Shown piece after piece: positions 1-64,000 of a DNA stretch of 64,000 nucleotides. Source of the DNA: Ptychodera flava (taxonomy: Eukaryota; Hemichordata; Enteropneusta; Ptychoderidae); the NCBI RefSeq assembly GCF_041260155.1, contig NC_091938.1, forward strand, positions 13,850,719 to 13,914,718, in the 5' to 3' direction. Below the pieces are notes generated by a model. That model had not been told where the DNA came from and did no database searches. It worked only from the letters and a program-made list of their open reading frames with translations. The translations under genes and the position numbers were made by a program. Position 1 is the first letter of the stretch, and every line of letters begins with the position of its first letter.

Positions 1-316
1 ATTATTCTTATTTTTCACAAAAAGGACATTAAGAAACAAAGGGAATATATGTAGAATTTTAAGGAAAAAGTCAATGGGAATTAAAGTTGCCTTGGTGTTT
101 CTGCTTCGTTGTTACCACAATATTTATCAATTACAGGCACAATTTTCAATAGAGCACTACTTGCATGAAACTTAACTTTTACTATAAACAGAAAACATAA
201 CGTCAGCTAGGTTTCTCCATCATTGAAAAATGAGCAAATTTTATTCAGTGATCAAGAATGCCCTATACTTTGTTCTACTCATGAGGAACCCTGCTCGGTG
301 GCTAAGTGTTGTCACT
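1..316. other. 3' flank of the first TRIM-NHL gene
   Basis: No gene is visible. On the minus strand an AATAAA hexamer (plus-strand tttatt at 240-245) lies about 70 bases past the stop of the neighbouring TRIM gene, so this is probably its 3' untranslated region and polyadenylation site. Confidence 0.5.
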
Positions 317-2512
317 CTATAAGATTTTCAAGCAGCAATTCTCCATGTCTACAACAACTATTTTCAACGGTTCTCCACCGATAACTGCCAAACTCGCAGG
401 ATATTTAAGGCCCTCTCTGATTCCAATGGTTGCCAAAAGATTACCATGTAGGTCATATTTTATAATACTATCATTATCACACACATAGACATATTCATTG
501 TATACAGTTATACCCCGGTCATCCATTCTCCTGTCACCTGTTGCTGATGTTGTTCCAAACCTGCTCAAATACTTCCCACCCTCCTCAAACATCTGAATGT
601 AGCCACCAAAGAGAGTATTACAATCTACAGCAAGAACTATTCCAGAACTCCTAATAGCAATACTAGACAATATACTGAGCATGCCCTTCATTTGAAATGA
701 CTTTATGTAAGACCCATCATTTGCAAAGATTTTGATCTTCTCAGACAACCTGACGGGATCAGCTACATAGACATCCATAGTAAGAGGATGTATCGCAATA
801 TACTTAGGAGTGGTCAACTTTCCCTGACCAAAAATATCAATCAAATTTCCATCCATATCACTGACAACTACCTGATTATTGCCATCGTCTAAACTGTAGT
901 ATAAGTGGTTTACATCTGAAACAGCCACATCTGTTGGCTTGAAACTATTCTTGAAGTGTGTATATTCTATGACTTTCTTACAGTTACCGTCTGTATCCAG
1001 TACCTGCAGTCTGTTGTTACCATGGTCGGCCGTCACCATGTCTCCATCTTTGTTAATACTAACGCCTAGCGGATTTAAGAACTTCCCTTTTTGAGAACCT
1101 CTACCCCCAAATACCTTTACAAACCCTTTAATGACTGGAATTTCTACTGGTGTACCCATAATTGGCTCATCATCAACTGTTGCAATTATGGTGTAGTTAC
1201 CATGCATTTCTGTGCGGCTTGTAATTCTGTATGTACCATCCTTGTTGTCATGGACTTTCATGTCTTCAATTGATCCGTCTGGTTTTATTACAGTAACGTT
1301 AATTTTTCCACTTGTAGTGGCTTGTTTCCCTCTTGAATCTCTTGTCGTTATCAGCAGGTCAAAAACCTCGCCCTTCAGAAGCTGCTTTGGAATATTCTCC
1401 ACTGTGGAGTTTGAGTAAGACACTTTAGATATCAGCTGCCCCACTTTTCCCTGCACATCTTCCTCACAGGGCCTGAAACTCACAATGTTTGGCTGAAAAG
1501 GGGGCGCTGATTTTGACGAAAGTAATTTTGTTATATGTCGATCAATGACTGGCTTTGTAGATAACACTTGAGCAGCATTTTCATGAGACATAAGGTTTTT
1601 CAAGTAATTTGAAGTAACGCTTATAGACTCAAGCTCCTTTTCTATCTCACTGATATTTATTGCTTTCATTTGTAAGTCATACAGTTTCTTTAACTCAGCT
1701 GTGAGTCTCTTTTCATCATATGTTAACTGTTGCATGGCTTTCTGAAGCCTCAAGCTCAACTGTTTTCCAGCTTCTTCGTCTTTTTTCTGTAGTACAGTAC
1801 GAGCTTCCATGGAGGCTGCTTTACTTTTCTGGGCTTTATGTTCTTTCAGTTCCAGCTGGCTAAGCATTCGCTCCAAGTAGCCAAGGTACTCGTCTGCTGC
1901 AGTGTTCAAATCTCTGTGTACATGTTGTGGTATGCGATGATTGACGATGGTGCAGTCAGAACAGACTGGTACCTGGCAAGTGTCACAGTAGAATCTGACC
2001 TCCTTGTCTGGATGCACGTCACAGTATACCGCTTTGTTCGTCATGTTTGGTGTGTAGGTGGACTTTGATTCAGCAAACTCACCAATTGGTAGTACTTGAT
2101 GTGATCTCGTTACTGCAATATTTTTGTGGATTTTTACGCAAGGCTGACACAAATGTTGAGCACATTCTACACACCTCATAACCGCATCTGATTCTTGACA
2201 GCTATCACACTTTGCAGCAGGTTTCTCATCTCCTTTGGCTCGAGCCTGAAAATCTTCGATGAGACCAGCAATGAAAAAATTGCTTTTCAGCGCTTGCACT
2301 CCGCCATGAGGGAGTGGACATGAAGTTTTACATGTTGGGCAATTTAAAACACCTTGTTTCTCCACCAAAGTGAGTAGGCACTGCTCACAATATGTATGCA
2401 AGCAGGGCAGAACTTTGGGATTGGTGTATCTTTCAAAACAAATGACGCACGAAAGGAAATCCTCTCCGATCTGGTCAAGAACTTTCCCAACACTTGATGC
2501 TGCTGCTGCCAT
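317..2512 (-). CDS. Intronless TRIM-NHL protein (RING, two B-boxes, coiled coil, filamin-type domain, NHL), copy 1
   Basis: Predicted RING-type E3 ubiquitin ligase of the TRIM2/TRIM3/TRIM71-like class, 731 aa, with no intron. The C3HC4 RING spans residues 22-61 (C22, C25, C37, H39, C42, C45, C58, C61). B-box 1 starts near C102, and B-box 2 lies at about 170-210 (CDVHPDKEVRFYCDTC). A Lys/Glu-rich coiled coil follows to about 320, then a filamin-type immunoglobulin domain (about 370-470) with the GDGTYR-like motif DNKDGTYR. Six NHL repeats fill about 475-731, with motifs such as GVSINKDGDMVTADHGNNR. The frame extends upstream only to a TTG; I chose the ATG at 2512 because both sister genes start at the same MAAA position. 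Family members ubiquitinate substrates chosen by the NHL propeller; the target here is unknown. The C terminus is two residues shorter than in the sisters. Confidence 0.93.
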   Translation of the reverse strand: MAAAASSVGKVLDQIGEDFLSCVICFERYTNPKVLPCLHTYCEQCLLTLVEKQGVLNCPTCKTSCPLPHGGVQALKSNFFIAGLIEDFQARAKGDEKPAAKCDSCQESDAVMRCVECAQHLCQPCVKIHKNIAVTRSHQVLPIGEFAESKSTYTPNMTNKAVYCDVHPDKEVRFYCDTCQVPVCSDCTIVNHRIPQHVHRDLNTAADEYLGYLERMLSQLELKEHKAQKSKAASMEARTVLQKKDEEAGKQLSLRLQKAMQQLTYDEKRLTAELKKLYDLQMKAINISEIEKELESISVTSNYLKNLMSHENAAQVLSTKPVIDRHITKLLSSKSAPPFQPNIVSFRPCEEDVQGKVGQLISKVSYSNSTVENIPKQLLKGEVFDLLITTRDSRGKQATTSGKINVTVIKPDGSIEDMKVHDNKDGTYRITSRTEMHGNYTIIATVDDEPIMGTPVEIPVIKGFVKVFGGRGSQKGKFLNPLGVSINKDGDMVTADHGNNRLQVLDTDGNCKKVIEYTHFKNSFKPTDVAVSDVNHLYYSLDDGNNQVVVSDMDGNLIDIFGQGKLTTPKYIAIHPLTMDVYVADPVRLSEKIKIFANDGSYIKSFQMKGMLSILSSIAIRSSGIVLAVDCNTLFGGYIQMFEEGGKYLSRFGTTSATGDRRMDDRGITVYNEYVYVCDNDSIIKYDLHGNLLATIGIREGLKYPASLAVIGGEPLKIVVVDMENCCLKIL

Positions 2513-4775
2513 ATTGCTTTCTAGTGAACTGATCAACTCTTGTCAACTGGAAAGTCATGTGATACAGGCCCTCTAGGTTACTGCTCTTGTCAAAATATAC
2601 AAGAGCAATGCTTGTGTTAACTATTCATATTAGTACAAACAGCTAAAAACCCACTTTGTAAATATGGCTAGTTTGCATTTGTGGATACCCTCGCGATGTG
2701 ATAAAAGATTATACAGACAGAAAAAAACAAGCTATACTTGGGAAAACATTTTTCATTCAAAGTTTAACCTTTGCTTCTCAACTAGATTTTATAGGGCAGG
2801 GTCACACTTGTGCTTAGGCTTGCATTTCTATGCAGACAATGTCAGTAGAATAGTTTCTTTTGCTTTGATGGTTCTAATAAACTGCTTCTGTTTCATTGTT
2901 TTTGGTGGTGGTGTAATATTTGAAGCAGTGGTGCATAATGTACTGGTTGAATAAAAGTAAGCAAAATAGTTTATCTAATATATACATTTGGCGTACTATG
3001 GCAGGGTCACAGTTGTCTGAATTCTACTGACTTGTGCCTTTCAAATATTTTTTTTGTGGTAACACATGTGCTGACAATGTTCAAGTTCACGGGTTTTATA
3101 TCCGGAATGTACGTCAAAAGGGAATACTGAAAGCCCTCTGAAGAAAGTTCAATATGAGTATCAGATAAAAAGGATAAGATCAAAGATTGAAAAGCTAAAT
3201 TTAGAAGTTTTCTGTCACACTGTGTGACAGACGTACTATACAAATGTACAATGATAAAGTTTGACCATTTAACGGTTTTATGGTACCTTAAGAATGTCAT
3301 AAACATTCACTGTCAGGATTTAGATATAAAGGGGCGCTGCAGGTTACAGTACAGAGCGTATTTCGCTCAAAATAAGTTTTTTTTTTGCGAATATTCATTC
3401 AATTATAAGGATTTTATTAACCCAAGATTTAAATATTGGTTGGGTTCACCTTTTAGGGTGCCAAGCAGGCATGGGTCAGTCTTTCAACCCATGCACTTTT
3501 AGAATGGAGACGGATAATACAAAATAAAATAGTCTTTTTTTCTACATGTCTCTTGTTTCAAGCGAAATGTCAAATTTCAGAAAAAGTATCACATTTTGTC
3601 TATCACAGGTACACTTTGTGTTCTTTTAGTTCCGAATAACTCGCCATTCTGTTCAATGTCATTGACTTAGGTGTTTACCAAACTCATGTATTTTAGTCCT
3701 TATTCCTGAACATTTTTTGTTTTGACTGTGTAGTTTGTATTAAAATACTTTTGCTTTGTTCCGTATTTTCAGTTCAGATATTTATCAATGTTTTATTATT
3801 AGAAGACCTTTCTGGTATTCATCTTTTTGCCCGTCTGATATCAGAGTCACAGTCAATAAACATGCCAGTGATATAGATAATGATGGCACCCTAAGTAGAG
3901 TTGTGAACCATTTGGTCAATGTCAGGTTCACTCACCCTCTTTCCATGGCCCCTCACCACAATAGAGAGCAAGGCTATGATTAACAATGATACATAGCTTA
4001 TTTACAGTGTCAAATTAACACAAGATTTTATTGTGGCACACAATAATGAAACATGCGAGAAAACGATGGTGCAAAAAGTCTTTACATGTAACACCACCTG
4101 TTAACAACAAAGAAAGCAAAACATACTTAAAATTTATATTTATTGTAACAGTCTGAAATATATGCTTAATATTAGTTAATGGCTATTTTAATGAATTACA
4201 GATGCTGGTGTATTGCTATATTACTCCCTACATCAATAAAGTTCATTGGTTGACTGTTACAAGGGATTTGAATTTTTTCATGCAAAGTTTTCCTTTCATG
4301 AAGCATACAGACCATAGTTGTTGAGAAATACAAATTAATAACATACTGCAAACACAGCAAAAAGACACGTATACGCAAGGATCAAATATTTAGTTGATTG
4401 AAGTGTCATTCTGAGTTTTGCAACAGTTAAAAACATTGCAAGCTGACCCGAATTAGACTTGTGCGGTTGGGTAAATTATTACGACCAGTTGATTTTCTTT
4501 AATTAATGAAAAGCAACTGAAGAGAAAGGTAAACCTGTATTGTACCAATGAAGGCTACACAATACGAAAAAGCGGTCAAATTAAGAAGTACACACAATGC
4601 TTATCTACTCACTATCAACTGCTGAAGACGTAATTAATACACAATACTGTTCTGTTTCGAACAAAATGCAAAATAAATCTTTATATAGCACAAATAATGT
4701 ACCAGATAAGTAAAAAACGAGATGATTTGCCAATACTATATACAAAGTGAAAGAACGAGGGAAAGTTACAAAATT
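2513..4775. other. Upstream spacer of TRIM copy 1; about 2300-3330 is the partner of a duplicated segment
   Basis: I see no coding exon. From the 5' end of the TRIM gene out to about 3330 the sequence is collinear with 10530-11520. Shared landmarks are caagctatacttggg, tttgatggttctaa, ttttctgtcacactg and atgataaagtttgacc. The likely promoter of the TRIM gene lies here, but I find no clear TATA box. Confidence 0.6.
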
Positions 4776-4852
4776 CGATAGCCCAGTGCAAAAGGGGCGT
4801 ATCTCCTATACTGTAACACAGGCGATACGCCCCTCTGGCACTGGGCCATCGA
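4776..4852. repeat. Short palindromic repeat, copy 1 of 2
   Basis: Two arms pair almost perfectly around a loop of roughly 15 bases: gatagcccagtgc near the left end against gcactgggccatc at the right, and ggggcgtatc against gatacgcccc inside. A second diverged copy sits at 9062-9131. It could be a very small MITE or a transcribed hairpin. Confidence 0.75.
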
Positions 4853-5021
4853 TTCTCTGTGCTTCAATATTGATTTAGAAATGTTCTGGGTGTACACACC
4901 TCTGCTTAATATACCCTGCCTTAAGAAGTCATGAACAAAAACTTTCATATTTGCAGGTCACATTATGTGAGTATTATCATGTGTAGTTAAGGACAAAGTG
5001 CTCCTTAGTCACTATTCTCAC

Positions 5022-5450
5022 TCAACCAACAACTTCAGACAGCAGTTGTCACGGTCAACAACTACTATTTTAACGGTTACTCCATTAATGACCCACAGGA
5101 TTCTTCAGGTCCTCGCTGATTCCCATTATTGCCAAGAAATTACCATGATAAACGTCATATTTGATAATATTGTCATTATAACATGCAAAGATAACCTCTT
5201 AGTGAAAAGTAATGCCTCTTTCACCCTAACCTAACCTAAACTAAGCTTTTGAGATGTAGTTATTCTCATCAAAACATTTACATGTAGCTTTCTTTGGTAT
5301 GAGCGTTGATCACAAATACAATGCCTGTATTGGCTATTGTTATAGAAGACATCACACTTTAGAAAACCCTCACTGAAAATGACTCGACAAAAGACCCATC
5401 CTTTGTGTTGATTGTGTTTCTCTCTTACCAACCATTATCTGCTACGTACA
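5022..5450 (-). pseudogene. 3' fragment of a TRIM-NHL gene
   Basis: This stretch aligns with the last NHL repeats of the intact neighbours. It keeps the equivalents of the conserved C-terminal segments (plus-strand cagcagttgtcacggtcaac, ccaagaaattaccatg, catgtccccagtg) but no open frame runs through it. The matching 5' half is missing, because intact copy 2 begins its own 3' end only about 140 bases away at 5592. It is the relic of an older array member. Confidence 0.75.
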
Positions 5451-5591
5451 TGTCCCCAGTGAATGCAAATGAAAATTAAACCAAGTTGCTTCATCATCAA
5501 AAACATGACTGTTTCATCATGTTCAGTGATTAAAAATGTCAATGCAGCTGTTCTTCACTTATGAGACACCGTACTTTATGACTTTGTGTTA

Positions 5592-7796
5592 TCATTCTAC
5601 AAACATTTTCAAGCAGCAATTATCACTGTCAACAACAACTATTTTCAGTGGTTCTCCACCGATTACTGCCAAACTCACAGGATATTTTAGCCCTTCTTTG
5701 ATTGCTATTGTAGCCAAAACTACACCATGGAAGTCATATTTGATAATGCTATAATTGTTGCATACATAGACATATTCATTGTAAACAACAATTCCCTTCT
5801 CGCTCCTTTCTACAACACCTTCAAAAGGTGTTGTACCAAAGCTGCCCAAATATTGGCTGTGATCATGAAACATCTGAATGTAACCTTCTTCAGCATTCTT
5901 ATTGACAGCAAATATTCTTCCTGTTCTACCAATGGCTATCGAAGAAATGTAACTGAGTATATCCTTTATTGAAAATGACCTGACATAAGATCCATTCTTT
6001 TCAAAAATCTTTATCTTTTCAGATAAAACGCCAATATCAACGATATACACATCCCCAGTAAGTGGATGGATGGCAATGTGTGAAGGATTGCTTAACTTTC
6101 CCTGACCAAAACAAGCTCTCAAATTTCCATCCATATCACTGACAACTACCTGTTTATTGCCATCGTCTAAACTATTGTATGAGTGGTCGTCCTTTGAAAC
6201 AGCCACATCTACTGGCTTGAAAGGCTTCTTGAAGTGTGTATATTCTATGACCTTCTTAGAGTTTCCATCTGTGTCCAGTACTTGTAATCTGTTGTTACCA
6301 TAGTCGGCCGTCACGATGTCACCATCTTTGTTAATACTAACACCTCTTGGATCAGAGAGCTCCCCTTTCTGATTGCCTTTTTTCCCAAGCACCTTTATAA
6401 AGCCAGTGATGGCTGGAATTTCAATTGGTGTACCCTCTATGGTATCTCCATTAACCATTGCAGTGATAGTGTATTGACCAGCGATGCCAGCAAAACTTGA
6501 TAATCTGTATGTACCATCTCTGGCATCATGGACTTCCATATTTTCAGACGATCCATCTGGTTTCTTTACAGTGCCTCTGATATCTCTATGCACATTGATT
6601 TTTTCCCCATTAGAATCTCTCGCTGATACCAAAACATCTATGACTTCTCCTTTTAGTACTTGCTTTGGTATGTGTTCCACTCTGTACTGAGAGATGTTTA
6701 CATGGGATATCAGCTGCCCCAAGATCTGAGGCACATCTTTCTCTGCAGGCTTGAAATCCATAATGTCAGCCTGAAAGGGGCGCACTGATTCAGAAGACAA
6801 TATTCTTTCAGTTTGCCGCGTCGTTTCTATCTTTGTCAAGAGCAGCTGAGCAGCATTTCCGTGGGACATAAGCTTTTTCAGGTAACTTGAGGTGCTGCTG
6901 ATCATGTCAAGCTCCATTTCTATCTCACTTATATTGGTATCAACATATTTTAATTGAAAGTCATAATGTTCCCGTAATTCATCTCTAAGCTTCTCTTCAT
7001 CACGTCTGACCTGCTGCTTAACGCTTTCTGCCCTATTCTTCAACTGCTTTTGTGCTTCTTTGTCTTTTTCTTGAAGCAAAGAACGAGCCTGCTTTGAGGC
7101 TTTGTGTCTAGACTCAACTTCATGATTTTTCAGTTCCATTTTGCTTAGTATTTTTGACAACTGTGCCAGATACTCATCTGCTACAGTGTTCAAATTTCTA
7201 TGTACATGTTGTGGTATGCGATGATCAACGATGGTGCAGTCAATGCAGACAGGTACCTGGCAAGTGTCACAGTAGAATTTAACCACCTTGTCCGGGTGCA
7301 CCTCACAGTGAACTGCTTCGTGTGTCATTTTTACCATATCCTTGGACTTTGGTACTGATAATTCGCCAATTTGTAGGATATGATGTGATCTTGTTACTGC
7401 GATGTTTTTGTGGATTTTTACACATGGCTGACAGAGATATTGGGAGCATTCTACACACCTCATAAATGCATCTTTTTCTTGACAGCTATCACACTTTGCA
7501 GCAGGTTTCTTTTCTTCTTTCTGTCGGGCCTTGAGATCTTCAATGAGACCAGTAATGAAAAAGTTGCTTTTCAGTGCCCGCACTCCACCATGAGGGAGTG
7601 GACACGAAGTTTTACAAGTTGGGCAGTTTAAGACACCTTGATTCTCCACCAAAGTGAGAAGACACTGCTCACAAAATGTGTGCAAGCAGGGAAGGCTTTT
7701 CGGCTTCCTGTATCGTTCAAAGCAAATTACACATGTAAGGAAATCCTCTCCGATCTGGCGTAGGACTTTCCCAACACTCGATGCCGCTGCCGCCAT
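5592..7796 (-). CDS. Intronless TRIM-NHL protein, copy 2
   Basis: 734 aa from the ATG at 7796, with no intron. The layout matches copy 1: C3HC4 RING at 22-61, B-box 1 near 100-130 (CDSCQEKDAFMRCVEC), B-box 2 near 170-210 (CEVHPDKVVKFYCDTC), coiled coil, filamin-type domain and six NHL repeats, ending NCCLKMFVE. Zinc ligands are intact, so ligase activity is plausible. The coiled coil and filamin-type domain differ more from copy 1 than the RING and NHL parts do, for example a HRDIRG stretch where copy 1 has TTSGK. It is probably a cytosolic E3 ligase; the substrate is unknown. Confidence 0.93.
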   Translation of the reverse strand: MAAAASSVGKVLRQIGEDFLTCVICFERYRKPKSLPCLHTFCEQCLLTLVENQGVLNCPTCKTSCPLPHGGVRALKSNFFITGLIEDLKARQKEEKKPAAKCDSCQEKDAFMRCVECSQYLCQPCVKIHKNIAVTRSHHILQIGELSVPKSKDMVKMTHEAVHCEVHPDKVVKFYCDTCQVPVCIDCTIVDHRIPQHVHRNLNTVADEYLAQLSKILSKMELKNHEVESRHKASKQARSLLQEKDKEAQKQLKNRAESVKQQVRRDEEKLRDELREHYDFQLKYVDTNISEIEMELDMISSTSSYLKKLMSHGNAAQLLLTKIETTRQTERILSSESVRPFQADIMDFKPAEKDVPQILGQLISHVNISQYRVEHIPKQVLKGEVIDVLVSARDSNGEKINVHRDIRGTVKKPDGSSENMEVHDARDGTYRLSSFAGIAGQYTITAMVNGDTIEGTPIEIPAITGFIKVLGKKGNQKGELSDPRGVSINKDGDIVTADYGNNRLQVLDTDGNSKKVIEYTHFKKPFKPVDVAVSKDDHSYNSLDDGNKQVVVSDMDGNLRACFGQGKLSNPSHIAIHPLTGDVYIVDIGVLSEKIKIFEKNGSYVRSFSIKDILSYISSIAIGRTGRIFAVNKNAEEGYIQMFHDHSQYLGSFGTTPFEGVVERSEKGIVVYNEYVYVCNNYSIIKYDFHGVVLATIAIKEGLKYPVSLAVIGGEPLKIVVVDSDNCCLKMFVE

Positions 7797-10529
7797 TATG
7801 CTGTTCAGTGATCTGGCTACTACTTGTCAACATGGGCATGAAGCCTTTCATTCGATGAAAAGGCCCTCTGGATGACAAATGGGAAATTCTAGAAGAGGTT
7901 GTCATTGATATGAAGTATGCTGGTGACAGGAAACGGTCTTAGCTAGGTGAGCAACACATTGGACTAATCAAAGTTTGTACAAGAAGAAAATATCTTTTGA
8001 AAACATTGCAAATGATTTACTAGTTATCATACCATCATTTCATGAGGGCTAATATGCCCCTGAAGCTACGAGGTCAATGTTTTTTCTTTGACATTGACGG
8101 GGTCCATTTTAAGCGAACGCCATGTTCTTTTTCCTACACGTTCCAGATTTGACAGTAGTTAGCATTAAAAGCACTTACAGTCGGGTGTTAGCATAGTTAA
8201 CTTTTGCCTTTTAACCAATGACTCTATCCAATATATATTTGAACTTAGATAAAGATGGTAAGCCTTTGTAAATAATGTATAATTAGGGAAAGACGCGCTG
8301 AATCACCTTGTAACATTCATCTCACTTCTTACATACATTTGCATTACTGCTGTTCGAGAAAGTGTGGAACTAAATATGTAATTTACATTGTTCCAGTTCA
8401 TAAGTACTTCATGCGTATGTACTGAAGAGATGTTTTTCAATGAACCCGACGAGAAAATTGAAAATGAATGGATGAACCAAAGATTCACAGTGCCATCAGC
8501 TTCTGTAAAAATGTGCAGAATATTTCACGTGTATTTCCAACTGATGAGAAAAACAGCAGTGTCCCAAATATTGATCAAACTCTCCAACAGCTTTCACTGC
8601 AAAACTTTGTTAATGCCTTGTCGATTTCGGTGGATAAAGGTTGAACCTACCACAAGGACGATGGGATGTAAATAACAACTTTTTGTGCTGCAGAAGTCGT
8701 GGGATTTCCCTTTGCGAAATTAAACTATGCATATTTAAATTACTTGCAAAATGAAATCTCAAGACATACAGCTCTCAAGAAAAATATTGTGTGAACAGTA
8801 TTACGTTAATTGTATCTCTTTGTATACGTGGCATAGTCTTAAAACGGAGTGGAGTAGGTCTATGGGTCACAAAGCTGATATCGATACACATGTTGTGTAA
8901 CAACCTTTGAACTCTCGAGCTTGTCATAAGTATGGAAATACAATGCGGCCGTAACTCGCCATGTTATATGATTTCGGCCTGTTAGATGATGGATGGCATA
9001 TGATAGCAGGTACGCGTTTAAAGCTTTATTTCTCGACCAAGTGGTCAATAAATAAACAACATGGCCTGGTGCAAGAGGGGCGTATCTCCATTCTTTAACA
9101 CAGGCGATACGCCCTCTTGCACTGTGCTATCGAATGTAGTAGTTGCCAAAAAGCACAATAAAGCATATATTACTCATAAAGGGCAGTCGAGTTTACCACA
9201 ATAACAACCAAACTGTTTATCCAAACAAAGTTTTACCTCCGTGTCTGGGCTTCGAGTTCATCGAGTAACATCCTTTTCATGATGTGTTATTTATGCAGCA
9301 GTTTCTATAAATGTATTTACCGGTATAATCAGAGTTTCCCAGTCATGTGACCAGGATTTCTTTTGTATACTGATGCAATCCTCCTTGGGAAAGGCGTTCC
9401 CAAACCAAGGAAAATAATTTTACAGAATGAGGTACTCAAGCAGTTTGGATGATGGAAAAGCAATGAGCTGTCAATCGTCTCATTCAACATTACCGATTGC
9501 TCTCTAGTCTTGCAATCGTATTATTCAATCGCGAGTCTTGACTACCCTACAGGTTAAACCAACTCCTAAACTCTGCCCATCAACGATCCTGTATATAATA
9601 CCCAAACAACTCTGCCTCTCGTTTGGTGGCATCAGAACAGAGAAATGTCGAAAAATGGGAAGAAAATGTTAATTCTGTAATTTCATGGGAGCTACACGTG
9701 CCTTGAAGTTAATAGCCCTAAACATATCCTATCTGGATCAACCGCTTGTCAAAATCCAGGTTACGGCAGCCAATTAACATGATTAGGATGATCGATATGA
9801 TATCTAGTTTTCACAACCATGTTTCAGAGGTTCTTTATGTCCAGGGTATCAGTTTTCACTCGTGCATTCTGGTATGAGAGTTAACATCTTTTAGTATGTA
9901 TCAGAAATATTTGAGAAAGGTATGAATTTTTACAGGTATCTAGCCTCTGTGTATGCCTAACTTTAGTACTGTCAGTGGATAAATGAATTTAAATGCAGAA
10001 ATGGATTCTCTTGTCAACAGTGACACTGTACGTTGCAAACATTTATAATGAGTTGACATTCTGAATATTTCGTATTGTAGTATGTTTCTGTTACAAGACA
10101 ATGGGGGACGATACACGCACAAAACATCACAGCAAAAATGTCAAAAGTTAAACTCATTTAGGCATTAATTAATGACATCATAACATGTATACATAGTGCA
10201 CGACAGCACAAGAAACTGACTGTAAAGCAAATGCATCTCCACATCTTTTACGAACTACTTGATAAAAATCTTACTTCATAAACTGGATCTTTTGGTGTAA
10301 AAGTAAGAATCACTTGTACAGATACTTCAAAAGAGGTGACCTTACGGAGCCCATAGTTTGTTCCAAGTTGTAAAACTCATCAAAAAATGTCTAAGGTGAT
10401 CTGATATCTTTTGAGATTTTACATACTAACACCGTCCACAAACTCATGACGATAACATTTAAAAAAATTCAGAGTAAGAAATTCATTGATCTCAATTTTG
10501 AGAGAGATGCCTACATTTATCATCAACGA
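7797..10529. other. Gene-free spacer
   Basis: No exon with coding character is seen on either strand. It contains the second copy of the short palindrome at 9062-9131. The stretch 10383-10529 is weakly similar to 15176-15330 (shared pieces such as ccaactcatgac / caaactcatgac and ctcagagtaa / ttcagagtaa), suggesting an older duplication between spacers. Confidence 0.5.
9062..9131. repeat. Short palindromic repeat, copy 2 of 2
   Basis: Arms tgcaagaggggcgtatc and gatacgccctcttgca pair perfectly. The loop contains taacacaggc, as in copy 1 at 4776. The two copies lie in the spacers on either side of TRIM copy 2. Confidence 0.75.
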
Positions 10530-10737
10530 TCAACATATGAAGGGCACGACGTGAAGCTTTACAAGCTGGGCAATTTAAAGTACTTGTTTCTCCACCAAAG
10601 TGAGTAGGCACTGCTCACAAAATGTGTGCAAGCAGAGAAGGACTTTGGGATTGGTGTATCTATGAAAACAAATGACGCACAAAATCCTCTCCTATCTGGT
10701 CTAGGACTTTCCCAGCACTTGATGCTGCTGCTGCCAT
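10530..10737 (-). pseudogene. 5' fragment of a TRIM-NHL gene (start codon and RING)
   Basis: The fragment reads like the first 65-70 codons of the intact genes: an ATG at 10737 followed by the AAAASS start, the RING and its cysteines, but with small deletions that break the frame. One removes bases within the plus-strand segment after gacgcac, where copy 1 has gaaaggaaatcc. Homology stops near 10530, and the rest of the gene is absent. The upstream flank is preserved to about 11520, so it came by segmental duplication of the copy 1 locus, not by retroposition. Confidence 0.85.
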
Positions 10738-11520
10738 GTTGCTTTTAGTGAACTGATCAGCTCTTGTCAACCGGAAAGTCATGTGATATAGGCCCTCTAG
10801 GTTACTGCTCTTGTCAAAATACAATAGGAAAGCTATTCATGTTAGTACAAACAGCTGAAAACCCACTTTATAAATAGGGCTAGTTGGCATTCGCGTATAC
10901 GTCAGTGTGTAAGAATTTCATCAATAGATGTGATAAAAACTGATACAGACACAGAAAAAACAAGCTATACTTGGGAAAGCATTTGTTATTCCAAGTTTCT
11001 CTTGGGCCGTTTAACCAGAATTTAGGGCAATTTCACACATGTGCATAGCTTGCATTTCGATGCAAACAATGCCAGTAAAATAGTTCCTTTCACTTTGATG
11101 GTTCTAAAAACAACCTGCTTCTGCTCACTTGATTCTTTCAGTGGCGAAATATGTTTGAAGCTATGATACAACATGTACTGGTGGAACGAAAATAAGCAAA
11201 TGTTTCCAGAGTTCTGCTGACTTGACTTTCAAATATTTTGTTTGCTGAAATGCACATGTTGGTTGACTTGAAAGTGTTCAAGTTCAAAGGTCTTTAATCA
11301 GGTATGTACATCCAAATACTGAAAGTCCTTCGCAGAAAGTCGAATATAAGCATGAGAAAAGGGGATGAGACGACTACGGAAACCCTAATAAACAAGTTTT
11401 CTGTCACACTGGGTGACAGACATGTTGTATCAAATGTGAAAATGATAAAGTTTGACCGGTTAGCAGTATTGCGGTACCTTCAGAATATTATAAACTTTCA
11501 CTGTCAATATCTGATTTATC
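10738..11520. repeat. Duplicated upstream flank (partner of about 2513-3330)
   Basis: This is collinear with the region upstream of TRIM copy 1, including the stretch gtcatgtgatayaggccctctaggttactgctcttgtc (same bases apart from one) and later the segment around atgataaagtttgacc. Numerous substitutions and small indels separate the two, so the duplication is not very recent. Confidence 0.8.
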
Positions 11521-13325
<1,805 letters not shown>

Positions 13326-13417
13326 CATGAATGATCGTACAATCAGAGACGCCTTACTCCATGCTAAAACATTAATACACATATTCTATAAACATTTGCA
13401 AGAGTCAAGTCTCATTC

Positions 13418-13910
13418 TAAACAACACTTATTTTCAACGGTTCGCCACTGATGATAGATTTGCAGGATATGGTAGGCCTTCTCTGATTCTCATAGCATGG
13501 TTGCCAAAAGATTGCCATGGAATCATATTCTATAAGATTATTATAATCAAACCATAGTTGTATTGATTGTAAACTGCAATGTCCCTTTCAATCATACCTG
13601 TATATCCTTTCCCAGGTGTTGTTCCAAGTGTACTCAAATATTACCAATGTTCATGGAACAAGCGAATAATAAAGCCTCTTCTCATAGTTGTTCTTTTCGA
13701 CGAACAATATTTACATTTCTGTGGTAACCACTTTACATGATAAGATATTATGCATAATGTATCTGCAAATGACATGAGATAGGATCCTACTTTTCCAAAA
13801 ACGTTCCTGATTGAGTATGGTACTGTTGTAATCAGTGTCAAGTATTTGTAATCTGCCATCGCCATGCCATAGTCTACCGTTGCCATATCCCTACTACCGT
13901 ATTTTTAATG
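13418..13910 (-). pseudogene. 3' fragment of a TRIM-NHL gene, degenerate
   Basis: On the minus strand this matches the C-terminal NHL part of the array genes, from the equivalent of the NNRLQVLDTDG repeat (plus-strand gtgtcaagtatttgtaatctg near 13838) down to the last repeat (ttcaacggttcgccact near 13435). It contains several frameshifts and internal losses. Nothing upstream resembles the N-terminal half. Confidence 0.8.
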
Positions 13911-14187
13911 TTCACCCTCTTATATTAACCCCACTTTTTGCGACCTTACCCCATTACCCCACTGCAATATCCTATAAAGAGTGGAAATTCCATCGACGTA
14001 CCTTCGATTATGTTATTAGTGCCTACAACTTGAACGCGCATGTTCAAACTCGTGATCTGTTGTCGTACCGATGTCTGTCGTCTGTGTATATAAGTGTTGG
14101 TGCAATATCGCAAGAATTGCTCATCATGTCTGTACAAAATGAGAGGACTCTCTCAGTATATATAAACAATATTGGAACAATGAAAGA

Positions 14188-14390
14188 TAAGCTTAACATG
14201 GACGAAGAACATTTTCTATTGAAATGTCCTCTTTAAGATACAGAAAGGCGAACACGGTTTAATAAGGTCAAAGTGACGATTAGAAATTTTAATGCATTTG
14301 ATTTATTTGAATAGTAAATTTTCTAAACTACTAAAAAGCAATTACAATAATGGTATTGCCAAATTCTGAAAATCACAGATTGTAATTTGA
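14188..14390 (+). mobile_element. Remnant of the 3' end of a non-LTR retrotransposon ORF
   Basis: A frame interrupted by stops reads DEEHFLLKCPL, stop, then DTERRTRFNKVKVTIRNF, and a little later KFSKLLKSNYNNGIAKF. The motif E-E-H-F-L-L-x-C-P-L followed by an ER-rich segment is typical of the C-terminal end of many LINE reverse transcriptase ORFs. No catalytic core is seen next to it. It is a dead fragment. Confidence 0.6.
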
Positions 14391-14723
14391 CAGAAACACC
14401 TATAGCCCCCAGTTCCTCTTTCGTTCTGTCTTTTTTACATCGCAATTTTCCTGCGGTTTCTTCTTATTTATACTATATAAGAAGGCCGTTTTTCATTTCT
14501 CCAGAAATCATTAGTGTAACATAACCATAGAGAGTGGTGCTGCATTACTAAAATTGCAGATCAATGAAGACGGTAGATGTATGGTTAACCTTGGTGGTAA
14601 TAACACAGAGCACTGATTAATTAAAGTATAGAAATGAATTCATATTGCCAATGGTAACACTGCAACCTTTACATCGAGATGTTTCAATGTCAAGCGGAAT
14701 ACTTTGTATTTCAATGCACATTA

Positions 14724-14881
14724 AACACGATTGGAACTAATTTGGGATGATTAGATGGTGAAGTAATGTCGTTTTTGAGTAATTTGTAATATTGCAACAT
14801 TTAGCTATAGGGCACCTAACACTTTTGAGAAATTTGAAAAATATGAATATCCAATTATCGAAAATAAATTCCAATCGTGTT
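14724..14881. mobile_element. MITE with AACACGATTGGAACTAAT termini, copy 1
   Basis: The left end aacacgattggaactaat and right end ccaatcgtgtt are inverted. The interior (gagtaatttgtaatattgca, cacctaacacttttgagaaa) is shared with copy 2 at 15887. Flanks are atta and attg, a possible imperfect 4-bp target duplication. Confidence 0.8.
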
Positions 14882-15886
14882 ATTGACAAACAGACCAAAA
14901 GACTAGAAAGTAACACAGCACAAAAACACTTTAAACACTTTAAACCGAAATTACATTCATTTAGGCTCAAATTGCAATGCATATCTCAAACCTCAACATG
15001 GAAACGTAATGGCATGCGCAAAACAAGCAACTGGAAACCACGAGATATATAAAGCCCGTGTAAAAAGCTGTAATATATGCTTCAGTTGTCAGAAAGAGAT
15101 TGAGAATCAATGGTACCGTTTCATCGAGCCCAATATTTAGCACCTATTGAGTCGTAAAAGTCACAAACATCATTTAGGCGACCTGACATAATTTGTGTTA
15201 TGGCATCGTAACACCATGTTCACCAACTCATGACTGTGAAATATTTTAAAACTCAGAGTAAAGACGATCACCATTCTTAATTTTATGAAAGAGTTGCCAG
15301 TGCATTTGTCTTCGAAAATCAATATAAATAATAAATAAACGTAAAATTAATGAATATGTCAGGGAAAATTAGCGCCGGTTACACTGCTGTATTGCTATGG
15401 CGATGAAAGATGTTGATATCACTTTAGGTTTACGTACTTCTGTTCTCATAGAGCCTAACAGAGCTTAGGTTACCTTCACTAGGTCAAATTCAACAGCGTT
15501 CGATAATTAGAAATGTAAAATGTCTACAGCAGTATAAATATGTCAAATGATCATGTCTGTGAATGGATAGGTCAAAATAAAGAATATCGCAAATCGCATG
15601 ATATTGCTCTCTACCGCGAAGCAGTGGAAATGAAGTTTTGCACTGCCAGTCTATACACATGTCAATGTATTTACAACATAAATCTATCAAATATCAATAA
15701 TTAACAGTTCATTTAAAACTATCATAATTACCTGTGCGACAACGAAGATTTTTCATCGGAAACAAAAATAAAGTATGGGTATTCTTTTAAAGGAAAAAAA
15801 CACTAGAATTGAAGTGGAAAACAATAACTTATTCTTATTGACAGGACATTCATAAAAGTCAAAGCCATCAAAGAAAATTGACAGTA
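14882..15886. other. Gene-free spacer between two MITE copies
   Basis: No coding exon is visible. The stretch 15176-15330 is weakly similar to 10383-10529. Confidence 0.45.
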
Positions 15887-16091
15887 AACACGATTGGAAC
15901 TAATTTTGGATAATTGGATGGTGAAGTAAAGTCTGTTTGATCTGCAAATGTAAGCTCATGTGCTTTCCTTTTTGAGTTACACACTTGTTTTTATGAGTAA
16001 TTTGTAATATTGCAACAATCAGCTAAAGAGCACCTAACACTTTTGAGAAAATTTGAAAATCCAATTATCCCAAATTAGTTCCAATCGTGTT
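15887..16091. mobile_element. MITE with AACACGATTGGAACTAAT termini, copy 2
   Basis: Terminal inverted repeats are aacacgattggaactaattt and attagttccaatcgtgtt. It is flanked on both sides by AGTA, a perfect 4-bp candidate target site duplication. It is longer than copy 1 because of about 45 extra bases in the left interior. Confidence 0.85.
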
Positions 16092-16367
16092 AGTAAGTCA
16101 TATCACGATGGAGCTGCAAATGTCAATGGAAATTAATACAAGTTGCTTTGTATCTTTTCTGCTCTGTTGTTTAGAACCTACCACTGGTTAATAAGTTACC
16201 AGCACAAGTTAGAGAATTGCATCATTTCACACTATCACCAAGACTGCATTACATCAACTTACTGCCCCGTCATCAAGAAACAGGCCGTTTTGCCATGTCA
16301 CGTGATCAAAAATGTCGTCTCAAGTGTTCTCCATGTATGATACATCTTACCTGATGATTTAGTGTTG

Positions 16368-18563
16368 TCATTCTATAAACATTTTCAAGCAACAATTCTC
16401 ACTGTCAACAACAACTATTTTCAATGGTTCCCCACCGATGACTCCCAGACCTACAGGATATTTTAACCCCTCTCCGATTCCCATGGTAGCCAAGACGTTA
16501 CCATGGAAGTCATATTTGATAATGCTATTATTGTTGCATACATAGACATATTCATTGTAAACAACAATGCCCTTCTCTGCCCCACGTACATCACCTTCCT
16601 TACATGTTCTACCAAATCTGTTCAAATATTTGCCATGATCGTGAAACACCTGAATGTAACCTTCTCCGGTGTTCTTGTTGACAGCGAGTATCATTCCTGT
16701 TCTACTAATGGCGATCGAAGAAATAGCACTGAATATATCTTTTATTGAAAATGAACTGACATAAGACCCATCCTTTGCAAAAACCTTTATCTTTTGAGAA
16801 AAAAGAACTCTATCTACAACGTACACATCTCCAGTAAGTGGGTGGACCGCAATGTACACTGGATTACTTAACTTTCCCTGACCAAAACAATCTTTCAAAT
16901 TTCCATCCATATCACTGACAACTACCTGTTTATTGCCCTCGTCTAAACTATAGTATAAGTGGTTTTCATCCGAAACAGCAACATCTATTGGTTTGAAAGG
17001 ATTCCTGAAATGTGTGTATTCTATGATTTTCTTACAGTTACCATCCGTGTCAAGTACTTGCAATCTGTTATTCCTATAGTCAGCCGTCACTATGTCACCA
17101 TCCCTGTTAATACTAACACCTCGTGGATCGGAGAGCTCCCCCTTCTTAGTGCCCTTTCTCCCTAGTCTCTTCGCAAACCCCTTCATGACAGGGACTTCCA
17201 ATGGTGTATCAACAATCGGCTCGTCGTTTATCAGTGCACTTATTATGTATGTCCCATCCATACTTGTTCGATATTGTAATCTGTAGGTACCATCTCTGTT
17301 GTCATAGACTTTCACGTCTTGTGATGATCCGGCTGGTTCCGTTACAGTGACTCTGACTTTTCCACTTGTGATCACCCGTTTCCCTCTTGAATTTCTTGTT
17401 GTTATCACCAAGTCAATAGTCTCTCCCTTCATAACCTTCTTAGGGATATTCTCTACTGTGCACTGAGAAGGACACGCATCACTCGCCAGCTGCCCCAGTA
17501 CACAGTTTGCATCTCCCTCTGCAGGCTTGAAAAGCACAAGTTCAGGCTGGAAGGGATGTCTTGGTTCTGAAAGGAGTATTTTTCTGATTTGTCGACTGAT
17601 TTCTTGTTTTGTAGAAAGCAGCTGAGCAGCATTTTCATTTGAAATAAGCCTCTTCAAGTAACTTGAGGTGCTGCTGATCAACTCTAGCTCCATTTCTATC
17701 TCACTGATATTGGCGTCAACTCCTTTTAATTGAAAGTCATACAGCTTCTTTAATTCATCTGCGAGAGTCTCTTCTTCGCGTTTGACCTGCTGCATGACTT
17801 TCTTAGCCCTAGATCTCAATTGCTCTCCAGCCTCGTAGTCTCTTTTCTGTAGTAGAGTGCGAGCCTGCATGGAGGCTGATCTGATTTTCCGAGCTCCGTG
17901 TTCTTTCAGTTCCAACTGGCTGAGCATTCTTTCCAAGTCGCCAAGGTACTCGTCCGCGGCATTGTGCAAGTCTCTGTGTACATGTTGTGGTATGCGATGA
18001 TTATTCATCGTACAATCAATGCAGACAGGTACCTGGCAAGTGTCACAAAAGGATCGCATCTCCTTCTCGGGATGTACGTCACAGTACGGTAGCTGGTCTG
18101 TCAGGTTTGGTGCGCAAGGGTACTCTTGTTCCGAAAACTCACCAATAGATAGGATTTGGTGGGATCCTGACGCTGCAGTATCTTTGTGGATTTTTACGCA
18201 AGGCTGACACAAATATTGCGAGCATTCTACACACCTCATTACTGCATCAGTTTCTTCACAGCTTTCACACTTCGCGTGTTTTCCTTTCATTCTTGCCTGG
18301 AATTCTTCAATGAGACCAGCCATGAAAAAATTGCTTTCCAGCGCTTGCACTCCACCATGAGGAATTGGACATGGCGCTTTACAAGTTGGGCAATTTAGAG
18401 CACCTTGATTCTCCACCAAAGTGAATAGGCACTGCTCACAATATGTATGCAAGCAGGGAAGACTTTTGGGATTGGTGTATCTTTCAAAACAAATGACGCA
18501 AGAAAGGAAATCCTTTCCAATCTGGTCTAGAACTTTCCCAACACTCGAATTTGCAGCTGCCAT
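16368..18563 (-). CDS. Intronless TRIM-NHL protein, copy 3
   Basis: 731 aa from the ATG at 18563, with no intron. It has a C3HC4 RING at 22-61, B-box 1 near 97-125 (CESCEETDAVMRCVEC), B-box 2 (CDVHPEKEMRSFCDTC), a coiled coil rich in LQL, EE and KK, a filamin-type domain with DNRDGTYR, and six NHL repeats ending NCCLKMFIE. All RING and B-box ligands are present. It resembles copy 2 in the C-terminal NHL part (for example IVVYNEYVYVCNNNS) and copy 1 in the coiled coil (YLGDLERMLSQLELKEH), a mosaic that hints at gene conversion. Predicted E3 ubiquitin ligase with unknown substrate. Confidence 0.93.
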   Translation of the reverse strand: MAAANSSVGKVLDQIGKDFLSCVICFERYTNPKSLPCLHTYCEQCLFTLVENQGALNCPTCKAPCPIPHGGVQALESNFFMAGLIEEFQARMKGKHAKCESCEETDAVMRCVECSQYLCQPCVKIHKDTAASGSHQILSIGEFSEQEYPCAPNLTDQLPYCDVHPEKEMRSFCDTCQVPVCIDCTMNNHRIPQHVHRDLHNAADEYLGDLERMLSQLELKEHGARKIRSASMQARTLLQKRDYEAGEQLRSRAKKVMQQVKREEETLADELKKLYDFQLKGVDANISEIEMELELISSTSSYLKRLISNENAAQLLSTKQEISRQIRKILLSEPRHPFQPELVLFKPAEGDANCVLGQLASDACPSQCTVENIPKKVMKGETIDLVITTRNSRGKRVITSGKVRVTVTEPAGSSQDVKVYDNRDGTYRLQYRTSMDGTYIISALINDEPIVDTPLEVPVMKGFAKRLGRKGTKKGELSDPRGVSINRDGDIVTADYRNNRLQVLDTDGNCKKIIEYTHFRNPFKPIDVAVSDENHLYYSLDEGNKQVVVSDMDGNLKDCFGQGKLSNPVYIAVHPLTGDVYVVDRVLFSQKIKVFAKDGSYVSSFSIKDIFSAISSIAISRTGMILAVNKNTGEGYIQVFHDHGKYLNRFGRTCKEGDVRGAEKGIVVYNEYVYVCNNNSIIKYDFHGNVLATMGIGEGLKYPVGLGVIGGEPLKIVVVDSENCCLKMFIE

Positions 18564-20689
18564 GGTGCTACCGTGACTTGTTTAAACTTGTCAACCAGCT
18601 CGTAATGTTATAAAGGTCCTCCAGGTCAATTTACTTAGATGAGATGAGATCAAAATAGAAACAGATAAGATAAGTTACTTTGCATGATATCTTTATACAT
18701 ATGTAGCATACGATTAGTCAGTTGTGGCAGATAATTGATCATAGAGTTGACGTTTGTGCGTACATTGAATTTCCAATTTGCCCTGAAGCTGTTAACTTCA
18801 AAGTTTGAAAAAAATTATAGGAAAGTTCGTTTGTTCGTGAACTTGAATTGCCATAAACCCAGAGTAAGACAGCTCTTCTTTCACTTGAGATTGTGTTCTT
18901 AATTTGTATATTGATGCAGCATACCATTCAAGTATAGTTGCTTGTGATAAGGTATTGTGCCGGGCAGCCCCTGCTACGGCATAAAAGTCACACGAAAACA
19001 CCTCACTGCGATACACACATTGCTAAGTTTGGAAACTAATATCACTCACAAAAAGGCCTTTTCAATAAATCAGCATCAATGGCTCCCATTTTGTGTTTAC
19101 ATTCATACCTGATGTCTTTCTTTGCAAGACAGAGACTACACTTGAAAGTATAGCGATGATGGCATTAGTATAAATCACAATTTAAATATATCAACTGAAG
19201 GTGCGCTCTTGGTAGATGGCAAATCTTATGATATTAACATTTTTGGTGATAACCTTTACATATACTAAGTTTAAAAGTGCTGGGTAAATAAGACAATAAT
19301 GAAGGCGTACATCATTTATATATTTCAAAAATTAATGTCATAAATGAATCATTAAATAGAGTTGTGACATCGATTTCTTCCTCCTTACAGTAAAAAAGGT
19401 TCACTCCCCAAAAAGTCGAAGAAACAGACCATTCTCTAAGCTAATACCCTGTTACTGTTGACGTGTCAGGCCTTAACTCACCGCAGGTTAGCTGGTAGCC
19501 ATTTCCAGATGGTTATTTTTTAAGTGTCATTTGGAGATTCGGAATAGCTTGAATGGCCATGTGAGAGCTAATAGAATATATTTAGCTGTACAAGTTGAAT
19601 ACTATAAAGCTACCTGGCAATTGCGACACCGTACCCTACTCAATGAGGAGTCATGCTTTCTAGAGAATCGCCCAGGGTGTGGGTTCTGACCTGAAACGGT
19701 CTCGAGTGATTTGTAGAGGTTGATTGGAACCACTGCTTTACTATTTATATTCGGTAGTATCCATGCCATGCGACATTTTATCGGAGAGATACTCCCTCAA
19801 TGTGCACCCAAGGATGTAAAGTGAGTGTGTTCTTGCATTAAAACGTGGAGGACACACTGAAGTATTTACTCCTTATAGCAAAGAAAGCATCTATTTATGG
19901 CATACGTTGGATTGTATATGAAATTTTTAGCAAGCATCATTTGTTAATATGCTTGTGAACCAATAAACAAAAACAGCTCTTTTTTGACAAACAAACATGA
20001 AAATAAATACAACTCTTTATTGATGCTTTTGAACAAATCATATGGATCAAATAAACCAACTCGCAAACAAACAAGCACAGAGCCATAATATTATATAGGG
20101 CTCAGCCCTTGGTGTCGCGCCAGGGTTAAGATTGGCAATGTTATTTGTAATGATTCATGATAAACTGTAATTGTTACTTCATAAACGTTTATATGACAAC
20201 TACGCCCAGTTTTCCCTCTGATGAAAGCAGTTCACGTACGTACACGACGTCAAACCCTGCAGCAGGGCAGGTATAGATTTTCTGTAGCGTGTACAAATTT
20301 TGGACAAAAATTGGCAATTTTTACAATGATTACAGCCTATTGCGTTAAACAAGGGACGTATTATGCAATCACTATCATTGCAATGGTAACCGCACTGCCC
20401 ACCTTCCACTTGCAAGCTGAAAACTATAGCGTCCGTCTAAAAACTGACAATTTTTGAATCTAATTATTGACACAGGGGGCGCTCTTCTATAATTCCATCC
20501 CAGCATTCTTTGCGTATGCCACCGTTCATATGCACGACAGTTTTCTCCCTTTATCTATATTAACGATATTTTGTATCAGCGACAAGGTGCATAATAACAT
20601 TTACTGGCTAATAAGAGAGGTATATTTTATAAAAGGCATGTTATATAATAGTAATTTGTTTCGTATTTGTTTATTTACGAGTACTCAAT
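18564..20689. other. Gene-free spacer
   Basis: I see no exon or RNA gene. A few short open frames lack coding character or splice partners. Confidence 0.4.
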
Positions 20690-20860
20690 AAAAAAACATG
20701 GCGGCGCCCATGAAAGAAGGGTACACTTCCGGTTACTCGCATAGTATATTATGAATAAGCGCATGCGTAGTCAGTAAGCCGCTGGCGCGACTATTACTCC
20801 ACTGTCCCTCAACCGCGTGCACGCGAGCTACGATTTTAAATTGGTATCACTTTGACATAC
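20690..20860. promoter_or_regulatory. CpG-rich, promoter-like island without an evident gene
   Basis: This is a short GC- and CpG-rich stretch in otherwise AT-rich DNA. It contains gcgcatgcg near 20760 (the core of an NRF1-type site), cttccgg (ETS-like) near 20727, and an ATG in a GGCGG context at about 20698 that opens a frame of only 18 codons. It could be the promoter of an unrecognised or noncoding transcript. Confidence 0.3.
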
Positions 20861-20989
20861 GCCCTCCAGAGGCAGGAAACTCTCCTGGCGGCAATAGATT
20901 ATACTCGTCCAGTTCGGTGTGTCTCTGGTACCGTTATAAGGAACCCAGAAATCTGGTTGTTGTTGTTGTTGTTTGTATTGTTGTTTATG

Positions 20990-21332
20990 TTTATTAGTCG
21001 TGTTGTTATTGTTGACCAATAAAATTCGACGAAGACATTTGTTGTGGTTTATTTCAAACCCAATGTAGATGTCAGAAGAAAGGTCACTACAACAAGGATA
21101 CTTTCATTCTTTGACCCGATGTAACTCTATGCCAACGTACACTCTCTTCATAGACAAGCAGAATTTCTGACTGTATCACGTGGGCTTGATCAACAGTAAA
21201 GTGGCAACGGGTGTTAGTGTCCTTGTAGCGTTTCTTATGACATCAACATTGTGTTTGAAACAACCACATCAATTATCTTCGTTGAATTTTATTGGTCAAC
21301 AATAACAACAACAACAACAACACGACTAATAA
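20990..21332. repeat. Foldback repeat with arms of about 114 bp
   Basis: The left arm (20990-21103) starts ttattagtcgtgttgttatt and contains gttgaccaataaaattcgac. The right arm (21218-21332) is its reverse complement with scattered mismatches and a longer ACA triplet tract. A central spacer of about 114 bp is not repeated. It looks like a nonautonomous inverted-repeat element. A separate (GTT)n tract precedes it at 20955-20985. Confidence 0.75.
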
Positions 21333-22912
21333 TCTAGGATAGTTTGCTGTTAGTTGAGTTTTAAAGTCACTTACTGACTCGAGTGAAAAAACCCAAACTC
21401 TAATTCAGTAATTTATGTACCATCACATTTGATCTTATCTAGCATTTTCTATGATGAAGTTTGACTTCCATGCAGGACACTAAGGTATTGGGGCATGACA
21501 GTGACTTTTCATGGAACATGATAGAGATTCACAGTAAAATTTCTGCCAAAATCTTTGTAAGAAACTGTTCAAAATGTTTTCTGTTGATTGTGTCAAATGA
21601 TGAAAGAAGTGATAGATACCAAAACCATTACAGTTAAACATTTAGAGTTAATTAATTGCCCTACAATTCCATCTTTCGACTGCAACATCACAAAATTTTG
21701 AGAGTTATTACTGATATTGTGGTATGAATAGATCTTTTTATTCAAATTTTGGGGTGAAAATATGACTTACTATGCGTGTTTCCTAGGAAATGTTCAGACT
21801 CAAAGTGATTGTATGAATCCTAGTGTCTTATTTGTACATGACATTTTATTCTATTTCCGTAACAAGAGGTAGAAGATGACAACAGAGCATAAATTTCCAT
21901 CTGTACATTATAACAAAGATTGAACATTGTATTTGATCACAGTTTGGTTCAATATTTCAGTTACATCACGTCTTTTTTGGTCAAAGAAATGGTATTCAAA
22001 ATAGCTATGAAATGTTAGTTACATGTATTGTAGAACAGGAAATTAAGTTCTTTTTGCTGTATCACAATATGTTTAATTTAACCCAGAATTTGAATGGACC
22101 AAATATGGTACAACAAACCTACATGTCAAACCTACATAGAAATATGTATAATTCCATCTGCGCTAGCTTGTACACTTGGGTTTGTTTGTACCGCCATCAT
22201 GTGATCTATTGGGCATATTGAGTCGAGTAGAACACCACGCATCCTTTTGTTCTGGAACAGAACCATTTAAAATATTGAACAGTAAAGCTTGTGCTAAACG
22301 AAGTTTAGGTGAAATATATTGCATATTGAAATCGGATATACAAGCATCTATTACATCAGTTCAAATTAACTTTCTCTACAATACATTTCAAAATGTGCAA
22401 CGATGCTGTAAAAATTCTACATATAATCTTTTGATAGGTGTATGTTATACAGAAATTATCTAAACAACAGTGCAGTAAATGACTTTTGAAATACCAATAA
22501 TACATTTTATGACTGTAAAAAAGTCACATGATCAAGAACAGTACTTTTTCAATACAGGTGAAAACACGTTACAGGCAGCTAATATAATTATATGCATAAC
22601 TTTTATAAAATATGAAATCTTGTTGCTATGAAAGAACTGTGCTTATTGTAAAAATGTACAGAGACTAAGTTCTAGGAATCATATCTATAATCTGATCTAC
22701 TCACTAAATATGCCTACAACACAACTCAGTTTTTTTTATTTGCAGCTTCCAACAGCAAAACTCTTTCAATTATTCCATATGTATTCCTTCAAGGGGATTC
22801 TCTATTTTTGTTCTATGAAACAGATTTTGTTTTCAATTGTCTTCCTAAAGAGTGGTATTAATTAGCCTTGCAAATACAATAGGTGTTGTGTATAGAATGC
22901 ATGCAGTGCTAT

Positions 22913-23136
22913 TTAACCCTTTGAGCGCCAAAGTCAATTTTTGTCGCCTTTAAAAAATAAATGCAAGTCAAATTTTTAAAGATTTCTGCCAAAATTTTGA
23001 TAAGAAACTGTAGCCGATAAAATGTAATGACCATTTGGTTCAAAATTATCAAAAAAATTACAGAAAAATTCATAAAAATTGGTAAAATGTTGCACTAAAA
23101 TTTTGGTGGGAAAAATTACAGCACTCAAAGGGTTAA
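22913..23136 (-). mobile_element. TTAACCCTTTGAG MITE, copy A
   Basis: The ends ttaaccctttgagcgc and gcactcaaagggttaa are inverted repeats. The interior is AT-rich and shared with copies at 24003, 33489 and 45980. This copy and the one at 45980 have the ccaaagtcaattt side on the left; the other two are reversed. Confidence 0.88.
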
Positions 23137-24002
23137 TATTGACACAGGAATTCAAGTCTGGACTAAAGTTCTGTTATCAACAATTACTCTGCACACTTCA
23201 CACATATGGGCTATGGTGACAAGCTGAACACTACCATTTTGACATGATCTTAAGAGCAAAAAGAGAAACAGCAGTTTACAAAAAGGTAAAAAATATTGGA
23301 ACATACATCAAAAGTTACACCTATAAACAGTGCTTTGAAGAACTGTCCTCACTTGCTGGTAGTAATATTCTTTCGATAACTTGTTTCATACCTGCTGTGC
23401 AATCACTAAATGGCCACCAAAGCACCTCAACAATTACCCACAACTTCAAACTATGGACCTGATTCTATTCAATCATGTAATTTTGATACCTAATGTACGT
23501 GTTTTTCTACAAAATAGAAACAAATATAATTGATACAGATTATTGCTATTTCAGAAGTTATAACTCATTGCCAATGTCAAATATGAAAATTGATAAAACC
23601 CAATGGTTTTTTTTTTTTAATTTTGAAAGGCATGGTAAGAAGTGGCATGCATACCACATAATCAGGCAAGAATATCTTTAGTTGAACTAAACTGATCTTT
23701 GACCCTTGACCTTAATGTTTAAATTTATGCAAATGCTGCCTATGCAGTTTCTACATTTGCCCATTTTTTCCTGTCATACATGTACCAATTCTTTCCTTGA
23801 GAAGATTTTTAAACAATTCCTTGAGAAAATCACAAGGAAAATGTAAAATCATTGCAGACAGAACCAAATTGCCAGCATTTATTAAAATGTGAAATCAAAA
23901 CAGAATGACTTTATGGTTACCCCAACAAAGTGAAGCATATATGACTTGTTGATCATAAGAAATGTGACACATTGAAGAAAGGTAGAGTATGAAAAGGATA
24001 TA

Positions 24003-24241
24003 TTAACCCTTTGAGTACTGTAATTTTTCCAAAAAAATTCGGGCAACATTTTACCTATTGCTATGAATTTTTCTGTAATTTTGTCCATGATTTTGGACCG
24101 AATGGACGTAAATTTTCATGGCCTACACTTTTTAATCAAATTTTGGGAAAAATCAGAAAAAATTGTCTACATCTGAAAGAAATTGTTGGCGTTACATTGT
24201 ATAAAGGCAACAAAAATCGACTTTGGCACTCAAAGGGTTAA
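24003..24241 (+). mobile_element. TTAACCCTTTGAG MITE, copy B
   Basis: The ends are ttaaccctttgagtactg and ggcactcaaagggttaa. The interior has tttttctgtaattttgtc and ttttggaccgaatggacgt, matching copy C at 33489. It lies about 0.9 kb from copy A in the opposite orientation. Confidence 0.88.
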
Positions 24242-25166
24242 CATGGCATTTTCATCTCTGCTGTTCTGGAAATTTGCCATTAGATAAAGCAAATGAAAAG
24301 ATCTTTTTCAATTTTCTCTTTTCATACCAACTATTGTGAAAGGAAAAGGATAGAAAATACATTATCAACAAATTTACATAGGAAATTACTCGGCAGTTTG
24401 GTTGCACTGGGTACTTAGAAGTATTGAGGTAGATGACAATATCTATAACAGTTAATACTCATTATACAAGCAAATGAACATAGTCTTTTGTCTAATGATT
24501 CAATCATGAATTGAAAAGTGAAATTACTGAAGTGAAATGTCATTGTAGGAGACCAAGGGTGACCTAACATCTTTCATGTTATCATATTTCATTTTAATGT
24601 TAGAAAGACTTGTTAATGTTGTGTTGAAATTCCATTGAGAGTAGTAATGTTTGAATGTTTCCATTTTGCTTTTAACAATATTAGTGTACATTAATTGATA
24701 TTTGTCCAGCAAATCAGCCAGTATTTTTCTCAAAAAGGATTTACCATACATCACAACGTTATAATCAAGAGTTCTTGTAAATGGAAGACATAGTGTTGAG
24801 TTAGCATTTATTTTGTGGCAGTTTCCTACAAAAAATTATTATACTTGTGAACGGGATAGAAACGCATTCTCTGAAATCATTTATTTGTGAAATCTTGACA
24901 CAGTTTTTGCATTTACATAAATAATGCAAGCAAGAAATGTGATTATTAGCGCCGTGTTAAGTACACAAAACTGTAACAATTAAAGTAGTAGTTAGATTTC
25001 AGAGCCATGAAGTGCTGTATCGGAGAAGTGGATTTTGTAAACATTGTCATACATGTATTAATTTACCTTTAATAACCTGGACTTCCAGATAATTTGCATA
25101 TTCATGGAAAGTTGTCATGTTATACTTATACCATCTGTGCATGTACTCATTCAATATAATTAACCA

Positions 25167-25495
25167 TATTAAAGCCCCATTGGCTGTATATTTTTGCATT
25201 GCAAAAAATGCCATCCAATCTTCAGAGAAATGTTATGGGTTCCTTTATTACGCCACATTGTCTTTGAAAATGTCACTATTTTAATCCTTTGGATTCACAT
25301 TTGGTCGATTAAATTCTGCAGTTTACACATAAATTTGCAGTGGCCATATTTGAGTTGTGACTCAAAAAATTATTTAGTTGTGTGTTCATCACCAATGTTT
25401 TGAAAAACATCATATGGTTACATTTCCTTAAACATAAGTTGCATTTGATTTCAAACCATCTTATTAAAAAAGATACAGCTAATGGGGCTTAATAT
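25167..25495. mobile_element. MITE-like element with ATTAAGCCCCATTGGCTGTAT termini
   Basis: Left atattaaagccccattggct and right agctaatggggcttaatat are inverted repeats about 330 bp apart. The interior is AT-rich with no open frame of note. Only one copy is seen in this window. Confidence 0.7.
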
Positions 25496-26489
25496 AGTTA
25501 CTGTTAACCTGAAAACAGAAAAATTGGTGGAAATCTCAGATTCCAATGAAATGTTAAAAGAAATATCAAGCAATTATCTTCATATAAAGAAGATTCTGTA
25601 AACTTCATTCACAACTTTATCAATATTTTACATTTTCATTGAATTTACAGATCTCTTTACTGAAATTTTGACTTGGGCCCAGCCTACATCATCTGATAGA
25701 AAATGAACATCAGCTTACGAGTGATCATAGTTGTTGAAGAAGATAATGAATAAATAGATTGAAGCTTGAGCAAGCTCAGTGCTTACAATGGCTTTTAGTT
25801 CTAACTCTACTTTGTAAATGAATATTTAGAACAAAATATCATGCAGTGGTAAGTGCTATGATTAGGTGACTTGTGAAAAATACATTTTAACTAAAAAAGT
25901 GTGACCGGAAAATAGGAGCTACATAAAAGTTGTAAAAAAAGTGTTAAACTTTGGTAGTAATGGGGCAAGTAACTCTTTGATGCCACATTCAGTTAACAGC
26001 TACAGGTATATAAACTCATAATTCCAAATGGTGGAAATGAATAAGACTATATAGAGGCATAAGGGTGACTACTGATGCCGCAAAATGGTTAATAAACCTG
26101 TGATTTTGTGTCTTCATTTCTGCAACATGGATAATTACAGTCACATTACACTATTTGTCTGACGGGAAGACATCATAGGTTTTGAAAATGAGTTCAACAA
26201 CTTCAGGGGGGTATGGAGTTCGCATGTTCTTGCATACCTGTGCAAGGGGGATACATTTAAATATGAACTTTACTAAGCTACTACGAATTTTCCTGTCACA
26301 ACAGGCATTGCCACTATTTTTGTGACATTTCTAGGGACACTCTTGAACATACTTGCTCTCTTTCAACACTGCTGCCCACCTATACATTGTATTTGTATTC
26401 TAAATCTGCTGTCGTCATGGCCGACATATTTTCCAAAGACAGCATGTTTCTGTCGTTGGAGAGAAATGTTTGTTCTCTGAGATGGCCGT

Positions 26490-28111
26490 TTACAAGACAT
26501 ACACTTTGATGCAGTGGTTTCCCTTGTCAGCAACAACCAGTTTCTTTGGTGAAGTGCGAGTGACAACGATTCCAGATGGATATGAGAGTCCATCGTTGCG
26601 ACTGTCAATCCGACAGACGAAATCCCCCGTGCTGCTTAATTTCATGATTCGGTGCTCGTCACAGACGTAAATATATCCGTCCTCATCCACAGCCACCCCT
26701 CTTGGGTTGTTGAAAAGCGGGACTTTACCGATATCCCGAATCTTGCGTAAATATCTAGAATTGGAGTCAAAGACTTTGACGCCCTGGTAGTCGAGGACCG
26801 TTTTATCCGTAACGTACAGAATGCCCTCGCTGTTGAAGCAGCAGTCGGTTGGCTTTCCTCTGAACTTGATGGATCTGGCGAAGCTTCCGTCTTGTGAGTA
26901 GATTCGTATGTACGAGTTGTTGTACGCCCTGTCCGTTACATACACAGAGCCATCGAGAGGGCTGATGGCGATTGCCTTCGGCTTCTTGAGTTCATTCTGT
27001 CCGAAACATCTGATTCGATGCCCGTTTTCGTCGCTGACGATAACTTGCTTGTTGTTGACATCGAGGCTGAACAGCAGGTTATCGGACACCGCCACATCAC
27101 AGGGGCAGAAACACTTTATTGAGAAGTGACCGGAACTGAAAGATCTTTTGACAGTTCCCATCCCAGTCAATCACCTGCACTCTCTTGTTCCCTCGGTCAG
27201 CGGTGACGATGTTTCCATCCCTGTTAATTGTAATTCCCCAGGGTCATTGAACTGACCTTCCCCAAAGCCGAATGTGCCCAATCTCTTGACCAGTCCCTTG
27301 ACCACTGAAATTTAAACGGTGACCCGGGGATTGGCTTACCAGCCATGGTGATCTCCAGTCTATACTTGCCTTCAGTTTCTCCATACACTGTCAAAGTCTG
27401 CGTGCCATTTCTGTTATCAACTGCTTGAATGATATCTGCGGGTCTGTCGGGGGTTTGTAACTTTGCTACAACTTCCACGAGGGGCGTGACCACTTTACCT
27501 TCTGGATTCCTGATTGTCATTATGAGGTTCACCGACTCCCTTTCATGAGCTGATCGGGCACGTTTTTAACGCTCACTTTGTACTTGGACGCATTCACATC
27601 CGATTTCAACGATCCCAGCATTCCCAGCTCCGAGAAGTCCTCCTTGGCCTTGAAGATCAACAAGTCCTCGCCGGTCTGCAGCTTGATATCCAGGGAAATC
27701 AACTGCTCCATACACTTCATGGTCACCTGCTGGGTCGACAACAGCTTATTGGTGTTACCGTGACACATCATCGTTTCTACGTAACTAGACGTACTCGCGA
27801 TATCACTTCGCACTTTCTCCATCTTCACAATGTAATCCTGCAGTATCTTCTCCTTTGGCTCATAGTTTGCATTCAGCTCGGCCAGAACCCTCTCCTTCTC
27901 ATTTGCCACTTTCATCATCACCTCTTCGGCCATGTCCTCCACTTTGTCTTCTTCCTCCCTCAGTTTCTCCTCAAGGTCTGACTTTATCATCTCCGCCGAA
28001 GTGATGCTGTCGCAGATTTCCTGCTCTTTCATCTTCAATTCCTTCATCTTCACCTGGAGCAGATCCAGGTAGTCTTCTGATGTATCCCATGAGTCATATT
28101 CTATTCTCGAT
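26490..28111 (-). pseudogene. Second exon of a fourth TRIM-NHL gene (coiled coil, filamin-type, NHL) with broken frame
   Basis: The exon starts at 28111 after ttatttttcag and encodes a coiled coil rich in KMKE and EEKLREEEDK, a filamin-type domain (about 27530-27300; DNRNGTQTLTVYGETEGKY) and six NHL repeats ending GNHCIKVYVL. The translation is interrupted four times: near 27535 (a G missing from a GGGG-type run, between QLMKG and ESVNLIMT), near 27306 (before VVKGLVKRLG), near 27240 (NDP to GITINRDG) and near 27140 (after CQKIFQF). Between these sites all frames stay clearly homologous to the neighbours. Three of the four are one-base losses, mostly at G/C runs, so consensus errors are as likely as true decay. 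Its GC content is visibly higher than in the three intronless copies. Confidence 0.8.
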
Positions 28112-31100
28112 CTGAAAATAAATTAAAATATACTCAATAAATAACACAAAATGCTACCACTCTGGCATATCCATGGAATAATTAGAGTAATGTAAATACC
28201 AATGTATGTCTAGAACAAAAGACAATTAACAGATTAAAAAAAATCATTGTAAAATCCCTTTTTCATATCTATTCTATACAAAATTTTGAAGTGCACACTA
28301 ATAGATAGTTTAAAGGGTAATCTTTAGATTGAGATTCGTGGGTAGATTCCATTCACTGGTTGTGAGCTACTAAAATACTTATGGACCATTCAAAGCTAGC
28401 AGACATGTCGAGATGACGTGCCATGCTGAAGGAATGCCCTTTGGTAATCAGAAACACAAAGGTGTTCCACACATTCCAATGTTACCAAGTTTGACAACAG
28501 TAAGTGTACCAGCCTATAACCTCACAGACACAAAAACTCATCACTATGTCTCGGTGAGTGCATGAGCACTGATTAGCATTGAGAACTAAATATTGAGGGA
28601 TTTTGAAGAAAGATTTTAAATACACTTACATATAAGCTTATGACATAGCTATATTAAGTGACAAAAGAAAAAAAAAACTTTTAAAATCATACAGAAAAAA
28701 AATTAGTTCACAACATGATGGAACTATTACATGCTTTGTCTAAATTGGATACACTGTGAATGTCAACAATATTAACCAAACGATAGATCATTTTTAAAGG
28801 TTGGAAGTTTTTGACATTAGACATGCAGGTACATATGAACTGAAAGACTGAGAAAAAGATTCATGACGTGAGAACAGCTGCAAACTCATTCTGTTGTTGA
28901 GCACAGAACCTGTCTCTAGTGTCTACTGGAGCAGCAACATGAAGATTGACCTTACAAATAACTGCACATTGAAAAAAAAAAGTGGAAACTGCTATCAACC
29001 CCAGCAAAGAGGTATACAACTCTGGAATTTCAATGTCAATGGAATAAAACCAAGGGTAAATTCTTCCTTCAATGATTCATAAAACCACCTTTTATGAGTT
29101 TTTGAAGGTCATGTGAGTTGAAGTGTGTATCTTTACTGATAACATGAGTGGTGGGTTTTGCTTCCATGTTTCTAATCAAAGGAAAAAATTTAAAGCCAAA
29201 TGAAATTCTCTTTGGAAAACAAAGGACTCTAGCGGATAGATTTGTAATTTAGCAATATCAAATAATTAACCATCAAATACAGAAAAAGGTAAATTTTTGG
29301 CCAGATAGGTGAAATTACAGTTACAAGGTCACTGTAGAGGTGGAAATCAATGTTGGTTTTTTGTTTGCTGAAATCAGAGTCAAGGTATCGTGGTGTACAG
29401 TATGTGAGATATAGGGCAAGCATTATCTTGCTTGGACAGAAAACTTTGGAAAGTGTCCTGCCTGGACGGCTGATGGTATTATTTTTTCCAATTTCCTGTA
29501 CCATATTCACCAATTACATGTAATGTATTGTTCTCTATTGATTAAACTCTCACGATGAGTTTTTTCACCAGATCTACATTAATAAGTAATTCATTGACAT
29601 GAAACAAAATCATGAAAACTTGCTGTTTCTATGAAAGATTTGTGATTTTCAATTCCACTTTCAACATGTCTATGCACTGGGTATAAGTTTTTTTCGAATT
29701 TTTTTTCAAACTCCAATTTTAATTTTGTTTTCAGCAAGCAACTATTCGTAAAGCATATCAATGGACCTCTTATTTGTAGATTGAGTAATGTAATCATGAT
29801 ATTTAACTGAAATTAAACTAAAACATGAGATGTGTCTGCTCATTTTTACACTACAGTACAGGGCCAAAATAGTTCAATGTAAAGTTGAAAATAGTGACTG
29901 AAATAATTTTGTGACAATCTGCTATTATAGTAAAAAAGACATTTCATGGCTGCACACTCTTTGTGTCAAATAAGACAAAAGAGGATTCAACACTATTGTT
30001 TGTTTTATCATTGAGAAATGAAGAAATTTTGTCGTCACATGTGAAAACCCACTGTTTAAAGCCACATCCTGTCCTTTGACCTTGGACAATGCAGTGTTCT
30101 ATTTAATTTTCATAATCACAGATACCCTTGTAGATAAAATACAGCAACATCTCAGTACTAAGGTCAAGCCAGTCACGTTCAAACTGTGGAAGCCTAAATT
30201 GCATCAAAAGGAGATATTTTCCTGTGTTATCATTTATTCAAACATTGGATATATTTTGCTTTTTACTGTAGTTGATGTTTATTTATAATAATATTTTAAA
30301 TTACCTGCATGCTGTCAGTACTTTGATGATACTTTGATGAAAATTTCCCAAACGTCAGTCTCAATAACTGTTAAATTTATGTTGAGTTTCCATGAGATCG
30401 TACTACCAGTAATTAACTAATTTGGCTACATAGAGAACCTTACATTTTATATACCGTGATACGGTAGTGCGCACGTGTATAAAAAGGGACATTGATCTCA
30501 AAATGTTCAACCAATACTTTTCCTTTTTTGTTGAACCTCATACCCACAAAAAAGCCCTTATGGGCCCAAGATTCAACCAGTATTATATCAAACTCTTGTA
30601 CTTTTTACCGTATATAGGTTTTTTCTCAGTTTTCCTCATCTATGCTCAAAACTATTGATAATAATAACATTACAAAAGTACGACCAATATCTAAAATAAT
30701 ACGGTACAAAATGAGAGAAGAAAACTCCACAGCCATACATGTACTGTACATCATTTAAAACAATTATAATAGTAGTTATGCGTGCAGGCATGTGTGTTGT
30801 TACCTGGTTGAGGGTGCTGCCAGAAACAGCACACAGACCTGTACACAAAGATAAAAGAATGGTAGCGTGATCACGACAAGATTGAGAACACCTTGTCTAC
30901 TATCTATCCCTCATATGGTACAAAACCGAGGTAATACAGACAATATACTAGACAACAGTGCATCTCAGTATACAGCATAAGAGTCCACACTGAAGCTGAG
31001 TACGTCAACTGACAACAGAAGACTGTATTTATCTGTAGAGCTGATACACTGTACAGGCAGCTGACAAAAAAAGTGGACCTTGTACCGCCAAAGCAGAGGT

Positions 31101-31166
31101 TCACTGTGTGCAAATTCCGCTTGATGTTTATCTAACCACTGCACATATTTCCGTTGTTAATATTAC
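28112..31166 (-). other. Intron of the fourth TRIM-NHL gene
   Basis: The donor at 31166-31165 (AG|GTAATA) and acceptor at 28114-28112 (TTTTCAG|A) join as AG+A in phase 2. I looked for a B-box exon (paired CxxC and CxxH motifs) on the minus strand and saw none. No other gene is visible in this 3.1 kb. Confidence 0.7.
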
Positions 31167-31501
31167 CTTCTGTTGGTCATCTCTTCTTTGTTCTCCACGC
31201 TTTTCTCCGTCATCTTTTCCTTCTCCTCCTTCTGCCTCCTCCGCAGCAAATCCATCAGGTTGTTGATGAAGAAGTTGGTCTGGAGTTGGGAGACGTCACC
31301 CTTGTGCAGCTGAAACGGCTTCCTGCATGTTGGGCACCTGAGGGTCTTATTCTTGGCCACCAGCGGAATCAGACAGTACTCGCAGAACGTGTGGAGACAC
31401 GGCAGGGTTTTCGGAGTTCGGAACTGACTGTAACAAATGGTACAGGTCAGGAAATCCTCTCCGATTTCATCCAGCAGTTGGGTGGATATTCCAGCGGCCA
31501 T
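31167..31501 (-). CDS. First exon of the fourth TRIM-NHL gene: RING domain
   Basis: The ATG is at 31501 (MAAGISTQLLDEIGEDFLTC). A complete C3HC4 RING (CTICYSQFRTPKTLPCLHTF and following CxxC ... CPTC) spans about residues 20-60. A basic/acidic helix (RRRQKEEKEKMTEK) reaches the donor site. Splicing to the exon at 28111 is in phase and gives RING directly followed by coiled coil (about 110 residues, then SRIEYDSWDTSEDYLDLLQ). The result lacks the B-boxes found in the three intronless neighbours. It is a predicted E3 ligase if the downstream frame is intact. Confidence 0.85.
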
Positions 31502-32534
31502 GACAGCCAGGCGCTATGGCTGTGGGTTTTTTTTCCCCAATATTACACTGGGCATGGGTAAATATTAAGTGTTGAACTCTGACCTCGGTCTGTTTACCGA
31601 CTGTTACACACCCATGTTTCAAGTACCCTAGCAAAAGATATAATGCCTGATACCGGGTAATAAAGTACACACTGCACATGCATGACATGCAGGATGCTAC
31701 TATAGTATATGAAACTTTCTAAAGACAGGAAAGACATTTTAAAAATCTTCCTGTGTTTGAAAATGACAAATGTACATGAAACTTTTTTGCTTGTATACTA
31801 CCATTAAAAAAATCTGACAGTAACTGACAGACAAACAAAAACTGACCACTAGTAGTAAAGATACTGTTGACTTGAAAAATAAATATATACACCAATCCTC
31901 CTGAAAACTTCCAAAATTCCTTTTCACACCACAGTGTCTTCTCTGTTAGCAGGAAATACAGTAGATTTGGTGAGGTATATACTCTCAGCCAATTGGATTT
32001 CACGAAACTACTGTCACTTTTTTATTATGCAGGGTGAATGATCTCTCCTATCTTGACAGTGATTAGCTGATTTTATCAACTGGAATCCACTGCTGCTTAT
32101 TACAATACATTGTTTAATTTACAAAAGAACATATATCTCAAATTAGTCAATTGGAATTACAAAGCTTTGAATTGATCAAGCTATACATTTATCTTTTCAA
32201 CTCTGAATCTTGTTTCAGATTCTTGTTTGAAGTGGTTTCAGACAACAATTGTGAAATTTATGACTTTCAAACCTGATTGGGTGAAACTAATAAAACTGGC
32301 AGAATGACCATAAGGTCGACGGCTGTCATTGTCATGACAACCTGGCACCTGAGGTGGCCCCTAACCCCCCTCTGCTCTCAGTGAACTGGTCCACTTCCAT
32401 GGAACTGTGCCAAGAATGTGGTATGGTTACTGTTATCTGCTGATTCACAAATATGGTACGTGGTGTAACTAAGAAGAGGACGAGCTCAGCACTGGTAGAT
32501 GTCTAAATGGGTTTGAGAAGTTACTGTACAATTA

Positions 32535-32683
32535 CCAACCTCTCTGCTAGACATGGGAATGGACAACTTTCCCAGCTTGACAAAGGAAATGAATTCCATC
32601 GTCCTCATCATGCTGCCATCCCTCTCTAACTGCACAAAGTACGGTATTCCAATTGTTTCTACCAGGAATATAGAACGCGCCAT
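32535..32683 (-). CDS. Candidate coding exon, unrecognised
   Basis: An ATG at 32683 opens a frame starting MARSIFLVETIGIPYFVQL that stays open to two possible donor sites (AGAG|GTTGGT or GTTG|GTAATT near 32535-32540). The composition looks more protein-like than the surrounding short frames, and the start lies just after the sequence gtaaat. I recognise no family and no partner exon, so this may be chance. Confidence 0.2.
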
Positions 32684-33488
32684 ATTTACTCAGGGGTGAG
32701 CATACAGGTCAATGCCTACCAGTACCAGGCATCTGCATCTCTCGATAACTGACTTCTGCGACCAGGACAGAATAAAACACATTTGTCAATGATATTTGTG
32801 CAGCCAAAACGAAATGTCTAAAAATGACAATTTACAGCTTAGATTTATTAGGCTTGTGTTTGCTTCATTGATATAAATCTTCACTGACAAATATTGATCA
32901 TATACAGAAGTTCCATGAAAATGAGAGCACTATGCCTTCAGTCTGATGGCATTGTCATAAATGAAAGAATTTTTAATATATGAGGTTCATCAGTCAGAAA
33001 TAATAGGTACAGATATCAGGTGACATATTTCATTCATACCGTCCAATAATTAGTTTTCACATTCTGAATAATACCAGCATTTCATGCTTACATTGTGTGT
33101 CTCCATCAAATAGAAAATATTTCCCGATCGATACATATGTGGAAGCTATTTACACATCTGTCCTTTATCTCAACTCTTTACACCTGACTCTGTTTGAAGT
33201 ATTAATCAGAAACTCCATGAGGTGTAATTTGTCTTTCATAAATATTGATTATATAGCAGTATCTGGAACAGTTACAGGCGGCTGCCATAACAGTACAAGT
33301 GGGACCCACTCTGGTATGAGTAATCTTTATTGCTGCCATATAAGCAGACAGCTGAAATCACTCATTTCTGGATAAAGAGGAACAACAAGCAAAATGTTTT
33401 GCAACTCTAGTTTCACTTTGCTCCTTAGAGTTTATTTTCAGTGAGATTGGTTACTTGGATAAATACTTTCAATATCTGACAGCAATGT

Positions 33489-33710
33489 TTAACCCTTTGA
33501 GTGCTGTAATTTTTTCCCACCAAAATTTGAGTGCAAATTTTATGAATTTTTATGAGTTTTCTGTAATTTTTTGATAATTTTGGACCAAATGGACATAAAC
33601 TTTCATAGACTACAGTTTTTTATCAAAATTTTGGAAAAATCTGAAAAAAAATTGACTGGAGTACATTTTATAAAAGGCGACAAAATTGACTTTGGCGCTC
33701 AAAGGGTTAA
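33489..33710 (+). mobile_element. TTAACCCTTTGAG MITE, copy C
   Basis: The ends are ttaaccctttgagtgctg and ggcgctcaaagggttaa, with the same AT-rich interior as copy B and the same orientation. Confidence 0.9.
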
Positions 33711-36700
33711 AATAGTAAACATGTTCCACAGTGCTGTTCACAGAAGTACTATCATGTGACTATGTACAAAACATTTCTTAAGCGTAAGGAATAAAATTGC
33801 ACACCTGTACATATATTTACAAATAAAATCAAGACAACATGTAACTTGAACACCCCTGTTCACAAAATGGAACAATCTTTCTCCAGCCTTGGAAGATTGA
33901 CCTTGGGAACACAAGAATGAGGTTGACATCTCTCAGTTTCTATGATACACTCAAGTCATCAGAAAAAGCAAATATTTGAGAATTTCATACAAAACTTCAT
34001 GATTAAAAGAGACCATCTTGTAGAAGATTTGTCTTTGTCTAATTACTTCATCTTAGTGGCTTATATGAGAGATATCGCTTTGAGAGGCCTTACATAACCT
34101 TTTAGCTCTGATGTTGACCCGGTTTTCATGAAAACGAAAAACATTTAACAATGTCACAAGATTTTTCTTCATGGAACTTCTAAAATGCAGTAGTTATGAA
34201 AAGAAAATTACCAAACAGCTCAAAAACAAAGAGGAAAAGAAAAAAAAAAAATATGAGCCAAGGAAAATCTGATAATGAAAATGGCATTTATGTTTCAGTA
34301 TTTATATTTATATATCAGTTCTTGTACCTCACATATGACATAGAGTAAATAAAATCTTCAATGAGTAACAACATCCTTGAATTTGTCACAGACTTGAAAA
34401 CCTTGGTGTGGCAAATTACTTTGACCTTCCTCATACAAATATTTTTCAACATTCTAATGAAATAAACAATAATGAATGGGAGAACACTTACACTCTTGAC
34501 TACAAGTCTTTGTCAGACGGATGGCAAAAATGTTTTGAAGAACATTTTTGCACTACAATACAAATCTCTGTTGTGTGATGACAGATCAATCAGTATTTTC
34601 ATTTACAAGTCTTTGTATTTTGTCACTTGATTTGAAAATTGACATGTTCAAGTCTGGTTGAGCCGACCCTGGCAACTTATAAAAATCATTTTTTTACAGT
34701 TTGTGTTCCAGAATTCAAAATGAAGTTATAAGTAAAAAGCAGGAATTTGAAAACATAGTTCACACAGGCAACCAATTATTATTCAAATTTGCTCAGAACA
34801 ACGAGCAGTGTAAATACATTTATAGCTCTTCACACAAGCTTGGACGGAAACATAGTGAGCACTTTCGATGGCAATGAGTTGAGTTTTAGTGCAAATCTGT
34901 AAAGATTCTGAGCAAATTTTATCATGATAGCTTTCCCAAAATTACACTGTACTGTTACACTGTCCTATGATAGCTTTTGTAGTGTAAATATGGCTCGAAA
35001 TTTGTAATTTTACTTGGACATTACTGCAATCCATACATACTGTATGTTTGGTGAATGAATGATGGCGCTGAAAAGTATTCTCTTGAATTCAACTGAGAAT
35101 TTCAAATACAAGAATCTTTTTGGACAAATTGTCAAAATTGTTACAGAGCGAAAGCATTTCAACATAACAATAGTATATACATGAGCATACTATTTTCAGT
35201 GTAAAAATAAAAATAAATATACAAGTTAGTTGATTAGTTACTTATAATCATCCAGGACAAACAAAAAACCCAAAAGTGAGCACAAATCTATTTCACATTT
35301 CTAGAAAAAGAAGTTCTGCTATAATAGAATGACAGTATGGTGCTTCCTAAACCAAAGTTGTACATTGCAAGCCAAGTTTTCAAGAATCTTTTTCATAAAT
35401 ATTGCAAACACACAATAGATATACAATCTAGAGCAAACTATATACAGATGAAGTCGTTTCCTATTTACAGAAAATGGTCATACTGCACACTTGATAAATA
35501 ATTCTACAATTTCCTTTTCAATTCACGAAATCATCAATGTTATCACAGAGATTTTGATATAAAGCTGTGCAACTGGCAATCCCTTTTCATTTTGTCTTCA
35601 CACTTCCTTTGTTAGCTTTCAACAATTTGCCTCTATGATTGGTACGTTTCCACATTTAACTTTTCTGACATTTCAGAGAAATGACTTTCACAATCACGAT
35701 AGTTTTCTTTCTTTCAAACTCTTTTAAAAAATACCACTTTATAATTGTTTTTTATCGAGACAAATTATCCGGTAATGAGATCAGTGATAGATTCAACACA
35801 TCTGAAGCCAATCATTTTTAATGAAAACAATTCAGGTGTTCCTAGGGGAACCTCTCATAGCTTTAGAAATCAAAAGAACACTCTAGCATTATGCGATTTG
35901 TACTCAGTATGAAACAAGTATACTTCACTCTTGCTGAAAAAATTATACATTTGGAATCTGCGTCAGTTTTGTCATGATTAAGATTGTTTTACGACACAAA
36001 CCGCTTACAGATGATAAGATGTATTCTTGGGGTAAACATCTACAAATGCACAGCATTTAAAAAGATTGATACATTTTTGTACAGAAATTGCATTATTGCT
36101 ATTAGATATTGCCATTATTACGGATTTTTAATCCCAGGAAGCTGGAAAATTTCACACTGATGATCATAAAGAACTGAGATCACATAAAATGACATTTCTA
36201 ACTTTTCTACACACCGCTTGAAAATATTGAAATTCATGAATGCTGAACATAGCTATTGAGATGATTACAGACAAATGAAGGCTGAAAATTTCAGCTTTCA
36301 CATGCCAACATTAATACAACTGAATTTCAAACTGAAATATTCCTTCATTACCTGGGCTTCGAAGAGTTAAATTACTTCTATTCGTATAACTCTGTTTTAA
36401 AACTGACAGTGGAATTCCAGCATAAATGACATTTGCACTGCAAATTAACGTCACTTATTCTTGTAACTGTATAACTGACTATGAGCTCATAATAGCAGTA
36501 GGTTTGGTATGGGTTCACTTAAGAAGACAACAATAATAACAACCTCTGTTCTATTGCATGATGAATAAACATGAACAAAATAAAATCTACAGTATTTGAA
36601 CATGATTTTTGTGATACTCATCATAGCTGCTCCACACTGGATGCTTGAAAATTTTCCTTTGCATCAACTGCACTCCACTTCTGCTCTGACCTGCATTTCT

Positions 36701-36913
36701 GAACTCAACACCTCTAACTTGGAACTGTTGTGGATACATCTCAAGCTTGGAGAGATTGCACAGACATTGCACAGATAGCATTTCCCTTTGCTATTCTGCC
36801 AATAATGCATTCACTTCTATAACACAACATAAGGATACACAATATCTACTTCTACAAACACACCAAATATTCAAACTCAATATCATCCTTCATGAAGAAA
36901 TAAAAGTAAAATG

Positions 36914-39900
36914 CTAGTCATCCTCAGCATCGTCATCCTCATCCTCATCATCGTCGTCATCTTCATCATCGTCTTCGTCATCGTCGTCATCATCACTGTC
37001 ATCTTTGCTATCGGATTCTTGCATAGAGTACACTAAAGATTCTTCCTTAAGACCTCGCACTAGCAGAGGAGCCTACAGGACAGAATATGGTGACAGATGA
37101 ACACATAAAAAATTCCCAAAATTCCCAAAAGCAAAAGCAAAGCTTTTCAAAACATGAATGGTCTAGCGAACAGCAATGGCAGACTAACCTCTGTTTTGGT
37201 AATCTGCCTGAGTTCCATCAATTTTTTCCAATTGCACAGACATTGACAATACTTTCTACTAAAATTTATCACTATTCAAAAACGTTCTACAACATTACCA
37301 CATACTTATCTAGTGACCAAAAAGTCTAACATGAAATACACATTTCTTCATAAATATCTTAACACATATGCTTTTTCAAGACTTGAATACAATAAGAAAG
37401 TATACTATAAAGACATTACAATCTTGTAATTATGTTTCATGACTTTGGGATTTTACAAGCCAGTTTTCTGAAATCCCATCATTGTTATCACTAAAACTAT
37501 GTTTGACAACACAATGACAACAGAACCTACGATATACATTCAGTATATTCTCTGCTGTTTATGGTTATATACATGTCAAAATTTCACAGTGTGAGCAAAT
37601 TTTCAAAAGGTTGAGTTTCTGGCACATGGATAATCTAGAAGCGGCTGCACAGCACATGCTTTCCTTTACAGAAAATGTTTCTGCTGAACAAAGACACAAT
37701 CACATGAAAGAGCTACAAGTACTTCTACAACTACTGTTGTTGGGACAGACAGATTGACTGAAGGATTCAATTTTCATAGTTCATTTCTTTAAAAAGAATT
37801 GAGCAAATCCATTAATCCTGAATTGCAGACATATGAGTCATCATAATATTCTCTGAGGTAATATGCAGTGATAAAACAGCTGCATGATCCGACCTTTACT
37901 ATATTTGATAATTTGTCTCGAGATAAAAATGTCAGTATAAAACTGTCAATTTAAAGATATGACTTGCATCCCAAGCAATCCATACATCAACTCAACTTGG
38001 TCCCCCTATGTTGGTCATATTCAGTCATATTCTACACTGATGTGTGGACTTTGCTAGTGATGGTATGATGACATATGCGATCTGAGTTCATGGGAGAAAA
38101 CACCCAAATGTGACTTTTGAAAAGAAAAAACGGTTTTCAAACGAAACGTTTCTGATTTGATCCTAAACTAAATTTCATTTGTCAGTTTTGTATGGAATCA
38201 AAGATGGAGGTCATTGCACTACGCTATTGAACTTGTTTTAAATGTCTTTGAACTTCCTTCTTCAGTACAAGTGCCAGTAAATGAACATTCCATCTTAGGA
38301 ACTTAAAATTCACTGTGCAATTAAAAACTTCTCCAAAACGTAATGGCTTTTTTTACTTCTTTGGCATGATCTGTATCTAATTTTCAAGATCAAACAAAAT
38401 TTGACAACTGCCGTTGAAATAATATATTACAAAAAGACAATATCACTTGAATCTCTGAGAGATATTAATATGCAGCGCACATCAGACAAGAATCTTCAGA
38501 AGTCTGCAAGAGAACACCACATTTTGGACCTCAAATTTCAGGCAGAAGTTTAAGAATACACCCACCAGGCTTTCAAGCATATTCTACATGGCTGAAGAGA
38601 AATATGTACTTTATAACCCTATGGTTGTGTTCTAGGTGGAACAGGTTTATGACAGGAAAAAAATTATCATTATTGTAGAAAACATAATGAAATTATTGTT
38701 AAAAGAAAGGATACTCTTATGTTAATGAAGTCAGTCAATTTCTTAGTGTGACAGTTGCATAAAATTAAATGCTATGAAAGAAATTCAAAAATCAAAGAAT
38801 AATTCTTATTGCGAGTTGTTAGCTGCTGTATAAACACCCGTAGGAAATTAAAAGCATTGTCGGTATGGAAACAAAATTGGGAAGCTGTGTTGTTAAGGGA
38901 AACAGCACCTGTTAAGCCGAATCTCTGTGGCATCGTGGCTGCATGTGCTTAAACTCACTTCAAAGTTTTCACCTTGAGTTGGATGGAAAAAAAATAAACA
39001 AACAAATAAAACACACTTGGAGGTTAGTACTTCATGGTGCATGGCAATTTTACAGCTTTCATTGCTTGCCTGCTGTGTTTTACGTTTACAGTCTGAAATT
39101 GTCAGCCAAAATATGTGCATTAGAAGCTGTAATGTCACAAAGTTTACAAGTAGGACATCAATTCTTTCAGCTGGAAAGCACTTTCCATGATTATGCGTGA
39201 ACGGAAATGATCTCTTTTCTTCATTTCTCTGAGATTTTCTTTTTATTCAGTTTTGGCAACTTTTGCCATGTCTCTATGCCCTAAACAAAATTACTACTTC
39301 CCCTTTCATTCAAATCAAAGTTCAGAGACACAGCACAGTGACAATTGGCAGGCATTGTGTTGTAAACACAATAGAAATGCTTCAAAATAATGTTCATCAC
39401 TTTGAACTAGAATAGATAGCGAGGGAATTTAACAGATTATACATTCGTTTCTCATGCAAATTTCATTTCTGTGTTGTTTTCATGGATTCATTACCACTGC
39501 ATTACAGTCCCTTTGAAATTTGAATCAAATTTTCAAAACATCATTAAAGCAAGCAGCATATTTTTCATATCATTCTGTGTCAAGATGTGATAATACTGAG
39601 TTATATTAATACTCACTGATAGTAGTAATGTCAGTCTATGTACGGAAACGTCACCTGATTACATTTCAAAATTATAAATTTCATTGAAGGAAACTAGTTA
39701 GCACCTTTTGCAGTATCATGAATGTTGCTGGTTTGTCTTTGTGACATTACAGCTTCAATCCATTGCAAACTCAAACTCTTTCATTTCAGGATAAAGTAGT
39801 ATCACATTCACTCATCAAATAAAAAAAAAAGAAACAAGCAATGGCAAATGGAACCAATAATGTACCCAGCAATGAAAGCGTAACACAGCAAACAGGGTAA

Positions 39901-42900
39901 CCGCAAAACCGACCCAAATGAATGCTGCAACAATGTTGACATTAACATGATTTGATAAAATCTGTATCATTGAACAGTGTTTGAGATATTAAAACAACTC
40001 TTGGTTTATATGATGGATGGTGAATGAAGGTCAATCAAAACACAGATATAGATTTTTGATGTAGCATGATGAACTAAATTCATAGAGGTACAATATCATT
40101 AATATGAAGAACCTTGCCAAAACCAAGATCATTGTGGAGTTGTATATCATGATTTAGTAACTTTCACACTGAAGAGAGCCCTCACACATGATTTATTTGA
40201 AATGACTAGTACTTCAAACATTATTTCCTTGCCAACTTGACAAAAATACCTTTTTCAGGAATATGTCAGCAGCAATCAGCATGAATTCTTCAGATGTCAT
40301 CGTCGATGTGTTTCTATGTTTTGATGATATGTTCTGCGTTGAAATGAAAAAAAAAGAATATTCTTTGTCAGACACCCATGATCTCAGTCCTTTCATCAGG
40401 ATACAGATGTTCTTCCATTGTTTGTCGATGGCTACACAATGATATTATATAGGGTTATTCACAAAATACGGCCCTGTATGGACGAGGGCTCAGTGTGTGA
40501 CGTATTGGACGAGCCGAAGGCGAGTCCAATACGTCACTCACTGAGCCCGAGTCCATACAGGGCCGTATTTTGTGTATAACCCTATTATTATACACCTCCC
40601 TCCATTAATCTCCGTATAAACTAATTCTATGGTAAATTTTGAGGGATGCGGCACGCGCGATATGAGTGGAACGCGCGCGATCTACTGCTTCGTAGTACAA
40701 GCCCCTTGCGTTGGCACGAAGCCAAATAATTTTCAGTGCATTTCAAGCAAACTTCGCTGAATGTTTTCAATTTAATTAGTTTTTTAAAATAAAAATCAAT
40801 TGCATTTAGACTCAGTTTTGTATTTAGCGTGTTTTAAACCTGATACTACGAATATATTTTGGTTATTATGTCTATTACTCACCGAAAAATAGTTTGTTTA
40901 CATCCGATAATCGCTAGGTCAAAGGTCAAACAGGCGCGTCGCGCGTCTCCCGTATTCGGGACTCCGCGTACTATACAAAATACGGAAAGTTATTGGACGG
41001 TCAAACTCCCATAGGTTACGGCAGTAGGTGTGTAATAATATATGGTAATGAGGGCTATATACTTTATGTGGACATACATTACTTTTTAATATACAGGTGG
41101 CTACTGAGCTGTCTGAAAATATGACAGGTTCAAAATAAATATGAAAAAAAATTAAAATACATGTATCAACCTAAGATGTACTTTTCTTCTCTTGAACATT
41201 AATCTTCAACCTTCTCAACTTACCATACTGTTAAAACTAATACCGTATCTAAATCCTATCACTACCTATATATCTGGTATAAACACCTAACTTCCTAGTG
41301 GGTTTCCATACATTTATATTTCCACTAAGCTGAACATCCTGGTTTCAAAAAAAATTAAGGAAAAAGAAAGAGTAGTGCTACTTTAAATGTGTGTCCAGAC
41401 AATGACATAGGAATGAGAAACATGCAGTGTCACATACACGTTTTCATATCATAATATTTGATATCACCTCGTCACCACTATAGTTTGGTCCAAACCTATT
41501 GATATCAATGGCGATTGTGGACCTGTTTACAGGGCACTGAGGTGAACAGGTACACTTTTACCATCAGGTTTTGGTAATATTATATTCAATGGGGTGGTTG
41601 AAGCTACATAAAGAGAAACTGGGGATAAAAGGATTAAGTTAAAACAATATGCATGTTGGAAATCGCGTATATTCAGTGGCTTTATCCAATTCACAATACA
41701 TCACTTACTTCAAGCAGAGATTCTGAAAGTTTTTCTGGTCCAAGTCTCACCCCAGCTTCTAACACACTGCGCGTAAAAAGAGAACAAAATATTACAAATA
41801 TGAAACATCGAATGCACAAAATGCACAAGAATCGCCTTTTCAGTCCATATCAGATATTTCATGAAATGGTAAGATGCCCTTCTGTAATGGTTCATTAATT
41901 CTATCAGTGTCAAGTCAAGATCAGACAAGGCATGAAATTGTCACTTCCAAAAAATACCGTCAAGGACACTATGTGCTCACATTCGGTTTGAATTGGTCCA
42001 TTCAAGAAATATTTAAACCAGGAAAAACAAGAATGACAAAAGCAAATAAGGTATCCAACTTAGGTACTGGAGGTCATCTTTAGGAACATGCATATCAACT
42101 TCTATAGCAATGGACAAGCAGATCCTAAATACATAAGCAAATGTCAACAACAAAAAACAGACAAGGCTTGATAAAAAGAAAAGGTGGGAGTGGGCAAAAA
42201 ATGCACAAGGGATCTGGTAAAAAAGTAATGCTACATCAGCAATCTTCTAGACCCTACCCCCTCCTGAATATCAAATGTTCCACCCCTTGGTATTACATAA
42301 GACCAAATGACAGGAAGTTGGAGATTTTGTAATTAATGTCATGAGTGTTATCATTCTAATGTAAACAGCACTTAAGGTAGTTACAGATAGTGAAATGCCT
42401 TCAACTGTGGGCAGTGATTACAATATTTGGAATTATCCTGGATCCAAATTTCTCATCAGTTCTTGTATGTCTTACATAGAAAAGTTGCAAAATTGGTCCA
42501 AAATGAAAAAAAATCACCTCAGCTTTGTTTTCTGGATCAAATTTTCCTACAAATTGATACCAAATATGACAAAATTATGTTCACAGCCTTCAAAATTGTC
42601 TCACAACATATCCTGGGTTGGTGTAGGTCATTTAAGGTCACAAACTGAGAAAATTACCTAAAATATACAAATTTTGGGGTTTCCCAACACTTTGAGCAGA
42701 AAATTTATCTAATAACATCTTTTGGGACTTTAAATCAAATTACAAAGCTATCAAACAAGGGACTTTATACCAAATTACAAAGCTATCAACAAGTAATTTT
42801 GAGATAAAGTTTTCTTGACCAAAAATGACAATATCGTCTAAAAATACAAATTTTTATATTTCAGGACAATTTCCACATATCTAAGTATTGTCATCTCTCT

Positions 42901-45900
42901 ACCTCTGTGTACCAAATATGAAAGCTGTCTGTCCAGGGGTTTTAAAAAGGAAATACTGTTTAAGATTTTTTGACCAAAAATGACAAAATTGCTCAAAAAT
43001 AGTAATTTTCCCAATTTGTCATAATTTCAACAAATTAGAAGAGTAACACCTTTGCAAAGAGACAACCCAAATTTGAGAGCGATTGGGTTGGCGGTTTCAG
43101 AGAAGAAGAATTTTTACTGGAAATGAGAAAAATCACCAAAAAATTCAGCAAAAATACAAAATTAAGGATATCTTCACAATATTCATAAAACTGTATAAGG
43201 TTCACCTAAGGTACTTGCACACAAATTTTCAAAGCAATCAAAAAAGCGGTTCTTGAGTTATTGATTCTTAACCATTTTCACATTTTGTAAGCTCATTTGC
43301 ATAATTTTGGCAATGCAGACTTCATTTGAACAAAATCCCATCTATAGCCCAGGATGCATCCACACACCAAATACCAAGCTGAAACGTGCAGCGGTTTGCG
43401 TGTTTTTGATGTTGACGGACATACTGTACGTACATACATACATACATACATACATACATACACACATACATACAGACGCCATCGACTTCAGCCTATACGA
43501 TAAACTCACATTGGTATAACCAAATGTGAGCTAAAAATGTGAGCAGACAGTAACTTCCAACTATATTCAATAATGATGAATTTTTAAGTTGCAGCTTTAC
43601 AGAGCAAATGATGAAGATACATTCTTACCTGACAGGATCACTGGTTGTCATGGAGACCGACTCATCTAATATTTTGAGGGCAGCTTCACACAATTCTCTG
43701 TTGGCATTGCCGGTGTTTTTGTTGTCAAAGTCACTGAACAGATTCTGTGTCTCTTTGACATAATCTATGAATGTTAAATGTGCATTAATCAGAAACAAAA
43801 GTTTGACTAAAAAGGTGTGACATACTGAACTTTAAATTTAAAGACTCAGGCATGTGTTGGCCTCATCGTACATTCAGACTTCAAAAGGAATAGCTGCACA
43901 AATAGAAGTCTGAAGTCAATCTGCATTTTTTAGTTGTAAAAGTGAAAAAAATCCACACTGGTTTGATACAAATCACTACTAACATGCTGGGTATCTCTCT
44001 TTGGTGTTTATACTTCTACAATACAATGAAATGTGCCTGAGAGGACAGGTAATGTATTCAGACTCTCAAATGTATCTAACACTTTGTGAGTATCCTTCTC
44101 GTGTGGACTCATTTCACTAAAGCTTGTGGAGTAAACTACTTTTCACCATCTTGTTTTTGTGAAAATAGAAACTTTACTTTTTTTCGTATAGAGTTAACAA
44201 GGAGTTAGCGGCCATCTTAAATTTCAAAATATTTGTAAAGTATAGGTACTGTAATTTGCTTGTTCAGTACATGGTACCAAATTTGCATGGTAACCCTTGA
44301 TTTTTATCGTTGATTTTGAAAGAGGACGGTTTCAAGTTTCTTGGGGAAAAGATGGAGCCAAATTTTAATCTTTCAGTGTCAAGAGGCATGCTAGCTTTAC
44401 ACAACACTTTTAATGAAAATGCTCTAGTCATTCCAGAGCAAAGTGTGTGTTGACTTAACATGCATTATAAATTTGCTGTCAGTAGTCTGAGAGAACAAAC
44501 AAAGACATCACAAACCCTGAAGGTGTATGCTTAATCTCTTTTGTTAGCTTAGTGAGAACTGCGGAAGGAATTTAACTGAATATAATTACTATCGTTTGGC
44601 AATGGATGGGGAAAGCATGCTTTTAAAACCTCTCACCTGCCAAGTTCATATTTCACCATCAGGTCAAGTTAGTTAAAACTAGTGAAGCACAACACGTCCC
44701 ATATGGTGCAATTTCACAAAATGTTAAACATTTGAAGGCCCCAGACATAGATATTATTTTTATGGACTGAAGCTGCCATAACATACTGAGTCAAGTAGGT
44801 GAAAATATGTACTGTTTTGGCTCAATACTGCTTTTTACTGACTAGGCAGATGGGGAAGTGATACTGTCTAGCAGGAAAAGCAGTCATATATTATGAAACA
44901 GTAGATATTTGATCGTTATAAAATATTTTAAAATGTGACATGTTTTCAATATTGCTATCTGGTTTATCTTCATCATTTCCAAATGAATCTTAGGACCACT
45001 ACACATTGAACTGGAGAGGGCAGTTTTCTATACACTTTTCAAATAACTGTGAACATGCATGTACAAGAGAGTAGTAACTTACCGTTTAAAACAAGACATG
45101 CTAACACCCCCGAGTAGTACACATCATACGGAACAACCTCGTAGTCCCGACACTGTATTCTTCTCAACAACTTTTCAGAAATTGCTGTTGGTATATCCCT
45201 GACGGAATAGAATACAATGTTAATCAGCCTAGCACACCTTTTTGTGTAAACTTGGTATTTCCGTGTACATACTATGCACATTTCTTTGAAAATATTTCAC
45301 AGAGTGCATCCTTACAAATTTGGCTAGGGAACATGCAAAAAATCATACGAGTTACACATTTCAATCAAGATCTCAATTTCTCATGAAATTTTTTAAGCTT
45401 AGGTACTAAAAAGAAGGCACTGCCAAAAAATATACCATTACACTCACTGAGCTTTCAAAATAGATAACTTCATTCCAAATATTGTAAAACTCAATGTCAA
45501 AAGATTGAAAAGAAACAAATTGGTTTCATGGACAGAGAAGATGGCCATATATTTCAGAAGAATAAATGTATGCACTTCAGAGGAACGGTTTTGAATATTT
45601 AGGGAACTGCATTACATATCCTGGTTTAATAATTTAATAATCTTGTGAGTTGGTTATCATTGAAACACCGGACGATTACTAACCTGCACAAGTTATTGAG
45701 TAATTCTGTGTACACTGTTCCTGTTAATCCATTGTAGCCTTTGGCACCTGTGTGTGATATTGAACTGGTGTTATTTGAAGGTTACAAGATAGTTGGCAAC
45801 TTTGCAATTCAGATGTCTTCAAGTAGAAGATGATTCTGGCTTACCCTCTCTTTCATTGTAAATTTTTAGACACGTCTACTTGTACTACACTACATCATAT

Positions 45901-48568
45901 ACCTAATCATTGAAAAGTATTTTGTCCTTTTGTGTACCCTCTAGATTTTTAGATGTTTAGATTTATTTATTTTTACATATTAACCCTCTGAGCGCCAAAG
46001 GCAATTTTGTCACCTTTACAAATATACCCAGTCAATTTTTTTCAGATTTTTGCCAAAATTTCGATAAAACACTGTAGCCAATGAAATGTGATGTCCTTTA
46101 GTCCAAAATTATCAAAAAAATTCAGAAAAATCCATAAAAATTGGTAAAATGTTGCAATAAAATTTTGGTGGGAAAAATTATAGCACTCAAAGGTTAATAA
46201 GAGAACAATGTCACCATTTGCTGATATCCCCATTGACAAAAAAGATCGAAATGCATACCTCTTTAGCAATTTTGGCAAATTTACCTCATTGGTTAATACT
46301 ATTACTAACTTATGTAAGAGCGTACCTGATTGGCTGAGTGAATCGTACGCTGCGACAGCATTCATTTCAAATGCTGGTCTTGTGTAGTGTGTGAGCTGTA
46401 ACCTCTGGTATGCTTTGGTGACTTTGCCGGCTCTATTGTCACTTATTGCCTCAAAGCTGAGTGAAAGAACACACAAGGATATTATGGTAAATCATATACA
46501 GCTGTCTTGCTAATTTCTGTTATGTAGTAAATAAAGCTTGTACGCCTAAACGCAACTTTGCAATGAAATTGTTACTCTTCAAGTTTTGAAGGACATTTCC
46601 AAGATTCTTCCCACCGGCAGTCGATATTGATTCCAAGGAAAAGCAATAAACATATATTTCCCTAGACAGAGTTACTTCAAGTGCAGCAGAAAAGAGTTTG
46701 CAGGTGATAGAAAATACACCAGTGTGAATTTACAGAAAGAATTTACGATTGGTTTTCACTGGGTACATGTACCAGTATGTGTGTTATACGGTAGTCATGG
46801 TTTGTATAAGTTTTACCCCGTATCAGTATGCCTAGATTGTGATAATGCAAGCTTTGAGCAACATAAGATTAAAACACAACCATCCTCTGTTGTCCATCAG
46901 ATATTGCAGAAACAAATTGGCTGTCTTCCCTTGCAGATAATCCCATTAAAATTGGAAAATCAATTGAATATTGAGCTTTCATGCTGTCATTCTACACTCA
47001 TTATGTCAAGGAAATGGCTCTTTCTTAATAACCACCATGGAACGAAAATAGCGCTGATCACAGTTTCAGAATTGTCAAAATATAGCTGCAGCACGCAACA
47101 TCGTACTACTGCTTGAAATAGCACTGATTGCGATTTCAGGTTTAGATACTAAATATAGCCGCACATACTTGACATCGGACAAAATTCAGACAAATTTTAT
47201 TGTGGCTGTTGTTGCAGCTTGTAGCCTGAGTTATGAATTAGTGTGACCTTTAGTATCCTTTGTAACACAAGCAGGCTTTATTTTCGGTGTTCTTGCGGAA
47301 AATGCAGACAAATATTTATTTGTGCATATTAATGTAGTAATTGTTTATTATTGTGACTTGCAACTCTGTGAGTTGCCTAGCCCAATGGGCTTATAAGTCA
47401 CCATTCTCTTAACTTATATACAGTAATGAAAAGAAAGAAAAGTAAAGAAAAATGGTGTCATTTGTGATCAGTGCTATTCAGACAAATTTTGTTGTTGCAT
47501 GTGTGGCTGTTGTTGCTTGTAGTCTGAGTCATAAATTAGTGTGACTTTAGTATCAATTATAACACTAGCACTAAGCAGGTTTTATTTTCGTCGTTCTTGC
47601 AGAAAATATATATTTTTACATGTTAATGAAAGCAAAATGACGTCATTTGCAATCATCACTATTGGACCTGTGCAGGTCCATATGTCCTTCTTGGAACATT
47701 TTTGTAACTTAATTGGCTTATTCACATTATGTTGCAATGGCTTCAAGTACAGACTAAAATAACCAGTTCAAAGAGAAGGAAACTTACTATTCAGCTAAAA
47801 ACAGAACAGGGTCTTCTGGTCTGTTTTCAATCATTTTGGAAAGTGCATCCCGTAGCTGAGTCCCAACATTTGTTCTTTCTGATAGCAAATAAAAAATATT
47901 TAATAATATTTCAAATATTCAATATTTCAAAAATAAAATCACTCAAAGTTCACTCGTCTGGCTTGAGTGTAGTGTTTCTTGACGAGAAAATGTGGCATTC
48001 TGAATGGGGCTCTAATTTTGCAGATGATCTTGAAACAGCCAGTACGATGGCACGTGATTCCTTCGACTTTATAGTACAATGCAACACACGGAGTTCGGTA
48101 AAAACCACGTCTGAACTTGTCAATGTCATATGAACCGGACCTCGCAAACGTCACCACAAACGTTGACGTGTGTACAGCATTCATATCGAGTCTCTTCATA
48201 TCATGTCAGTACTAGTATATAGAAGCCAAGCTATCGCCTCTGCGATTATTTTCACCGTTCTCATGATTCATTAAATGCCAGGCAACTAGCTCATTTCATC
48301 GTGCCATCTCCATGACAACGTTTACAACATTGCTCCAGTGAATGCAGCTAGCTGGCTGAGTGCAGCTTACAAAGAATCTCTATCTTATCATATCGAAAGA
48401 AGTTAGCGACGAATGGAAGGCACCAGCGCCCCTAAGAGACTGTCTGGACCTGGCTCAGAACTGCATAGCAACATACAAGAGCGGTGTCTGAGGATAGTTA
48501 TTAAGCCTACCCAGAAATTCCCTGTTACTCTCCGGTCTGTCGTCTCTCCTCCCCGCCATCTTGTTCAT
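36914..48568 (-). CDS. tpgs1: Tubulin polyglutamylase complex subunit 1 (TPGS1), nine exons
   Basis: Exons: 48568-48511, 47878-47788, 46456-46326, 45747-45684, 45198-45083, 43764-43629, 41766-41709, 40333-40250, 37072-36914. All junctions are GT/AG and phases match; the CDS is 897 nt (298 aa; an in-frame second ATG at 48559 would give 295). TPGS1 is a non-catalytic subunit of the neuronal/ciliary TTLL1 polyglutamylase complex, which adds glutamate chains to tubulin tails. Recognised segments are VLFLAEYFEAI, LQLTHYTRPAFEMNAVAAYD, LLRRIQCRDYEVVPYDVY, VLEAGVRLGPEKLSESLLE and TMTSEEFMLIAADIFLKK, which follow the family order. Length is close to the roughly 290 aa usual for vertebrates. The last exon adds an acidic tail: 25 of the final 26 residues are Asp or Glu. 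The gene is divergent to the JmjC gene, with the two start codons about 336 bases apart. Confidence 0.92.
40450..41040. mobile_element. Inverted-repeat element in tpgs1 intron 7
   Basis: The left third is a near-perfect palindrome (about 40451-40587): agggttattcacaaaatacg on the left against cgtattttgtgtataaccct on the right, folding around gacgagccgaaggcgagtcc. GC-rich sequence follows (gcgcgcgatctactgcttcg) up to a second end-like segment, acaaaatacgg ... gtgtgtaataatata, near 40975-41040. It lies within the 40334-41708 intron. Its family is unknown to me. Confidence 0.7.
42400..43300 (-). repeat. Degenerate tandem repeat in tpgs1 intron 6, related to the repeat in the JmjC intron
   Basis: Recurring blocks ccaaatatgaaagctgt, accaaattacaaagctatca and ttgaccaaaaatgacaaaat are the reverse complement of the tagctttgaaatttggta and catttttggtcaaaaa blocks at 54660-59010. 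The copies are diverged and spaced by roughly 100-150 bp. Confidence 0.65.
43431..43474. repeat. (CATA)n microsatellite
   Basis: Uninterrupted tacatacatacata repeats of about 40 bases end the degenerate repeat block in tpgs1 intron 6. Confidence 0.9.
45980..46196 (-). mobile_element. TTAACCCTTTGAG MITE, copy D, in tpgs1 intron 3
   Basis: The ends are ttaaccctctgagcgcc and gcactcaaaggttaa, each with one difference from the consensus. The interior matches copy A at 22913 in the same orientation. It sits in the intron between exons 3 and 4 without touching the splice sites. Confidence 0.88.
47175..47640. repeat. Imperfect direct duplication in tpgs1 intron 2
   Basis: The block at about 47185-47345 (cagacaaattttattgtggc, gtagcctgagttatgaatta, ggctttattttcggtgttct) recurs at about 47480-47635 (cagacaaattttgttgttgc, gtagtctgagtcataaatta, ggttttattttcgtcgttct). 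Spacing is about 300 bp. Confidence 0.75.
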
Positions 48569-48904
48569 AGATAAACCAAATTTACACCTCCTTGTAAGCC
48601 TCTTTTTGGTTGGATCTTGCGATGTCAATGATAATGCGATTGGTTCATTTCTTACTTCTTGACCAATCAGAGAAATGCGTATTATGAGCCTAATTTTATT
48701 TAATTGGCTGCAAGTTTTGCGCATTCCCGGAAGTTTCCTACTGTAGTTGAATCCAAACAAGCGCCAACCCGGATCTTTCGGGTAACTTATACAAGAACGG
48801 GACAAAAGCCTAATGGAAGGCCACCTAATATACACCACGAACTATCTACGGACTGAGTTTATCTAGATTTATTTGTAAAGGACGATTAGTAAGGTTTGTA
48901 CAAA
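48569..48904. promoter_or_regulatory. Shared divergent promoter of tpgs1 and the JmjC gene
   Basis: Only 336 bases separate the two start codons. An inverted CCAAT (attgg at 48639-48643), a direct CCAAT (48663-48667) and an ETS-type ccggaagt (48727-48734) lie between them, with no TATA box near either start. This arrangement is typical of bidirectional housekeeping or ciliary gene promoters. Transcription starts cannot be read from the sequence. Confidence 0.7.
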
Positions 48905-51900
48905 ATGTTCGTCAGGCTCAAGGTGTTGACAATGACATTGAGTCTCTCGTTATGTTGTCATTGCACTTTCGGCGGTGATGTTGGCAGAGGACATATGAAA
49001 CCGTTTGGATTCCAAAGCGACCCTACAGAAACCACAGAAGAGCTTGACTATGTCCCGCACCCTACAGAATTTTACGAAAAGTACGTGAAGCTCCGCAAAC
49101 CCGTCATGTTCAGAGGGGCTGCCACAAAGTCACAGGCGTATCATCTGTGGACGGAGGAATATATCAGGAAAGAGTACGGGAACTTGACCGCACGGATCGA
49201 GGGAAGACACGAAAATGCTACACGGGTCCCGTTGGGCGAAGGTGGTATTTTAGGTCGAGACGCTTTCGATCATTTTATACGCAACTATCAAACAATGGAT
49301 GCATACATGATATCCCAAGTACCGAAGCCAATGGAAAAAGATGTCGCCATACCTCCCTGTCTACTTTGCGGAACTTTTGCCAAGAGTATACAGTATGTAG
49401 ATAGCTGCAGAAGCGATACTTTTAAATTTCGGCGTTTCCTTGTAGCTAGACTTAAGATATGGGAATTTAAAATTTCATCATAGATAAATGTTAGGGTAAG
49501 CCAAAAGGTGATTTATGTGGAGTTCACACGTGTACAAATGTCTTTTAATAGTCACCCTTTCATTTACTTTATTTAACCAAAGTCATTCACAACTTCCTTA
49601 TCAGCTTCATCTCTGAGCAAATTGACTAACTGTGCACTACTTTCAAAGGAGAACAAAGGACTAAAATCACACAAACAGCCAATGCAAACAACCATTAATG
49701 TGAGAACTAGGGACTGAGAACTGCCCCTTTAACATCATGTGCAACCTCCAACTTATGTATTTTGTTTCTCATGAATAATTAGTTTGAGCTTGTTCACCCC
49801 AGTTTCCTGGAAGCAGGTCCAAAATCACCATTGATAACCGTGGGTTTTGGCCAAACTACGGTTGTGAAAGGGTTCAGACCATAATTGACCAGAGTAACGC
49901 GAGTGGGCAAAGGTTGTGGATGTGGTCTGATCATGTGTATCAAAGTCATAGAGATGTCAAAGCTGGAGTGATAACAGCTTTCAGTCTGTCAACAATGATT
50001 ACTTTAACGGTACAGTTGTAATGCATGCTGGTCACTGTTTCAAAAAAGACAGACCATATAAACACAAGAAATTAGGCACAGGTTTATGATGTAACCAGTG
50101 TTACTTGATGAGTGAGCCTTCAGAAATAACTTTACTGACAAATAGCCAAAAGGAAATGTGAGAGAGAAGAAATTACTGAAGTAGCTACACAAGCTCTACA
50201 TAAGGTTAATCAATCATGAATTCTGTCAATTTTAATACAACTAAATTCAACAAGGTATCCTCAAGCTTCACTCATTTCTCAGACCCGTTTCCTTCTCTGT
50301 ATTTTGCATTTACTTTTTTAGAGCATATTCGTAACCTTCATATTGAATTTTGTTGTTTTCTTTATTCCAGGAAGTGCACCTGTTTTATGAGTGCTGGCGG
50401 TGGCAAGACCTTAATTCATAAAGACCTGTATGATAATGTCCACTGTCTCTTCAATGGAACAAAAGAATGGCTGATGATTGATCCAAGTCAGGTTAGTTTT
50501 TATGCAAAAAAATACAACCCAGCAACTTAACAAAAATGAAACACTCATTTTCAAAGAGTTCTACTGTTCAACATAAACATATTAATATTGTGATCAGCTT
50601 CTGCTAAATGCTAGAGCTTTCCACAAGACATGTTCCGGTCTGCTAGAACTGTCATTTTCAAAGTTTCTCTGCCAACAGTCAGAACCTAATCAAATAATTG
50701 AATTTTTTATTTGTATGTTAATTTTATTTGCCATACACTGATGTCCAAGTCTTGTGGATAGGTGTTGAAATCAACTTATTTTATTAGGAAAATTTGCTCA
50801 CTCCAGAATTTGTTATATCAAGCACTATCTTTCAACTAGACAAGTTTGATCAAATATTACTCATTGTCTCATTATATCTAAGAGGGTACAATGTTCTTGT
50901 AACCCTCCCACCCCATTTCTCTAGCTATGTATCCAACTTTGACACAGAGGACAATAGGATTGTGCCAAAGTCTGATGGTAAAAGGGTGAAGTGTAACAAT
51001 GTAGAATACCACAGGTGGTTATTTGTGTGATCTGTGTTTACAATAATATCATGTGACACACAAGCAACTCATGAAGTGTAAAGAATTTCTTAATCAGTTT
51101 TTCATTCAACAATTCATCTTCCATAAGTTCGGAACATTTTAAATATCAATTTTGGTCTTTTTTGTAAACAAACAACTTTTTCTTTTCCTTCAACACAATT
51201 GCAGAGTGACTTGGTGTATTTATCCAGAGACTCTAAGAGAGAGTTTGGTGGCCATGCCATGATTGATGTGGATGCTGTAGATCTCAGAAAGTTCCCCAAA
51301 ATCAAAGATGTGAAATATTCTCATGTGACCATGAACAAAGGAGACTGCATGTACATTCCTAGTGGTAAGAAACCGTTATGATAGAGCAATGGCAATTATT
51401 TGCTTCTGGTGAGATACAGAATGAAGTAACTTTTCTGGTGCTATAGCTGCTGTAATGAACTTCTCAGGGTGTCATTGAAGGCAAAGTGCTTGTAAGGTAT
51501 AAACTTTATCAGCCATGCTTTATTGCAAATCACGTGTAGTTGCTAATGAAGAAAGTGTAAAAACTACAATTTATTGCTAGAGCTGATCTCTTGAATTTTG
51601 ATATTAAAATATCTATTTCCATTGTCAGTTAGGTCTTCTGACTCTTTCATTTTAATATTTATGTATTAAAACTTATAACTGTTGATATTTCTATTTCTTC
51701 CTTGGGGATAGAATATATGTAAGTATGTACTTTTACTATGATAGTGGAAAATCTTTCAAGAATACTTACCTTTTGAAAAAAATGCATGAAGCTCTGCTAT
51801 TTGTTAGTTAATTACCTTTTATAGAGTCCCAGTGTTTATGTTAATGAAGGTTATTTATCAAATTTATTTTTAATGCTGCGTTTGTCATTGTTGTTTTTTG

Positions 51901-54900
51901 ATGGCTCCAATTTTGTTGTGATAAGTTTTTCTAGATATTGTTTACAGTGAGACTTTTCAATCAACCACATAAATGTATCAGATAATACTGGTAATACTCA
52001 TGCATATGTACTGAAAGGGATAGAGAAGATAGGATTTTTTTTACAGTATAGCTTTCCAAACAACCAGATCACACAGGAAACAAATTTATTTGCAAAGCAA
52101 TGCATTCAAAGTATCTATCAAAACATTCCTCAACATCAAAACCAGGAATGCAACCGCGTCGGAAAATTTGCGTGAGTGAACCTTTTCCAGCCATATTTCA
52201 CATAATGGATCAACCTTAAAATTTGAAAAGCAAGGGGAATGTACTAAAGTATTATGATCAGGGTTCAGGACATTCAATTACTGATCTTTACTGGCAATAC
52301 CGTGGTGTTTTCATGAACATGGCTTGTGAAAGCTATGCATAAAGGTCAGCAAGCCACATGTTTTGCCAGTTAGTATAGAGAGCATGGTTCCCCCCCAAAA
52401 ACCCCCAAAAATTGCTGATACAGTTATCATTGGCTGCTTAAAGTACATGTATGGTGGATGATAGGTGCTTCAGTGTTAAAGTAGCTAAGGCAAAATGCGA
52501 GGTGTAATTTACATACTGTTCCAAAGTTTCACATTCTAAAACTGAAATCTTTTCTCCCAATACAGGCCATCTTCATCAAGTGCGGTCTAACGGATACATG
52601 AACACAGGTGTTGCCATATGGTTCTCAGTCTTGACAAAGACGCACAACTTTGATAGCTCTGATTGCGCAGAAATAGAGAATACCAAGCATTCTGGATCTC
52701 TGGACTTCAAACCCATGAATGAAGTTGATGTGATCTGGACATCTGATGGGTATGGGGAAATGCATCAAGGTCACCTGGATATATATTATTTAAAGTAAGC
52801 TGAAGTATTTCAAATTTAGTCGTTCTGAAAAATTTACTTTAGTGCTACAAGCATGATAACTCTATTTACTTTTATCTCCTGCTGTTATAATTTCATTTGA
52901 TTTGCAGATATTAGCGGTAGAAGTGAGACTGCATTAGAATGTAGTTCAGAACAATTAATCTTAGGGTTGGATCATGGATAAAAGTGAAATATTTTAAGGT
53001 AGTATGCGCCTCAAACTTTCCTTAAGAAATCTTTTAACCATTCTCTTTCAAAATGAAGAATAAAAATAGGGGGTCACTGTGCAAATTTTGTTACTGGAGA
53101 AACAAATTACCCAAGATTTATCGATATTTGAAATTCAAAATGGCCGCCATCCCTGTGTTAATTCTATGGACGAAAATAACATTTTCGATTTTCAAAAACT
53201 AAGATGGTAAAAATTTATCTTACACCAAGAGCTTTCAAATGAACCCCCCTGATGAACCCTTTTGACCTTGAGTACATCACAATGAATCAACTGGTTAAAG
53301 TTGATCTTGTTCTGTACACATCTCTTGTGCAATTACAAAGGTGTCATGCATCATAAACATATTTCTTTATTATCATTGGTTCACTGAGAACAAATTCCCG
53401 TAGACACATACAGTGCCGTTGTTACAGTGCGCCATTCTCATATCAGAGAATAAGTGTTGAATCTAAACTTTGAATTGTTTGTTTCTGCGTATAGGACTAT
53501 TTTACTCACCTCGGCAGATGAAGAAGGAAAAATTTGGTTGGAACCATTCACTAATCATTTCCTTCAGGTATGTAGAATGATGTTATGTACAAGATGATTT
53601 GAATGATATTGTACATCATTCAAATGAAAACCGCAGCATATTTTCAAAAACCTACAACCAAAGCCTTTTTGGTTTCAGATGCACTGTACATTGATCAAGT
53701 TTACAATCATACAAAGAATGGCAGACACAGGAGGTTATCTCTTACAGATGCAGTTGACATCCCACAAATAAGCATTTCACCACTGTTACTTCTTCAAAGT
53801 CTTTTGCCTCACTTAGAGGGAGAGAGATGTTATTTTACAAAGTTTTTTAATCTTGGCTAACATTGCGTATTATTAATGACCCAGTGACTAATGTATCTTG
53901 TTCTCTTCAATTGTACCTGAGTAATTTTTCTCTTTTTCAGAGAGGTGATAAAGATGAAGATCATGAAGATGAGGATGATGGTGAAGATGATGATGACGAT
54001 GCTGACTTAGTTCAAAGTATCAGAGAGCAGGTAAAAGCACACATTAGAAACAAACATGGCCACTGGATTTACACAAGTTGAAGTTCTTTAAATTGCAAAC
54101 TTAAATGTGTTCCATGAGAAAGTTATAGAATCAGCCACAAAATAGAATTAAACTTTACTCAGATAAGGTAAGAATTTATCAGCAGTACAAAGTTTGCAGT
54201 GACAGTCAGGTAGGATAAGCATTTTCATGTCCTTCTGACTGTGGCATGATCATAGGAAATCTTATTGTTTGGGATGATGTAACTGTACATATTTATTATT
54301 GAGTACAAGAAATAAGCTGAAGCACTTGATGATATTACAAATAGCTTCTCAATTGTAATACCAGGTGTATATCATAAAAATCCATTATGTTTTTAATTAT
54401 TTCCCATTATTTTTTGCTATGTTTGTAAAGTATAGGTTTATGTTCTACTGAAAAAATCCTGACAAAATGTTTGATATTAAACTGGTCATTTGTGTATAGT
54501 TCCTATTGGCCATTAATAAGTCCAAATAAGAATTCATTTATCAACAATAATATCACATACTGTACATAATGTGTTGTGTTGGCAAGGCTAATATTATGTA
54601 TTTCAACTTACTATATGAGAATGAAAAAAAAAAAAAAATTTTTTAGCTCCGCTGTCAGCGACGCGGAACTTATCAAATAGGTTGATTTTCCGTCGTCGTC
54701 GTCCGTCAACAATTGCCTTCTCCTCTGAAACCGCAAGTCCAATTGCTTTGAAATTTTTTATGCAGTTCACTTGGTGTGACCTCACTTAAGTTTGATCAAA
54801 TCGTGGTGAAATTTGCATATTCGTATTTTTGGGTCATTTTTTGGTGTTTTCGGTAAAAAATCTTCTACTCTGAAACCGCTTGTCGGATTGCTTTGAAATT

Positions 54901-57900
54901 TGATATGCAGTTTACTTAAGGTGACTTCAGTCAGATTTGTTCAAATCGTGGTGAAATTTGCATATTTGTATTTTTAAGGCAATTTTTGTCATTTTTGGTA
55001 AAAATATCTTTAAAATCTTCTTCTTCAAAACTACCAGTCGGATAGCTGCAATAATTGTAGCCCTTGGTTGGTGTGGGGATTGGGCTTCTGTCGTGCGGCT
55101 CGCGCCTTGCCCCAACCAGGGCTACAATTTCTCCCTATACCTGCTAGTGTAAAAGCTGCAGTGCGGGTCTACACTGCATGGTCAAGGCACACACGGGGCC
55201 GCATTATTAGAGAATCTCGCCTTACCGTGTGCAAATTTCACTATAATCCTGCTTCCGGATAATGTTAGAGCCCTTGTAACTCCTATCGATGGTCAACTTT
55301 ACTCCTAGCAGCTGAAAAATGACAGTTTAATGACTCAGGCGCGAAGTCAATTCGAACTGGACCGCCGTCGTTGAACTCTGTACCCAGCCGACTTGTACCA
55401 TTACATTTTAGGGGTGGCCGACAGGTGTGAGTGACAAATGAAAACGGTGGCACTAGCAGTACATTAGCGCGCTAGTGGCAGTATAGTTGTTGTTATTTTA
55501 ACGCTATCTTTTCGGAGGATTGAAAAAGGTCATAGGACCGTTTCCTCCTTTTCAATTACTGCTAGAATACCACTATCGCTGAAAGCAAAGAGAGACCAGT
55601 GACCATTGAAGAACTTGCCATCTTTATTTCCTAAGAAGTGAAAGAGATATTCACGCCATGCAAAGTCTGTCGTCTCGTCTTTGCCATTTTATACAGATGC
55701 TCTGACAACAAGAGGACACCGCAATATAATTATAAAATATCCAATCGATATTTACGGCTACTATACTATACGATATAGATCTCTAAGGCTATAAAATCTT
55801 CGATATATATCGGATATTTACCCGCCTAATTAACAAACTCTATTATCATCTAGTAGCGAAGTTCGAGCCAGACTAGCGCTTGGCCAGAGCTGTAAAGTGG
55901 TGAAATGTCTGACAAATATTCGCGACTCTTTTTAATCTTGAAGCTTATAATGGTACATTTTCCGACTGTTTCAAATGTGCTGAAATAGTTCCGATTCATA
56001 AGGGAGGCTCTAAGAGTGATGTTAACAACTATAGGCCTATCTCCCTTCTACCAGTTCTATCTAAAATACTAGAAAAACATGTTTATATTAGTTTTTACAG
56101 TTTTATGCATTTAATCTTTTTTTGTCACAACTCACAATCATCAGACAACATCACTCTTGTCACATTGCTTTAGTCAAGTTAACTGACCAGGGTCTATACT
56201 TTTACAGAATATAGATGAAGATAATTGTTTTTAGATATACTTAAAGATTTTTTTCATCGTTGATCATAACATTTTGCTGAGCGAACTTTCTGTGTACATG
56301 TTTTCTGATTTGTCACTGAAGTGGTTTCGATCAGACCTTACAGGAAGAAGTCAATGTTAGCTATTTAGGTGTACACGCTCATGTTTTGTCGATTGGTGCG
56401 GTGTATCTCAGGAGTCCATTTTTGGTCCACTTCTGTTTTTGATCATGTTATGTATGTCATTTCCTCCCACACTCATCATGACATGAGTTTAATTAGTCTG
56501 GAACATTCTCAACTTTGTGTAAAAATGGGAAGCTTAGATACTACTACTACTGTGACTACTACTACTACGGTGCTTCAAATTTTATCAGATTTATTCAAAA
56601 ACTGCTGAGGTCAATATCAAAGCATGTATGTAAAACATGCTGATTACAAGGAATTTGTTACAAAAAGAAAGGTGTATCCATGAAAAAGCACAGATGTGAA
56701 AATGATGTAAAGAAATCCTCATACAACCCGGCCTACTACGTCATAAAGATGTATGTTGACAGACAAGAAAATGCCGAAATTTTAAATTGATAAACACTGC
56801 ATTATTGAAGTAGTCATGAGCAAACGGATGGAGGAAGTCCATCTGATTAAAATCAGGTGTAGAGTACGGCGACGTCTTCTTATGCGTACGCGGTCACCTC
56901 TCGCTGTCGCCTCTCACTACGCGACAGCGAGAGAATACCGCGTACGCATAAGAAGACGTCGCCGTACTCTACATCTGATTTTAATCAGATTGGAGGAAGT
57001 CGTTGCTATATTAGGCTATTTCCATACTGAGTTCATCATGCACACTGTAAAGTTCACTATGGTTTGAAGCGAGACTACATAAATGTCATGTGAGAAAATT
57101 AACCTGGAATGTAATCCGCGTTTGTGTAATGAGTTAAGAAATGCTACGACCGTACAAAAACAGTAAAATACCTACGTGTGATAGCAAAGTATTTGGCAAA
57201 GCTGCACTATCGGCGATTTCCCAGACCCGGCGTGCCGTGGCACAAGGCTAGTCATTTTAGTATCGTCTAGAGTCCGGATAAATATTCTGTAAGTATAGGC
57301 GATTTCACAGACGCAGAGTGCTGAGTCCAGTGTCGATCGGCGATTTCACAGTAATCCCGAAATCGTCGATATGTCAAACTTTGATACTAGATGGAAAATA
57401 TCCGATTTAAAAAAAAAATGTTCAAAGTCACGCCGTCATGTACAAGAATGCCGTTTTGGCATCCCACTTCACACATTGTGACCTTTTTAGTCGAACAGAT
57501 TTTGCTTGGAACCACTCTTTCCGCATTGAACAACAGCGGCATCTTGTTAATGTAGTTTGTACCATGGAGGTGGATGGTTGAACTTAGTTGTGAAAGTTGA
57601 ACTAGTTATGGAGTTTAACTTAGGCACACGCCTCTGAACAATGTGCATGGACACGTTGTTCTAACTGCTTCAAATGACCCGCTCCCGTGTAGGATTTATT
57701 GAACTAGTACGTAACTTATTTGAGAAAGTTGGGAAGATAGAGCACAGGATTTATTGAACTAATCAAAATGAGTAGTTGAACTTCAGCAAAAGTATCTCTC
57801 TTTATTCACCAAGAGTTATATATTGTCATGAAATTACCCACCCCTTTCAATCCCGTAAGCTAGTCCTACGAGTATGGCAAGAGTGTCGGCTTTGGCTCCG

Positions 57901-60900
57901 GAGGCATGCAGTGTAGGGCTCGTAGGGCTACCCGTAAGCATGCTCATTCAGCTCCCTCACACCTGTCGGCCACCCCTAAAATGTAATGGTACAAGTCGGC
58001 TGGGTACAGAGTTCAACGACGGCGGTCCAGTTCGAATTGACTTCGCGCCTGAGTCATTAAACTGTCATTTTTCAGCTGCAAGGAGTAAAGTTGACCATCG
58101 ATAGGAGTTACAAGGGCTCTAACATTATCCGGAAGCAGGATTATAGTGAAATTTGCACACGGTAAGGCGAGATTCTCTAATAATGCGGCCCTGTGTGTGC
58201 CTTGACCATGCAGTGTAGACCCGCACTGCAGCTTTTACACTAGAAGGTATAGGGAGAAATTGTAGCCCTGGTTGGGGCAAGGCGCGAGCCGCACGACAGA
58301 AGCCCAATCCCCACACCAACCAAGGGCTACAATTATTGCAGCTACCAGTCGGATAGCTTTGATATAGATGCACTAAGTAATATATATTGAATTTCTGATG
58401 AAATCTGTAATTTTGTATTTTTGGGGCAATTTTTGCCATTTTTGGTCAAAAAATGTGTATTTCCAAAACTACTAATCTGATAGCTTTGCAATTTGGTATA
58501 CAGGTTCCTACAGATTATCTTAATAATATTTATTGAAATTATGATGAAATCTGCAATTTTGAATTTTTGGGGCAATTTTTGCCATTTTTGGTCAAAAAAT
58601 GTGTATTTCCAAAACTACTCATCTGATAGCTTTGAAATTTGGTATACAGGTTTCTCTAGATGAACTAAATGATGTTTATTGAAATTATGATGAAATCTGC
58701 AATTTTGAATTTTTGGGGCAATTTTTTCCATTTTTGGTCAAAAAATGTGTTTCTCAAAAAGTACTGGTCTAACAGCTTTGAAATTTGGTATACAGGTTTC
58801 TATAGATGAACTAAATTTGATCTTTTGAAATTATGATGAAATCTGCAATTTTTATTTTTGGGGGCAATTGTTGCCATTTTTGGTCAGAAAATTTTGTTCT
58901 CAAAAAACTATTCATCAGATAACTTTGGTTCTTAGGGATGATCCGCTGTGATATATTCAAAGTATGATGAAATCTTCAAATGTGTATTTTTGCAGCTGGT
59001 TTTGCCACTTTTTACTGGCCACTGCATTAAGCTATCAAAGATTTCGACCTCCTTAGTCAACATGTGTCAAAAATAGTTATTCTCTATAAAACACAGCGGA
59101 GCTATATCGGCCGCTAGGTCGCTTGTTTACAGATAAAAATTAATGAGAATATTATCAGAAGTTATAGACACTATGGCCAAGAAAACTAAAAAGGTTGTTT
59201 CTCATCCTCGTGCGCCTCAATTCAGCCCTGCCGCGTCAACCTTTTTTTTCTGCTCATGAGGAAATAAAATGAAAAAAATAAATGCAAAAATGCGCAACGA
59301 TAGTGCATAACACAGTGCTGTATAACACAGTGCTGTATACAAAATAACTGACACTAACATTCCATTCAGAGCTGTACACATATGTCAATGTTATATTAAG
59401 CTGTCAAAACTGCATTGCTGCACTAAAAGTCAAACCGCAGAAATGTTGCTACAGTGTATACAAAAATATTAAAGCAACACTGCTGTGCATTTATCTCTGC
59501 GTGCATTCCTATGTTGTTTTCATGTTTTTTGCTTGTTCTTGTTGGTTGAAGAAAAAAAAATTGAAAGGAAAAAAACAGCGTCACCGCATCATTTCTTGCA
59601 ATATGTCTAAGATGAGAAATAAACTTTTTATTTTTCTTGGCCTAATGGTGTAATTTGTATATTGTGCATGTACTACCGTAGACTGTTCACAAGAATAGAA
59701 TGCATAGGAAATGCTTTAGGTGTATAGCCATAACAGATAAGCATATAGCGATCACCAGTGTTTTGTATCTTCTTAGTTCAAACATCTGCTTGACCCAGAG
59801 GGTAGAGGTTATGTTACCAAGGAAGAGGTCAGCTCACTGACTGTCGACCAATTGAAGGAACTACTTTTGACCTTTGACCACAATGATGTTTCAAATTCCT
59901 TGGAATATGAATATGGTTATATCTCTGCAGAGGAAATCACGTGAGTGTTGCCCTTGTATGTTTACGCAGCAGTTAATAAATTAGCTGTTTTGCCAGGAAA
60001 AGGGTTTGTTTCAAGAGAAGCTGCATTCATTTCCATTTCAAAAAATTCCATTTGCAAAGATTGCCCGTGAACCAAATGTAAGTGGAGTGCATAAATGCAC
60101 TGTACGTGTCATGCAGTTCTGAACAGTAAATTTCAAGTGTGCTGAATGTCAGAATTACCACTGCTCTCAAACATCCATGTCCTGTGCTTTCTGTTGTTAG
60201 ATCTATTATGTTAGACCCCCCCCCCCAAAAAAAAAAAACATAAGGAAAAAAAATCACCATAATAAGATGCCATGGGGTTATGTTTAACTGTGGCTTTATT
60301 TGGAAAGTTGTTATGAGAACTATCAAATATATCGACAATTGAGTGAGCAATATATCTGTCATGCAGAAATCAAAGTAACTGCTGGTATAAGCATTAACTC
60401 TGTCACCCAATATGTATCTACAGAACTTCATCTACAGAAAATAAAAACAAAGGTTGTTACAAAATTTGACACTCCAGGGTGACTTAATCATAGTAGAAAA
60501 GTTCATAGAGATAAATCTACCAACAGTGTACTTTCTCATCTTTGTCACTAGATGGCTCTTTCCATTTGATAATTGGTTAATGTTGAGTGCAGCGCCTTCT
60601 GTTACCCTAACCCTACCAGCTTTCATTCCATTGATCCTATTACAGCAATTTGATATCTGGATTATTTGCATTTGATGGTCGCTTCCTTGGAGAAGACTTT
60701 GTGCAGAGCTACATAAAAAATGTGGGTGGCACAGCCCCTAAGGCAGAGGAGGTAAGTAATGTGGGGGGGGGGAGGGGAGGAGGAGAGGTCAACCAACATT
60801 GTGTGACAAACATATACCCCTTCCATAACTTCGTACTGACTTCTTATTGCTATAAAGAATGAGAAAATCATTTTGAAGTTGTAAAGGTTTCCATTCAGTA

Positions 60901-61479
60901 TATGCTTGATTGGAAGTAGCAAGACTACTTGGTGCTTTTAGTTAGGACAAGGTTAATGCAAGGAATCCAACTCAAGTTTGTGATATAGGTCGAATTGTCT
61001 TCCATAAATGCTTGTACAGTCAAAACCAACCATATACCAGTCCATGTCGCAGAAAACACTTGTCAAACATTCTGATCAGGCAAAGGCCACATCAACATTC
61101 AATTTTCTGGAACATTATTGTTGGTTTAAATCTCTTCTGGGTCTTATTAATGTTTGGTACTTCACACAGATTTCACTGTATTTGTATTTCCGTAACATTT
61201 ACATGCACCTTCTGAATTTTACATACATTCAGCTTATTTTAAATGGCATCCTACACTTGTTGCAGGTCTTTAAAGATGCAACTCACCTTTTCATGATTTG
61301 ATAATGCTTTCTTGCAGATTCTGACTGCCCTTGGAGCTAGCAGGGACGATTATGTCACCATGGACATGGTGGATAGGAACCTTGAGCAGGCACTTGCCAA
61401 GTACCGTGAAGGAATACCACACGACTCAACAGTTGAACACTTGATGTTTGAACATCTCGTCAAGCATGATGAGCTCTGA
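48905..61479 (+). CDS. ER-lumen JmjC (cupin) oxygenase with acidic linker, EF-hand-like region and C-terminal HDEL, nine exons
   Basis: Exons: 48905-49392, 50371-50491, 51205-51364, 52566-52794, 53495-53567, 53941-54030, 59777-59940, 60646-60751, 61318-61479. All are GT/AG with matching phases; the CDS is 1593 nt, 530 aa. A signal peptide (MFVRLKVLTMTLSLSL, then CCHC) opens the protein. The JmjC/cupin_8 fold runs to about residue 300. Predicted Fe(II) ligands are H179 and D181 (LIHKD) and H260 (GHLHQV), with a VDAVDL stretch before them in exon 3. Residues 358-387 form an Asp/Glu-rich linker encoded by one exon. A canonical-length EF-hand loop, DPEGRGYVTKEE (393-404), begins a helical C-terminal region. 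The final residues are KHDEL, an ER-retrieval signal of the HDEL type. NLT and NAT sequons fit a luminal protein. JmjC enzymes of this type hydroxylate proteins; the substrate is unknown. JMJD8 is an ER JmjC protein, but as I recall it lacks EF-hands. Confidence 0.88.
52980..53440. repeat. Possible dispersed repeat in JmjC intron 4
   Basis: The block ttcaaaatggccgccatccc with flanking low-complexity aaaatt runs looks unlike the rest of the intron and resembles dispersed repeats of marine invertebrates. There is no second copy in this window, so the call rests on appearance only. Confidence 0.25.
55945..56470 (+). mobile_element. Decayed non-LTR reverse transcriptase fragment
   Basis: An uninterrupted piece reads AEIVPIHKGGSKSDVNNYRP followed by ISLLPVLSKILEK, the classic fingers-region signature of LINE reverse transcriptases. 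After frame changes come RQHHSCHIALVKLTDQ, FFIVDHNILLSEL, LKWFRSDLTGRSQ and GVSQESIFGPLLFLI, in family order. Stops and frameshifts are frequent, and the catalytic YxDD region is not present. It lies inside the foldback element. Confidence 0.85.
56841..56990. mobile_element. 150-bp near-perfect hairpin, a nested MITE-like insertion
   Basis: The arms begin atctgattaaaatcag and end ctgattttaatcagat. The inner arm gtacggcgacgtcttcttat pairs with ataagaagacgtcgccgtac, and further in the gcgacagcgagag motif pairs around a loop of about 10 bases. Direct repeats tggaggaagtc flank both sides (56829-56839 and 56991-57001), an 11-bp candidate target duplication. Confidence 0.88.
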
Positions 61480-62367
61480 GTCTCCAAAAAGTGATAGCAG
61501 CAAATTTGTGTTCATTAGAATGTCTTTCCTATTGTGTAGCCATTATGTATGTCTATTTTGCCAACATTTCACATCAAGGTGACAGGGATGCATGTAAGTC
61601 TAAAGGTAGCTACTGATAATTCAAAGTGACAAAGATGAACTCCTCAGAAGGACTGATATTTGCTCTCATTCCTTAATCCACCATCGGAGAGGACTGAGCG
61701 TACTTCCCAAGGATTTTTTTCAAGTTTACTCTTTAATTCATAAGACAGTGGTAAAAGTATTCAGAATGCTTTGCATATGATTTACTGATGTTTGTATGCA
61801 TTGCTTGCTGAGAGGAAATGGCATTGGTTTTTGTTTTTCAGTCTCTCTTCTCTCATTTTGATAGGCAGGTTTCAAAGGAAAATGTGAAAAAAATTATTGA
61901 ATGGGATAAGTCTATCAGCTGCTAAAAGTTTGTTTTTCCGTGTTTGAATAAAGCGCACTATTGAATTATTTTTAATATTTCAAGGCTTTATTAGGTGTAA
62001 CATTTGATTTTTTGCCATTATCTGTGTTCTGTTTGTAGGTACAGTTTCTTATCCAGCTTCCCCTATCATGTGAAAAACGCCAAAAAGTTGGATATGTCAA
62101 CAAGTGCATTGTTGAATGTTATTGGTGCAAAACTTGTAATCTGGAGTACAACTTGTTTGCCAAAAATAATGTTGCATGTCGTATACAATGTGAAGTGTGA
62201 GCAAGGCAGATATTTTAACAGGTTTTAGAAAAAAATGATAAAGAAAATTTGTTTTGTTAAGCATCAAAAAATGTGATAAACATCTTAGCAAAAGTTACAG
62301 ATATAATCCCATTAGAGAAGATGAAAGGAAGTAATAAAGTACATTCCATTAATCAGCAGGTGTTTTA
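61480..62367 (+). other. 3' untranslated region of the JmjC gene and downstream spacer
   Basis: No further coding exon is visible. The first good polyadenylation signal, aataaa at 61947-61952, lies about 470 bases past the stop codon. Beyond it the sequence is AT-rich without recognisable features. Confidence 0.55.
61947..61952 (+). terminator. Candidate polyadenylation signal of the JmjC gene
   Basis: A canonical AATAAA hexamer on the coding strand, followed within 30-60 bases by T-rich sequence. Confidence 0.5.
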
Positions 62368-63217
62368 AAGTGGCACTCCCACTTGGTAACATTTTTAAAA
62401 CACATTTTTTTAGTGCCATAGGTCGATATTTGACGTGGCGACTGTACATGAATCGCAAGATATCGATAAAAAAATGTCTTCAAAAAAGTAAAAGTTTGAA
62501 TTCCGGTGGCCCACCTAAATTCAGCTTCCGAACATCGAACGTTCGGCACTGGGGCCATTGTCAACTAAGCTATGGAGTACGAGTCTACACTGACGCTGCT
62601 GTACGCCACAGTACCACTTGCCTCGGTGATCGGTCATGCCCCGTGGGAGAAAGCTGAGTCTTACTGACTTGGTGATAAACGAAAACAATTTTGCGGATTC
62701 CACCAGAATTCGCATAGGTGACTAGCCCAGTTACGTGCGGTTGATACATAGCGGCCACCGCGTGGTATGCATAGACGCATACCACGCGCGCGGCGAACCA
62801 CACGTACTGTGTGGCAGACGACAAAATGTAGTCATCGGAGGCGGCTAATATTTAACACGTAAAAACTGATGTTTATGTGGTATTGGTTAAAAATATAATA
62901 CAACTGATTTAGAATAATGAAAACGACAAAAGCTAAGAAGAAGTTTTCAAAAACTGACCTGTGGTAAAGGCATAATGCTGTATATAAAGTCTTCGCAGTG
63001 GGAGGTAAAGTTGCGTCGTTCGAACTTATTATGGACTCCCTAGAATATCGCGTCATGATCAGAAACGATCGTAAAAGTTCGGGATGTGAAAAATACGCTC
63101 GGGAAATGACATGTTTTTATCGATATCTCGCGATCCGCGCGCAGTCGCCACGTCAAATATCGACCGTGGCATTAAAAAAATGTGTTTTAAAAATGTTACC
63201 AAATGGGAGTGCCTCTT
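62368..63217. mobile_element. Nonautonomous DNA transposon with TIRs of about 110 bp and TA target duplication
   Basis: The left end aagtggcactcccacttggt and the inverse of the right end (aagaggcactcccatttggt) match. Homology continues through aacatttttaaaacacattt, ggtcgatatttgacgtggcg and agatatcgataaaaa. TA flanks both sides (62366-62367, 63218-63219). The interior of about 630 bp has no transposase. The TA duplication suggests mobilisation by a Tc1/mariner-like enzyme elsewhere. Confidence 0.82.
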
Positions 63218-64000
63218 TATATTCCATAAATTTTTAGAAAGAAACCAATATTCTTAGGTTTGCTGTCAAGTTCAAGACAAAAAAACTGAATGTTTCTGTT
63301 AATATGCCTGCAGAAACTAGGGTAGGTCAGTGGGAATTTTTTTCATTTTTTGATTTTGTGTTACAGGGTGTGACATATAAAAAAACTGCAACATTTCGCA
63401 AAATTATGATGGATGTTTAAAATATGAAAAAAAGTTGAAAGTCAGAAGGGTTTTAATAGCGTAGGGTATGAAACATATCTATCATTTGGCATTATTGACA
63501 TTAAAAATAGTTTTTTACCAGAGAGCTCTTTCCTCGATGAAAAAACTTGAATGGTTTATGTATCTTGTGGAAGCAAGGGAAACCATTATGGGAAACTGTA
63601 ATAGGCAGCTTTCTTACCAGAATAATTTTGCCTTCATTTCTGGGTAAAATTCAGGCAGCTTCCATACCAGAATATTTTTTCTTCATTTTACAGTAAAATA
63701 TAATTGTAGTAAAACAGACTGTATATATCGTGATCAGACTTCAATATAAAGGTCAAATCAACACCTTTTTGATAGCTCAAAAAGTTAGCATATCATTATA
63801 CAACTCGGTGCAACTGTCAAACTTTCGCATGATGGTCAAAATTTTAAAAATTTGGTGGTCTCCTTTTCTCTACGATTGCATAATGTCAATATTTTATGAA
63901 CACATTTACACAAGATTTGTATATTTTTTGAACAGAGCATAGTAAAATTATTATGTAATGAGGTTGTGTTCTTACCTTGGTATGTGTATCTCAAAGATGT
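63218..64000. other. Gene-free right end of the window
   Basis: No exon is visible. A twofold repeat of about 50 bp occurs at 63603-63700 (ggcagctttcttaccagaat / ggcagcttccataccagaat). Confidence 0.45.

Follow-up and report, generated by a model that had tools for sequence, protein, structure and literature searches.

A predicted JmjC oxygenase of the endoplasmic reticulum lumen with a degenerate EF-hand-like tail and an HDEL terminus in Ptychodera flava

The window analysed here, a 64-kb stretch (64,000 nucleotides) of the genome of the hemichordate Ptychodera flava, carries on its forward strand a nine-exon gene predicted to encode a JmjC-type oxygenase, and on its reverse strand an array of TRIM-type genes. 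The features are given below, with amino-acid (aa) numbers referring to the spliced protein.

317-2542, 5592-7826 and 16368-18581, reverse strand: three long TRIM-type open reading frames, all of which match RING, B-box, filamin and NHL
26490-27170, reverse strand: NHL piece in the TRIM-type gene array
31163-31513, reverse strand: RING piece in the TRIM-type gene array
48905-61479, forward strand: oxygenase gene, nine exons spliced to 530 codons plus a stop
48905-49392, forward strand: exon 1, with the ATG, a signal-peptide-like leader (aa 1 to about 24), the start of the Cupin_8/JmjC domain, C152 and C155
50371-50491, forward strand: exon 2, with C165 and C167, iron-triad residues H179 and D181, and K194
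51205-51364, forward strand: exon 3, JmjC core
52566-52794, forward strand: exon 4, with iron-triad residue H260 and the end of the Cupin_8 match (aa 53-277)
53495-53567, forward strand: exon 5, segment connecting onward from the JmjC domain
53941-54030, forward strand: exon 6, Asp/Glu-rich linker and the beginning of the first EF-like entering helix
54031-59776, forward strand: intron 6 (5746 bases), with a repeat region and a transposon-like insertion adding to its length
59777-59940, forward strand: exon 7, degenerate EF-hand-like pair, DPEGRGYVTKEE (aa 393-404) and GYISAEEI (aa 434-441)
60646-60751, forward strand: exon 8, tail segment
61318-61479, forward strand: exon 9, with DYVTMDMV (aa 488-495) as a possible third EF-like exit motif, C-terminal HDEL and stop
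61947-61952, forward strand: AATAAA, a possible polyadenylation signal, with another at 62333

The nine-exon structure holds as a prediction from the sequence. All eight introns have GT-AG borders and fitting phases, with lengths from the first to the eighth of 978, 713, 1201, 700, 373, 5746, 705 and 566 bases, and in-frame stops lie shortly 5' of the ATG in exon 1 and directly 5' of exon 7. When six frames were compared with a codon-usage score trained on the three long TRIM-like open reading frames within the window, the predicted frame scored best in each of the nine exons. Once joined, exons 6-9 reached a codon score of +0.218; the corresponding mean for 20,000 intronic joins of the same length was -0.275 (standard deviation 0.082, maximum 0.005), and none of these joins was free of stops. 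On such borders, phases and frame scores the assembly proposed in the first-pass annotation is upheld, and the residues and motifs that it singled out, namely H179, D181, H260, DPEGRGYVTKEE (393-404) and HDEL (527-530), all fall where it had placed them. A tblastn comparison within the window revealed no second copy: its strong matches correspond to exons of the gene itself, and its three weakest (E 0.18 and above) to noise or linker. Rfam returned no match above gathering over the whole window, and NCBIfam none up to E 10.

The length of intron 6 (5746 bases, compared with 373-1201 for the other seven) would fit a reading in which two genes have been joined, with exons 1-6 ending as a shorter protein and exons 7-9 derived from another transcript; read-through into the intron would then add 16 residues before a stop 48 bases in. 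A milder form of the same reading is a short isoform of a single gene. Against a second gene, however, phase 0 is preserved across intron 6, the in-frame stop directly 5' of exon 7 implies that this exon needs an upstream one, and the EF-like match begins in exon 6 and spans into exon 7, which raises its score by 1.7 bits, from 17.8 for exon 7 alone to 19.5. The HDEL motif, moreover, is meaningful only together with a leader, and the insertion alone accounts for 3294 of the 5746 bases. We regard the joining of two genes as very improbable, and treat the locus as one gene in what follows.

The transposon-like insertion itself (55047-58340, 3294 bases) has inverted arms of 410 bases that are 98% complementary (55025-55434 and 57953-58362), is flanked by a 17-base direct repeat offset by one base, and looks non-autonomous, since its longest stop-free frame is 93 codons. 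It splits a tandem repeat with a unit of about 146 bases (54717-55004 and 58365-58906) and contains, at 56841-56990, a hairpin of two 70-base arms that are 94% complementary and separated by a 10-base gap.

Both ends of the protein suggest traffic through the endoplasmic reticulum (ER). The N-terminus has a basic start followed by hydrophobic residues, the mean hydropathy peaking at 1.94 over aa 7-18, and the signal peptide annotated at first is supported, by hydropathy only, as a leader-like start. No membrane span was found, in that no 19-residue stretch has a mean hydropathy above 1.4. The C-terminus reads ...EHLVKHDEL followed directly by the stop, which places HDEL at residues 527-530 and at the very end, as had been annotated and as in clients of the KDEL receptor; judged by the triplet frequencies of the window, HDEL would stand at a given end by chance with a probability of about 2.9e-6. 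The position of the leader and HDEL at opposite ends of one reading frame also favours the assignment of exons 1 and 9 to one gene. Three N-glycosylation sequons are present (N93, N104 and N191).

In the catalytic region only cupin/JmjC models of Pfam match. Cupin_8 covers aa 53-277 (E 4.8e-39; 135.2 bits against a cut-off of 27.4; model positions 1-247 of 252), and the JmjC and JmjC_2 models, compared with the whole protein, score under their own cut-offs. In a PDB sequence comparison, JMJD5 chains rank first among solved structures (E 1.3e-10); a chain named GH14974p comes next, and below it stand JMJD7, FIH and C2orf60 (TYW5). The JmjC family divides into small hydroxylases and multi-domain histone demethylases, and the core, whose nearest solved relatives are JMJD5, JMJD7, FIH and TYW5, groups with the small hydroxylases. 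To our knowledge, none of these four is retained in the ER or carries an EF-like tail.

More distant relatives were recovered from plasmids, where a 235-residue JmjC piece matched 17 bacterial records at 21-32% identity; six of the 17 were taken into an alignment with the window protein, among them L006 as its matched stretch only and L002 as a short record. H179, D181, K194 and H260 are invariant in all seven rows and N185 is kept in six, K194 occupying what we take to be the position where FIH binds 2-oxoglutarate (2OG). With the Cupin_8 match and JMJD5 as the nearest solved relative, the invariance of H179, D181 and H260 agrees with the earlier assignment of a putative JmjC oxygenase with an intact iron triad. 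Late in the domain (GVAIWFS), at a position presumably near 2OG in FIH, the window protein has Ala; of the five bacterial relatives that reach this position, four have Asn and one Ser, and the Ala counts as a small point against full activity.

Just 5' of the iron motif lie four cysteines, C152 and C155 (CxxC, 49358-49369) and C165 and C167 (CxC, 50375-50383). They could form disulfides or a metal site, and the aligned bacterial relatives have no Cys at these positions.

JMJD8 is described as a JmjC protein residing in the ER lumen, with data that point to its N-glycosylation (PMC5684140). It resembles the window protein in its JmjC domain and, as predicted for the window protein, in its leader and luminal ER location. 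As presented in that paper, JMJD8 has a JmjC domain only, whereas the window protein adds to an intact triad a tail and HDEL; the main text of the paper contains no mention of KDEL, HDEL or EF-hand (PMC5684140). Human JMJD8 is also reported to have a His in place of the iron-site Asp (PMC5684140), a replacement that is absent from the window protein, where D181 is present. With this reported substitution, the contrast with JMJD8 is stronger than was stated in the first-pass annotation.

That JMJD8 resides in the ER lumen with its iron-site Asp reportedly replaced (PMC5684140), and may serve as a binding platform, lends some appeal to a reading of the window protein as a pseudo-enzyme or chaperone-like ER protein, in which the JmjC fold would be a similar platform and the acidic tail a calcium buffer. 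The Ala found late in the domain, in place of the Asn or Ser of relatives, points the same way. Low-affinity calcium-binding tails are acidic, and the linker of the window protein resembles them. All three iron ligands and K194 are nevertheless kept, invariant with the six aligned bacterial relatives, and we consider a pseudo-enzyme rather improbable; the reading preferred here is an oxygenase with a working active site.

Beyond the catalytic domain, 16 of the 27 residues of the linker (358-384) are acidic, in keeping with its first description as Asp/Glu-rich. Four EF-hand models top the Pfam list for the tail, the best at 22.5 bits and all under their cut-offs. The score of EF-hand_6 (cut-off 25) is 14.7 bits with the whole protein, 19.4 with the 153-residue tail and 22.5 with a 73-residue piece. 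Two loop-exit motifs, GYVTKEEV (398) and GYISAEEI (434), stand 36 residues apart, which is the spacing of an EF-hand pair. Two such motifs occurred in 2 of 20,000 shuffles and a pair at a spacing of 36 +/- 3 in 1 of 20,000, in a test that was devised after both motifs were known and hence overstates significance.

Taken singly, the first loop, DPEGRGYVTKEE, has five of the seven canonical positions, with Glu at position 3 and Arg at position 5; when the tail was shuffled 5000 times, 1705 of the shuffles had at least five canonical positions, so that the single loop is not above chance. The second loop is about 20 residues long, compared with 12 in the canonical calcium loop. When the 73-residue piece was compared with the PDB, 59 of the 60 matches listed (out of 98) bore the names of EF-hand proteins, calmodulin accounting for 51 of these, with a best E of 0.023 among the matches listed and none significant; the 153-residue tail matched four chains up to E 10, two of which are EF-hand proteins. 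Exons 8-9 gave no EF match in Pfam and contain one looser motif only, DYVTMDMV. Single-sequence models built for pieces from exon 7 and from exon 9 were of low confidence (67.6 and 66.3, respectively), and the exon 7 model, at this low confidence, draws the second loop as strands and not as an EF-hand. Judged by its motifs and by the Pfam ranking, the tail appears to be EF-hand-like, a degenerate pair whose loops are without canonical calcium ligands. This supports the EF-hand region of the first-pass annotation in a changed form, with the degenerate pair taking the place of one good canonical loop, and makes real calcium binding by the tail seem doubtful.

From the domain, active-site residues, HDEL and EF-like motifs present in the predicted gene structure we infer ER entry, enzymatic activity, a substrate and a role for the tail. 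The protein is probably a soluble, and probably glycosylated, JmjC Fe(II)/2OG oxygenase of the ER lumen with a docking, weakly calcium-binding tail. The leader would direct the oxygenase into the ER, and HDEL would bring it back from the Golgi via KDEL receptors. The JmjC core, which retains the iron triad together with the 2OG lysine, would most likely hydroxylate side chains of folding secretory or membrane proteins, by analogy with the JMJD5-like and FIH-like enzymes of other compartments. The C-terminal part, made up of acidic linker and degenerate EF-hand pair, would most likely position substrate or partner proteins; low-affinity calcium binding is what the tail would most likely add, a true calcium switch being less likely.

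A stronger form of this explanation, overlapping with it, is a calcium-tuned oxygenase, in which the EF-like pair would bind calcium at ER levels and alter access to, or turnover at, the JmjC site, so that hydroxylation would track the calcium filling of the ER. HDEL would put the protein in a calcium-rich compartment, and the pair of motifs at 36-residue spacing, rare in shuffles as judged by a test devised after the pair had been seen, is consistent with such tuning. There is also a precedent in P4H-TM, described as an ER 2OG dioxygenase with a luminal catalytic domain, a calcium-binding EF domain beside it that is seen calcium-bound, and an ER-retention signal (PMC7948501). On the other side stand the Glu and Arg of loop 1, the length of loop 2, the EF-hand Pfam scores under cut-off, and the report that disruption of the EF-hands of FKBP22 alters neither its isomerase nor its chaperone activity in vitro (PMC10607241). 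Calcium tuning is unproven because the loops lack canonical calcium ligands; the possibility raised in the first annotation has lost ground, and we think it unlikely. An oxygenase with a docking tail is the reading carried forward below.

Among ER proteins with EF-hands and HDEL-type ends, those of the CREC group (reticulocalbins, e.g. RCN1) have several canonical EF-hands and no known catalytic domain, whereas the window protein has a catalytic domain and degenerate EF loops. AspH belongs to a catalytic family that differs from the JmjC core of the window protein. It is described as an ER 2OG oxygenase with a luminal catalytic domain that acts on EGF-like domains, membrane-anchored and with a TPR domain (PMC6817910). 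P4H-TM is of the prolyl 4-hydroxylase type and membrane anchored at its N-terminus (PMC7948501), in contrast to the JmjC type of the window protein and its lack of a membrane-span-like stretch. FKBP22 (FKBP14) joins an enzyme domain to two EF-hands and HDEL, the enzyme as described being a proline isomerase and no oxygenase (PMC10607241).

No description of a protein combining JmjC, EF-hand and ER/HDEL was found in the literature searched, a scope outside which most subscription journals lie; searches of the same literature for Cupin_8 with EF-hand, and for coral JmjC domain-containing proteins with EF-hand, likewise gave no description. Both jumonji and EF-hand occur in two papers that, to judge by their titles, present long lists of proteins or genes (PMC4607824 and PMC5726758). 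The novelty claimed at first is accordingly narrowed: the JmjC version was not found in the literature searched, whereas the parallels in P4H-TM and FKBP22 are already in print (PMC7948501, PMC10607241).

In the literature searched, JMJD8 is the only JmjC protein of the ER to have come up, and its iron site is reportedly altered (PMC5684140). Whether any JmjC enzyme works in the ER lumen is thus a question, which an intact triad combined with HDEL in one protein renders directly testable. Such a protein would also be a second case, separate from P4H-TM, in which a 2OG oxygenase and an EF-hand-type domain have been combined in the ER. That it is the first JmjC oxygenase with an intact iron site to be retained in the ER by HDEL with an EF-hand-derived, calcium-responsive domain is a claim we regard as doubtful; if true, a single modification of secretory proteins would take its inputs from oxygen, 2-oxoglutarate and ER calcium alike, in a design parallel to, and independent of, P4H-TM.

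Relatives were sought in collections of bacteria, archaea and viruses, where absence says nothing about animal orthologues. The whole 530-residue protein gave four pattern stretches in viral contigs, none confirmed, and a 113-residue piece of the JmjC core 33 stretches in prokaryote genome contigs, again with none confirmed. The motif HKD-x-YDN-x-H (x hydrophobic) occurred in neither the viral nor the prokaryote contigs, and the 235-residue JmjC piece that matched plasmid records had no match in phages. An animal orthologue, annotated yet undescribed, is likely.

Elsewhere in the window, the NHL piece (26490-27170) and the RING piece (31163-31513) may be parts of one further TRIM-type gene. 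An element of about 850 bases (62366-63219) lies 3' of the oxygenase gene, with inverted arms of 53 bases at 94% complementarity followed by 58 bases at 88%.
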